Below are positions 1-43,981 of a DNA stretch of 43,981 bases, one piece after another. A program made the translations under genes and the position numbers. The stretch is from a virus. The stretch covers positions 1 to 43,981 of the IMG/VR virus record IMGVR_UViG_3300025736_000056; one strand, given 5' to 3'. Under the pieces are notes generated by a model. That model made no database searches, was not told the DNA's origin, and was given only the letters and a program-made list of their open reading frames with translations. Each line of letters opens with the position of its first letter. Position 1 is the stretch's first letter.

Positions 1-126
1 TTTCAATTCTATTGAGTTGCCACTCTGTAACACCTTCTTCGGAAACTGTAATCTTCCAAAATCTCCCAATAGGGCTAGGAGTAGAAGAAGAATTTATTTC
101 AGGTAAATAGGTATAATATTTATTAT
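1..126. repeat. Terminal direct repeat (left copy), circular-assembly overlap
   Basis: These 126 bases are identical to 43851-43976. Just after the repeat the two copies differ by one base: a C at 127 is missing from the right copy, after which five more bases match. Because the nozzle reading frame runs cleanly across the join, the repeat is best read as overlap of a circular or circularly permuted genome of about 43,850 bp, not as two separate genomic copies. Confidence 0.9.
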
Positions 127-2419
127 CATCGCTTCCTTTATAGTCATCAGTCAAATCAGTGTTAGGGTCGACAGAAAGATCAATAGTAAAACTGTAATCA
201 ATATCACCCTCATTATTTTTATAAGAAATAACTAAATCACCAGACGTTCCTTCATAAAAAATTTTAATCTTCTGTATTATCTTGGGATAATTATCAACAC
301 CAAAATTAGACCACCCAGAGACCCATTTACTTAGATAATCATCCTCCTGTGTCGTTCCTGAGACACTATAAACAAGTTTGAATAGATAGCCATCACTTAC
401 AAATAAAGTCGGCGTATAAAGGATATTTGAAGTCGTTATATCAATCTTTATCTGAACAAAACTATTTGCAGTAATTCCCGATATATCAGAACCAGAAGGA
501 TCGGAAAAAGCACTTGACCAAGCTGCTGCACTACACGCAGCCGATGTTGCCCCAGTTCTCATTTTAAAGGTAACATTACCAGTAGTTCCTAGATCTTCAT
601 TCCAATATAATTTATCAAATGCAGCAACATTAATCTCATATACTGGGCTTGTCCAACTTCCGTCAGTATCAGGACGATCGATTATTGCAGTAGGGTATCC
701 CGCATCAATTGTTCCCACAGCTTCATCAATAGTAATATCCCAGGCAAGTTCCATAGTCGGGCTATTCTCATCTCCGTACACTCTTGCGTCATCAAAAGTG
801 CCTGAATTAAAATCACTCTTAGTTTTTTGAATAAGATTCGTCACTTCTCCTTCGTGATTCCATATTTTCCCACCTGTTGTTGAGTCAGCAGAATAAAGAG
901 TTCCATAATCTGAACCTGAATTAAAAGAGGTAAAAACATTTATATTTCTATAGTCTATGGTATAAGCATCCCTTGTAATATCATAAATTAGAATCCTATT
1001 GTTTGTTGTCGCTCCTGATTCCTTTGACGTATAAGCAAGCATGTATTCAGTTCCATGAAAATGCCCGTATGCTCTATCAATATTTGTAGGAGAAATGTCT
1101 TCTATTTCAGGAGTTACCGCATCAGAGATTAATTCAGAACCTCCACCATTGAATCGATACAATCCTGATCTTGCAAGATAGACAATTCCAAGAGGAGTGT
1201 TTGCAGCAGAATATGAAGCATAGCAACCAGTGTGAGTAATTGGGGCACTTGTATACCAGTCGTCCTCACTTCCTTCGGTGTAATATTTCTGTATACTATT
1301 TGTTTTTGCAACGGTAAGAATCCCGAGTTGTTCTTTTATAAATGTTATTTTATCCCCGTCATTTTCTTGGATAACTTCAACATCATTTGGATCGAAATAA
1401 TCAGGGTTATATTCATCTGAAAAATACATATTTGATAAATCTGTTTTATCACCAGCAACAAATAATCGTTCCTTGTGGATAACACAAAGAGTTCCTTTTG
1501 GCGGGCTAATATCACTGCCTGCACTTGATGTCGCCCAAGTAGGGGCTGAATCGTCATCGGCATCATCATCACTTGTTGTATCGTTATAAACTGCTGTAGA
1601 ATTATCTGCCAGAGTTCCAACCAAATAATAGGTAGTATTAGCAAGGCATGCAACTTTTGTAGCATTACCAACAGTTCTATATATATATCTATGCGTTGTC
1701 CCTGCTTCTCCAACAGGGATATCAATTAATCTAATGTTTTTAACTGCTGCACCCGTAAGAATAGCATTTGATTTTTTTGTGCTATAACAATAATTCGTAC
1801 CATCATAATAAGCAATTTTATACTGATACCATGAACTTGCATCAAGATCAGCCCCAGTGTTTAATTCTGCGAATGGAGCCCCTAAATCAGCACATAAATT
1901 GCTTGCAGTTCTCGAACCGTCAGTATTAGCAGTTGTTTGCGTATACCCATCATATTTGAGAATATTGTCATAACCATTAGTCCATATATCGATATCATGG
2001 TAAGTCACAGATTGCCATGTTTTGGAATCTGTAAGCCCTTCGTGTATAACAGTAAGCGCGCCAGTCGTGTCATTCCCCACATATAAAAAAGTAGATCCAC
2101 CAACAATAAGTTTAGTTGTCCCGCTCGCTTTGTAGTATCTGTGCATCCCATGAAGAGCATGTGCCCCCACGTCTCCATATTCGAGTATTATTGCTCTTTT
2201 TGCTAATGCCCCATACCTAGAGTTGAATCTTACGTTTTGTGCTTCTGAGCATTGACTAGGTTGCATAGAATAGGGTGTCACATGACTGTTCAATCCCTTT
2301 TCAAACGAATTGATATTAAAGTATCGGTCATTTTGTGCAAAAGAGATTGAACAAGTTGCTAATAATAAAAAAACAATAGAAAACGCAAGCGTAAGTTTTG
2401 CAAATATATTTTTAATCAT
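1..2419 (-). CDS. Tail nozzle / propeller-type tail hub protein with N-terminal signal peptide (continues across window edge)
   Basis: The frame is open from the ATG at 2419 to the window edge and finishes at 43819-43821 in the other end of the circle, giving 816 residues. Residues 1-28 are a typical Sec signal (K near the start, long hydrophobic core, SISFA before Q29). The following part, with FEKGLNSHVTPY and AQNVRFNSRYGALAKR, resembles the start of podoviral tail nozzle proteins (T7 gp12 / P22 gp10 type), and the blade-like motif NMYFSDEYNPDYF occurs mid-protein. It lies beside the adaptor and upstream of the ejection genes, as expected for a nozzle. Its ATG overlaps the preceding stop codon by one base. 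The family call is from motif recognition; the signal peptide is plainly visible and odd for a cytoplasmically assembled tail part. Confidence 0.75.
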   Translation of the reverse strand, partial: MIKNIFAKLTLAFSIVFLLLATCSISFAQNDRYFNINSFEKGLNSHVTPYSMQPSQCSEAQNVRFNSRYGALAKRAIILEYGDVGAHALHGMHRYYKASGTTKLIVGGSTFLYVGNDTTGALTVIHEGLTDSKTWQSVTYHDIDIWTNGYDNILKYDGYTQTTANTDGSRTASNLCADLGAPFAELNTGADLDASSWYQYKIAYYDGTNYCYSTKKSNAILTGAAVKNIRLIDIPVGEAGTTHRYIYRTVGNATKVACLANTTYYLVGTLADNSTAVYNDTTSDDDADDDSAPTWATSSAGSDISPPKGTLCVIHKERLFVAGDKTDLSNMYFSDEYNPDYFDPNDVEVIQENDGDKITFIKEQLGILTVAKTNSIQKYYTEGSEDDWYTSAPITHTGCYASYSAANTPLGIVYLARSGLYRFNGGGSELISDAVTPEIEDISPTNIDRAYGHFHGTEYMLAYTSKESGATTNNRILIYDITRDAYTIDYRNINVFTSFNSGSDYGTLYSADSTTGGKIWNHEGEVTNLIQKTKSDFNSGTFDDARVYGDENSPTMELAWDITIDEAVGTIDAGYPTAIIDRPDTDGSWTSPVYEINVAAFDKLYWNEDLGTTGNVTFKMRTGATSAACSAAAWSSAFSDPSGSDISGITANSFVQIKIDITTSNILYTPTLFVSDGYLFKLVYSVSGTTQEDDYLSKWVSGWSNFGVDNYPKIIQKIKIFYEGTSGDLVISYKNNEGDIDYSFTIDLSVDPNTDLTDDYKGSDDNKYYTYLPEINSSSTPSPIGRFWKITVSEEGVTEWQLNRIE

Positions 2420-2553
2420 TATTTACACGTTCCTTTTTTGCCCCCTGTTTTTCTTCCAGTTCCTTTTCCTCCTGCTCTCCCTTGTCCACTACCTCTACCA
2501 TCTCGTGGTCCTTTGCTTCCGCTTCTTGGTCCAGTCTTATCTTTTTTAGGCAT
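2419..2553 (-). CDS. Small basic Gly-rich protein (44 aa)
   Basis: Starts MPKKDKTGPRSGSKGPRDGR and continues with repeated Gly-Lys/Arg triplets (GGKGTGRKTGGKKG) to a Cys-Lys end. The stop TAA shares one base with the nozzle ATG, so the two are probably translationally coupled. Similar tiny DKTGP-type proteins are common beside adaptor genes of metagenomic phages, but no function is known to me. A weak purine-rich site (AAGGGTG) precedes the ATG. Confidence 0.6.
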   Translation of the reverse strand: MPKKDKTGPRSGSKGPRDGRGSGQGRAGGKGTGRKTGGKKGTCK

Positions 2554-2570
2554 TTCTTACACCCTTTCTG

Positions 2571-3254
2571 TTATCTTCCGATTCTCATTCCTCTCAAGCG
2601 TGTTTCTTTTGATGCAGAGATATCAGGTCGTTCTTTTATTAATTTAATTACTTCTACAAGACTTCTCTTGTATTGATTTTCTGCCCTATTATATTCATCA
2701 TCTTTTGTGAGCATTGGTAATGTTTTCCATCTGAAATAATTAAGAATACAATCTTCAAGGATTTCCAAAGAAGAAATCTCTGTTGCTCCTTCAAATGCGT
2801 ATTGCTCATCAGTACTTGGTTTTGTAGGTTTTGCAAAATAATAAATCTTTGCTCCATCTGATTCTGTAGTGTCTGGTTTTGGATATATCCCTAAAACATT
2901 TTGTTCTTGATAATAATAACGTGGTGTCCCAGAGTCTAAAGTTCGCCAATTTGTAATATTATCATCAAGCCATTTTCTTGTTTTTGGTTCAAGTTGCCTG
3001 TAGTCAGTTCCGTTATACCACCATAATCCTGGCTTATCCATTAAAAGAAAGTCGCTTACATGTTGAGAAATTGTATACTCGCTAGTTTCCGCAACAAGAT
3101 TAAATGTTTTATTTTTTGATAAACATTTTGTCCGTCTTGCAACTTCAACTACTCCTTTGTATAGTACTCTTTCAACAATAGTGTTACTTACTGCTGAATT
3201 TTTTGCGTATGGAGTTCCTGCTCTTGCAAATTCTTTTAAATCTCCCCAGTTCAT
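2571..3254 (-). CDS. Head-tail adaptor (tail tubular A / gp4-like connector)
   Basis: A 227-residue protein without a signal peptide. Motifs FLLMDKPGLWWYNG, LEPKTRKWLDDN, NWRTLDSGTPRYYY and LGIYPKPDT are typical of podoviral adaptor proteins that sit between portal and nozzle. I chose the ATG at 3254, preceded by GGAGGAAATT, over a TTG four codons upstream. The protein is strongly aromatic in its middle and ends in a basic helix. Its position next to the nozzle gene fits. It should act in the cytoplasm on DNA-filled heads. Confidence 0.75.
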   Translation of the reverse strand: MNWGDLKEFARAGTPYAKNSAVSNTIVERVLYKGVVEVARRTKCLSKNKTFNLVAETSEYTISQHVSDFLLMDKPGLWWYNGTDYRQLEPKTRKWLDDNITNWRTLDSGTPRYYYQEQNVLGIYPKPDTTESDGAKIYYFAKPTKPSTDEQYAFEGATEISSLEILEDCILNYFRWKTLPMLTKDDEYNRAENQYKRSLVEVIKLIKERPDISASKETRLRGMRIGR

Positions 3255-3271
3255 AATTTCCTCCAAACTGT

Positions 3272-4870
3272 CTAGTTTATACTTATAATAAAACTTCCAA
3301 TATTTCTTTCTGTCTGTTCTTCGTATGCTCCCATATCAGGTCGTGTGTCTAATGGCATTGGACGAGTATCTCCGTTAATATCATCTGCTGGTGATCCTGC
3401 AAGTATAGCAACGCCTATACAAGGACTACTTGTTGTAATGCTGTAATCATCCCCTACAGCATCGGTAAACGCAGGTGCAACAGAAATGTTACCATTATTA
3501 CCTGTAGGGTCTGTCATTCCATTATAGTTCGCAGTAGTTCCACCGTGTGTGTCTGTATAGGTAACAGTAGGATCTTCTGAATCTCCTACTGAATTTATAC
3601 CGTATTTTGCACCTGAAATAATGCAACTTGTAATATCAAAAGAATATCCTCCTGTATCTAAATCAACATAAACATTAGGTTGAGTTGCTCCCCCATCTGC
3701 TATTGTACAATTCTTCATTGAACAATCATCATTATCTAAAAGGTATATTTGTTCCCATGTGTTTTCCCTAACTAAACAGTTTATTAATGCAAAAGAAGAA
3801 GTATCAAGAGTTGCTGAAATAACTAAGCCTCTTAAGGTATTAGAATATATTTTCGATCTATTCACATTTAATGTTATAAAATCATCAACAATATTGAAAC
3901 AACCACTACCGTTTGAAAACCCTTCAAAATCATTAAAATTTAATGTTAAACTATCAGTAGTCGATAAAAGATAAGCACCATAACGACTATTGAGAGATAC
4001 AGAACAATCGCTGAAAGTTAAAGTACCATTACAATTTGCTATATAAATTCCATCGCTTGCAGCATTTGTTCCTGTTAAGTTTGAAGCAGTAAAAGAATCA
4101 CCTGCTACAGTATCAACACTATTAATATAAAAACCAAAAGCCCCATCATTTGAATCAATATATGCAATATCAATTGTTGAGCTATCATTACCCTGTATTT
4201 GTAACCAACCACGTCCACCTTGATCGTCAATAGTAATATGATTGACACTTGTTCCTTTTGCAGTTAGATCATGAATATTCAATATTCTAAAAGAGTTAGC
4301 GTCAGTTCCTAGTCTTAACGTAACACCTTCGTCAATAGTCATGTCATACATAGTCCAAGCACTTGCACCAAAAGCATCAGTAACCCAGCAGTTTTCACCG
4401 AAGAAAGTGTGCCCTTGTGTTGTACTATTTTCATAAGAATCTTCAATAATTAAATAACCATGTGCAAAATGTGTTTCACCTGATCCAACATCCCATGTAC
4501 CACTATCTAATTGCCAAGACCAACGAGTAGTCCCCACGCTTGCAGTAATTGACCAGTCAATATCATTATCGTCACAATCAATTTCACCACCGGCATTATC
4601 AATCGATCCAGCATCTTTTATTGTCCACGTTTGGTCGCCAGTAAGCGTAATCGTTGAATTATTATCAAGTGTGCTAAATGTTGCTCCTGTAGCAGTTACG
4701 CTCATAACATGATTTGTCACTGCATCATCATCTACTGTTGGAACATTTCCTGTGTCCCAATTTGCCCCTGTATTCCAATCAGTACCGTCACCATCGGTAG
4801 TAACTGTTGCAGAATAAGCATTTACCGATAATATAAAAACAAATAAAATTAATAAAATAAGTTTTCTCAT
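3272..4870 (-). CDS. Exported right-handed beta-helix protein (tail spike/adhesin-like)
   Basis: 532 residues. Residues 1-21 form a Sec signal (MRKLILLILFVFILSVNAYSA). The next part, GDGTDWNTGANWDTGNVP, and the long run of short beta strands (many D/N/S/T and Gly, e.g. NSRYGAYLLSTTDSLTLNF) indicate a pectin-lyase-like parallel beta helix. The C-terminus SSPCIGVA..., DDINGDTRP and DMGAYE is the usual capping sequence of such surface proteins. The start overlaps the preceding stop as ATGA. A receptor-binding or glycan-binding role is inferred from the fold and the tail-gene context. Confidence 0.7.
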   Translation of the reverse strand: MRKLILLILFVFILSVNAYSATVTTDGDGTDWNTGANWDTGNVPTVDDDAVTNHVMSVTATGATFSTLDNNSTITLTGDQTWTIKDAGSIDNAGGEIDCDDNDIDWSITASVGTTRWSWQLDSGTWDVGSGETHFAHGYLIIEDSYENSTTQGHTFFGENCWVTDAFGASAWTMYDMTIDEGVTLRLGTDANSFRILNIHDLTAKGTSVNHITIDDQGGRGWLQIQGNDSSTIDIAYIDSNDGAFGFYINSVDTVAGDSFTASNLTGTNAASDGIYIANCNGTLTFSDCSVSLNSRYGAYLLSTTDSLTLNFNDFEGFSNGSGCFNIVDDFITLNVNRSKIYSNTLRGLVISATLDTSSFALINCLVRENTWEQIYLLDNDDCSMKNCTIADGGATQPNVYVDLDTGGYSFDITSCIISGAKYGINSVGDSEDPTVTYTDTHGGTTANYNGMTDPTGNNGNISVAPAFTDAVGDDYSITTSSPCIGVAILAGSPADDINGDTRPMPLDTRPDMGAYEEQTERNIGSFIISIN

Positions 4871-5319
4871 TCTATATCACCTTTTTTCTTAAAATGCTCT
4901 TCTATTTCCTTGTCTGTAAATTGTCTTTTATTACATTTTTTCATTTCTACATTCACAGGAAGATCAGCACATGTAAAATTACACCTAACAAAAGAAGTTG
5001 ACTTGTCAATGATTGCCTTATCAAGATTAATTGAAAACGATAAATTACAACCTTCAAAAATAACCCCTCTTATATCAGTATTCTTAAAATCACAGAAAGA
5101 AAAATTTCTTCGGTAGTATTTCTTTTGTTTTAATTTCATATTCTTTAATGAATGAGCAGACTTGTTTCCTATCTTATCTAGTTTATCTTGTGTTTTTACA
5201 TTTCTCTTCATTGCCCTAATTTCTGCCTTATTCTTAAAATGAGAATTTACAGAAGAACTTGCAAAAAGTTGCGACGTTACAAATAAAAACATAAAAATAA
5301 ACAATAATAGTTTTCTCAT
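4867..5319 (-). CDS. Exported pentapeptide-repeat protein
   Basis: 150 residues from the ATG at 5319 (GAGGTG just upstream); a GTG two codons earlier is less likely. Residues 1-18 form a Sec signal ending QLFA. The middle is Lys-rich. The C-terminal half has pentapeptide-repeat-like units (FSFCD FKNTD IRGVI FEGCN LSFSI) with regular aromatic or Leu centres and several Cys. Pentapeptide repeats form a rigid beta helix; here the array is short. Function unknown. It is translationally coupled to the beta-helix gene downstream (ATGA). Confidence 0.6.
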   Translation of the reverse strand: MRKLLLFIFMFLFVTSQLFASSSVNSHFKNKAEIRAMKRNVKTQDKLDKIGNKSAHSLKNMKLKQKKYYRRNFSFCDFKNTDIRGVIFEGCNLSFSINLDKAIIDKSTSFVRCNFTCADLPVNVEMKKCNKRQFTDKEIEEHFKKKGDIE

Positions 5320-5334
5320 AAACACCTCTTTTTT

Positions 5335-6114
5335 TTAACTATATGTTCCTTCAATAGCAATTTGTACGTTTTCCGATGTTCCGCTACTATGCTCAAAAAT
5401 GAGATACTTTGCAGTTTCAATAGTGCTAACATCAAACCCTGATATTATATTGGCATAATAACCTGAAGTCCCATCAGTAGAACATGCAACACTATCAAGC
5501 TGTGTATCTGCTCCAGTAGATATGTCTGTATTTGAAGAACTTTTGAATAAAAGAAAAGTATAGTCATCAGTATCGCTCATTGCTCGAATCTTAGTAATCG
5601 TGAAAGTCTTCCCAGTACCATTATACCAAACACACGCACTTTGTGTGCTTCGTCCTGCATGTGTTGTTAAGTTTTCTGCATCTTGTATTGCAAACTGAAC
5701 AGTCGCAGGAATTGTACTCACAACGCCCGTGGTGGTCGTGTTGTACATTATCCCTGTTGATAATGCTCCCAACGCTTGTTCACCAGATAGGGTTGCATTT
5801 GCAGTTTGTGTTATGTAAGTTGCATCAACAGGCGCGCCACTACTACCTCCACCCAAAAGAGAAGTTTCCGTGCCAGATGAATCAAGAGCATAAGGAGTTG
5901 TTGTTCCTGCCCCATCATCTTTTGCGTACATTTTAATTTTGTTTGCTGGTGGATTATCAGGTGTACTTGCTAATTCATCAAATACAATAGAATTTTTTTG
6001 CATCTCTAAATCGTTTTCATTCCAAGATGATCCACGTTGATAAGCATGCACACTTGTAACGCAAAAGATTAAAAGACACGCAAGAAATAAACTATTTCTT
6101 ATATTCTTTATCAT
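5335..6114 (-). CDS. Exported tail-fibre-like protein
   Basis: 259 residues. Residues 1-24 form a Sec signal (core LFLACLLIFCVTSVHA). The segment VFDELASTPDNPPANKIKMY followed by AKDDGAG, then ALDSSGTETSLLGGG, is a recurrent tail-fibre shaft/knob motif in phages. The rest is Thr/Ser-rich beta sequence. No catalytic motif is seen. It lies in a run of fibre-like genes on the same strand, with short gaps. Confidence 0.6.
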   Translation of the reverse strand: MIKNIRNSLFLACLLIFCVTSVHAYQRGSSWNENDLEMQKNSIVFDELASTPDNPPANKIKMYAKDDGAGTTTPYALDSSGTETSLLGGGSSGAPVDATYITQTANATLSGEQALGALSTGIMYNTTTTGVVSTIPATVQFAIQDAENLTTHAGRSTQSACVWYNGTGKTFTITKIRAMSDTDDYTFLLFKSSSNTDISTGADTQLDSVACSTDGTSGYYANIISGFDVSTIETAKYLIFEHSSGTSENVQIAIEGTYS

Positions 6115-6128
6115 TCTCTTTTTTCCTT

Positions 6129-6368
6129 TTATTGTTTAATATTATGAACAGCACTATTGCCTTTTTGTTCTTTCTCTTTAGCTTCAAGATATTTCAATAC
6201 TCCAACTATTTCAATTTGCTGTACTCTTCTTTTCTCAATCTCTTGTTGAATAGTAGATATTTCTTGAGAAAGTTTATTATGAGACTTAATTAATTCTTCT
6301 CTTGATTGAGCAAAACATGGACTCACAAACAGCATTACAATAATTCCTACTATGATTTTTTTTAACAT
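6129..6368 (-). CDS. Small exported coiled-coil protein
   Basis: 79 residues. Residues 1-20 form a Sec signal (MLKKIIVGIIVMLFVSPCFA) followed by Q. Residues 22-66 form a heptad-like helix (REELIKSHNKLSQEISTIQQ and on) rich in E, K, Q, I and L. It could be a periplasmic coiled-coil partner of the neighbouring fibres; no family recognised. Its start is preceded by GGAAAATAACG. Confidence 0.55.
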   Translation of the reverse strand: MLKKIIVGIIVMLFVSPCFAQSREELIKSHNKLSQEISTIQQEIEKRRVQQIEIVGVLKYLEAKEKEQKGNSAVHNIKQ

Positions 6369-6385
6369 CGTTATTTTCCTTTTTT

Positions 6386-6790
6386 TTAATAGTCTTCTTG
6401 AACTGATAAATTAAGATTTAAAATAGTATCTGCTTCGTTTGTCCCAGAACCTGTTACTTTAAAACGCATATAAGGCATTGGTACAGGAGAAAGAGTTGCA
6501 ATTTTCCACGCTTCTGTGATTAAATCATCTTCAATAGCACTTACCCCTTTAGGCACAACATAATGATCGTCTGCTGCACCTTCTGTTGCAGGAAGCCTGT
6601 CAGATTGTTCCATTTCGATTTTTATTGATGGACTGCCAGTTGCAGATACTGCTTTGTATTTAAGTCCAAAATAAACCCCCATATTTAACGGTATTGCTCT
6701 TGTGTACACGACTGCTGTACTTGCGATTGCAATATCAGTTGCATCGCTTGTATTAACTACATTTCTTATTGCTGGTCCGAACATTCCCAT
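6386..6790 (-). CDS. Putative virion beta-sandwich protein without signal peptide
   Basis: 134 residues from the ATG at 6790 with AAGGGGG upstream. The N-terminus is not hydrophobic. Sequence such as FGLKYKAVSATGSPSIKIEM and PMPYMRFKVTGSG looks like a small beta-sandwich domain found in phage structural regions. The proteins at 10096-10503 and here alternate with exported ones. Function inferred only from context. Confidence 0.5.
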   Translation of the reverse strand: MGMFGPAIRNVVNTSDATDIAIASTAVVYTRAIPLNMGVYFGLKYKAVSATGSPSIKIEMEQSDRLPATEGAADDHYVVPKGVSAIEDDLITEAWKIATLSPVPMPYMRFKVTGSGTNEADTILNLNLSVQEDY

Positions 6791-6804
6791 ACTAGCCCCC
6801 TTTT

Positions 6805-7188
6805 TTATTGTCCTTGTTCAAATACATCTTGTGCTTTTGATAAATCTACTATCACACTATTTACATTTACTTTCAGTGATTTTAATTTAGTATAGATATT
6901 ACTACCTAATTTCCATGCAAAATCATTGTGAGCTACTTTTTTTATGTTTGTCTTTGTTACAATACTGCTTACAGTTTCTTTTTCTTCTTCCCATTCTTCA
7001 ACCTCACTGACTTGAATACCAACATGATTTATTTTCTCTTTTCTATCAAGTCTATACTCTCTAGTTTTCCATACTTCTAATTCGATACATCCTTCCTTTA
7101 ATCGATTATCTATCGTAAGAGTAATAATTACATACGCATCTTTACATATCCCACCTGTTCTATCTGGAAAATCAATTTTTAATCCCAT
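6805..7188 (-). CDS. Hypothetical structural-region protein
   Basis: 127 residues from the ATG at 7188, chosen because GGGGGTATTTT lies directly before it. N-terminal half: short beta strands with one Cys (FPDRTGGICKDAYVIITLTI); middle: acidic coiled region EVEEWEEEKETVSS; C-terminus ends in a helix. No signal peptide and no recognised family. Position between fibre genes suggests a virion or assembly role. Confidence 0.5.
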   Translation of the reverse strand: MGLKIDFPDRTGGICKDAYVIITLTIDNRLKEGCIELEVWKTREYRLDRKEKINHVGIQVSEVEEWEEEKETVSSIVTKTNIKKVAHNDFAWKLGSNIYTKLKSLKVNVNSVIVDLSKAQDVFEQGQ

Positions 7189-7205
7189 AAAATACCCCCT
7201 TATTA

Positions 7206-10085
7206 TCAACTAACTTTTTCAAGATTACTTATTCTCTCTTTTAAGTCAACATTCTCTTCGTGCAATTCTTTTATATAAATAGCAAGATGCTCCATTTGCT
7301 CACATAATTGAGATTGAAACTTACCTAAAGATGGTCTGTTCTCTTCAGTCCAATTTAATCGCCCAGTTAATCTAGGTAAATGTCTTTTTTCCTCTATATG
7401 CTTAATAAACTCTTCTCTTGTTGGGATTGTGTATTCCGCACTAATACCTTTGTCAATGTCTTCTTCTTTAATCTCATTATCAAAATATTTATCAAATACG
7501 TAATCTGTTAATAATACATTATCATCATAAACAGCTTTTGCGTTTATTGTACCTGCTCCTTTACTTCCTCCTGTAGGTGAACCCATTATTAGAGAACCAC
7601 CTATATAACTTTTAGATATTGTAGATTCACAATAAATATCCCATCTATTTGTTATTGTTCCGCTTGGATCATTATTTTTAATATATAAACCGTATGCATT
7701 AGTTATCGTTGTTCCTGATACTGCATTAAGAATCTCTGCTCTAATAGCATAAGCTGTATTGACCACTGCGCCTCTTGTTGCATTGTGGATTCCTGCTTTA
7801 CACCAAAGACCATATTGAGTATTTAATGTCCCTGCAAATCCTGCTGTATTTGCAAAAGCATTTCCATTAACACCAATCTTGTATCCTGAATCAGTTATTC
7901 CTGCCGGGATAGTACAATCTGTAATATCACAAAACATAGCTTTATCATAACTAGTACCTGATGATGTCATTACTGTAACTCTGTTAATATTACAACCATT
8001 TTTTGATAAAGTTCCTGCTGGCGTACTACGGTATATAGAAAGCTTAGCGTATGATGATCCATCTGTTCCAACGCCAATACTGTCAAACCCGGCATTTAAG
8101 CTAAACAAATTAGCATCTGTATCTCCTTCGATTCTAAAATCTACGTCTGCTCCATCTTCGTTAAAAACTGCACTGCCTCTTACATCTAATTGTGAAGACG
8201 GCGTATTTGTTCCAATCCCTACATACCCATCACTACCCTGAACGAATAAAGCGTTTGCTTCACCAACACCCTCAACTCTAAAATCATAATCTCCACCACT
8301 TTCATTAACAACTAAACCTTTATTCATTGTTACATCCCCAGTAAACGCTCTTGTACCATCTATCAATGAAGCATACGGATGATCTGCTATATCTGCAAGT
8401 CCTGCTAAACTTCCATGATCTGTAACTGTATTGAAACTCTCTTCACTTATCCCCGGGCGTATATCTTGCCAAACCGCAGATGTAAAATCAGTATCGTTTT
8501 GCTGATAAACAACAGCTGTCAATTTTGGTACTTGTTCTAGTCCCGCGGGGATAGCAGACAATGCCGAATTTTCTGCTTGAGCTTTTGTGTTATAATATGT
8601 GGTTGGATATACCCACCCGATTTTTTCGTTCTGATATATAAAATACGCTTTAGTCCATTTGTTCGCAGGTAATGCCTCTAATCCTTGTCCACCCACCTTA
8701 TCAGGATTATCATAATTGACAGTATCTATTTCAGCGTTTGTATCCGAATCCAAAACACCTGCTGTGTGATAATGTCTTATCATCGCCGTAGTTCTTGATT
8801 TTATTTCTACTGGGGTTTTCCGTTCGATTGTGTCCTTATATAAAACACCGGCATCCATTACCACATCAAGATCGTTGGTAACATCAGTATCTTCGCTTAC
8901 ACTCATTCCGCTAATAATACGAGTTGGAAATATTTCTCGTAATCCTCTTCTTGTATTAGCAATAGTTGTATTCATTAAACTCGTTTCTCTGTATCCTGCG
9001 ATAACGCCGTCATATACAGCAAAATTTGCAATAAGAATTTCATCACTAGATGATGTTGAAGTCGCAATAGTCAATCCGTCGCCACTTACCCACTTTAGAT
9101 AATTTTCTACATTATCTGTTAAATTCCCACTGCCCGCAGTAGTCGATACAAAAAGATTATTTGACTCATCATATATTTCCCCGGTAGTCCAAGAAATCCC
9201 TAGTCCACCAGTTAAAGTTATAGTTATTGCTGATGTTTTACCTCGATTTAATAAATGTTCAAAAGTATCTTTGACAGTATGATCGCTATGATCGGGAATA
9301 TCGTCAGAATCAACTTGATCCGCACTATGTCCCCAATCAATATGATAATCTTTTATTAAGTCATTTGCTATATCGGAAGTAGTAATTGTTGTAAGATAAC
9401 CCTCTGTTGAATGATCGCCCCAACCATACGCAGTATCCCAATCAGCTATGTTTAAATTATCTGCGGTAATATCACCAGTAGTAGCAATATCAAAAGACCC
9501 TGATTTATCCCCTGTTATTCCAGTTTGTGCGTCATCAAGAAGCCAATAAGACCCAGACCCTTCTTCCATCCAACCACCTGAAAAGAAAACCCATAAGATA
9601 AGACCAACGAGTTCCCAAACAAAAACGCCTTCGTCTGGTTCGGTTTCTATCCATGAATCTCCATCCCATTCATATACATATCCGTCTTCCCAACCTTCCG
9701 CAGTTCCATCAGAGCCGTATCTATCACCAATATCAGGATCAACAGGTAATCCACCAGTAGGATCCCACCAATCAATTATTGGCGGTAATATCCATATATC
9801 CTCAAAAGAAAGAACTCCATCACCATTAGTTTGTAAAAATTGGTCTCTATCACCATCATTAATAGGTAAAATAAGCGTATAATCGCTTGCTAAGACACTC
9901 GGTGCTTTAATAGTTACCTTATCTGCCCCAACCCCTGTTTCTTCAAAAGACATCGATTCTTTAGCGTTTACCTTGTATGCGTTGACTACCTTACGACCAC
10001 CAACCATAGTTCTTGAATATGAAAACGGTAAGTTTACATTTAATCCAACAAGTAACAATATAAAAATCCATATTATCTTTTTCAA
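7206..10085 (-). CDS. Large exported tail fibre with C-terminal coiled coil
   Basis: 959 residues, starting at a TTG (10085) with TGGAGATATT upstream. Residues 1-24 form a Sec signal. The shaft contains phage fibre motifs: LQTNGDGVLSFEDI, DWDTAYGWGDHSTEGYLTT and two DxR.EG...VGIGT units (YVGIGTNTPSSQLDVRG). The last 80 residues (IDKGISAEYTIPTREEFIKH to ISNLEKVS) with HLPRL and a terminal heptad helix look like the end of trimeric fibres that carry or replace an S74-type chaperone; I see no clear S74 catalytic dyad. Likely the main host-contact fibre. Confidence 0.7.
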   Translation of the reverse strand: MKKIIWIFILLLVGLNVNLPFSYSRTMVGGRKVVNAYKVNAKESMSFEETGVGADKVTIKAPSVLASDYTLILPINDGDRDQFLQTNGDGVLSFEDIWILPPIIDWWDPTGGLPVDPDIGDRYGSDGTAEGWEDGYVYEWDGDSWIETEPDEGVFVWELVGLILWVFFSGGWMEEGSGSYWLLDDAQTGITGDKSGSFDIATTGDITADNLNIADWDTAYGWGDHSTEGYLTTITTSDIANDLIKDYHIDWGHSADQVDSDDIPDHSDHTVKDTFEHLLNRGKTSAITITLTGGLGISWTTGEIYDESNNLFVSTTAGSGNLTDNVENYLKWVSGDGLTIATSTSSSDEILIANFAVYDGVIAGYRETSLMNTTIANTRRGLREIFPTRIISGMSVSEDTDVTNDLDVVMDAGVLYKDTIERKTPVEIKSRTTAMIRHYHTAGVLDSDTNAEIDTVNYDNPDKVGGQGLEALPANKWTKAYFIYQNEKIGWVYPTTYYNTKAQAENSALSAIPAGLEQVPKLTAVVYQQNDTDFTSAVWQDIRPGISEESFNTVTDHGSLAGLADIADHPYASLIDGTRAFTGDVTMNKGLVVNESGGDYDFRVEGVGEANALFVQGSDGYVGIGTNTPSSQLDVRGSAVFNEDGADVDFRIEGDTDANLFSLNAGFDSIGVGTDGSSYAKLSIYRSTPAGTLSKNGCNINRVTVMTSSGTSYDKAMFCDITDCTIPAGITDSGYKIGVNGNAFANTAGFAGTLNTQYGLWCKAGIHNATRGAVVNTAYAIRAEILNAVSGTTITNAYGLYIKNNDPSGTITNRWDIYCESTISKSYIGGSLIMGSPTGGSKGAGTINAKAVYDDNVLLTDYVFDKYFDNEIKEEDIDKGISAEYTIPTREEFIKHIEEKRHLPRLTGRLNWTEENRPSLGKFQSQLCEQMEHLAIYIKELHEENVDLKERISNLEKVS

Positions 10086-10095
10086 AATATCTCCA

Positions 10096-10503
10096 TTAAG
10101 TTAAAATTTCATATATTATCGTTACATACAAAATACCTACTGCATCAGTTCCACTTGATTTAATCGTCAACTCGTCTCCTGATTCCCCGATAACCCCTAA
10201 AAGATTATCTCCTGCAATTAACCCAATATCTGCCGTTCCGTCAAAATCAGCTTGCCCGATTGCTGTATCATAGTTTGCACCTGTTAAAGAATTAAAAGAC
10301 ACAGTAATTGTGGTATCGTCTAAATTAGCCGATGAGTGAATTAATACTTGATGAACCTTGAATTTGCCAACAATATCAGTTGTATAATTTAAAACTGCAC
10401 TTGATAAATCCTGCGATGTTTCTTTCCTATCAAGGTTAGTCTTGATAAGCATTATCGGAACACCATCTTCTGTCAGTTTTTCTAAATCTTCTTGCCAACC
10501 CAT
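10096..10503 (-). CDS. Putative virion protein (beta-rich, 135 aa)
   Basis: Starts MGWQEDLEKLTEDGVPIMLI, no signal peptide, followed by a beta-rich body (VGKFKVHQVLIHSSANLDDT, YDTAIGQADFDGTADIGLIA). General form resembles the protein at 6386-6790. AAGGGG precedes the start. It lies directly upstream of the large fibre gene; a fibre-attachment or accessory role is possible but not shown. Confidence 0.5.
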   Translation of the reverse strand: MGWQEDLEKLTEDGVPIMLIKTNLDRKETSQDLSSAVLNYTTDIVGKFKVHQVLIHSSANLDDTTITVSFNSLTGANYDTAIGQADFDGTADIGLIAGDNLLGVIGESGDELTIKSSGTDAVGILYVTIIYEILT

Positions 10504-10506
10504 ACA

Positions 10507-11394
10507 TTAACCCCTTGATTTTTTCTTTAATATCTCTCGTCGTTTCTCTAGGTCTGAATTGTCGTGTTTTAATGCCTTTTCCCAATCGTCCAGGTGTTCT
10601 TCTTTTTCTTGAAGAGCAATTGCAGTTTTCTCTTGATTCTTCTTGTTTTGACGAATCCTATTCTCACGGTCAAGAAGGCTCTTTTTCTGATCCTCTATCT
10701 CTGCAAATGCACTGTCTACGTCTTTTTGTAGTTTCCCGTTGTTTCGTATGTTTTTTTCAAGAGTATTATTTTGTAAATGTTTCAATTCCATTTGTGTGTT
10801 TAAAACATTTTTCTTCACAGAAAGTTCAGATTCAAATTCTTTAAGTTCTGTCTCTTTCGCAAAAGCTTCTGCTACCTTATTTTTAGCGTCATCTAATATT
10901 AAATGGTTTCTATTGTATTGTTTTTTAAGTTCTGTTTTTTCTTGTTCAAATACTTTTTTGTCAGTGTCCAGTTCTTCTATCGTTGTATTAACTTTGACCG
11001 TATCTTTGCGAATGTCATCTTGTGCTTTTTTTATCTGTAAATTATACTTTTCGTAATAAGCACGATCAGCAAGATGTATTGAATTAAGTTCTAACTCTTT
11101 ATTGTGTAGTTCTTTGAATAACTTATCGTTTACAGTTGCTCGCAATTCAATTTCACTAGCACGCAAGTCAAGTGAAGTACTGTGTGCCTGCAATTCTTTC
11201 TCTTTTAATTGATTTTCTATTACAAGGTTTTTCTCTGCCTGTTTTCTTTTCTCTGTCAACTCAACAATTTCTTGTTTCAACAACGCAATATCTTTTTTAT
11301 ATTTCGCAAGAATCGCATCTGTTTCTTTCTTTACTTTCTTTGATGGTTCAATATGTACTATTTCTTGTTTCTGGTTCCAACCATTTATTCTCAT
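10507..11394 (-). CDS. Long coiled-coil protein (295 aa)
   Basis: Almost the whole protein from residue 20 to the end is a continuous heptad-type helix rich in K, E, L and Q (ALLKQEIVELTEKRKQAEKN, KNVLNTQMELKHLQNNTLEK). No signal peptide. Such proteins in late regions may be fibre shafts, cores or internal virion rods. No family recognised. AAAGGAAAG precedes the ATG. A plus-strand HNH gene begins 15 bases upstream on the other strand. Confidence 0.6.
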   Translation of the reverse strand: MRINGWNQKQEIVHIEPSKKVKKETDAILAKYKKDIALLKQEIVELTEKRKQAEKNLVIENQLKEKELQAHSTSLDLRASEIELRATVNDKLFKELHNKELELNSIHLADRAYYEKYNLQIKKAQDDIRKDTVKVNTTIEELDTDKKVFEQEKTELKKQYNRNHLILDDAKNKVAEAFAKETELKEFESELSVKKNVLNTQMELKHLQNNTLEKNIRNNGKLQKDVDSAFAEIEDQKKSLLDRENRIRQNKKNQEKTAIALQEKEEHLDDWEKALKHDNSDLEKRREILKKKSRG

Positions 11395-11408
11395 GATACT
11401 TTCCTTTT

Positions 11409-11732
11409 ATGAATAATACTTGTGAAAGCTATGCGTGGAAAGGTGGCAAGACAGAGCATCAGGGCTACTTGTACATAAATAGCCCTGATCACCCTCATCG
11501 TCTTTCTAATGGTTTTTGTGCAGAACATCGCCTTGTCTGCGAAAAATACCTTGGACGTTATCTTACGAAAAAAGAAGTTGTCCATCATATCAATAAAGTC
11601 ACTAATGACAACCGAATTCAAAATCTTATGATTTTTAAAAATCAAGGTTATCATAGTGCTTTTCATAGATTCGGACATTGTTCGCAACAAGGTATTATCT
11701 TTGATGGTCGAAATTCTACAAACCATTTATAA
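11409..11732 (+). CDS. HNH endonuclease (free-standing, homing-type)
   Basis: 107 residues on the strand opposite to all neighbours. Contains WKGGK, YLYINSPDHPHRLSNGF and the HNH core AEHRLVCEKYLGRYL, EVVHHINKVTNDNRIQNLM, FHRFG. HxxxR...HHIN...N..NL is the standard phage HNH pattern. It is a shorter paralogue of the HNH gene at 24959-25510, lacking the zinc-finger N-terminus. It sits in the gap between two late genes, a common site for mobile endonucleases. Ribosome site is weak. Confidence 0.8.
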   Translation: MNNTCESYAWKGGKTEHQGYLYINSPDHPHRLSNGFCAEHRLVCEKYLGRYLTKKEVVHHINKVTNDNRIQNLMIFKNQGYHSAFHRFGHCSQQGIIFDGRNSTNHL

Positions 11733-11764
11733 TCCTTTCCTGTTTTATGCTGTATTATGCTGTA

Positions 11765-12673
11765 TTATTCTGTTGACTCCCAAAGCACTTCAAAATACGT
11801 TACATCTAATGTACCACTATTTGCCAAGGCACTTGCTGACTCATCAACTGTAACTTCAATAGTTACTAAATCACCAACTGCAATAGTTTCAACTTCAATA
11901 TTATATTGTTCTTTAAACATCTTTCCATTGTCTGCACTTGCATCTGCAACAACAGTTGTTTGATCTGCTAATGCTGTTCCCGCAGCATCCATTGCTTCAC
12001 CTTCACCCGCTGCATTTACAGTAAAATCAAACTGTGCTTCATCTGTTTCATCTTCTGCGGTGCTAAATGACCAATATACATTTAGTCTTGCAGAATCGAC
12101 TACATAACCAGCCGGAACAACCCAATGAATATAAGCAATATCATCGCCTGTTGCTCCACCATCTGCATCAAATTGAAGAGCAGGGAAAACAGCTTGTCCA
12201 TTTGTTCCAACTTGTGCAACAGCAGGAGGAGATGTACCATCAAGCTCTACATCTTCAATTGGGATAAGAACAGTTCTAGTCTGTCCACCACCAAATACAA
12301 CAGTTTTAGCAAATGTTGCGATTTGATCTTCAGCCATTGAGATAATAGGCGTAGTATCAGGAGCTGACCCTAGCCCAATGATTAAATCATCCGTTCCATC
12401 ATCAAGAGAAATATGATAGTCTTGTGTATTACCATCAAACGTAATAATAGTATCTTCTGCCCCTGCATCACCAAGCGTAAGAGCGTCAACAAATATCTCC
12501 TGTACTTCTGATCCTGATTCACCAATATCATAATCACCAGTCGGAACAATATCACCGTCCTCAACTTCCCAACTATCATTGCCTATTGTCCCTTCAAGAT
12601 ATGCAAATGCTGGCAAGTTAAACGCCACCATTCCCACGAAGAGCAATAAACATAAAAACTTTCTCATTTTCAT
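11765..12673 (-). CDS. Exported virion/fibre-like protein
   Basis: 302 residues. Residues 1-24 form a Sec signal (core FLCLLLFVGMVAFNLPAFA). Body: LTLGDAGAEDTIITFDGNTQ and FEVLWESTE at the end are typical of fibre or beta-sandwich proteins found in groundwater phage contigs; many Asp/Gly/Ala, no Cys in the mature part. GGAGG stands before the ATG. It is the first exported gene after the capsid gene block. Function inferred from context. Confidence 0.6.
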   Translation of the reverse strand: MKMRKFLCLLLFVGMVAFNLPAFAYLEGTIGNDSWEVEDGDIVPTGDYDIGESGSEVQEIFVDALTLGDAGAEDTIITFDGNTQDYHISLDDGTDDLIIGLGSAPDTTPIISMAEDQIATFAKTVVFGGGQTRTVLIPIEDVELDGTSPPAVAQVGTNGQAVFPALQFDADGGATGDDIAYIHWVVPAGYVVDSARLNVYWSFSTAEDETDEAQFDFTVNAAGEGEAMDAAGTALADQTTVVADASADNGKMFKEQYNIEVETIAVGDLVTIEVTVDESASALANSGTLDVTYFEVLWESTE

Positions 12674-12701
12674 ACTATCCTCCGATTTTGTCTATTTAAA
12701 A

Positions 12702-12950
12702 TTATTTCAACAATGCTTCCATTGTTTTAGGTCTCCACCCTTTTAATTGTCCATCTTCCTGATACTTTAACATTTGCTTCATTGTTACAACTATCCATCC
12801 ATCGATACTATCTTCCAGTACTTCTTCTACTTCCAGTACTTCTTCTACTTCCTGTACTTCTTCCTCAACATCGATGTCCTGCACTACTTCCTCAACATCG
12901 ATGTCTTTTACTTTTTTCTTTATATTGTTTACATCCTTTTTTTTTGACAT
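12702..12950 (-). CDS. Small acidic-repeat protein
   Basis: 82 residues from the ATG at 12950 (GGAG eight bases upstream; a TTG two codons earlier is also possible). Basic N-terminus (MSKKKDVNNIKKKVK) followed by tandem acidic units DIDVEEVVQDIDVEEEVQ and EVEEVLEVEEVLED, then a globular C-terminus with GQLKGWRPKTMEALLK. The repeat is also visible in DNA as CTTCTACTTCCAGTACTT units at 12823-12865. Function unknown. Confidence 0.5.
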   Translation of the reverse strand: MSKKKDVNNIKKKVKDIDVEEVVQDIDVEEEVQEVEEVLEVEEVLEDSIDGWIVVTMKQMLKYQEDGQLKGWRPKTMEALLK

Positions 12951-12963
12951 TCTCAACGCTCCT

Positions 12964-13221
12964 TTAATCTTTTGTAACTCCTGCTCTTAAAAGAAACCTT
13001 TGCGTTTCTTCGTAATTTTCTGCTTTTATAAGTGACTCTTCTTCTGCAATAAGTTCTTTTCTGCAAAGAGGGCAAATATAGTCTCCTTGATAAAGTACAA
13101 GCTCAATACCATTACCTACGGTATCAGTAGGGTCGGCATCAGGCGATGTTGCGTCTGGATCGTCTCCACCACGTCCACCGCATCTTTTGCAATAACCAAA
13201 TACTTTCTCAGAAAAACTCAT
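12964..13221 (-). CDS. Small zinc-ribbon protein next to the capsid gene
   Basis: 85 residues with two CxxC pairs, CKRCGGRGG near residue 11 and CPLCRKEL near residue 52, a spacing compatible with one zinc ribbon. Between them is an Asp/Pro-rich loop. GGGGG upstream of the ATG. It lies immediately downstream of the major capsid protein. Role unknown; could bind the capsid or nucleic acid. Confidence 0.55.
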   Translation of the reverse strand: MSFSEKVFGYCKRCGGRGGDDPDATSPDADPTDTVGNGIELVLYQGDYICPLCRKELIAEEESLIKAENYEETQRFLLRAGVTKD

Positions 13222-13248
13222 TTTGCCCCCTTACAGGTTAATTAATAC

Positions 13249-14226
13249 TTACGCAGCAGTTCCACCACCACGAGATACATTCCGCCAATCTTTGAATAAT
13301 ACGCCTTGTCTTAAATCGATAGATACTTTATACCCTCGATTATCTTCATCCCTAAAAAATCTTATTTCAGGAGACTGTCTCTTGTGAAATTGCATGTTTT
13401 GAGACTGACGTTTCAAGAGATAAAACGCACTATCAGACAAATAATCCCAATCCATTACACTTACGATCTTGTAATAGACATTCTTATCGTTTATTTGTGA
13501 AGATGGCATTCCTCGAGAAGTATCAACAATTCTTTCTGCTGCAAATCTATCAGCACCAGGACTAACAAGAAGAGTATCACAAGGATTTGAACAAACTCTG
13601 TCTCGTTCATCTCTGTTGTTTGTTGCAGTATGAAGATTATACAAAATTTCAAAATTCGCAGGTGTAAGAGTCAATCCAGCGATGGAGTTATAATATGTTC
13701 CACCATTTTTAGTTGATCTTATATTTCCAGTAAGATTGAAAAATGGTTTTGAATCATACATCATGTTACCGCTTGAATCAGTGTTGTTGGTATGAGTACC
13801 ATTAAATACCCATTCTCCAAGTAAATCTCCACCACGATTAAACGGAGTCGCTCCCATGACTTCTTCGGCATATCTTGTTGATTTTCCCCAAGAACTTGCA
13901 AGAGATTTCAAAAAGTTCCCAAGCTTTACTGTATCTTCAACTGCTTCTTTTGTAAGCGAGATACCATCGCTATAAGTCCAATATCTTGTAAGATACTCCC
14001 AACCTTGCTTTGGGCTCTTATAGTCGATGCTTTCTCCTTCAACTTCGTGGCGTTTTAAATTGCCTGCACCAAGAATTTGAGTTTCTTTATCACCTGCACC
14101 CGAAACTTTACTTTTAACGTGATATATTTTATCGTGAACTGTGTCAACTTCCTTATATGTTTCGTATTGTGCCTCGTACATATCTTTTGTGTATAAGGCT
14201 AGATTATCTCCTCTAACTCCCGGCAT
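13249..14226 (-). CDS. Major capsid protein
   Basis: 325 residues, start MPGVRGDN with GGGAGG upstream. Located after scaffold and decoration-like genes, the usual place for the coat protein. Features include a long helix-like stretch (EAVEDTVKLGNFLKSLASSW), ATPFNRGGDLLGEWVFNGTH, LTLTPANFEILYNLHTATNN and a late beta segment (SPEIRFFRDEDNRGYKVSID), consistent with an HK97-fold coat protein. No signal peptide. The identity rests on context, size and overall pattern, not on a diagnostic motif. Confidence 0.8.
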   Translation of the reverse strand: MPGVRGDNLALYTKDMYEAQYETYKEVDTVHDKIYHVKSKVSGAGDKETQILGAGNLKRHEVEGESIDYKSPKQGWEYLTRYWTYSDGISLTKEAVEDTVKLGNFLKSLASSWGKSTRYAEEVMGATPFNRGGDLLGEWVFNGTHTNNTDSSGNMMYDSKPFFNLTGNIRSTKNGGTYYNSIAGLTLTPANFEILYNLHTATNNRDERDRVCSNPCDTLLVSPGADRFAAERIVDTSRGMPSSQINDKNVYYKIVSVMDWDYLSDSAFYLLKRQSQNMQFHKRQSPEIRFFRDEDNRGYKVSIDLRQGVLFKDWRNVSRGGGTAA

Positions 14227-14278
14227 GTTTGCCTCCCTTTTTTATCGTTATTTATTGTTTACTTATTATTTACTTAGT

Positions 14279-14731
14279 TTAGTCTGTTACCCCAGTTGCA
14301 CCCATTTTATTAGGATTCATCATTACATCAACATAATCATTGTCATCAACGTCTCCGTCAATAAGAATAATGGTATCTTCTGCTGTTGCATCTAGCTGAA
14401 CACCTTGAATATTAGAAGATACTGCAAGATCACAACTTTCCCCACGCATTGAAGCAACATAAGTTCCTGAATCAACTGGGATTCTAAATTTTGCAGTTGG
14501 ATCGATAATACAATTGTATTTTGTTCCACCTTCAGTAGTTGAAGTTGTTTCTTCAGGAGCTTCAACAAAACCAAAGATTGCACTGTCCCCATCTCCTGCA
14601 ATTTCTCCACGTCCATTTGCATCAAGTGTTACAAATCGTCCACTTGCAGCCTTTATTACTTCACTTGCTCCCATTTCAATTTGGACTGATACTTTCCCGC
14701 CACCAATCCATCCATATTTCATTTGTTTCAT
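14279..14731 (-). CDS. Head decoration / capsid stabilisation-like protein
   Basis: 150 residues, Gly/Ala/Asp-rich and beta-like (GASEVIKAASGRFVTLDANG, AIFGFVEAPEE, TAKFRIPVDSGTYVASM). This size and style, and a position between scaffold and coat genes, fit small decoration proteins that trimerise on capsids. AAGGAGAAG precedes the ATG. No signal peptide. Confidence 0.55.
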   Translation of the reverse strand: MKQMKYGWIGGGKVSVQIEMGASEVIKAASGRFVTLDANGRGEIAGDGDSAIFGFVEAPEETTSTTEGGTKYNCIIDPTAKFRIPVDSGTYVASMRGESCDLAVSSNIQGVQLDATAEDTIILIDGDVDDNDYVDVMMNPNKMGATGVTD

Positions 14732-14746
14732 CGTTTCTTCTCCTTT

Positions 14747-16009
14747 TTATTGATTCTTTTTGTCAATCTTTTTTCTTTTTTCTACAAAATCATTATAAAA
14801 CTCGATGATTTTCTCTTCTGTAAGACCAGCGCCACCAAACATGTTTTTCGCTCTTGTAAGATCTTCGTTTGAAAGCACAGACTTCTTTGTCTTAGTTTTG
14901 ATTGAGGATCCTTTTGCAACAGACTTCTTTTCTCCAAGTATCTTCGCCTGTTCAGTTCCCTTTTTATATTCTTTCTCTTTTGCCTTTTTCAGATCTTCAT
15001 CATAGTGTTTACCCTTAGCCAAAAGAATTAAATCATCAAGTGTAAACTTTGGATTCAAGAGCTGGATATCAGACATCTTGTCAAGCATTGGTTTAACATC
15101 AGTAAGAAATCTTTGATGCGAAGCAGTTAGCGTACTAATGAACTCTATTCTTTTCTTTGTTGCATGTTTATTCGTCTCTCGTTGCTTATCAGCTTGTAGA
15201 GAAGTCATTTTTTGTTCAATCTCCCGATATGCCATCTTCCAAACTTCCGAATCTTCAAGGTCGTCTGTCTTATCAGGATGCTCTTCTCTATACGATTCAG
15301 TTGCTATTTGTTGAAATTCGTCAACACTGTATTCTTTTCCCTCAAGAGTTACTGTTTTAGGAAATAATGAAGTTTCGCCTATTTTATGATTAAGGTATTC
15401 AACCTCTTTCTTGATTGAACGATTCTCTTCATCTACTTTTGACGTATGAGACTGTAAGTTCCGATATGCAAACGCTATCTTCTTTTTATCGTCTCCATAT
15501 TTCTTGACTATCCCATTAACTCCCTCGATTATTTCTCGGGCTTCTGGTTCGTCAATTCCGTTTGCTTCGGCATACTTAGTAATTTCAGTTTCAATGTCCT
15601 CTCCTGCTGACTGTTCTTCCTGTTCTTTTTTAGTCGCTTCCTCTTCTGCTCTTTTTTCCTTCTCTTCTTCTGATTCTCCCTCTTGATCTTCCTCAGAATT
15701 TTCTCCTGTGTCTTCGCCTTCTTCGTCGTTTCCTTCGTCGGTGTTGTCGTCTTCGTCGTCTGATTCTTCCGAATCGTCGTTAGAAGCGTCAGCATCTTTG
15801 TTATTACCTTCATCCTCTCCCCCTTCTTTCGCTTTCTCTCTTTCAAGGTGAAGATCCCACGAAGATTTCCCCGAATCTCTTGACCCACTCTCTTTCAAGG
15901 CTCTTTCTTTTAGCACTTCACTCAATATCGCTTTCTCTTGCGCTTCTGAAAGTTCTTCCTGACTTTTTAATTGCTCTTGATCGAGAATGTTTTTGTCTGT
16001 TTCTGACAT
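14747..16009 (-). CDS. Capsid scaffolding protein
   Basis: 420 residues from the ATG at 16009, chosen because CAAGGAGTCAAGATT precedes it; an earlier ATG at 16081 lacks a good site. Residues 60-150 are extremely acidic (D/E/N/S), followed by coiled helices and a basic C-terminus (KIIEFYNDFVEKRKKIDKKN), the standard design of phage scaffolds, whose basic tail binds coat protein. Contains MSDIQLLNPKFTLDDLILLA. It is the first gene after the strong terminator at 16154-16196. Confidence 0.65.
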   Translation of the reverse strand: MSETDKNILDQEQLKSQEELSEAQEKAILSEVLKERALKESGSRDSGKSSWDLHLEREKAKEGGEDEGNNKDADASNDDSEESDDEDDNTDEGNDEEGEDTGENSEEDQEGESEEEKEKRAEEEATKKEQEEQSAGEDIETEITKYAEANGIDEPEAREIIEGVNGIVKKYGDDKKKIAFAYRNLQSHTSKVDEENRSIKKEVEYLNHKIGETSLFPKTVTLEGKEYSVDEFQQIATESYREEHPDKTDDLEDSEVWKMAYREIEQKMTSLQADKQRETNKHATKKRIEFISTLTASHQRFLTDVKPMLDKMSDIQLLNPKFTLDDLILLAKGKHYDEDLKKAKEKEYKKGTEQAKILGEKKSVAKGSSIKTKTKKSVLSNEDLTRAKNMFGGAGLTEEKIIEFYNDFVEKRKKIDKKNQ

Positions 16010-16153
16010 AATCTTGACTCCTTGTGTTTTGCGGGCTGAACTGTAACAGGTTCCGCTATTTTGTTTTTTGGCGGGTTGCATGATTGCAAGTTCCGCAGTG
16101 TTTTCTTCTTGGAAGAGCCGGCTTGATCGTCGGGTATCTTCTCTATTTCAAAC

Positions 16154-16196
16154 AAAAAAATCCCGGTAAATACGTTTTCGCGCGTATCTACCGGGA
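16154..16196 (-). terminator. Rho-independent terminator
   Basis: Arms 16161-16174 and 16183-16196 form a 14-bp stem (one G.T on the minus strand) around an 8-base loop, followed on the minus strand by seven Ts. It follows the accessory block (18422-16261) and precedes the scaffold gene, so capsid genes need read-through or a separate promoter. I found no convincing promoter between 16010 and 16153. Confidence 0.85.
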
Positions 16197-16260
16197 TTCT
16201 TAGGATCCTCTTGGTTCAATATTTATGCTCTTATGGCACTATTATCTATCTCACAACAAA

Positions 16261-16518
16261 TTAGCCTGCTACCTCATCATAAGTTTCGTTAAAAATATCT
16301 TCCTTACATGCGTAAAATTCACCTTTAACACCTTTGATGATAAAATCTCCCTTTGCTACTTCAAATTCATTCTTTTTATTTTCAAGAGTTGTTAGGTATA
16401 GATCTTTTCTCTCATCAAATCTAGCAAATTTACCACAAAAGAAAATTATATCTTGTGGATTATTTCCATCCCATTTTATTGCTTCAATAATTACTGGTTT
16501 TTTTCTATATGTTTTCAT
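16261..16518 (-). CDS. Conserved small phage protein (YRKKPVxxEAxxW family)
   Basis: 85 residues: TYRKKPVIIEAIKWDGNN at the start and KGDFIIKGVKGEFYACKEDI near the end form a pattern seen in very many phages. Function unknown to me. Start overlaps the upstream gene by four bases (ATGA), so the two are coupled. It is the last gene before the terminator. Confidence 0.7.
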   Translation of the reverse strand: MKTYRKKPVIIEAIKWDGNNPQDIIFFCGKFARFDERKDLYLTTLENKKNEFEVAKGDFIIKGVKGEFYACKEDIFNETYDEVAG

Positions 16519-16835
16519 TCTGTATGCGTCCCTTCAACTTGCCTTGCTTCTCTGTCTTGCGTTCTCTTGTTTAGCCACATCAAGGCTTCATCTAGCTTTG
16601 TTATTGCAATAGCGTTGGTTCTGCACTTAAACTTTGTTTCTTGATAAGATTTAATTCTTTGTTTAGCTGCTGCAATAACTGTTTCAACAAATGCTCCATT
16701 TGGTTCTACTCTATCACCATCACGACCTAATGCACCATTTTGCCAATCAATTGATAAGCCTACACCTTTTACTGAACCACCTGTAATAACTCCATTTTCT
16801 ATAATATCCGTTGCTTTAAATTTTCCTAACATCAT
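16515..16835 (-). CDS. Acb2/Tad1-hairpin-like protein, candidate anti-defence nucleotide sponge
   Basis: 106 residues. SIDWQNGALGRDGDRVEPNG, AFVETVIAAAKQRIKSYQ and above all RTNAIAITKLDEALMWLNKR followed by REARQVEGTHTE match, from memory, the helical hairpin family that includes Acb2 (Vs.4) and Tad1. Those proteins bind cyclic signalling nucleotides from CBASS or Thoeris defence and so block effector activation. Full-length for a small sponge. Two adjacent ATGs follow AAGGAGTAA. Its place in a block of small non-structural genes between portal and scaffold fits an accessory role. Ligand, if any, cannot be read from sequence; binding is inference. Confidence 0.6.
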   Translation of the reverse strand: MMLGKFKATDIIENGVITGGSVKGVGLSIDWQNGALGRDGDRVEPNGAFVETVIAAAKQRIKSYQETKFKCRTNAIAITKLDEALMWLNKRTQDREARQVEGTHTE

Positions 16836-16848
16836 TTACTCCTTTTTT

Positions 16849-17058
16849 TTACCCCAGTTTTAAAATAATTTCTCTCTGTGAGTTCTTTTCAAATCCTATT
16901 ACCTTGAGTCCTAGCAATGTGTTGACTCGAAAGGTTTTTTTATTACCCTTGGAATCGTGGCACCTGCTACAACAATACTCACCAATTGCAATACCGTCAA
17001 TCTTTTTACAAATCTTTTTCTTGCACGAAGGGCAGACAATCCAGTCATCATTAATCAA
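16849..17058 (-). CDS. Zinc-ribbon protein
   Basis: 69 residues starting with TTG (17058), which overlaps the preceding stop as TTGA and has AGGAGGGG upstream. CPSCKKKI at residues 9-16 and CCSRCH near residue 30 form a four-Cys zinc ribbon, then GNKKTFRVNTLLGLKVIGFE. Similar to Com-like small zinc proteins, but no function can be assigned. Confidence 0.6.
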   Translation of the reverse strand: MINDDWIVCPSCKKKICKKIDGIAIGEYCCSRCHDSKGNKKTFRVNTLLGLKVIGFEKNSQREIILKLG

Positions 17059-17444
17059 TGTGTTGCCCCTCCTGTTTCTAATATTGGTATTGAATTTTCT
17101 CTTGTTGCCCTAATTATATCTGAAACTATTTTCATTGCTTGTTTTTCAAGATAAAGCACCATGTTTTCATGCACCTTGAAATAAAACGCAATTTCTTTTG
17201 TAGAATATCCCTTGACACGCATTAAAAGTAACGTCTTATGCTCATTGTAGCGACTCTTTGACAACAAGCTTATTGCGTACTCTAAAAACTTCTCTCTGTC
17301 TCTTGAAGGGGCAACAGTGATCGGTTTATCCATTTCCTGTATACGCTTAAGTTGCTTTTCGTTTGTTCTTTCTTCAGCAAGGAAATTTCCTGCTTGTTCG
17401 ATTGACATTTGCTGTTGTGGTACTTTGTCATCTTTGTTTGTCAT
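17055..17444 (-). CDS. Helix-turn-helix protein (sigma-region-4/LuxR-like)
   Basis: 129 residues. The C-terminal half YNEHKTLLLMRVKGYSTKEI followed by AFYFKVHENMVLYLEKQA reads as a sigma4/LuxR-type helix-turn-helix. The N-terminus is polar. It could regulate late transcription or another DNA-binding step. It overlaps the small gene upstream by 17 bases and the TTG start of the zinc-ribbon gene by four. Confidence 0.55.
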   Translation of the reverse strand: MTNKDDKVPQQQMSIEQAGNFLAEERTNEKQLKRIQEMDKPITVAPSRDREKFLEYAISLLSKSRYNEHKTLLLMRVKGYSTKEIAFYFKVHENMVLYLEKQAMKIVSDIIRATRENSIPILETGGATH

Positions 17445-17592
17445 AAAGATATTCCTTTTTTGCTTTCTGATATTCTAAACGCTTTTTGTCTGCTCTAATT
17501 GTGCCAGCTGGATTCCGAAAGTATCTTCTTCCTTTTAATGATAAATCTCCGTAAACTTCTCTTCTAATCCTTTTTGCTCGTTTTCCGCTCAT
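17428..17592 (-). CDS. Small basic protein (54 aa)
   Basis: Starts MSGKRAKRIRREVYGDLSLK and continues GRRYFRNPAGTIRADKKRLE; ends with a basic helix. Strongly positively charged, so nucleic-acid binding is possible. GGGAAACG precedes the ATG. The end overlaps the start of the helix-turn-helix gene. No family recognised. Confidence 0.5.
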   Translation of the reverse strand: MSGKRAKRIRREVYGDLSLKGRRYFRNPAGTIRADKKRLEYQKAKKEYLYDKQR

Positions 17593-17604
17593 CGTTTCCC
17601 CTTT

Positions 17605-17904
17605 CTACTTTGCAATAGCTTTATAAACTAAAATTAAAACAGTAATCGTGACCGGGATACCAATTACCCACCTAACGATCATATTTGTATAGTCTCGAGA
17701 TTCTTTTACACACAATGAACCCTTTTTTTTCAAATCGTCAATCTTATTAAATAAAACATCTAATTTATCTTTTATCTCATCCCATACCTTAGAACTTATT
17801 TTGTCGTGAGAGCCCCACCGTTCTTCATTCATTATTTCAAGCTTTAATAGGCGTTGGTGTATTTCTCTAAGTTCACCGTTGTGTATTACAGTATTATTGC
17901 TCAT
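17605..17904 (-). CDS. Coiled-coil protein with C-terminal membrane segment (XhlA-like)
   Basis: 99 residues. Residues 10-60 form a coiled helix (REIHQRLLKLEIMNEERW); residues 78-97 are a membrane segment (WVIGIPVTITVLILVYKAIA). This architecture resembles XhlA/holin-associated phage proteins that bring a coiled coil to the inner membrane. Not adjacent to the other lysis-like genes, so the role is uncertain. Confidence 0.5.
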   Translation of the reverse strand: MSNNTVIHNGELREIHQRLLKLEIMNEERWGSHDKISSKVWDEIKDKLDVLFNKIDDLKKKGSLCVKESRDYTNMIVRWVIGIPVTITVLILVYKAIAK

Positions 17905-17908
17905 TTTA

Positions 17909-18121
17909 CTACCTTACTTTTTCAGATTCATTGATAAATTTTCTTACTATCTGTTGTTTTAAAAACTCTACCATTCCTATTTGTTCAAGATACGTCCCAC
18001 CACCACCCCATTTAGTTTTTATCCTTTTACCTTTTAGATACACAATTGCAAGACCATCTGTTTTTTTTACTAGCACATTAAGCAATCCTTCAATGTCTAT
18101 TGGGACAATGTCATTGCTCAT
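17909..18121 (-). CDS. Hypothetical protein (70 aa)
   Basis: Begins MSNDIVPIDIEGLLNVLVKK, with GGGGTYLEQIGMVEFLKQQI in the second half. The ATG at 18121 overlaps the upstream gene by 11 bases; further upstream starts would extend far into that gene. No family recognised. Confidence 0.45.
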   Translation of the reverse strand: MSNDIVPIDIEGLLNVLVKKTDGLAIVYLKGKRIKTKWGGGGTYLEQIGMVEFLKQQIVRKFINESEKVR

Positions 18122-18422
18122 TTGTTCGTGCTTCTGTTTCCACCTTCTTAAGCAATGCACCCAAAACACGCAACGTGTTCATGTAGTTTGAGATCTCAAA
18201 TGCGTACGTAGTAGCATCTTTTGACTTCAAACTCTCGCAAATATCAAAAATCTGTTCCCTTGTTTTCTTGTACTGCTCTTTGTACTCTTTGAATTGCTTT
18301 GTGTTAATGCACGCTCTTGCTTTCTTCATTGTCTCGTTTGCTGACTCTATTGCACGTTTTTCTTTGTCTTTCTGTGTATTCTCCTGTGCTGATCTCTCTC
18401 TAAACGGATTTACATTTGACAT
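18111..18422 (-). CDS. Hypothetical helical protein next to portal
   Basis: 103 residues from the ATG at 18422 (AAGGAG seven bases upstream). Highly charged and helical, e.g. NTQKDKEKRAIESANETMKK and FKEYKEQYKKTREQIFDICE. It begins just downstream of the portal stop. A portal- or head-associated role is possible; no motif supports more. Confidence 0.5.
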   Translation of the reverse strand: MSNVNPFRERSAQENTQKDKEKRAIESANETMKKARACINTKQFKEYKEQYKKTREQIFDICESLKSKDATTYAFEISNYMNTLRVLGALLKKVETEARTNEQ

Positions 18423-18432
18423 ACTACGCTCC

Positions 18433-20592
18433 TTATCCTTGTTCTCGTGCTTGCACTTCCTCTTTTGATGGAGGAGTAATACTTTCTTGCACATATTGAG
18501 ATACAGACGAGACTAACTCTTCAGGGTCAAACTTTGGGTCTATTCCCCCAAGCTCTGCATCTTTTATTTTCCCCTGGACGTAGGCATCAACCGCTTGCAG
18601 TCCAAGCATTAGTTTTTGTTTTTGGAACTCTTCCATAGGTGGCAATATCTTCTGAATGTTATTCTTCCATTTCGGAGACCATGACTTTATAAGAGACTGA
18701 ACAAGATAATGCACTGCATCTGGATTCTGTTTTATGATAGGATCTTCTCGCAATACTTGATGTAATGCAAGTGTAGTTCTTTTCTCGTCAAGCTTATCGA
18801 AGTTATACGCCATTGCCTGCGACTGAATATTAGTCTTTGCAATGATTTCAGAGCGTGAAATAGAAGCAAATGGGTCACCACCGACACTTCGCTCTGCACT
18901 CTTTCGGTACAATATACCGTCCTCTCGACTGATCTGGTGATACATCTGCAATAATACTGTGGCGGTAATATTGACAGATAGGGCGAAAACCTCAAGATAC
19001 GCGTTTATACTTTCCCCTGATTGCTCTAGAAGCGCCATTGTTTTTGTCGCAGGGGCTCTAGGGTCAATAGGATCAGCTCGACCAGTCATAAGAGAGGACA
19101 CCCCACTAATGTCATCATCCATTTTCACAAGGTAATTCATTAGGTTTAGTAGTCCGCCTATGTCAAACCTTCCCATATACTTATTTAGAAAGTCTACTTC
19201 TCCGGGTACTGCATTCAGTGTCATACCATGCACCCATCGTTTTTCAAGCAACTGTGTGTCAACAGCAGAACCTTCAGGCGCGATTGGCGTAACAGTATTT
19301 GCAATTAATGCTCCTTCAAGAACGAAATTCAAGATTGCATTCTCAGCGATATTGCTATCAGTCAAATCTTCAGCAAGTCCGCACTTGTAAAACCCTAAAT
19401 CTTCGTCAATGATATAGAAAGGAATGTAATATGATGCGATACCATAGTATGGGTAATTGATCGCACCAAGAAAGATTTTGTTCTCTTCATCAAACCAACA
19501 AACAATTTTCTTCTCATCTTCGTCATCTTCCTTCTCACTGAAGTAATATGTACATCTAAGAATATTATATTCTCTCTGCTTATAGTCTTTTGCTTTCTCT
19601 TTCTTGTCTCCATCTGTATACATTAGTTCATCTATATTTTCAAAATTCCCGAGTTTCTCTTCTTTCTTGAGTTCCCACCAATTGAATTTTTCCCTCTCAA
19701 CGATCATAAGAGTGTCTTTTAAGCCTTCGTACCCTTCAACACTATTGCGTACATAGAAGTTTTCAACCTCTACATATACAGGTTTTGGGTCATTATACGT
19801 TGTTTCAGTATACTCAATCACAAGATTGATCTCTTTACCTTTTTTTAGTTTCTCAATATATCCAGGATAAAGATGCAATGTATCAGGATATGTGCTGACA
19901 AAGTCTATTAGTCCAGTATTCTTTGATTCATCGTATATAGGCATATCAGAGTTTGGTTCTCTTATTATCTCCCCAGTTTCAGGGTCAAGCAATGGTTCTA
20001 GCACACCCTTGTAGGTTTCTTCTCTTCGTCTATTCTCTCTCTTGATCTCATGGAGAGCACGCAATACTCCAACACCTTTCACAACCGACGATTTTGCTAC
20101 TTTTCTCATTGGAGATTTCAACGGGATTACTTCGTCAATCTTATAGTCAAGAAAATCCTCTTGTTTCTCACATACTTCCGATCCACCTTGTGTTGCAAAT
20201 TCAGGACGAGAAAAGACAGAAAATAGTGTGTCAGGTTTGAATAATGCAGACATTATACGACCAACTACAGTACGTACCTTTGTTTTCGTGAGCTGCCTAT
20301 GAAGATTGAACTGCCTATAAGAGTCTGCTTGTAGTTTTCCTGCAAACTGATTCTCAAGCATTTTCCATTTCTCTGGAAGGTTAAGCTCATCACGCTCTTT
20401 TTTCAAGTACTCAAATTCGTCGAATACTTCAGTTCTCAGCCGTTCAACCTGTTCTTTTGAGTATGTCAAATGGTTCAAGTACTGTGGCATGTCATTGTCG
20501 TCTTGCTTCTTCTCTTGCTTTGATTCCTTGTTTGGCTCTATTTTCAAGTTCTTCTTTTCATAATCTAGTTCGATCTGTTTCTTGTTTTTCAA
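18433..20592 (-). CDS. Portal protein
   Basis: 719 residues, coupled to the terminase gene by ATGA. Long podovirus-type portal: N-terminal WKMLENQFAGKLQADSYRQF, the central stretch IASYYIPFYIIDEDLGFYKC and GLAEDLTDSNIAENAILNF, and the late helix segment DISGVSSLMTGRADPIDPRA with TKTMALLEQSGESINAYLEV are characteristic of large phage portals. The highly charged N-terminus (residues 1-35) is probably disordered. The portal forms the dodecameric DNA channel at one capsid vertex and docks terminase and adaptor. Confidence 0.85.
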   Translation of the reverse strand: MKNKKQIELDYEKKNLKIEPNKESKQEKKQDDNDMPQYLNHLTYSKEQVERLRTEVFDEFEYLKKERDELNLPEKWKMLENQFAGKLQADSYRQFNLHRQLTKTKVRTVVGRIMSALFKPDTLFSVFSRPEFATQGGSEVCEKQEDFLDYKIDEVIPLKSPMRKVAKSSVVKGVGVLRALHEIKRENRRREETYKGVLEPLLDPETGEIIREPNSDMPIYDESKNTGLIDFVSTYPDTLHLYPGYIEKLKKGKEINLVIEYTETTYNDPKPVYVEVENFYVRNSVEGYEGLKDTLMIVEREKFNWWELKKEEKLGNFENIDELMYTDGDKKEKAKDYKQREYNILRCTYYFSEKEDDEDEKKIVCWFDEENKIFLGAINYPYYGIASYYIPFYIIDEDLGFYKCGLAEDLTDSNIAENAILNFVLEGALIANTVTPIAPEGSAVDTQLLEKRWVHGMTLNAVPGEVDFLNKYMGRFDIGGLLNLMNYLVKMDDDISGVSSLMTGRADPIDPRAPATKTMALLEQSGESINAYLEVFALSVNITATVLLQMYHQISREDGILYRKSAERSVGGDPFASISRSEIIAKTNIQSQAMAYNFDKLDEKRTTLALHQVLREDPIIKQNPDAVHYLVQSLIKSWSPKWKNNIQKILPPMEEFQKQKLMLGLQAVDAYVQGKIKDAELGGIDPKFDPEELVSSVSQYVQESITPPSKEEVQAREQG

Positions 20593-22355
20593 AATCCCAA
20601 CCCCCCGTTTTTCCTCTGTACTCTATCATGTGCAAGCTGTTGCCTTTTTGACCCAGTGGTCGTCTTTGCTTGAAATGGATGCTCTTTGATAACTACTCCA
20701 CAGATTGCAAGCGTGATTACACCATCATCAAGAAGTGTTCCATCTGCTTCAGGATGTCCATGTTTCTTCGCATTCTTTATGAAAGTATAGCATTGACCTA
20801 GTATTATTGCATCACGAATCTCAAAAAAGCCGTGCTTCAGTTCCCCTGCAAGGATATTCAGAGCATCAGGACGGGTCATAAGGTTCGTACTCCACCCTCT
20901 TTTTTGAGTGGGTTTTCCCTTATCATCTTTCGTCATGTACAAGTTTCCACCAAGCTCTTGAAATTTCTTGCAGGTAGTATAGCCATGGTTGTTGTTTTCA
21001 GGAGCAGATAGAGCATTTCCATAGAAAAGGTGGACTAGCCACATCTTATACGCAAACTCTTCAGGGTCAATAAGCCCATTGAAGCTAGCGACTACATTCT
21101 GCGTATACGAATCTTTCATGACTGAAAAGCACTCATCACCCCTTACAAGCCCCTCGGATGTATCACCGGCTTGTGTGTACTGTCTATTCTTTGTATCAGG
21201 CATCTCGAATATTCTCAACCAGCCCTCTTTGTCCTCTCTCATTTCGATCTTGCCGTTGTTTTCTACGATGTGAGCCGTGATATGACGACCATGAGGGATA
21301 GCACCTAGTGGATTCTGCCGGGTGTAGTGAGCCCATGGCTTCTGTTTCTTCAGTGAGATGATGTCAAAAAATGGAGACCCAGAAGCAAGATAATCAATAT
21401 CTACTTCCTGTGCAAGATCTGAAGCTGTACGTCTTTTATCTTCTGCATCGTACCATGGAGAGCGTACCTTTATACCTGACTTCCATAACTCAAAGGATTT
21501 AGCAGTCGATTCTATAGGTATTTTTAATTCTCCATCAAGGTAATATGCTCCTTTTGCTTTCAAAGGGTGTAAAGTCCAATGAAGAGTTATCTTTGATATC
21601 TTTTCCCCAGACGTTCCTAGAGCGAGCTGACCGAACTTGTTGCCACTTCCCTTCGGAGTTGACACGACTATCCGACATTTCGTGACATCCGCCGTACTCG
21701 TCCATGCAGCAACAGCAGGGTTTGGATCCCATTTTGAAAACTCATCAAGCATGATTGCCCGAGAACGTCCACCACTTCCGAAGTTCTCATTTGCTGATTC
21801 ACCTACTATTGCATTGCCAAGTTCAGGATTGTACAATTTCATGAACGTAGAATGCTCACGCCATATAAAACCCTGTGGTAACATCCACGAAGGAAGAAAA
21901 CCAAGTGAAAATCGGAGCTTCTCAAAAAGCGTATCAATAATTTTTGCTTTATCGACGAATTCTTCCTTACGACTACCTACACGAAAATCTGATCCTGACT
22001 CAAATAGCCATAGATAGAAGAGAACATATAGAACAATCCACGATGCTCCCATGTCCCGGGACTTCTCAAGTAATATGTCAAGCTGTACTACAATACAGCG
22101 ACGAATTTCAAGAATTGCATCTATCTGGAAATCATAACAAATGAAAGGCAACACAGAAGGATCACGCCTTGGATCCTTTGTATAACAGAACACTTCAATG
22201 AAAAATATAATGTCCTCTTTGCATTTCTGCATAATAAGCTGACGCAGGATCATATTCTCATTGCATTCTTTCAAAATCTCCGCACGATATCTTATATTAC
22301 TTTCGTACTTGCGCGGATAACTGATTTTGGATTTCTCTAAGCAAGTCGTCGCCAT
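20589..22355 (-). CDS. terL: Terminase large subunit (packaging ATPase/nuclease)
   Basis: 588 residues. Walker A-like LLEKSRDMGASWIVLY near residue 94; Walker B AIMLDEFSKW near residue 195; coupling motif RIVVSTPKGSGNKFGQ. The C-terminal nuclease half includes YTQAGDTSEGLVRGD and LLDDGVITLAICG with acidic residues suited to an RNase H-like centre. GAGGAGATAC precedes the ATG; its start overlaps terS by 59 bases. It powers DNA translocation into the head and cuts the concatemer. Confidence 0.92.
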   Translation of the reverse strand: MATTCLEKSKISYPRKYESNIRYRAEILKECNENMILRQLIMQKCKEDIIFFIEVFCYTKDPRRDPSVLPFICYDFQIDAILEIRRCIVVQLDILLEKSRDMGASWIVLYVLFYLWLFESGSDFRVGSRKEEFVDKAKIIDTLFEKLRFSLGFLPSWMLPQGFIWREHSTFMKLYNPELGNAIVGESANENFGSGGRSRAIMLDEFSKWDPNPAVAAWTSTADVTKCRIVVSTPKGSGNKFGQLALGTSGEKISKITLHWTLHPLKAKGAYYLDGELKIPIESTAKSFELWKSGIKVRSPWYDAEDKRRTASDLAQEVDIDYLASGSPFFDIISLKKQKPWAHYTRQNPLGAIPHGRHITAHIVENNGKIEMREDKEGWLRIFEMPDTKNRQYTQAGDTSEGLVRGDECFSVMKDSYTQNVVASFNGLIDPEEFAYKMWLVHLFYGNALSAPENNNHGYTTCKKFQELGGNLYMTKDDKGKPTQKRGWSTNLMTRPDALNILAGELKHGFFEIRDAIILGQCYTFIKNAKKHGHPEADGTLLDDGVITLAICGVVIKEHPFQAKTTTGSKRQQLAHDRVQRKNGGLGF

Positions 22356-22845
22356 GTATCTCCTCTATGTTCACATTGTTGAGGATTACTGTATTCTCTA
22401 CTTTTGTATTATTTATGATTGTTTTGTTTTGGTATTGGTTTTGGAGATGTCCCTTGAGTTTCAATGTAAGTTCTAGAGACTTTGACCTTGCATGATTGTC
22501 TACTACTTCTACTATATCACCGTCACTATCCAGTACTTCTTTTTTCCCTCTTCGTAGTTCTGCAAGATCAGAAAAATCGTCGATGTCTGATAGTCCCTGA
22601 TACTGTTCTAGCATGTTTCCATATGTCATTCCTAGCTTTTTCAAGTTTTGCCTTGCAATCTCTGCAGCAGACTCTTTTGTACAATTATATATCTCAAATG
22701 CAATCTCTGCCGGAGTCTTACGACTTCCACTCTTCAAGTTTTCTAGTAGACTATTTTTCCATAGGATTAATTTCGGATGGGTCTTTCTCACAGTTTTCTT
22801 TTGTTTATTCTTCGGGACTATTTTTATATTATTTAATCTTGGCAT
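22297..22845 (-). CDS. terS: Terminase small subunit
   Basis: 182 residues directly upstream of and overlapping terL. Basic N-terminus, then a helical DNA-binding region (KTPAEIAFEIYNCTKESAAE, LKKLGMTYGNMLEQYQGLSD) and the motif HARSKSLELTLKLKGHLQNQ, typical of phage small terminase subunits that recognise packaging sites. It is the first protein gene of the late operon, 20 bases past a tRNA gene. Confidence 0.75.
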   Translation of the reverse strand: MPRLNNIKIVPKNKQKKTVRKTHPKLILWKNSLLENLKSGSRKTPAEIAFEIYNCTKESAAEIARQNLKKLGMTYGNMLEQYQGLSDIDDFSDLAELRRGKKEVLDSDGDIVEVVDNHARSKSLELTLKLKGHLQNQYQNKTIINNTKVENTVILNNVNIEEIHGDDLLREIQNQLSAQVRK

Positions 22846-22864
22846 TATTTTATCCCTAATTAAG

Positions 22865-22942
22865 TGGTGGAGGAGATAGGATTCGAACCTATGCCATCTT
22901 GCTCAAAAGGCAAGCGCTCTAGCCAGACTGAGATACCCCTCT
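22865..22942 (-). tRNA. tRNA-Lys-like (anticodon UUU), CCA encoded, imperfect stems
   Basis: Minus strand. Anticodon stem CTTGC/GCAAG closes loop CTTTTGA, giving anticodon TTT. T stem ATAGG/CCTAT with loop TTCGAAT is perfect, and the 3' end carries CCA. The D loop AGTCTGGCTA is canonical. Two defects: acceptor pair 1-72 is A-C and D-stem pair 10-25 is T-C, and one acceptor pair is G.T. It lies just before terS in the same direction. It may serve the Lys-rich phage proteome or be decaying. Confidence 0.8.
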
Positions 22943-22945
22943 ACC

Positions 22946-22975
22946 GTTTTATCATTCTCTGTTTTATCGTTCTCT
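22946..22975 (-). repeat. Tandem 15-bp repeat upstream of tRNA
   Basis: Two adjacent copies (22946-22960 and 22961-22975) of GTTTTATCRTTCTCT on the plus strand, differing at one base. They lie between the candidate late promoter and the tRNA, so they could be a binding site or part of the late leader. A third partial copy (TCTATCGAAC) is too weak to count. Confidence 0.7.
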
Positions 22976-22996
22976 ATCGAACTTTCTTTTTACTTC

Positions 22997-23025
22997 TTAA
23001 TATCATAGATTTCGGACAAAATCAA
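22997..23025 (-). promoter_or_regulatory. Candidate late promoter (leftward)
   Basis: On the minus strand, TTGATT (23025-23020) and TATTAA (23002-22997) are separated by 17 bases, with an A/T-rich tract upstream. It would transcribe the tRNA, terS and the late genes. Match to the sigma70 consensus is moderate, and the AT-rich setting raises the chance of a coincidental match. Confidence 0.4.
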
Positions 23026-23134
23026 CAAAAAAAAAATAGAAAAAATCTTAAAATAATTTAATAATTGTTATAGAACGTTGTGTTGCAAGGGTTCACAGCT
23101 ACTTAAGAAAAGTAAAAAAAAGTTAGATAAAGGG

Positions 23135-23163
23135 TTGACACACGTGCGTGTGCGTGCTACAAT
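23135..23163 (+). promoter_or_regulatory. Early rightward sigma70 promoter with operator-like palindrome
   Basis: TTGACA (23135-23140), 17-base spacer, TACAAT (23158-23163). The spacer region CACACGTGCGTGTG (23139-23152) is a 6-bp inverted repeat with a two-base centre, placed where a repressor would block polymerase. The first downstream gene starts at 23221. The rest of the divergent gap (22976-23220) is AT-rich, with poly-A runs and no gene. Confidence 0.8.
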
Positions 23164-23220
23164 TGAGGTAGAAATAAGGAAGAGATAGAAAACACAAACC
23201 CTCTACGAAAGGAACAGAAC

Positions 23221-24321
23221 ATGAAAACAATCTTGCTATATTTAATAACAATCCTATTCTTACTTTTATCTTTAGTAATTTTGGCATTCATACCTTGCCA
23301 CGCATCCACAATCACCTTGCCAGCACATGAACAGAAGATACTTTCAGAAGTAGCAGACGAATACGGACTATGTGGAGACTCTCGGCTATTGCTGTTTGTT
23401 ATACGCAAGGTAGAAAATGGCAGAATTTATTTAGAAAAAAAGAAAACTATTTACATTGTAAAGAATTTGGTGTATTACGGTACCAACAAGGAGGTACAAA
23501 AATGGTTACAAAAAAATGCACCAAATGTTTTAAAGAAAAATCTATACAAGAGTTTTATTCGAGACGTGGGGAATGCAAAGAATGTATTGCAAAGAAAGGG
23601 AAAAAATATTGGGAAGAAAATAAACATATTATTATTATCAAAAGAAGAGATTATTTCAGAGAAAACAGAGAAAAACATCTTCAACAAAAAAGAGAAGAAT
23701 ATAAAAGAAATAGTAAAAAGTATAAAGAAAGCTCAAAAAAATGGAGACTTAGAAATCCTGATAAAACTTACGAATATGAAAAAAAAAGATGGTATGAAGA
23801 ACAAAAAATACTCAAAAACTATTTTAAAATCAAAGCTGGAGGAAAATGTTCAATTTGCGGGTATTCGAAAAATTTATCAGTTCTTGAATGGCATCATAAA
23901 AATGAAAAAGAAAAAGATTTTGTCATTGGAAAAAAGAGAATCACATTTCGAAACTATTCAATGTTTCAAAAAGAAATCGGAAAATGTATTTTGCTATGTT
24001 GTAATTGTCACAAAGAAAAACATTTTCCACCACCAGAATTTAAGTCATTACCAGATAGAGTTCTCAAAAGATTTAAAAACCATGGAATTAATCTTTTATG
24101 AAGACAGAGGTATAAGCATGGGCGTACTTCATCCAAAAGCGGTAAACACATCATTTCGCAATCAATGTCAATGGACGGCAGGAACTATTGCCAAGAGATA
24201 TACAGGTGATCTTATGGCATTCTCGAACCGTTGGTGTCCAATTGGAGCAAGCAACGATCCTACTGGACTGAATCAAAACTGGTACAAAAATGCACGTTAT
24301 TACATGAATAAATGGAGATAA
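23221..24321 (+). CDS. Secreted lysozyme/transglycosylase-like protein interrupted by an in-frame 684-base insertion
   Basis: The open frame encodes 366 residues. Residues 1-68 have a hydrophobic signal/anchor (to about PCHA, residue 29) and FVIRKVENGR, with the Glu in the place of the catalytic Glu of SLT-type lysozymes. Residues 297-366 resume with GISMGVLHPKAVN, CQWTAGTIAKRY and ASNDPTGLNQNWYKNARYYM, the usual end of this phage family. Residues 69-296 are Lys-rich sequence unlike any enzyme and coincide with an HNH gene in another frame. Removing 23425-24108 leaves a perfect 138-residue protein. An internal ATG at 24118 follows AGAGG. Whether the long form, two pieces, or nothing functional is made is unknown. 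Confidence 0.65.
   Translation: MKTILLYLITILFLLLSLVILAFIPCHASTITLPAHEQKILSEVADEYGLCGDSRLLLFVIRKVENGRIYLEKKKTIYIVKNLVYYGTNKEVQKWLQKNAPNVLKKNLYKSFIRDVGNAKNVLQRKGKNIGKKINILLLSKEEIISEKTEKNIFNKKEKNIKEIVKSIKKAQKNGDLEILIKLTNMKKKDGMKNKKYSKTILKSKLEENVQFAGIRKIYQFLNGIIKMKKKKILSLEKRESHFETIQCFKKKSENVFCYVVIVTKKNIFHHQNLSHYQIEFSKDLKTMELIFYEDRGISMGVLHPKAVNTSFRNQCQWTAGTIAKRYTGDLMAFSNRWCPIGASNDPTGLNQNWYKNARYYMNKWR
23425..24108 (+). mobile_element. HNH-carrying insertion inside the lysozyme-like gene
   Basis: The boundary is placed at a shared CAGA (23421-23424 and 24105-24108). Length is 684 bases, exactly 228 codons, and the interrupted frame stays open across it. Only 77 bases precede and 7 follow the HNH gene, too little for a group I intron core, and no intein end residues are present. 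Best read as a direct insertion of a homing-endonuclease gene. Confidence 0.6.
23502..24101 (+). CDS. HNH endonuclease nested in the lysozyme-like gene
   Basis: 199 residues, ATG at 23502 after a strong AAGGAGG. N-terminal zinc motif KKCTKCFKEKSIQEFYSRRG then ECKECIAKKG; a long basic helix; then the HNH domain CSICGYSKNLSVLEWHHKNE and ILLCCNCHKEKHF. The Cys pairs bind structural zinc; HH and the later His form the catalytic site. It lies entirely within another open frame, shifted by two. Related in form to the gene at 35832-36383. Confidence 0.88.
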   Translation: MVTKKCTKCFKEKSIQEFYSRRGECKECIAKKGKKYWEENKHIIIIKRRDYFRENREKHLQQKREEYKRNSKKYKESSKKWRLRNPDKTYEYEKKRWYEEQKILKNYFKIKAGGKCSICGYSKNLSVLEWHHKNEKEKDFVIGKKRITFRNYSMFQKEIGKCILLCCNCHKEKHFPPPEFKSLPDRVLKRFKNHGINLL

Positions 24322-24324
24322 ATA

Positions 24325-24549
24325 ATGAATAGACTATTGTCCTTTATATTTCTAAAACTATTGGCAATTTCAAGTGCAATAGCATATTACTTTGAAGGAA
24401 AATATTGTAAATACCATTATAAATGTGAGGACGATAAAAAGAAAGGAAAGCAATGGAAAGTAAAAAAAGCTGTCAGTACTGCAACAAAGAAATCCACGAA
24501 AGTACCATCAGGTGCGATGAATGTCACGAAGCATGGGTGGACGGTATGA
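24325..24549 (+). CDS. Small membrane/exported protein
   Basis: 74 residues from an ATG four bases after the lysozyme-like stop, with GGAGATAA upstream. Residues 1-22 are hydrophobic (LLSFIFLKLLAISSAIAYYF), then Cys/Tyr/Lys-rich. The last 32 residues overlap the next gene in a different frame, so the true end may reflect sequence constraints of that gene. No family recognised. Confidence 0.45.
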   Translation: MNRLLSFIFLKLLAISSAIAYYFEGKYCKYHYKCEDDKKKGKQWKVKKAVSTATKKSTKVPSGAMNVTKHGWTV

Positions 24550-24707
24550 AGCATGGGGAAAACTTGTTAAAACAACAATTAAAGGAACTTTTAGGGTCAC
24601 TAATCGATTTAGCCAAACCTATAGATCTTCCTATTTACAGTAGTGACCAGAAGAACAATATAAAAACCAAGAAAGGTGGCTGTAACAATGGAAAACTTCA
24701 AAAATGA
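24453..24707 (+). CDS. Small zinc-ribbon protein
   Basis: 84 residues. SCQYCNKEI and IRCDECHEAW give a four-Cys zinc ribbon in residues 6-27, then a helical body. GAAAGGAAAGCA precedes the ATG. Probably a nucleic-acid- or protein-binding early protein; function unknown. Confidence 0.6.
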   Translation: MESKKSCQYCNKEIHESTIRCDECHEAWVDGMKHGENLLKQQLKELLGSLIDLAKPIDLPIYSSDQKNNIKTKKGGCNNGKLQK

Positions 24708-24837
24708 AATAGTGATACCGGCACACATAGAAATGAAGATCAAAGGTAATGAGAACTGGATTAATACTTTACACGCAGATAATATTTTACAGGAAGTTAT
24801 TGAAATAATGTACAAACAAGAAAGAGGAAAGCAATGA
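24688..24837 (+). CDS. Small early protein (49 aa)
   Basis: MENFKNEIVIPAHIEMKIKG at the start and NILQEVIEIMYKQERGKQ at the end. GAAAGGTGG precedes the ATG; the stop overlaps the next start as ATGA. The tight coupling supports a real gene. No family recognised. Confidence 0.55.
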   Translation: MENFKNEIVIPAHIEMKIKGNENWINTLHADNILQEVIEIMYKQERGKQ

Positions 24838-24986
24838 GCAAGTTAAAACTAATATGTCCGATTTGTGAATCAACGAACATCTGCACTACACAGAAAGACA
24901 GATATTGCCGTCGCTGTGGCTATCGAGATTCGACGATAGAACAGTTCAATATGGAATTTCAAAAGAAGAAAGGTAAAAAAGCATGA
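24834..24986 (+). CDS. Small zinc-ribbon protein (50 aa)
   Basis: CPICEST at residue 8 and YCRRCGYRD at residue 24 form a zinc ribbon, followed by a Lys-rich tail. ATGA overlap with the preceding gene. Its last codons are overlapped by the opposite-strand HNH gene. Confidence 0.6.
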   Translation: MSKLKLICPICESTNICTTQKDRYCRRCGYRDSTIEQFNMEFQKKKGKKA

Positions 24987-25510
24987 GAGAATTTAATAAT
25001 TTTCCTGAGAAAAGCATGGTGTTTACTATGTTCAGAATGATTAGCAAACAACATAAGATTATCAATTCTATTGTCAGAAGTATTACCATTAATATGATGA
25101 ATAATTTCTTTTCGTGTAAGATAGCGTCCAAGATGTTTTTCCATTACGAGACGGTGTTCAAGAACATAAGTATGGTTAATGCAAAAAGGATGGTTAAGTT
25201 TATAAACCAATATATAGCCGTTAGAGGAAATAGTCTTACCACTTATACACTTACCACCTTTCCAGCTAGGATTGTTTTTTCCTTTAAGACTTTCTCCGTA
25301 ACATTTTTTCGAGCAATATTTACCTCCCCCATCTTTAATAACAGAGGGTCTAACTTTAAAAACTTTACCGCAAGTTTTACATATTTTTTTAACTTTGGGG
25401 TTTTTAAGATAATGGCACTTAGTAGAACAATATTTACCTTTTCCAATTTTAATAACAGAAGGAAAAACTTCAAAAACTTTTCCGCATTCTTTACAATTTA
25501 CTTTAATCAT
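24959..25510 (-). CDS. HNH endonuclease with two treble-clef-like zinc repeats
   Basis: 183 residues from the ATG at 25510 with GGAGAGAATT upstream; opposite to the early operon. Two near-identical N-terminal units: CKECGKVFEVFPSVIK...YCSTKC (residues 5-30) and CKTCGKVFKVRPSVIK...YCSKKC (36-61). Then NNPSWKGGK and the HNH core LEHRLVMEKHLGRYLTRKEI, IHHINGNTSDNRIDNLMLF, HSKHHAF. Probably a mobile homing endonuclease whose zinc fingers bind DNA. Its plus-strand complement is open by chance and is not a gene. Confidence 0.88.
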   Translation of the reverse strand: MIKVNCKECGKVFEVFPSVIKIGKGKYCSTKCHYLKNPKVKKICKTCGKVFKVRPSVIKDGGGKYCSKKCYGESLKGKNNPSWKGGKCISGKTISSNGYILVYKLNHPFCINHTYVLEHRLVMEKHLGRYLTRKEIIHHINGNTSDNRIDNLMLFANHSEHSKHHAFLRKIIKFSHAFLPFFF

Positions 25511-25529
25511 AATTCTCTCCAAATAAAAA

Positions 25530-25621
25530 TGCCCTTTTCGGTGCATTCAGTAGAAACGGTTAAGTCTCAACACCTAATCAGGGCAATATTTTTGAACATA
25601 AAAAATCCGTTTCTGCTGAAT
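25530..25621 (+). ncRNA. Pseudoknotted RNA element upstream of an early gene
   Basis: As plus-strand RNA: TGCCC (25530-25534) pairs GGGCA (25581-25585); GGTG (25540-25543) pairs CACC (25571-25574); and a 15-bp helix joins 25545-25559 with 25607-25621, crossing the first two. The only imperfect pair in the long helix is G.U on plus but A-C on minus, favouring plus. The ribosome site of the next gene begins 17 bases further on. Class unknown. Confidence 0.5.
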
Positions 25622-25650
25622 AATAATATTATAACACAAGGAGAGTGAAA

Positions 25651-26013
25651 ATGCAAACATTTAATAATTTATCTAACAATAATTTTGGCGGTTGTGTTGC
25701 ATGCGACGGCTCAGGATTCCACAAAATGTATCGATTTGATATTATTGAAAGATGGCAAGAAGAACATTATTCTGCGAAAGAAGCATTTGAACTGTATCGA
25801 TTATGGAAATATTGCAAAAATACCTGGGATGAATACTCTTGTATCCCCTGCGAATTTTGCAGAATAGATGAATTTTCAGAAGCAGTAAGAGACTGCGAGG
25901 ATATATATGACAAAAAACAGAGAGAGGCGAGAGACCAAAGGATCAATAATGATATGTTACTTTCTACGATTCGGGATATTACCCTAAACTTTCAGGAGAG
26001 GAATAGATTATGA
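25651..26013 (+). CDS. Cys-rich early protein
   Basis: 120 residues from the ATG at 25651 (AAGGAGAGTGAAA upstream). CVACDGSGF near residue 15 is DnaJ-zinc-finger-like; CIPCEFC near residue 64 supplies further ligands; the C-terminus is helical. It is preceded by the structured RNA at 25530-25621, which could control its translation. Function unknown. Confidence 0.65.
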   Translation: MQTFNNLSNNNFGGCVACDGSGFHKMYRFDIIERWQEEHYSAKEAFELYRLWKYCKNTWDEYSCIPCEFCRIDEFSEAVRDCEDIYDKKQREARDQRINNDMLLSTIRDITLNFQERNRL

Positions 26014-26192
26014 GATTATTGATGAAAATGGAAAACACATTACATGAAGATTATCACATGAACAATGCGTACAAAAGGACAAGAATGTTGCGAGATATGA
26101 AAGCTGCTGTAATTCGTCTTGAGAGACAGGACAAGCAGTACGAAAAAGACATATTTAATGAGATATTGAGAAAGAGAGGAACAAGTGAGTAA
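26010..26192 (+). CDS. Small helical protein (60 aa)
   Basis: Highly charged helix (AAVIRLERQDKQYEKDIFNE). ATGA overlap with the gene before it, and its stop shares one base with the next ATG, so three genes are coupled. No family recognised. Confidence 0.55.
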   Translation: MRLLMKMENTLHEDYHMNNAYKRTRMLRDMKAAVIRLERQDKQYEKDIFNEILRKRGTSE

Positions 26193-26383
26193 TGGATAAA
26201 AAAGACGTATATGTATTTGCAACTGCAATAGGTGGGCTAATAAAAGCTATGGGAATGCAAGCAGAAAACACTAAAAGGTTATCAAATGGTGAATCAATAG
26301 CTTATAACGATGATTCATTCAACCAACTTATGGTAGATCGAGGACTACATCACAATTCACTAATGACTGAGCTTTACCCATAA
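26192..26383 (+). CDS. Hypothetical early protein (63 aa)
   Basis: MDKKDVYVFATAIGGLIKAM at the start, then a polar body ending MTELYP. Coupled to the preceding gene by overlap. No recognised family. Confidence 0.5.
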   Translation: MDKKDVYVFATAIGGLIKAMGMQAENTKRLSNGESIAYNDDSFNQLMVDRGLHHNSLMTELYP

Positions 26384-26401
26384 CAAAGAAAGGCAATAAA
26401 A

Positions 26402-26470
26402 ATGAAACTAAGATCACTTGCAATATTATTAGTAGTGCTTACTGTTATGTTCCCCCCACAAGCACCATAA
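26402..26470 (+). CDS. Signal-peptide-like micropeptide (22 aa)
   Basis: MKLRSLAILLVVLTVMFPPQ then AP and stop: a basic start, hydrophobic core and no mature part. GAAAGGCAATAAAA precedes the ATG. It could be a tiny membrane peptide or the stump of a truncated exported protein. Confidence 0.35.
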   Translation: MKLRSLAILLVVLTVMFPPQAP

Positions 26471-26484
26471 GAAAGGATAATTGC

Positions 26485-26931
26485 ATGAGAAAGAAAGGAA
26501 TATTAGGACCATTATATGTAATAATATTATTTGTTGTTATATCATTTTCAATAATATTATTTACAGAAGGGCTTAAGATATTTAGTGAATTAGCAGGATA
26601 TGATAGTCAATTTAAGGTTATTGGTCCAAAATATGACCGAAATAATAAATATAAAAATAGTTACAACAAAGATGTTGAAGTAAAAAGCAATAAGTTATCG
26701 CCTAAATTAATTACCTCCTACTATTATATTTCACAATGTGCATACTGTAAATTTATAATTGACCATATTAATACTAATGAGAAGAAAATGAACAAAATGA
26801 CAAGTCATGGAATATGTGCAGAATGTTATAAAAAAGAAATTGAAGCTATGGGGTTTAAACTTAATAAAATTGACTATGACAAAATGAAAATCAAGATGAA
26901 TAGATCGATTCGGATGGGCTGGGCTTTATAA
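26485..26931 (+). CDS. Membrane-anchored zinc-ribbon protein
   Basis: 148 residues. One membrane segment at residues 8-30 (GPLYVIILFVVISFSIILFT), a polar linker, then CAYCKFIID near residue 86 and SHGICAECYKKE near residue 109, a four-Cys ribbon with the SHGIC.EC pattern. AAAGGATAATTGC stands before the ATG. Function unknown. Confidence 0.6.
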   Translation: MRKKGILGPLYVIILFVVISFSIILFTEGLKIFSELAGYDSQFKVIGPKYDRNNKYKNSYNKDVEVKSNKLSPKLITSYYYISQCAYCKFIIDHINTNEKKMNKMTSHGICAECYKKEIEAMGFKLNKIDYDKMKIKMNRSIRMGWAL

Positions 26932-27055
26932 ATAAAAAACATTCATATTTAAACTCTAATCAACTTTAATTAAAAACCCGTATGTTTTCACCTTTTAGCC
27001 ATAACAATTGATTCTTGATAGGTAAAACCCTACGAAAAACAGGTAAGGAGCAGTT

Positions 27056-27157
27056 ATGAAGGACAATTTTACAGACAAAGTATTATTTTTAATTTGGGTA
27101 ATAATTACTACTGCTTCGTTAACCATGGCTATTGTTAAAATTTATCTTAACAGTTGA
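27056..27157 (+). CDS. Single-span membrane micropeptide (33 aa)
   Basis: MKDNFTDKVLFLIWVIITTA continuing to IYLNS: one membrane helix. Preceded by AAGGAGCAGTT, the ribosome-site cassette shared with the genes at 27182, 27532 and 30471. The gap 26932-27055 before it holds only AT-rich sequence that I cannot assign. Confidence 0.5.
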   Translation: MKDNFTDKVLFLIWVIITTASLTMAIVKIYLNS

Positions 27158-27181
27158 TGTTATAACAAAGGAGCAGTTACG

Positions 27182-27529
27182 ATGAACAGTCAACTTCACA
27201 AATTATTACTTTATGGATTTCTTTTAATTGCATTACTTATGTGCATAATTCAACCAATAAGGACTTTATATAAGACAAATCAAACTATTCAAGAAATAGA
27301 ACGACAACAAAAAGACCATGAATTTCAAGATTTTTATGTTTTGCCCTCTTGCTGTAAGGATATTGGCACGGAACCTTTAGACGAATTATTCAGAATCTAC
27401 ATTGAAAAGGGAACAGAGAAAGAATATATAATTGCAGTAAGCAACGGGAAACTTTTCTACGTTGATCTAGATGGCTCTAGGACTGAAATAAAGACAAAAG
27501 GTCGTATGTTTTACGAAAAGGAGCAGTAA
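27182..27529 (+). CDS. Membrane-anchored early protein (115 aa)
   Basis: Membrane segment at residues 8-25 (LLLYGFLLIALLMCIIQP), a helical linker, then a small domain with PSCCKDIGTEPLDELFRIYI and KGRMFYEKEQ. AAAGGAGCAGTTACG precedes the ATG. No family recognised. Confidence 0.55.
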   Translation: MNSQLHKLLLYGFLLIALLMCIIQPIRTLYKTNQTIQEIERQQKDHEFQDFYVLPSCCKDIGTEPLDELFRIYIEKGTEKEYIIAVSNGKLFYVDLDGSRTEIKTKGRMFYEKEQ

Positions 27530-27531
27530 AA

Positions 27532-27711
27532 TTGAAACTACTAAAAATAATACTAGAAATAATAATACTTTGGGGAGTAGCTACAATTATACTTCACCCA
27601 TTGGTAGTTTACTTTAATTTACCATGGCATGTAACCGCATCTTTCTATTACCTTGCATTCATTTGCATTTTTTTATATCACGTTGGATTGATTAAATTTT
27701 TACACCGTTGA
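27532..27711 (+). CDS. Two-span membrane protein (59 aa), TTG start
   Basis: Starts at TTG after AAAAGGAGCAGTAAAA. Two hydrophobic stretches (IILEIIILWGVATIIL and ASFYYLAFICIFLYHVGLI). The stop is three bases before the -35 box of the next promoter. It could be a holin-like or anti-superinfection membrane protein, but there is no specific evidence. Confidence 0.5.
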   Translation: MKLLKIILEIIILWGVATIILHPLVVYFNLPWHVTASFYYLAFICIFLYHVGLIKFLHR

Positions 27712-27713
27712 TG

Positions 27714-27742
27714 TTGACACAGATTAATTTATTTGTTATGAT
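27714..27742 (+). promoter_or_regulatory. Sigma70 promoter for the replication genes
   Basis: TTGACA (27714-27719), 17-base spacer, TATGAT (27737-27742): close to consensus. A transcript starting near 27750 would begin with the structured leader before the initiator gene. Confidence 0.85.
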
Positions 27743-27750
27743 GTTACTAA

Positions 27751-27862
27751 GCTACGAGGGACGGGTCTTTTTTATGTCCATAAAAGGGCTTCTCTTATGA
27801 GTGCGTTTGGAAAAATTAACCTTTTCCTTGTAGCCACGTTCTCTGAGGGAAGCCCTTTTTTT
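27751..27862 (+). ncRNA. Structured leader with terminator (putative attenuator)
   Basis: GCTAC (27751-27755) can pair with GTAGC (27830-27834); AGGGCTTC (27785-27792) with GAAGCCCT (27849-27856), followed by seven Ts ending at 27862. The two helices cross, so they form a pseudoknot or compete. Local hairpins GGAC/GTCC and GGAAAA/TTTTCC add structure. A short ORF (MSIKGLLL, from 27774) lies inside. The terminator stands before the replication genes, so attenuation or a small RNA is likely. Confidence 0.55.
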
Positions 27863-27881
27863 ATTGAATAGGAGGTGTTGT

Positions 27882-28700
27882 ATGGCTAAAAGATTTACAG
27901 ATACAGAAATATGGAAAGAAGATTGGTTCCTTGAAATGCCTTATGAATATATGTTTCTATGGAACTATTTAAAAGATACATGTGACCATGCTGGAATATG
28001 GAAACCTAATAAAAAATTTGTTGAATTTATTACTGGAAAAAAGATTAATTACGAAATTGCCCTCTCCTCTATCAATTCTGATAAAGAAAGAATTTTAGTT
28101 TTACCTAATAAAAAATGGCTTATATTAGATTTTTTTGTATTTCAATATGGTTCTATTTTAAATGAAGAAAACAGGGTTCATCAGTCGATAGTTAATATAT
28201 TTGATAAAAACAATATAGAGCTTAAATTGATTAGAGGTCTAAAAGAGGTCAAATTGAGGTCAACTAGAGGTCAACTAGAGGTCAAGCATGGGGTTAAAGA
28301 CAAAGACAAAGACAAAGACATAAGAGCGAGTGTAAACGATGCTCTTAAGGATAAGGACAAAGAGAAGGACAAAAACAAAGAAAGAGAAGAAAGAGAAGAA
28401 AGAAAGAATGTTAAGAATGTTAAGAAAAAAGAGAAAGAAATAGATAAAGAAAAAATTAAATTTTTAGAATTCGTCTTTCTATCAAATGATGAACACCAAA
28501 AGCTCGTACAGAAATTAACAGAATCAAAAACAAAAGAAATGATTGAACGACTTAACAACTATGTTGGTTCTACTGGCAAGAAATACAAATCCCATTATCA
28601 TACAATTCTTACATGGGAGAATAAAGAACCAAAAGCAAAACCACAAGACAATCGATATTCAAAGATACTCGAAGAAATTGGTGATGGTCATATAAGTTAA
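27882..28700 (+). CDS. Replication initiator (winged-helix, O-like)
   Basis: 272 residues, ATG at 27882 after GGAGG. The N-terminal domain FTDTEIWKEDWFLEMPYEYM, LWNYLKDTCDHAGIW and NRVHQSIVNIFDKNN is the phage replication-organiser/DnaD-like winged helix. A repeated linker (KDKDKDKDI, then KDKDKEKDKNK) follows, then a C-terminal helical domain. Five iterons lie inside its coding sequence at 28233-28287, as in lambda O. With the loader next door it should melt the origin and recruit host DnaB. Confidence 0.75.
   Translation: MAKRFTDTEIWKEDWFLEMPYEYMFLWNYLKDTCDHAGIWKPNKKFVEFITGKKINYEIALSSINSDKERILVLPNKKWLILDFFVFQYGSILNEENRVHQSIVNIFDKNNIELKLIRGLKEVKLRSTRGQLEVKHGVKDKDKDKDIRASVNDALKDKDKEKDKNKEREEREERKNVKNVKKKEKEIDKEKIKFLEFVFLSNDEHQKLVQKLTESKTKEMIERLNNYVGSTGKKYKSHYHTILTWENKEPKAKPQDNRYSKILEEIGDGHIS
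28233..28287 (+). repeat. Five 11-bp iterons, candidate replication origin
   Basis: Copies of WGAGGTCWAVN begin at 28233, 28244, 28255, 28266 and 28277, exactly 11 bases apart, so all sit on the same DNA face. They are followed by an A/G-rich purine tract of AAAGAC units (from 28297). The layout matches origins embedded in initiator genes. Confidence 0.75.
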
Positions 28701-28716
28701 ACAAAAGGAAAAACCC

Positions 28717-29463
28717 ATGAGTAGAGAATTTAAGAAAAAGTGTGATAGATGCAAAAAAGAATTTAAATATGTATTAAAATCATGGAACGAGAAAGAACCA
28801 GAATTTTGTGATGATACATGCGAACAATTATTTTATGAAGAACTTGAAGAGAAAAGAAGAACCATCTCAATTAAAAACAACATGCTTCTTATACCTAAAA
28901 AGTACAGGAACTTAAAAACTGACAGAACACAGTTACTCGATAAATGTGTGAATACAAACTTATATATTCATGGTAAATGCGGAACTGGCAAATCAATCTT
29001 CATATCAAATCTTGCGATTAAGTATATTTTAAATGGAACTAGCATTGCATGGATTGAAACATTGGATTTTTTCCAAAAGATGCGTGTTGCCTATTCAAAC
29101 AATGAAAGCATAGAAGAAGAAGTTCAACACTATTGTTATTTTGACGGAGTACTTTTTATCAATGATTTTGGAACATCAAATAAGGAATTTGTAAAAATGC
29201 AATTGTTAACACTACTTGATGCTAGAGAGAAGAATGAGTTATTGACAGTAATTACTTCCAATTTAAAAGTAGAAGAAATACAAAAACAATTTGGAGAAAG
29301 AATTCTATCTCGTATTATTGGCATGAATATTAAAATAAAGATTAATGATAAAGGAGAAAAACAGAAAGTTAATACAATTTATCTTTTTAAATCAGAAGAT
29401 AGAAGATACTCACCAGAAAAGTGGTCTAATAATACGTTAGAAATGGAGAACATACAATTATGA
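28717..29463 (+). CDS. DnaC/IstB-type AAA+ helicase loader
   Basis: 248 residues. Walker A HGKCGTGKSIFISNLA near residue 90 and Walker B GVLFINDFG near residue 145; sensor-like TVITSNLKVEEI; Arg in ERILSRIIG. An N-terminal zinc ribbon (CDRCKKEF, FCDDTC) precedes the ATPase, as in several phage loaders. Follows the initiator by 16 bases. Expected to load the host replicative helicase. Confidence 0.88.
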   Translation: MSREFKKKCDRCKKEFKYVLKSWNEKEPEFCDDTCEQLFYEELEEKRRTISIKNNMLLIPKKYRNLKTDRTQLLDKCVNTNLYIHGKCGTGKSIFISNLAIKYILNGTSIAWIETLDFFQKMRVAYSNNESIEEEVQHYCYFDGVLFINDFGTSNKEFVKMQLLTLLDAREKNELLTVITSNLKVEEIQKQFGERILSRIIGMNIKIKINDKGEKQKVNTIYLFKSEDRRYSPEKWSNNTLEMENIQL

Positions 29464-29984
29464 TTTTAGGTGAAAGAGTAATACAGGCAATGCCAAAAGA
29501 GCTTAAAGAGGGGTTTAACAAAAAAGTTAGCGGGGAAATAGATCAATATGAATTAGATAAAATATGTTGTTACTGGAGCGATAAGAACGCAAATTGGAGC
29601 TATCAACCACCACCAAGCGAACCTTTAATAATTAAAAAAATGAATAAAGAAATAATGGATCTGATGAACAAAAAAAATACATCATATTCTGATAAGAAAA
29701 ACATACAACAACTTGAAACCGACCTAAAGGAACATAAAGCACTTTACAAAGTAGATATTAATGCGAATAAAAGCATAAACTATTCAAATTATTTGTGGGT
29801 TCTTCGTATGTGTACTGTTTTTGCAATAGAAAAAGATAACGATTTATATAAAAAATACGATGACATACGCACTGATTATAAATACAAAATATATTTGAAT
29901 TTCCCGAATGAAGGTCTTATCGAATTATGGACAAAATCATTTAATATAGAAAACGAATATTTAATAAGAAAAATGGAGCAATAG
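29460..29984 (+). CDS. Hypothetical replication-operon protein (174 aa)
   Basis: Overlaps the loader gene by four bases (ATGA form). Mostly helical and charged: VIQAMPKELKEGFNKKVSGE, SYSDKKNIQQLETDLKEHKA, YLWVLRMCTVFAIEKDNDLY. No catalytic motif. Coupling suggests a role with initiator and loader. Confidence 0.55.
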   Translation: MILGERVIQAMPKELKEGFNKKVSGEIDQYELDKICCYWSDKNANWSYQPPPSEPLIIKKMNKEIMDLMNKKNTSYSDKKNIQQLETDLKEHKALYKVDINANKSINYSNYLWVLRMCTVFAIEKDNDLYKKYDDIRTDYKYKIYLNFPNEGLIELWTKSFNIENEYLIRKMEQ

Positions 29985-29986
29985 CA

Positions 29987-30211
29987 ATGAAACATGATCG
30001 TTGGCTTATCTTAGTTGTGATCGGTTATGTTGTACTAATATTCATCCTTCCATGGTATGGGTGGCTAATATTAATACTGCTTTTTATTGGCTACATGGAA
30101 TGTGCAGATGAAATTAAAAAGAGATCACAGGAAATAGAAGTTGAAAAATCAAAAGAAATTCTAAACCAACTATCTTCTCTTTCTTATTTATTTGAAAACA
30201 ACAACCAATAA
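29987..30211 (+). CDS. Membrane hairpin protein (74 aa)
   Basis: Two closely spaced hydrophobic segments (WLILVVIGYVVLIFILPWYG and WLILILLFIGYM), then an acidic/basic coiled tail. Two bases after the preceding stop. Could be holin-like or membrane-tethering; no family recognised. Confidence 0.5.
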   Translation: MKHDRWLILVVIGYVVLIFILPWYGWLILILLFIGYMECADEIKKRSQEIEVEKSKEILNQLSSLSYLFENNNQ

Positions 30212-30222
30212 GGAAAAGTGGA

Positions 30223-30342
30223 ATGAGAAAACAAAAGTGCAGTTGTTGTGGTAGGGAGTTAATGGAGTGCATGGTTGATAATAAAATAGTAGTATTTTGT
30301 AGTGTATGTGACCTAGAAATGGAAAGAAATGAAAGCACATAA
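30223..30342 (+). CDS. Zinc-ribbon microprotein (39 aa)
   Basis: CSCCGRELMEC and FCSVCDLEME give CxCC and CxxC ligand pairs, almost the whole protein. AAGGAAAAGTGGA precedes the ATG. Function unknown. Confidence 0.5.
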   Translation: MRKQKCSCCGRELMECMVDNKIVVFCSVCDLEMERNEST

Positions 30343-30381
30343 TAGTATAAATATTAAGAAAGGTAAAAGATAGGGTGGTCT

Positions 30382-30468
30382 ATGACCTATTGCTTATACC
30401 CCCATTTAAAAGATAAAACTCTAGCCTTTGATATCTCTAAAAAAGAAGTACGTATTAAGGAGCAGTAA
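30382..30468 (+). CDS. Possible micropeptide (28 aa)
   Basis: MTYCLYPHLKDKTLAFDISK and eight more residues, with GGGTGG upstream and a stop two bases before the next ATG. Placement in the tight operon supports it; its size does not. Confidence 0.3.
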   Translation: MTYCLYPHLKDKTLAFDISKKEVRIKEQ

Positions 30469-30470
30469 AA

Positions 30471-30575
30471 ATGAAACGTAAAGGCTCTCTACTAGGATTA
30501 TTCATTATCTATTTTGCTCTTATTGCTGGAGCTATTATCTTGATCGTGTGGCCACAATATGTAACTTTTATCTAG
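30471..30575 (+). CDS. Single-span membrane micropeptide (34 aa)
   Basis: Basic start MKRKGS, then one membrane helix (LLGLFIIYFALIAGAIILIV) and a short polar tail. The AAGGAGCAGTAAAA cassette precedes the ATG. Last gene of the early operon. Confidence 0.5.
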   Translation: MKRKGSLLGLFIIYFALIAGAIILIVWPQYVTFI

Positions 30576-30636
30576 TTAAGGTGAAAGTATATACCTTTTT
30601 GGTAAAGATCGCTTAAAACTAAAATATGGAGGAAAT

Positions 30637-30677
30637 AAAAAAAGTGCCATACGTTGAGTATATGGCACTTTTTTTTT
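30637..30677. terminator. Bidirectional terminator between convergent operons
   Basis: Arms 30637-30651 and 30661-30677: A7-GTGCCATA and TATGGCAC-T8 around a 9-base loop. The A and T tracts make it act on both strands, ending the rightward early operon and the leftward recombination operon. 30576-30636 holds nothing else that I can see. Confidence 0.9.
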
Positions 30678-30695
30678 ACTTATTTTAAAATTACT

Positions 30696-30982
30696 TTAGC
30701 CTTTAGATTTAACAGGAGCAAGCCCTTTTAAAAGTTTCTCTAAGTCACTAATATTTCGTACTTCTTCAACGCTCTCGAATCCATAAGACCCAATAATTTC
30801 AAAAAAGGCTTTATTCCCGATCTTATTTTGAGCCACAAGTATTTTGTCTATTCGTCAAGTTCTTTTTTACTGCTTCCCTGCTTGACTAAATAGACAGGCA
30901 TATCCCATAAAACACAATTCATATGCTCGTCAACCTCTGCTATTCCACCACTGAGTCCGACATCAATTCCTACATATTTCAT
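30696..30982 (-). pseudogene. Broken RuvC-like resolvase gene (frameshifted/fused remnant)
   Basis: From the ATG at 30982, 44 codons read MKYVGIDVGLSGGIAEVDEH and on to KKELDE, then TAG at 30850-30848. GIDVGLSGG with its Asp is the first catalytic strand of phage RuvC-like resolvases, normally about 150 residues long. A different frame (30854-30696) then reads RIDKILVAQNKIGNKAFFEI to the stop, a sensible C-terminus that does not look like RuvC. This suggests a deletion that joined two genes out of frame. Confidence 0.55.
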
Positions 30983-30995
30983 TTTATTCCTTTCT

Positions 30996-31193
30996 TTAAA
31001 ATTCTATACGCAAATCATTATCTTCAAGTGCCTGTTCAAAACTATTAAGTAGCTCAACAGCATCTTCTAGTTTTTGAAGTTGTTCTAAATCTGCAAGCAC
31101 CTCTTCTGGAGTTATATACCCATTATTTAATGCGTACCAGAAATCGTCACTACTTCCTTGTGGTTCTGCGTTTTTTTTAAATTTCCATTCCAT
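30996..31193 (-). CDS. Conserved small phage protein (65 aa)
   Basis: MEWKFKKNAEPQGSSDDFWY, ALNNGYITPEEVLADLEQLQ and an acidic helical end. This FWYxL...GYI.PEE pattern recurs in phage recombination operons; function unknown. GGAGAAGTAGA precedes the ATG. Overlaps the tail of the gene at 31127-31282. Confidence 0.6.
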   Translation of the reverse strand: MEWKFKKNAEPQGSSDDFWYALNNGYITPEEVLADLEQLQKLEDAVELLNSFEQALEDNDLRIEF

Positions 31194-31282
31194 TCTACTT
31201 CTCCTTTTTTTTCTTCACTGTTCCACGGAAAGTATAGTCTTTTACCTTCTTTAGTTATTATGAAATATCCTCCCTTCGTCAT
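31127..31282 (-). CDS. Small protein coupled to RecT (51 aa)
   Basis: MTKGGYFIITKEGKRLYFPW then a charged tail. Its ATG overlaps the recT stop (ATGA). The last 67 bases overlap the next gene in another frame, so only the first half is likely under its own constraint. Confidence 0.45.
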   Translation of the reverse strand: MTKGGYFIITKEGKRLYFPWNSEEKKGEVEWNGNLKKTQNHKEVVTISGTH

Positions 31283-32094
31283 TCTCTTTGGCCATCAGCT
31301 TCTACATGTACCTTATTTGTACCTTCAACACCTTGTTCTTGTCTTTTTGCTGTATCAGAGTCCACAGGCTTAACTTTTTTTTCTTTGTATGGGATATCTA
31401 CCTCTTTTGCTTTTTCTATATCTTCTTTAGGAGCTTTAGCGATCTTGTTTTCATTAGTTTTCTTAAACCCTACCATTCCACCAGAAATAGTTGATGCAGT
31501 TGAATCGATTACTTGTGATTCTGTTTCTCTTATTCTCTCCGCTTCATCTTCTTCATATATCCCAGAAAATCCGAATGCTACTCTTGCCCCTTGCATATAT
31601 GCCTTGTGTCTTAGCATCCTCCTCGACCATTTTTTCCACGGTTCCTTTGAAGAGTTATAGCATTCTGACATGTACTCTGTTACCTCTACTGGATAATCAA
31701 TTCCTTTAAGATAAAATTTTGCAGTAATGCTTTCAACCCCTGATCCTGAAGGGTCTGCAAGTAAATCATTTCTTTCACATCTATTTTCAGTTAATACAAC
31801 TCCATTATATTTTTTGTGTCGGGTGCAAAGTTTAATATATCCATCAATCCCAACAACAGGAATAATCCCCCCACCTTTTCCCGGGAAAGCGTACATTTCT
31901 TTCAGCAATGGATTCAAGCCGTAAGTATTTGCAACGATAATTGCCGATACAAATTGCTCGTTTGTTTTACATTCTTTAAATGCTGTTGCTTGTAGCGTTT
32001 TTTGCAATACATCTGATGAAACTTGTAATCTTTCTGCAAGTGCTTGCAGTGCATTTTTGTTTCCGTTTTCCATAATCTCTTTTTTTTCACTCAT
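31279..32094 (-). CDS. recT: RecT-family single-strand annealing recombinase
   Basis: 271 residues. NEQFVSAIIVANTYGLNPLL, EMYAFPGKGGGIIPVVGIDG, YIKLCTRHKKYNGVVL and the RRMLRHKAYMQGARVAFGFS segment are RecT/Bet family hallmarks. The C-terminus is charged and probably flexible. AAGGAGAAAACG precedes the ATG. It likely works with the exonuclease-like protein at 32942-34021 in recombination and replication-fork repair. Confidence 0.9.
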   Translation of the reverse strand: MSEKKEIMENGNKNALQALAERLQVSSDVLQKTLQATAFKECKTNEQFVSAIIVANTYGLNPLLKEMYAFPGKGGGIIPVVGIDGYIKLCTRHKKYNGVVLTENRCERNDLLADPSGSGVESITAKFYLKGIDYPVEVTEYMSECYNSSKEPWKKWSRRMLRHKAYMQGARVAFGFSGIYEEDEAERIRETESQVIDSTASTISGGMVGFKKTNENKIAKAPKEDIEKAKEVDIPYKEKKVKPVDSDTAKRQEQGVEGTNKVHVEADGQRE

Positions 32095-32158
32095 CGTTTT
32101 CTCCTTTTTATTGTTTAATAAATTAAAAATAACCTATCCATATATTTGACTTTGACTT

Positions 32159-32374
32159 CTACCATACATTAAACTCTGTCTTTGAATATGACTTTGATTT
32201 TTCCCATAGGGCACCCGACATTGACACTCCACTTCTCCATAACCCTGCGCCTTCCCCTCTTAACTCTGACCCTGAAGATAACCTATTACCTTCCCTTGAC
32301 CCTGACCCTGACACTACTATTCCCCATGATCTTGACCTTGAAATTGAATTTGACCTTGGATAACATATTTTCAT
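32159..32374 (-). CDS. Ser/Gly/Arg-rich low-complexity protein (71 aa)
   Basis: Starts MKICYPRSNSISRSRSWGIV, then SGSGSREGNRLSSGSELRGE and ends EFNVW. The coding DNA is a run of degenerate TCAGGG-type hexamers. GGAAAGGTAATGCT precedes the ATG. Its composition and Trp end resemble the GYGDG protein at 32765-32926. No known domain. Confidence 0.45.
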   Translation of the reverse strand: MKICYPRSNSISRSRSWGIVVSGSGSREGNRLSSGSELRGEGAGLWRSGVSMSGALWEKSKSYSKTEFNVW

Positions 32375-32387
32375 AGCATTACCTTTC

Positions 32388-32651
32388 CTATTTTTGAGAA
32401 TCAGGAAGTGCGTGAACCCAAGGGAAAGAATCTGTAATGCTTTCCATGTTTACAAGTGCATCACCAACGGGTTCAACTTCATCAAGTATTCCATCTTTTA
32501 TAGCTTGTGAAAATCTACCACTATTTGCAACCCAGCTAGCATCTTTTAGAACAATAAATGACCCTACTACTTCTACTACTTCACCTACTAAGTGATAAGT
32601 TACTGTTCGGATAAAAAATTTTCCCCCTACTTTAAATGGACTTGGTTTCAT
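32388..32651 (-). CDS. Conserved recombination-operon protein (87 aa)
   Basis: MKPSPFKVGGKFFIRTVTYH, LVGEVVEVVGSFIVLKDASW and VANSGRFSQAIKDGILDEVE form a pattern common in phages beside recT. An SH3-like beta barrel is plausible from the strand pattern. Function unknown. AAGGAGAAACACA precedes the ATG. Confidence 0.65.
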   Translation of the reverse strand: MKPSPFKVGGKFFIRTVTYHLVGEVVEVVGSFIVLKDASWVANSGRFSQAIKDGILDEVEPVGDALVNMESITDSFPWVHALPDSQK

Positions 32652-32687
32652 TGTGTTTCTCCTTTTTTAGTTTTGAATTTTTTTTCA

Positions 32688-32762
32688 TTATATGTTCTTA
32701 CCATACATTCCATACATTACTCCATCAATTTTAATCTTTAAATCAATAGTATTATCTTTCAT
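32688..32762 (-). CDS. Possible micropeptide (24 aa)
   Basis: MKDNTIDLKIKIDGVMYGMY and four more residues. It begins two bases after the stop of the GYGDG gene, with GGTGG upstream. Tight spacing is the main support. The rest of 32652-32764 shows nothing. Confidence 0.35.
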   Translation of the reverse strand: MKDNTIDLKIKIDGVMYGMYGKNI

Positions 32763-32764
32763 GC

Positions 32765-32926
32765 TTACCACCCCGAGCAATAGCCATAGCCACAGCCATC
32801 GCCAGAGCCATCGCCATCGCCATCGCCATAGCCAGTGCCATCGCCATCGCTATAGCCATCGCCATAGCCTGAACCCGAGTTATCATTACCATGGTGTCTA
32901 CTTTTTATCTTCGATAAATCCATCAT
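32765..32926 (-). CDS. Gly-Tyr-Asp repeat microprotein (53 aa)
   Basis: After a basic start (MMDLSKIKSRHHGNDN) the protein is Gly at every second position: GSGYGDGYSDGDGTGYGDGD, then GDGSGDGCGYGYCSGW. The DNA is built of GGCGAT/GGCTAT hexamers (catcgc on plus, 32796-32868). Two Cys flank Gly-Tyr near the end. No known fold; it could be flexible, adhesive or a modified-peptide precursor. Confidence 0.55.
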   Translation of the reverse strand: MMDLSKIKSRHHGNDNSGSGYGDGYSDGDGTGYGDGDGDGSGDGCGYGYCSGW

Positions 32927-32941
32927 AGGTTTCCTCTGCTT

Positions 32942-34021
32942 TTAGATAGTTTCATCTTTTTGCTCAACAATACAATTTTTAAGAATCTTATAAATTACAG
33001 CAGGTTCTTTATAAAAAGCCCCTACCTCTTCAAGCTTCGCAGTTACTTGCTTTGCTAATCCCCTTTTTTCTTTCTTTTTTCTCGCAAGCTCTGTTATCTT
33101 TGATGCGCTCACAGTAATTATTTCCATTTCAGCACCATGAAAAAATCCTTCTAGAACTTGCAACGTTTTTTTTATATCAAGTTTCTTTTTTTCATATTCA
33201 ACTTTTGCATATATTGTTCCACCACCAAGATTAATAGATCCGTGCTGGTCTATGTATGCCTTTGCAAGATTAAGTATACCTGTGGCTATCGTAGTCGCTC
33301 TTTTTGCCATAGGAACTAATTGTTCTAATGCTTGCTTTACATCAATACTTCCTGCTACTGGAACTATACTTTTTGAAAACTCAAGATACTGACCTGCAAA
33401 TGCCGGACATGCTAAACAGTTAAAACAATCACTGCACCATGAGCCAGTAATGAATTGGGGTTTTTCTTTTTCTGATTCAATAATTATTTCTTCTATAATA
33501 TCCCTGTACTTTATTGCTTCCTCACGAGTTAGCATGTATTCTTTGTATTGTCTTAACCGTGTTTGCAAAACTACAAGATTGAGTCTTTCAATATGAGGAT
33601 AATTCTCAAAAACCATAATTCCATATGAAATTAACTGAAGATTATTTTTTGGGTGGTGAACATCCATTCTCCCATTTTTCCAGTCTAAAAGTGTACCCTC
33701 TGTCTTTTTTTCAAGAAACAGATCAAAAGTACCTTGCAAATTCATAGTAGTTGATTTAATCAATTCTTCTGTATGAACAATTACACCTTCAGGAATAGCT
33801 ACTTCAAGGTTGTATAGTCCAATTCGTAAGTCTTTCATTTGTTGCTCGTCTAGATTGAATCTTTTTTCAACATAGTCAAAGTCAATAGGTTCATTAAGAA
33901 CTTTGTTTTTCGCTAGGATATGAAATGCTGTACCTTCGACTGCTACCTCACTTCCATATCCTTTGTTAAGACTAAAACTCGCTGGACAATTTGCTGACAT
34001 TGCTAATGCTGATGGTCTCAT
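32942..34021 (-). CDS. RecB/Cas4-like nuclease (DUF2800-type exonuclease)
   Basis: 359 residues. Starts RPSALAMSANCPASFSLNKG, with GTAFHILAKNKV; PD-(D/E)XK-type motifs GTFDLFLEKK and LLDWKNGRMD, plus NNLQLISYG. A Cys cluster WCSDCFNCLACPAF suggests a zinc or Fe-S site as in Cas4/AddB-like nucleases. Near recT in the same operon, it is the likely resecting exonuclease partner. ATG overlaps the upstream stop. Confidence 0.82.
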   Translation of the reverse strand: MRPSALAMSANCPASFSLNKGYGSEVAVEGTAFHILAKNKVLNEPIDFDYVEKRFNLDEQQMKDLRIGLYNLEVAIPEGVIVHTEELIKSTTMNLQGTFDLFLEKKTEGTLLDWKNGRMDVHHPKNNLQLISYGIMVFENYPHIERLNLVVLQTRLRQYKEYMLTREEAIKYRDIIEEIIIESEKEKPQFITGSWCSDCFNCLACPAFAGQYLEFSKSIVPVAGSIDVKQALEQLVPMAKRATTIATGILNLAKAYIDQHGSINLGGGTIYAKVEYEKKKLDIKKTLQVLEGFFHGAEMEIITVSASKITELARKKKEKRGLAKQVTAKLEEVGAFYKEPAVIYKILKNCIVEQKDETI

Positions 34022-34161
34022 TTTTTGTTCTTTTCATTTTGTATGTTAGTTTTTCTTTCCTTACAGCTCTTTCTATTTCGGCAATTTTCGCACATGATCG
34101 GTTTAAATTTTCCAGTTGCTTTTAATCTCGCACATAATTTTTTATCGATTGTGAATGCCAT
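34018..34161 (-). CDS. Cys-containing small protein (47 aa)
   Basis: MAFTIDKKLCARLKATGKFK then MCENCRNRKSCKERK: CxxC...C pattern, probably zinc. The stop overlaps the nuclease ATG (ATGA). Its start overlaps the end of the gene at 34142-34315. Confidence 0.5.
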   Translation of the reverse strand: MAFTIDKKLCARLKATGKFKPIMCENCRNRKSCKERKTNIQNEKNKK

Positions 34162-34315
34162 TTCTATTTCCCTTTCTCACAGAAGAATAAGAATCGCAAG
34201 CACAAATGGAAGTTTTCTCTTGTAATAACAAAGTTGAATAAAATTCTTTATCCTTGATGTTTGAACCTTTTTCTGATAGAATGGTTTTTACGTTAGTTGG
34301 TTGGTAACCTTTCAT
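34142..34315 (-). CDS. Hypothetical small protein (57 aa)
   Basis: From the ATG at 34315 (AAAGGAGAACACATA upstream). MKGYQPTNVKTILSEKGSNI then LLQEKTSICACDSYSSVRKG. No family recognised. Downstream of the regulator gene in the same direction. Confidence 0.45.
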   Translation of the reverse strand: MKGYQPTNVKTILSEKGSNIKDKEFYSTLLLQEKTSICACDSYSSVRKGNRNGIHNR

Positions 34316-34348
34316 TATGTGTTCTCCTTTCGTAGAGGTGAGCAAGAT

Positions 34349-34380
34349 AGCAGGTAAGAGTAATTTCTTATCTGCTATTT
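34349..34380 (-). other. Intercistronic hairpin after regulator gene
   Basis: Perfect 13-base arms (34349-34361 and 34368-34380, one G.T pair) around a 6-base loop, overlapping the stop of the regulator gene. On plus it is followed by TTTTTGTTT; on the minus strand no T tract follows, so it is more likely an mRNA processing or stability element than a terminator for the regulator. Confidence 0.5.
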
Positions 34381-34602
34381 TTGTTTATGTTTACAAATAA
34401 ATAAAGTATCAAAATCTGAATCAAGTAATTTTATGATTTTTTCTCGCAAGATAAATGATGGTGAGACCTTATATTTATTATATTTTGTGAGCATAGAAAT
34501 ATAAGACTGAGAGATTTTTAGTTTTTTTGAAAGTGTCGCAGGAGATAGATTTTTTATTAAACATATTTTTGTAAATTGTTTTTCTTTAAGTAAAATTTTC
34601 AT
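34375..34602 (-). CDS. XRE/Cro-like DNA-binding regulator
   Basis: 75 residues. The helix-turn-helix LSPATLSKKLKISQSYISML occupies residues 19-38, followed by a short C-terminal helix (ILREKIIKLLDSDFDTLFIC). Size fits a Cro-type protein. It has its own promoter and an inverted repeat around its start, suggesting self-control. It may also bind the early promoter operator at 23139-23152, but the two sites are not obviously alike. Confidence 0.7.
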   Translation of the reverse strand: MKILLKEKQFTKICLIKNLSPATLSKKLKISQSYISMLTKYNKYKVSPSFILREKIIKLLDSDFDTLFICKHKQK

Positions 34603-34649
34603 GTTTTCATCCTTTGTTTACACACACAATATTACACTAGGATGAAAAC
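34603..34649. promoter_or_regulatory. Operator-like inverted repeat at regulator promoter
   Basis: GTTTTCATCC (34603-34612) and GGATGAAAAC (34640-34649) are perfect 10-base inverted repeats. One arm covers the ribosome site of the regulator, the other lies in the spacer of its promoter. Consistent with autoregulation by DNA binding, or with an mRNA hairpin. Confidence 0.55.
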
Positions 34650-34657
34650 ATTGTCAA
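34629..34657 (-). promoter_or_regulatory. Promoter of regulator gene (leftward)
   Basis: On the minus strand TTGACA (34657-34652), 17-base spacer, TAATAT (34634-34629). It drives the regulator and probably the recombination operon down to 30696. Confidence 0.8.
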
Positions 34658-34663
34658 GATATG

Positions 34664-34683
34664 TTTATCAGTATTTATCAGTA
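34664..34683. repeat. Tandem 10-bp repeat upstream of regulator promoter
   Basis: TTTATCAGTA twice in a row (34664-34673 and 34674-34683), just upstream of the -35 box in the leftward direction. Possible binding site for an activator or repressor. Confidence 0.6.
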
Positions 34684-34684
34684 A

Positions 34685-35062
34685 TTAACCAAGCGTTGGC
34701 ACACCTTCTCTATTGATCTTCTTCAAAACATATTTTAATTCACTTAGTAGGTTTTTTCTGTCTTTTACTGTCTTAAGCTTAACGAAATTGTTGAAACCAT
34801 AGACACCCATTGAACCAAGATACAAAGTTCGTGCCTGCATGGGATCTTTGCAGATGTTTTTTATTTGTAGACACACTTTGTATATACGATAGTCATAATA
34901 CATTCTAAATAAGAACGTTATTAAGGATGGTATACTGATCTCTTCTCCGCACCATAAACACCTATTGCCATACAACATCGATTCAATAGGAGAAAGACCC
35001 ATTGAACACAAAAAACATTTTGTACAATCTTCTTCTTTTAAAGACCTGCCTATATCTGTCAT
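34685..35062 (-). CDS. Zinc-ribbon hypothetical protein (125 aa)
   Basis: From the ATG at 35062 (AAGGAGTTATTG upstream). CTKCFLCSMGLSPIES and NRCLWCGEEI give CxxCxxC and CxxC Cys groups, followed by a helical domain (FLFRMYYDYRIYKVCLQIKN). Function unknown. Confidence 0.5.
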   Translation of the reverse strand: MTDIGRSLKEEDCTKCFLCSMGLSPIESMLYGNRCLWCGEEISIPSLITFLFRMYYDYRIYKVCLQIKNICKDPMQARTLYLGSMGVYGFNNFVKLKTVKDRKNLLSELKYVLKKINREGVPTLG

Positions 35063-35076
35063 CAATAACTCCTTAT

Positions 35077-35478
35077 TTATTTTGAAATCAACTTCACAGC
35101 AAAAACTGCAATTTCACAAAGTAAGTTAATAATAAAATCTGATTTTTTTAATGCTTGTGGGGAAATTTCTTTTGCATCGCTTCTTAATTTTAAGCCGGCT
35201 TCTTCTGGTGTCATGTTCCCCAGAACTATTTCTTTTTGCAACTCCGATGCTCTACCAAATAAGTCAAAAGCAAGAGTCCTTACTTCTGTTCTTAAAAACT
35301 CTTTTAAAACTCTAAGCATTACTTTTATAAACTGTACTGGCAATTTTCTTGCAACTCTTTTTATCCAGTTCCACAGACCTGTTTTTTCTGGTTCACGTCC
35401 TTGTGCTAAAACCTTTTTTAAATCTTCTACATTCTTTTCTTGTACTGCGGTATTTAAAATTCTACTTGTTGCACTCAT
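35077..35478 (-). CDS. Hypothetical helical protein (133 aa)
   Basis: Amphipathic helices (WNWIKRVARKLPVQFIKVML) and a hydrophobic C-terminus (FIINLLCEIAVFAVKLISK). Membrane association is possible, so it could belong to the lysis group upstream. GGGGTAAATC precedes the ATG. No family recognised. Confidence 0.5.
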   Translation of the reverse strand: MSATSRILNTAVQEKNVEDLKKVLAQGREPEKTGLWNWIKRVARKLPVQFIKVMLRVLKEFLRTEVRTLAFDLFGRASELQKEIVLGNMTPEEAGLKLRSDAKEISPQALKKSDFIINLLCEIAVFAVKLISK

Positions 35479-35503
35479 GATTTACCCCTTTTTGTTTATA
35501 GTG

Positions 35504-35851
35504 TCACTTGAGATCCTTATAGGTTTTTTTCAAATATACTTCATCGGGATAACATGCTTTAAATAATTTATATTTAAGTTTATATATATCAGTTTCATAT
35601 CCTTTGAATTCGTGAAACTCTTTACTTCCATTATTGAGTATTACCAAAAAGTCGATTCTCATAGTACAAACTTTTACTTGGTTTACCATAATTGGAACAT
35701 TCTCTTGTGAATGATATTCTTTTATTTCTTTGATCTTTACGAGAAATGCTAGTTTATTGCAATATCGTGCTTCACCTTTTGATTGATGATTATGTCCTTG
35801 ATTGCATTGAGTTCTCTTGTATCCTTTAATTCTACTTATTTTCTTTTTCAT
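35504..35851 (-). CDS. DUF1064-type nuclease-like protein
   Basis: 115 residues. NHQSKGEARYCNKLAFLVKI, MRIDFLVILNNGSKEFHEFK and GYETDIYKLKYKLFKACYPD match the DUF1064 pattern: a conserved Glu, a D in RIDF, and E..K..ET, suggestive of a PD-(D/E)XK/Holliday-junction-resolvase fold. Probably a recombination or packaging-related nuclease. Its start overlaps the HNH gene end by 20 bases, and its ribosome site is weak. Confidence 0.7.
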   Translation of the reverse strand: MKKKISRIKGYKRTQCNQGHNHQSKGEARYCNKLAFLVKIKEIKEYHSQENVPIMVNQVKVCTMRIDFLVILNNGSKEFHEFKGYETDIYKLKYKLFKACYPDEVYLKKTYKDLK

Positions 35852-36383
35852 GAGGACACTTTCCGTAAAATGTTTCCGCCATGTGACAGTTGTAACATAA
35901 TAATTCTAAATCTTTTGGGTAATTATTTTTAACTATCCATACATAAAAATGTCTACCTGTTCGTCCAACTTCTTTTCTATGTTTTCCGCCATCGTTATTT
36001 ATATGATGTATATATAAAAACTCTTTATGTGTCTCACCACAACATGCACATTTATTACCATAATTATTTAAAACTAGATTTCTAGCTTTTTTTAAATAGT
36101 CCATATTCCTTTTTAAAACATCTTCTTTGTTTCTGTGATACCAGTTTCTAGCAACTTCTTTTCGTTTTTCTATTTGTTCATCCGTCCTTGTTAATCTTCT
36201 TTGTCTCTCGTATATTTTTTTTCTTTTTAATATTTTTTCCTTATTATCGTAATGATATTTTTTGTTGTATTCTTGTTTGCATTCAGTACACCAATATTTT
36301 GCCATTGAAAATTTACCGCATACAGAACATTTAAACTCACCAAATTTATTTGTTTGTTTATACGTTTTCCCTTTTTTGTTCAT
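35832..36383 (-). CDS. HNH endonuclease with N-terminal zinc ribbon
   Basis: 183 residues. KCSVCGKFSMAKYWCTECKQ (zinc ribbon), a long basic helix with repeated YHRNKE/KKIYE units, then CACCGETHKEFLYIHHINND and LELLCYNCHMAETF, the HNH-zinc catalytic core. Same overall build as the nested HNH at 23502-24101. It overlaps the gene before by 26 bases and the gene after by 20, so it was inserted without destroying either. Confidence 0.88.
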   Translation of the reverse strand: MNKKGKTYKQTNKFGEFKCSVCGKFSMAKYWCTECKQEYNKKYHYDNKEKILKRKKIYERQRRLTRTDEQIEKRKEVARNWYHRNKEDVLKRNMDYLKKARNLVLNNYGNKCACCGETHKEFLYIHHINNDGGKHRKEVGRTGRHFYVWIVKNNYPKDLELLCYNCHMAETFYGKCPHEKENK

Positions 36384-36573
36384 CTTTTCCCTTTTTGATT
36401 TCTTCTAGTTTTGCTTTTGCATTCGCTGACTCGTCGATTAATAATTCTATGATCTTCTCGGCAACACCCACGTTCCATTTTTTATAGGCATATTCGGCTA
36501 GGTCTTTTCCGAAATTTTGTTTATCAATTGCAATAATAGCATGTTTAAGAATTTTATTGAATAAAAATCCCAT
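36358..36573 (-). CDS. Hypothetical protein beside holin-like gene (71 aa)
   Basis: MGFLFNKILKHAIIAIDKQN then KKWNVGVAEKIIELLIDESA and a charged tail. Possibly part of the lysis cluster with the two genes before it. No family recognised. Confidence 0.45.
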   Translation of the reverse strand: MGFLFNKILKHAIIAIDKQNFGKDLAEYAYKKWNVGVAEKIIELLIDESANAKAKLEEIKKGKDEQKRENV

Positions 36574-36577
36574 GATT

Positions 36578-36760
36578 TCATTTTTCTTTCATTTTTTTAA
36601 TTCCAAAATAGTACCCAAATAAAGCAGAGCAAGTAGTATTTAGGAATTGGGGAATCTCTATTTGTTTTAATATAAGATAACACGCCGTCGCATAGAATAA
36701 AAGTGCAAACATTGTTCGTGGCTTAACCCAGTCTGCAAAGTTATCAATAAATTTACTCAT
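36578..36760 (-). CDS. Holin-like membrane protein (60 aa)
   Basis: MSKFIDNFADWVKPRTMFAL begins it; hydrophobic segments at residues 15-33 (MFALLFYATACYLILKQI) and 40-54 (NTTCSALFGYYFGIK); basic end KKMKEK. Typical of short phage holin-like proteins. Adjacent to a lipoprotein gene, as in lysis cassettes. GGAGAATAGAC precedes the ATG. Confidence 0.55.
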   Translation of the reverse strand: MSKFIDNFADWVKPRTMFALLFYATACYLILKQIEIPQFLNTTCSALFGYYFGIKKMKEK

Positions 36761-36762
36761 GT

Positions 36763-37008
36763 CTATTCTCCAAGTTTTGCTAAATTCAAGTCAATTAGCT
36801 TCATTGGCTCCTTCTTAAAGTCGGCAGATGCTTTTTTATCTCCATTCGCATACTCATATTTTCCGCTTGATAATTTGGAAGTGAAGAAAAGAAATTGTTT
36901 TTCCAATGGTTTAATTATGATTCCATCTTCAACCTCTTTGAAGTAAATCCCATGACTCCCACAGCCTGCAACAAAACAACATAATAAAATAACAATTATA
37001 GTTTTCAT
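36763..37008 (-). CDS. Small lipoprotein
   Basis: 81 residues. Lipobox FVAGC with Cys16 after a hydrophobic signal, so probably lipidated and membrane-anchored. The mature part is short and charged (KYEYANGDKKASADFKKEPM). It could be an outer-membrane spanin-like lysis protein or a superinfection-exclusion lipoprotein. GGAGGAGATAAAACT precedes the ATG. Confidence 0.6.
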   Translation of the reverse strand: MKTIIVILLCCFVAGCGSHGIYFKEVEDGIIIKPLEKQFLFFTSKLSSGKYEYANGDKKASADFKKEPMKLIDLNLAKLGE

Positions 37009-37012
37009 AGTT

Positions 37013-40000
37013 TTATCTCCTCCTTCTTGCAGCCCGTTTTTTCATATATGCACTTTGTGTTTTTTTCACTTTTTTATAACCAGTTGTAATACCAATACCA
37101 GCAGAATTTAGAATGGCATCAAATCCTTCTGTTTCACCTGCAAACCAATTTATCAAATTTTGGATTTGAACAGGTTGCCATCCCTTTACTTGAGATAACA
37201 TAAAAGAAGGTAGCTGATTATATTCTAATGCCCCACGTTTTCCATAATCCCACACTTCGGTTTTCCCTTTATATTTTCTTTTCCCTGGCTCTTTTCCGAC
37301 GATTTCTTTTACTGTAGTATACCGTCTCCCCGCCCAATCGACACCTGTTAATGCTTCGTGAAAGAATCTATATACAACGCTTCCTTTATGTTGTGCAGAA
37401 CGTATAGGATGAGTTATAAATTTCAATGGATCTTTGAAATGTCCAATAATAGAAAAATATTTCCTATTTTTAGCTTTTCCTCCAGTTGCTTTATAAATGT
37501 TTGTTACATCAACATCAAGCCACTTTAAACCGCCCTGTTCCCATGCACGTTTATACGTTTTTAAAAAGTCTTCTCTATTAAGAAGTAAATTTGCTAGGAC
37601 TGTCAACAAAACACCTTTAGTAAAAATTCCAGCCCAAAATTTTCTATACATTTTTGTTTCTTCTTTTGTGCCAGACCTAAAAGATTTAATCATTGTTCGC
37701 ACATTTGACTCAGTCCAATCAGGGGCAAGCATAAATAATCTAAAGATATGTTGTACTGTAGGATTTCTCCCTAATCTTTGTAAATGCAATCCTCCAAAAT
37801 CATCATTGATAAGATTCGCAGCCATCTTTGCTACATCATCAATATTCATATTAGGATATTTTTTTGTAAGGTTTCTATATTCGATCATAAAAGCTTTTGA
37901 TTTAAGACCAGCCCCATATTCTCCAAATAAAAAGTCTGCTTGTTTTTGTCTTAAATCTAGGATCTTATCTTTAACTACTTTCGATACTTTCCATTTATCT
38001 AATAAGACACCAATAGCAGTTTTTTCTTGTAATAGTTCTTCTGACCAATCCTGCCTGATTCCCAATGTAAGCCCATTTTTAACACCAAGCATTACAATGG
38101 GACTAGATTCTTCCATTGCCTTTATTCCTTGCTTATACGCTTGGAGTGGGCTCATTTCACCCCATGTTTTATGATTTGTTCCAAACCAATAAGATCGTAA
38201 AAATGCTAAATGATGAAAGAAAGAACTCTGCAATATCCATGCTTTTGCAATAGCATTGTATTTTGTAATGGTATGGACACCAGGAAGATCTTTTAATTTT
38301 GATACACCTAATATGTTATTAAGATTTTTAGATTGTTCTTTCGGTGCATACAACTCTTGTTTTTGAAATAAATTGCCTTTATCGTCAACAAAAGTATTCT
38401 TACTATATATTTTTAAATCTTCTTCTGTCGCTTTTCCTATATGTTTCCACACTTTGAAATTGCTATGTTCAATACGTTCATAACCTTCAAGTTTTTTATT
38501 ACTTACTAATGGTTGTCCTTCAATAGTTTTTATTTTTTGTAATTGTTTAAGAAAATTTTTATCTTCAATAGTTTTGATAATTTCTGTCTTTAATATCTCT
38601 AAGTTGTTTGTTGCACTTTCAACTTTTAATTTATATCTACTCGCCCATCCTTCAACAATAGTACCAAATTTTCTTTGTTTTGCATGACTTGTTTTCACTC
38701 CAAACTTTCTAAAAAAGGCAGTAGTTTGTTTCTTTGGAATATCCCAAATTCTTCCGGCATAATTATCAAGTACATTTTTAATTACATCTGCCTCTAATGC
38801 TTCTAATCCTAACTCCTTATAACTTTGATCTATTTTGTCTGCAATTGCTTTTATATTGTCAGGAAGATTTTGTGAAAGATCTACTGTCTTTTGCTGTTCA
38901 GCGGTAAGTTTCCCACGATATTTTTTAAGATGCTCTGGGTTACGCTTACTATCCAAATATATTTGGATTGCTTTGTCATATTCTTTTGACTCTACGTCGT
39001 AAACCTTTTTGCTTAATGAAGATTTAATTTCTTTTTGGAGTAATCTTGTCTCTATTTGTGTACGCAAGATACGAGTATCTTTCTTCCCAAACCAAATATC
39101 TTTTTGACGCTCATAAGAATTTACTGCTTGTTTGCTATCATCATGTAAATTGTCAAAATCTTCAATATATTCTGGCGGTTTTGGAGGCTCTATTTTTGTT
39201 TCTCTTGCTTTTTCTTCTTTTGCAATTTTGGATAAAGGTTTCTTATGTACGGTGGTGGGTCGCACGGTCTTAATGTCCGCCACGACTTCTGCTTGTTTGG
39301 TTTTTTGGCTTCCATTAGTTACCTCTGTTTCTGGTTTCTGTGTCAATACTTCCTTTTCAAATTCTGCGGGTTTCTCTTGTACTGTTTCAGGTGCTTTTAT
39401 TATAGGCTTAACCGGTTCTTTTACCGGAACTTTTAAAGCTTTATCAGTAATCTTTAATGGTGTTTTTGGTTTAGGAGTAGTTACATCTGCTTCAACGCCA
39501 AACTTTTTTGGAAGTTTCAAGTTTTTCACTTTGATATATTCTGAAATAGCTTTTTCAATAGGTGTACCCTTTACTAATTTGTTGAAGTTTTCTGGCGATA
39601 TTTTGATCTCACCTGACTTTTTCGGATTTATCCAACCTGCCTTAATAAGCTTTTCAAACCCAAGGTTAAAAGTCTTCTTTAAAATTGGTCTTACGATTGC
39701 TCGCTCTGCACCCTTCATTACTGCACCAGTCAAAAGTAATTCTATAATGTCTGCACCCATTTGAGCACCTGCTGTCTCTGCTCCTGTTGCTTCTTTTAAT
39801 CCAGCTTTTTTATATTTATAAGGTTCTCCGGCAACAGTTTTCCTTACCGCTTCTATGGCGGGGAATGCCGTTCTCTTCAATACTTCGCTTGTAGCTATGT
39901 ACTTACCTATACCATAAATAAATGAAGCAGGGGCAGTCCCTAGCCCAACTAATGCCCCACCTGCAATCATTAGTTCCATTTGCTTTTCGTTTTGTTTAAT

Positions 40001-40486
40001 GGGAGTAATCATACCGTATTCTTTTTCCATGATATCGTCATAGTTTTTACGAACATCACTTAATGGTATTCCCAATTCTTTTGAAACTTGATATATATTC
40101 TGTGATCTTGCAATATCCTGTTCTCTTGTTTGCTTTAATCCTAATGTTTCAAAGATGTTTACAGAAGGGATAATCCCACGTTTTTGAGCAAAGTCTAAGA
40201 CGCTATCTGTTATTTTTTCAAATCCTGTGATTTCTTCAGAGGCTTCTAAATAAGTCTTTTTTTCTTCAGGAAGAGCCCAACCTCCCGTTGCTCCTGATCC
40301 TTTTGTTTCACCACCACCAAACTCAAAAACTCCAATATCATCATCTAATTTCAAAGAAGATTTCTTGTTAGTTTCAGATGTTGGTTGTAAAACTCCAATA
40401 TCATCATCTAATTTCAAAGAAGATTTCTTGTTAGTTTCAGATGTTGGTTGTAAAACTCCAATATCATCATCTAATTTTATCGTCAT
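37013..40486 (-). CDS. Large internal virion / DNA-ejection protein
   Basis: 1157 residues. The N-terminus carries a 21-residue tandem repeat (KLDDDIGVLQPTSETNKKSS twice plus a third partial copy). Hydrophobic segments at GGALVGLGTAPASFIYGIGK and near GVLLTVLANLLL. Late segments such as FRLFMLAPDWTESNVRTMIK, SIIGHFKDPLKFITHPIRSA and LTGVDWAGRRYT are typical of giant internal proteins of podoviruses and related ejection proteins. Very basic C-terminus (KKRAARRRR). ATGA overlap with the gene before. No signal peptide, consistent with packaging inside the head. Confidence 0.7.
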   Translation of the reverse strand: MTIKLDDDIGVLQPTSETNKKSSLKLDDDIGVLQPTSETNKKSSLKLDDDIGVFEFGGGETKGSGATGGWALPEEKKTYLEASEEITGFEKITDSVLDFAQKRGIIPSVNIFETLGLKQTREQDIARSQNIYQVSKELGIPLSDVRKNYDDIMEKEYGMITPIKQNEKQMELMIAGGALVGLGTAPASFIYGIGKYIATSEVLKRTAFPAIEAVRKTVAGEPYKYKKAGLKEATGAETAGAQMGADIIELLLTGAVMKGAERAIVRPILKKTFNLGFEKLIKAGWINPKKSGEIKISPENFNKLVKGTPIEKAISEYIKVKNLKLPKKFGVEADVTTPKPKTPLKITDKALKVPVKEPVKPIIKAPETVQEKPAEFEKEVLTQKPETEVTNGSQKTKQAEVVADIKTVRPTTVHKKPLSKIAKEEKARETKIEPPKPPEYIEDFDNLHDDSKQAVNSYERQKDIWFGKKDTRILRTQIETRLLQKEIKSSLSKKVYDVESKEYDKAIQIYLDSKRNPEHLKKYRGKLTAEQQKTVDLSQNLPDNIKAIADKIDQSYKELGLEALEADVIKNVLDNYAGRIWDIPKKQTTAFFRKFGVKTSHAKQRKFGTIVEGWASRYKLKVESATNNLEILKTEIIKTIEDKNFLKQLQKIKTIEGQPLVSNKKLEGYERIEHSNFKVWKHIGKATEEDLKIYSKNTFVDDKGNLFQKQELYAPKEQSKNLNNILGVSKLKDLPGVHTITKYNAIAKAWILQSSFFHHLAFLRSYWFGTNHKTWGEMSPLQAYKQGIKAMEESSPIVMLGVKNGLTLGIRQDWSEELLQEKTAIGVLLDKWKVSKVVKDKILDLRQKQADFLFGEYGAGLKSKAFMIEYRNLTKKYPNMNIDDVAKMAANLINDDFGGLHLQRLGRNPTVQHIFRLFMLAPDWTESNVRTMIKSFRSGTKEETKMYRKFWAGIFTKGVLLTVLANLLLNREDFLKTYKRAWEQGGLKWLDVDVTNIYKATGGKAKNRKYFSIIGHFKDPLKFITHPIRSAQHKGSVVYRFFHEALTGVDWAGRRYTTVKEIVGKEPGKRKYKGKTEVWDYGKRGALEYNQLPSFMLSQVKGWQPVQIQNLINWFAGETEGFDAILNSAGIGITTGYKKVKKTQSAYMKKRAARRRR
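40330..40477 (-). repeat. 63-bp tandem repeat within ejection-protein gene
   Basis: Two full copies (40330-40392 and 40393-40455) and a 22-base partial copy (40456-40477), identical in register. In protein: 21-residue units starting LKLDDDIGV. Likely a recent slippage duplication. Confidence 0.9.
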
Positions 40487-41415
40487 CTTATTGACTTCCT
40501 TATCCAGTCGATTGCTTCATCTTCTGTCATGCTTTCTTGTTCCATGAGATAGTCTAATGCTTCACTTGTCTTTTTGATTTCTTTAGGTAATGCAATTTTA
40601 CTACTTGTTTTCTTTCCCTCTGCATCTCCTAATAATTTGTCCCCATGATATTTCATAATTGCATCAACATCAACGCCCTTATCTTCTAAATTAACTCTAT
40701 TTGATATTGCTTGATGCAACTGATCTTTTGTTTTTATCCTATTTAATTCGTAAATAGTTACTTCATTTAATTCAGCTTTGTGAGGACTTCTCCAAGCGTT
40801 AAATCCACCTTCAACCTTAAACCTAGGGTCAGGAGGTAAAGGAGGTAATAACGCATCTATTTTCTTGTCTACTTTTGAAACAGAATATTTTTTATATAAG
40901 TCTTTAAGTGTTTTTTCTCCACGTTCGTATGCTCCAACATCATTCCCTAATTGCTCGTCTTTTGATACTTTCGCACTACCACCCTTGAAAGAATATCGTC
41001 CGATTTTATGAGTTGTTCCTTGTGGCAATACGCCCGTAAAATCTACTGGTTCATCTTGTGGAGTTTCTCCCATTCTTGCAGCAAGTATAGTAAACATCTC
41101 CTGTTCTTGTTGCTTTTCTTGTAGAATTTGAGCATGTTCTACTTTCATTGTTCTTATTTTCATCATGTCCATTGCAAATTTAGCTTTTGAATCTTTTTGC
41201 TTTGTCTTTATCTGCTCTTGTCTTGCTTGTGTCATATCAGGAGAAAGATATTCTTCATCTTTTTTAATTTGTAAATCTGCTTGTTTGAAACTATAATCAT
41301 CAATTTTTTTCTGTCTTTCTCTATCTTGCATTGCCAAAGAAACATTGTTAAAGTTTTCAGTTGCTCTGCTTACTCCTTCAACAAGTCCGGCAGCGATTGT
41401 TAACATATCTGGCAT
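40483..41415 (-). CDS. Internal virion / ejection protein (310 aa)
   Basis: Starts MPDMLTIAAGLVEGVSRATE, a long helical first half (ADLQIKKDEEYLSPDMTQAR), a Pro-rich centre (ALLPPLPPDPRF) and a short C-terminal domain with EQESMTEDEAIDWIRKS. No signal peptide. Position between the small and large ejection genes matches podoviral ejection sets (T7 gp14-15-16 order). Confidence 0.6.
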   Translation of the reverse strand: MPDMLTIAAGLVEGVSRATENFNNVSLAMQDRERQKKIDDYSFKQADLQIKKDEEYLSPDMTQARQEQIKTKQKDSKAKFAMDMMKIRTMKVEHAQILQEKQQEQEMFTILAARMGETPQDEPVDFTGVLPQGTTHKIGRYSFKGGSAKVSKDEQLGNDVGAYERGEKTLKDLYKKYSVSKVDKKIDALLPPLPPDPRFKVEGGFNAWRSPHKAELNEVTIYELNRIKTKDQLHQAISNRVNLEDKGVDVDAIMKYHGDKLLGDAEGKKTSSKIALPKEIKKTSEALDYLMEQESMTEDEAIDWIRKSIR

Positions 41416-41441
41416 TTTTATATCCCCCTTTTACTTTTATA

Positions 41442-42101
41442 TCATCTGCGAACAGAATATGGCAAACTTCCATAATTCATTTGTGGAGTTGAAAAACCTT
41501 TACCCGCAGCAGAACCTAGCGTATATCCTGCCTTTGCTCCAGTCGGACCGCCCATCATTCCACCTGCAATAGTCCCGCCAATAGCAAGCCCACCTGATAT
41601 TATCTTCTGCCACATTCCAGATTTTCTTGCTTTTTCTGCTTCTTCCTCTTTTTGGTTCTGTGCAGCAACATCTGTTTCAAGTCCAGTTTTCCACTGTTCA
41701 TATTGGTTTTTCTGAAGTTGTTGTGTCTGTCCAGTTCTACGCACCCCCGACATTGTACTTAATGATTTATTAAGTAATGATTCCCTTCCTTCCATTCCAC
41801 GCAGAAAATCTTGCCATCTTAATTTTGTGGTCATATCCCCAGTTGCTTTTGCAATCGCAGATGTCGAACGTCCGCCTGAACCCGTCCTTCTGCGTGCAGC
41901 ATCTTCAGTTACCGCTTTAGTAATATCTCTTGTTCCCATCCCAATTAAACCTTCAAGGGCTTCCCCACCGTATTCGCCGATGCCTTTATAGTAAGGGTCG
42001 AACTTGCCCTGTAGCCCAGATTGACCGAATTTGTAAAGTTGCTTTTGACTTTTTTGATAATATTCATCTTCAGCAAATCCCGGTATATTTAATGATAGCA
42101 T
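41442..42101 (-). CDS. Small ejection protein with glycine-zipper membrane segment
   Basis: 219 residues. Helical first part with Gln/Lys; residues 168-204 hold a glycine zipper (GGLAIGGTIAGGMMGGPTGA, then GYTLGSAAG) that could insert into the host membrane during infection. Related in plan to T7 gp14/P22 gp7-like proteins. GGAGGTAAAAA precedes the ATG. No signal peptide. Confidence 0.6.
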   Translation of the reverse strand: MLSLNIPGFAEDEYYQKSQKQLYKFGQSGLQGKFDPYYKGIGEYGGEALEGLIGMGTRDITKAVTEDAARRRTGSGGRSTSAIAKATGDMTTKLRWQDFLRGMEGRESLLNKSLSTMSGVRRTGQTQQLQKNQYEQWKTGLETDVAAQNQKEEEAEKARKSGMWQKIISGGLAIGGTIAGGMMGGPTGAKAGYTLGSAAGKGFSTPQMNYGSLPYSVRR

Positions 42102-42111
42102 TTTTTACCTC

Positions 42112-42465
42112 CTATTCATTATCAGTGTCATTGTCAGGGTCAAGTCCCCATGCTTGCAATTCTTCTTTATCATAACCTGATAGTTTTAATTTCTTAACAA
42201 GTTTTCGTTCTATCTTTTTTTCTTTAGTATTATTTTTCAATGTTGTAATTGACATTTTATCAATTTCCTTACGCACTATTTCGCCGTCTAATCCAAGCGT
42301 ATTCATATAATCTTTTGAACCATTAAATCCCTTAAACTCTTTATATTTATCTTTCAATTTCAAATCTATTACATTAATGTTATCAAACTCATACTTCGAT
42401 AATTCCAATGCTATTACATTGTTACTAATAAGCAATGTGAATAAAAAAATAACGACATATTTCAT
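42112..42465 (-). CDS. Exported small protein (117 aa)
   Basis: Residues 1-19 form a Sec signal (MKYVVIFLFTLLISNNVIA). The mature part is short, basic and charged, ending in an acidic tail (GLDPDNDTDNE). No family recognised. GGGGGG before the ATG. Lies between exported fibre-like and ejection genes. Confidence 0.5.
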   Translation of the reverse strand: MKYVVIFLFTLLISNNVIALELSKYEFDNINVIDLKLKDKYKEFKGFNGSKDYMNTLGLDGEIVRKEIDKMSITTLKNNTKEKKIERKLVKKLKLSGYDKEELQAWGLDPDNDTDNE

Positions 42466-42478
42466 TGTATCCCCCCTT

Positions 42479-43366
42479 CTAAAGTTCCATAACGGTTAAG
42501 ATTCTATACCCATTTGTTGTACCTTTTTGATATCCAGTACCGGTATTAACTTTCCATTTAATTTTTATAGTATGAGAACCGGCACTAAGAGTTGTGTCTA
42601 AATAATGAATAGCAAGAGGGATATTTGATGTTTGTGGAGAAGAGCTATCATGCTCATACCGCATTGATGAATTTTTACCCGATCCATCAATTTCTATTTG
42701 AGCCCACTGTTTCACACTAGAATTCTCTAAAGGTGCTTCAAACAGTACCAAAACAGGACGTCCACTACTTACAAATTTTATCTCCATATCTGTCATGTCT
42801 TCATAGGTTGTACTAGTTGTAGTAATATCTGTTGTTCCTACAACTTGCATAACATTTCCTACATCTCCACCCTTTATGTTCCCCACATTTACAATATTTG
42901 ACGAACTATCATTATAAAAATATCCTATCTTTCTGTATTGAGTCGCTCCATCAGGAGATGTTGCAGATGTGGAAATTTTAAATGTGCAAGTAGTAACGTC
43001 AGTATCACCTAAAGCGTAAACATAATATTGTGTGCTACTCGCTTCCGCACCTGTATCAATATCAGCCCATGTTACAGTAGTCGTTGATGTGTTTCGTCTC
43101 CATTTCACAATCGAACCTGCACTGTTTGGAATAGCAATTTCACCAGTTAATACTTTAATTTGTGCTGACGTATCAGGAATAACTGTTAAATTCTCACGAT
43201 AGTTGTATAAAATCCGGTCAGTTGCTCCATTATTTGTTTGCAGTAATGTATCAACAGTGCTTATATTTGCAGAACCTTGGGGAGCAGTTTTAGTCCACTG
43301 GTCTGCCGAATACACATTTCCACATGACATAATAAATATTAAAAATAAAAACAATAATTTTTTCAT
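42479..43366 (-). CDS. Exported fibre/beta-sandwich protein
   Basis: 295 residues. Residues 1-21 form a Sec signal. The body is beta-rich: LTGEIAIPNSAGSIVKWRRN, TSPDGATQYRKIGYFYNDSS and a C-terminal domain VVGTTDITTTSTTYEDMTDM to RILTVMEL that looks like a phage fibre tip domain (SAGSHTIKIKWKVNTGTGY). AGGAGGACGAAAG precedes the ATG. A fibre role is inferred. Confidence 0.6.
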   Translation of the reverse strand: MKKLLFLFLIFIMSCGNVYSADQWTKTAPQGSANISTVDTLLQTNNGATDRILYNYRENLTVIPDTSAQIKVLTGEIAIPNSAGSIVKWRRNTSTTTVTWADIDTGAEASSTQYYVYALGDTDVTTCTFKISTSATSPDGATQYRKIGYFYNDSSSNIVNVGNIKGGDVGNVMQVVGTTDITTTSTTYEDMTDMEIKFVSSGRPVLVLFEAPLENSSVKQWAQIEIDGSGKNSSMRYEHDSSSPQTSNIPLAIHYLDTTLSAGSHTIKIKWKVNTGTGYQKGTTNGYRILTVMEL

Positions 43367-43381
43367 CTTTCGTCCTCCTAT

Positions 43382-43819
43382 TTAATTATAATTATAACTA
43401 ATAACAATTTCACCATTTACACCTAATCTATTTTTAACTATTCCTTTTGTTCCTCCATCGTATACACACAAGTCTGTGTCCAAGTCCGTGTCCGCAGTAT
43501 TTGTTGTCCCAACAACCTTTGTACACGTTCCATCACTTTCAACAACCCATGTTCCACATTCTGCATTACAAGTTACAGTTACAAACCCATGAGTTGCATC
43601 AGGAAGACTTACCGTTGCATCATCTGCAATAAGATCAGATTGATACGAAAATATCTTGCCAAGGGAATTAAGATCATTCCGCAATTTTCTAAGTTCGTTG
43701 TTGAGTATCACAACGCTATCTTTTTCAAAATTCGGAATTTCATCACGTTGTGATCTCGCAGAAGCAAATGGACAAATCATCATACACAAAACAGAAAAAA
43801 TCAATATTCGTTTTATCAT
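43382..43819 (-). CDS. Exported small virion-region protein (145 aa)
   Basis: Residues 1-21 form a Sec signal (core LIFSVLCMMICPFASA). Then a short helix (DEIPNFEKDSVVILNNELRK) and a beta part with VTVTCNAECGTWVVESDGTC, three Cys, and GEIVISYNYN at the end. Its ATG overlaps the nozzle stop codon by one base, so the two are coupled. Confidence 0.55.
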   Translation of the reverse strand: MIKRILIFSVLCMMICPFASARSQRDEIPNFEKDSVVILNNELRKLRNDLNSLGKIFSYQSDLIADDATVSLPDATHGFVTVTCNAECGTWVVESDGTCTKVVGTTNTADTDLDTDLCVYDGGTKGIVKNRLGVNGEIVISYNYN

Positions 43820-43981
43820 TATACATTGTCCTCCATCGCCTTATACATGATTTCAATTCTATTGAGTTGCCACTCTGTAACACCTTCTTCGGAAACTGTA
43901 ATCTTCCAAAATCTCCCAATAGGGCTAGGAGTAGAAGAAGAATTTATTTCAGGTAAATAGGTATAATATTTATTATATCGC
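43819..43981 (-). CDS. C-terminal end of nozzle protein (other part at 1-2419)
   Basis: Reading leftward, the repeat copy gives QLNRIEI then MYKAMEDNV and TAA at 43821-43819. This finishes the frame cut at position 1. The one-base deletion after 43976 would shift the frame to the right of it, so the left copy should be taken as correct. Confidence 0.75.
   Translation of the reverse strand, partial: RYNKYYTYLPEINSSSTPSPIGRFWKITVSEEGVTEWQLNRIEIMYKAMEDNV
43851..43976. repeat. Terminal direct repeat (right copy)
   Basis: Identical to 1-126; followed by ATCGC where the left copy has CATCGC. The window end is therefore an overlap of the circle, with a probable single-base assembly error at the extreme end. 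Confidence 0.9.

What the first reader, a model, noticed from the sequence alone, without database searches (positions are those of the whole stretch)
2419..12673. Sec signal peptides on most tail/fibre genes but not on head genes
Clear Sec-type N-termini (basic start, long hydrophobic core, AxA-like cleavage site) are visible on genes starting at 2419, 4870, 5319, 6114, 6368, 10085 and 12673, and, on the other side of the circle, 43819, 43366 and 42465. Terminase, portal, scaffold, capsid, decoration, adaptor and the three ejection-type proteins lack them. Tailed-phage virion parts normally fold in the cytoplasm. The split suggests that tail and fibre parts are exported, so that tails might mature at or beyond the inner membrane, or exported copies might coat the host surface. 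This is inference; the signals themselves are directly visible.
Basis: partly seen in the sequence, partly recalled or inferred. Interest (0 to 1): 0.85.

Follow-up and report, generated by a model that had tools for sequence, protein, structure and literature searches.

The report
Phage tail proteins carry export signals
In an uncultured family of short-tailed bacterial viruses, the tail tube (nozzle) and receptor-binding proteins carry the tag that sends proteins out of the bacterial cytoplasm while the head proteins do not, which suggests that these viruses may be finished outside the compartment where all known tailed viruses are thought to be built.

Summary
All ten named genes start with a typical Sec signal peptide (score 5.2-8.4; at cut-off 5 the scorer passes 20/26 E. 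coli Sec proteins and 0/81 cytosolic ones). Terminase, portal, scaffold, capsid, adaptor and ejection-type proteins score clearly negative or low.

It is conserved. In 34 relatives (35-53% nozzle identity) the signal is on 28/29 complete nozzle genes, 21/21 of the next fibre family and 14/16 Mtd-like adhesins, but 0/27 adaptors. The 2-2419 protein is a genuine podophage nozzle: its AF2 model matches T7 gp12, SU10 and P22 gp10 structures.

Controls lack it: a sister clade has 0/137 ORFs with signals, and T7/P22/SU10 virion genes have none. Two adhesin families exist without signals in long-tailed phages, one starting at the predicted mature N-terminus. One complication: one of those phages has a signal-bearing fibre.

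Best explanation: parts distal to the adaptor are made as Sec precursors, exported, and joined to filled heads when lysis breaches the inner membrane. Export is strongly supported by sequence; joining is inference. SignalP and proteomics could not be run; the host is unknown.

The parts
2..2419 (-). Tail nozzle (T7 gp12 / P22 gp10 type), first 806 aa; runs over the circle junction to 43944 (about 816 aa). Signal peptide = residues 1-28, site FA|QN, coded by 2336-2419
   Evidence: SP score 5.80; AF2 pLDDT 83.4; best PDB matches are podophage tail/nozzle structures; SP in 28/29 complete homologues
43944..43981 (-). C-terminal end of the nozzle gene across the circle junction
   Evidence: continuous ORF on the circle; intact in L001
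2571..3266 (-). Head-tail adaptor, no signal
   Evidence: PF24175 SU10_adaptor 4e-15; score -6.2; 0/27 homologues have a signal
3272..4870 (-). Beta-helix protein with signal peptide (tail spike/fibre-like)
   Evidence: score 8.44; PF13229 8.7e-07
4867..5325 (-). Pentapeptide-repeat protein with signal peptide
   Evidence: score 6.68; PF00805 9e-06
5335..6114 (-). Fibre-like protein with signal peptide
   Evidence: score 7.05; relatives L003 3814 and L015 1372 also with signal; shares a 51-aa stretch with a fibre-like protein of L074
6129..6368 (-). Small protein with signal peptide and coiled-coil-like mature part
   Evidence: score 6.99
7206..10085 (-). Large fibre-like protein (959 aa) with signal peptide, TTG start
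   Evidence: score 5.18, the weakest of the ten
11765..12673 (-). Fibre-like protein next to the capsid operon, with signal peptide
   Evidence: score 7.79
42112..42465 (-). Small conserved protein with signal peptide; SP-less homologue in long-tailed phage L074 starts at the predicted mature N-terminus
   Evidence: score 6.74; alignment
42479..43366 (-). Mtd-like receptor-binding protein with signal peptide
   Evidence: score 5.89; PF21916 mtd_2nd 5.1e-09; 14/16 homologues with signal; SP-less homologues in L074 and L075
43382..43819 (-). Adhesin with signal peptide, short conserved helix (LNEELR) and swappable C-terminal domain
   Evidence: score 7.92; 21/21 homologues with signal; C-termini of homologues are Collar or Gly-rich domains
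13249..14226 (-). Major capsid protein, no signal
   Evidence: score -9.3; 24% identical to L069, which matches phrog_371 major head protein 3e-26
14747..16081 (-). Scaffold-like acidic protein, no signal
   Evidence: score -3.7; position between portal and capsid
18433..20592 (-). Portal, no signal
   Evidence: phrog_332 5.5e-07; score -15.6
20589..22355 (-). Terminase large subunit, no signal
   Evidence: phrog_5989 2.5e-13; score -17
37013..42101 (-). Three ejection-type (internal virion) proteins 37013-40486, 40483-41415, 41442-42101, no signal; the role is inferred from position and size
   Evidence: scores -8.1, 1.45, -7.75

Best explanation
The ten N-termini are working, cleavable Sec (signal peptidase I) signals. 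This family of podophages builds DNA-filled heads with internal ejection proteins and adaptor in the cytoplasm, and makes everything distal to the adaptor (nozzle and receptor-binding fibres) as precursors that are exported and fold on the far side of the inner membrane. The two halves meet when the inner membrane is breached at lysis, so virions are completed in the periplasm or lysate. SHOWN from sequence: signal-type N-termini, their conservation, their boundary between adaptor and nozzle, and the nozzle identity. INFERRED: actual export and cleavage, absence of a cytosolic nozzle pool, and joining at lysis. Likely gains (speculative): adhesins cannot foul intracellular receptors, oxidising folding, and blocking of receptors on the producing cell.
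For: Ten of ten genes pass a calibrated scorer; 0/81 cytosolic E. coli controls and 0/2050 shuffles do. Conservation of property rather than sequence: pairwise identity 27.5% in the signal region versus 44.1% in the mature nozzle, yet every scored signal keeps a hydrophobic core, 21 of the 22 printed have a net basic n-region, and -1 is A or G in 28/28, with Q/E at +1 in 17. Family counts (>=3.5): nozzle 28/29 excluding outgroup L036 (the other is interrupted by an HNH gene), fibre family 21/21, Mtd-like 14/16, versus adaptor 0/27; at >=5, ejection-type 0/16 and capsid 0/3. Unrelated fibres in the same slot (LamG-type and large fibres) also carry signals. SP-less controls of similar GC: sister nozzle clade 0/137 ORFs against 60/168 in the family; distant-capsid relatives L069/L070 none; T7, P22, SU10 virion genes none. 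SP-less homologue of 42112 in a long-tailed phage starts at the mature N-terminus. Signal starts have ribosome sites in the window, and a nozzle start downstream of the signal with a ribosome site is found in 1/28.
Against: No SignalP, no proteomics, no host, no cultured member. No tailed phage is known to join an exported nozzle to a cytoplasmic head, and a filled head without nozzle must be plugged by something. Some genes in the tail block lack signals (6386, 6805, 10096, 10507). One fibre in a long-tailed phage (L074 8699-10006) also has a signal, so the signal is not strictly tied to this nozzle. The Cys content of exported mature parts is only slightly higher (0.79% vs 0.62%), so there is no clear oxidative-folding signature.
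Confidence: 0.58

Rival explanations
1. Dual targeting: most of each protein is exported to decorate or block the producing cell's own envelope receptors (superinfection exclusion, protection of progeny), while a slow-export or leaky-start fraction stays in the cytoplasm and is built into virions there in the usual way.
For: Many signal-bearing proteins are receptor-binding types (Mtd-like, Collar, LamG, beta-helix), for which receptor blocking makes sense. In-frame ATG/GTG/TTG codons exist near the cleavage site in 11/28 nozzle and 17/21 fibre genes.
Against: The nozzle itself has the signal and no plausible envelope role. Downstream starts rarely have a ribosome site (1/28, 1/21, 0/14), and the mature part is single-copy in the window. 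Hydrophobic cores are stronger than in the E. coli control set (mean 3.36 vs 2.69), which argues against leaky export.
Confidence: 0.2
2. The hydrophobic N-termini are not cleaved: they anchor nozzle and fibres to the inner membrane, or stay in the virion as structural or membrane-piercing helices used during DNA entry.
For: The AF2 model of the nozzle draws residues 2-27 as one helix in front of the nozzle fold. Ejection machinery does interact with membranes in known podophages (general knowledge).
Against: Small residues at -1 are kept (A/G in 28/28 nozzles) with typical n-, h- and c-regions, and the same architecture sits on non-homologous proteins. A homologue without it starts at the predicted mature residue. 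T7, SU10 and P22 nozzles work without such a helix.
Confidence: 0.13
3. The signals are a host-guild peculiarity: in this unknown host, exporting surface-binding proteins is useful or neutral, and signals spread by module exchange between unrelated phages without changing virion assembly (for instance partial export tolerated).
For: A long-tailed phage sharing modules with this family (L074) has a fibre with a signal.
Against: The same phage keeps its Mtd-like and 42112-like proteins SP-less, so signals do not simply travel with modules. Near-total fixation on the nozzle indicates selection.
Confidence: 0.06
4. Artefact: wrong start codons or AT-rich sequence giving hydrophobic N-termini by chance.
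For: Genomes are AT-rich (35-42% GC in near-complete members), and two starts are GTG/TTG.
Against: 0/137 in a sister clade of about 38-41% GC, 0/2050 shuffles, conservation across 35-53% identity, ribosome sites at the starts.
Confidence: 0.02

Closest known systems
Podophage tail nozzle (T7 gp12, SU10 nozzle, P22 gp10)
   Same: Same fold by structure search, same neighbour (SU10-type adaptor), same gene order adaptor-nozzle-fibres
   Different: Known ones start directly at the nozzle domain and score negative for a signal (T7 -6.2, P22 -9.1, SU10 -2.7); here a signal peptide precedes it in the whole clade
Filamentous phage virion proteins (M13 pIII, pVIII)
   Same: Virion proteins made with cleavable signal sequences and assembled at the membrane (established knowledge)
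   Different: Those are membrane-embedded coat proteins extruded without lysis; here soluble tail parts of an icosahedral tailed phage
Secreted and SAR endolysins, spanins
   Same: Phage late proteins that use Sec; the family also has them (signal-bearing SLT transglycosylase in a relative, PF01464)
   Different: Lysis enzymes and not virion parts
Mtd-type receptor-binding proteins of diversity-generating retroelement phages
   Same: Mtd second domain (PF21916) in window 42479 and homologues
   Different: 92 phage-encoded DGRs were reported, whose target proteins lack detectable signal peptides (PMC6199706); here the Mtd-like protein has one

Membership tests
Podophage nozzle family (T7 gp12 / P22 gp10 / SU10) | Nozzle fold | tested here: met
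   Foldseek PDB hits 1-31 are phage tail, nozzle or portal-tail entries, E 1e-22 to 7e-8
Podophage nozzle family (T7 gp12 / P22 gp10 / SU10) | Encoded next to a gp11/gp4/SU10-type adaptor | tested here: met
   PF24175 4e-15 directly upstream; same order in relatives
Podophage nozzle family (T7 gp12 / P22 gp10 / SU10) | Made without a signal peptide | tested here: not met
   Score 5.80; 28/29 complete homologues have it
Sec / signal peptidase I substrate | Basic n-region, hydrophobic core, small residues at -3/-1 | tested here: met
Sec / signal peptidase I substrate | Translocation and cleavage in a cell | not testable with these tools
   Needs fusions or proteomics
Tat substrate | Twin-arginine motif before the core | tested here: not met
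   No RRxF[LIV] in the signal-bearing proteins
Lipoprotein (signal peptidase II) | Lipobox with conserved Cys at +1 | tested here: not met
   No conserved Cys at the cleavage point in the nozzle, 43382 and Mtd families; only 36763-37008 and some lysis-type genes look like lipoproteins
Filamentous phage assembly | Small membrane-inserted coat, extrusion, ssDNA | tested here: not met
   TerL, portal and capsid of a dsDNA tailed phage

The most novel reading that the evidence does not exclude
A lineage of tailed phages that assembles its virion in two compartments: DNA-filled, adaptor-closed heads in the cytoplasm, and a Sec-exported nozzle with adhesins outside it, with infectivity created only at lysis when the two meet.
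Probability: 0.5. Interest if true: 0.95.

Novelty: new variant of a known kind. Interest (0 to 1): 0.84.

Why it matters
Tailed phages are the commonest viruses known, and their assembly is described as entirely cytoplasmic up to lysis. A conserved cytosolic/exported boundary exactly between adaptor and nozzle would show that tail addition can be moved across a membrane. It would link virion maturation to lysis, and give a natural route for phages to use periplasmic folding or to block receptors on the producing cell. It also provides a sequence marker (signal peptide on a nozzle) to find other such phages in metagenomes.

Tried and rejected
Chance or AT-richness: rejected by shuffles and the SP-less sister clade. 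Wrong start codons: rejected by ribosome sites and by conservation in relatives. Alternative SP-less nozzle start: not found as a rule. Lipoprotein or Tat signals: rejected. Cys enrichment as evidence for oxidative folding: too weak to use. Host search: no relative of nozzle or portal in the GTDB genome contigs, and the phages collection gave only remote nozzle matches and no portal match, so the host stays unknown. A search with the adaptor alignment was impossible (too divergent). Capsid structure prediction failed (pLDDT 38); capsid identity rests on homology to phrog_371 members instead. Literature search found no report of signal peptides on a tailed-phage nozzle (open-access library only). 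I first counted L010, L014, L021 as SP-less; their signal regions are interrupted by an antisense HNH gene. My scorer is home-made; SignalP was not available.
Full report
WHAT WAS CHECKED. The window is a 43,981-base IMG/VR virus record, circularly permuted: the gene at 2-2419 continues over the window end to 43944, and an independent contig (L001) has the same junction uninterrupted. SignalP was not available, so I wrote a simple n-region/h-region/cleavage-site scorer and calibrated it on annotated E. coli K-12 genes: at a cut-off of 5 it accepts 20 of 26 Sec-exported proteins, 0 of 81 cytosolic and 2 of 32 membrane proteins. In the window the ten genes score 5.18 to 8.44. Terminase, portal, scaffold, capsid, putative decoration protein, adaptor and the three ejection-type proteins score between -17 and +1.5. 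Shuffled proteins never pass (0/2050). Nine of the ten starts are ATG or have an ATG within two codons, one is TTG, and most have a purine-rich ribosome site. Other window ORFs that pass are a lysozyme-like exported ORF (23221), a short membrane-type ORF (26485) and a lipoprotein (36763).

WHAT THE PROTEINS ARE. The adaptor at 2571-3266 is an SU10-type adaptor (PF24175, 4e-15). The protein at 2-2419 has no significant family match by sequence, but its AF2 model (23 aligned homologues, pLDDT 83.4) finds podophage tail and nozzle structures as its first 31 PDB matches, including T7 gp12, SU10 and P22 gp10; the viral library agrees. It is therefore the tail nozzle. 3272-4870 is a beta-helix protein, 42479-43366 contains an Mtd second domain, and the 43382 family has a conserved helix behind the signal followed by swappable domains: Collar, Gly-rich, tail-tip. 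Relatives carry LamG-type fibres behind signals in the same block. The capsid is assigned through relatives that match the phrog_371 major head family; TerL and portal through PHROGs. Ejection-type roles are inferred from position and size only.

CONSERVATION. Two scans of IMG/VR gave 34 contigs with a nozzle in the same clade (35-53% identity to the window; one is the near-identical L001) plus one remote relative, L036. With correct starts, 28 of 29 complete nozzle genes of the clade have a signal (score >=3.5; 23 of them >=5), and the 29th has its signal region interrupted by a homing endonuclease. The 43382 family has it in 21/21 and the Mtd-like family in 14/16 (the other two interrupted in the same way). 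The adaptor has it in 0/27; at >=5, ejection-type families have it in 0/16 and capsid in 0/3. Three near-complete relatives (G001-G003) show the same genome-wide pattern. The signal region is only 27.5% identical between pairs against 44.1% for the mature protein, yet hydrophobic core, basic start and a small residue at -1 are kept. This is the pattern of selection on targeting, not on sequence.

CONTROLS THAT LACK IT. T7, P22 and SU10: no virion gene passes; the P22 Rz spanin and SU10 holin do. A sister clade found with the remote nozzle homologue L036 (L080-L088, similar GC): 0 of 137 ORFs, against 60 of 168 in the signal clade. Phages with distantly related capsids (L069, L070): none. The most telling case is long-tailed phages (tape measure and Dit) that share modules with this family. 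L074 and L075 have Mtd-like proteins without a signal (49% identity over residues 79-294 and 56% over 52-159). L074 has a homologue of 42112-42465 that starts at the residue where the window protein is predicted to be cleaved. So the same proteins exist with and without the signal, according to the phage.

A COMPLICATION. The next gene in L074 (8699 onward, cut by the contig end) is a fibre-like protein with a signal, sharing a 51-residue stretch with the window's 5335 protein. Signals on fibres are therefore not limited to this nozzle clade, and the host or guild may matter.

MECHANISM. The boundary between signal-less and signal-bearing proteins runs between adaptor and nozzle, that is, between what can be built on the portal in the cytoplasm and what is added last in podophages. 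Downstream starts that would give a cytosolic nozzle are not conserved and rarely have ribosome sites. The simplest reading is export of the distal tail, folding outside the cytoplasm, and joining to filled heads when lysis opens the inner membrane. That heads and tail parts of several phages can join in mixed lysates is established knowledge; that these heads stay closed without a nozzle is assumed. Steps shown: signals, conservation, boundary, nozzle fold. Steps inferred: translocation, cleavage, place and time of joining. The h-regions are more hydrophobic than in my E. coli set (3.36 vs 2.69), which would favour co-translational (SRP-type) export, but the host's own signals are unknown and the phage set was itself selected by score.

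RIVALS. Dual targeting with receptor blocking by the exported fraction (0.2), uncleaved helices used as anchors or virion parts (0.13), a tolerated host-guild peculiarity (0.06), artefact (0.02). The nozzle argues against the first, the conserved cleavage sites and the mature-length homologue against the second.

KNOWN OR NEW. A search of open-access papers found no report of signal peptides on a tailed-phage nozzle. One paper states that phage DGR target proteins lack signal peptides (PMC6199706), and another found one or two signal peptides per genome in Bacteroides phages without tying them to tails in the passages read (PMC5723332). Most subscription journals were not searchable. Sec-exported virion proteins are established for filamentous phages. 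I file the finding as a new variant of a known kind (podophage tail with exported distal parts); if virion completion outside the cytoplasm were shown it would deserve a category of its own.

LIMITS. Home-made predictor; host unknown (no match in GTDB genomes with nozzle or portal); no cultured relative; ejection and several fibre roles inferred from position; four genes of the tail block lack signals and their place in the virion is unknown.

Noticed in passing
L002 3584-4963, L010 3173-4393, L014 5258-6604, L015 13274-14686, L021 4192-7062: An antisense HNH homing-endonuclease gene sits inside the signal-peptide coding stretch of the Mtd-like gene (nozzle gene in L021); its start codon abuts the remaining hydrophobic core, and the sense frame stays open through it in all five. 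No Rfam intron hit in the four searched (L021 not searched). Splicing, fusion or gene breakage is unresolved.
   Followed up: partly
window 23221-24321 (+): Exported lysozyme-like ORF whose middle overlaps an HNH-like ORF (23370-24101), suggesting an endolysin interrupted by a homing endonuclease or intron; Pfam does not recognise either part.
   Followed up: partly
window 11391-11732: The minus-strand ORF 11391-11726 is the antisense of an HNH_3 endonuclease ORF on the plus strand (11409-11732, PF13392 9.8e-11), inserted between tail genes.
   Followed up: yes
window 10507-11394 (-): Coiled-coil protein of about 290 aa without signal in the tail block; similar coiled-coil ORFs occur in the tail block of relatives (L003 2504, L005 8516, L029 346, L061 12989, L064 13319). 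Function unknown; an export chaperone or tail rod is possible.
   Followed up: no
window 36763-37008 (-): Short protein with a lipobox (VAGC), a possible outer-membrane spanin, which would imply a diderm host.
   Followed up: no
window 22865-22942 (-): tRNA-Lys (ttt) just upstream of the putative small terminase gene.
   Followed up: no
L074 8699-10006: Signal-bearing fibre-like protein in a long-tailed phage whose neighbouring Mtd-like and 42112-like proteins lack signals.
   Followed up: partly
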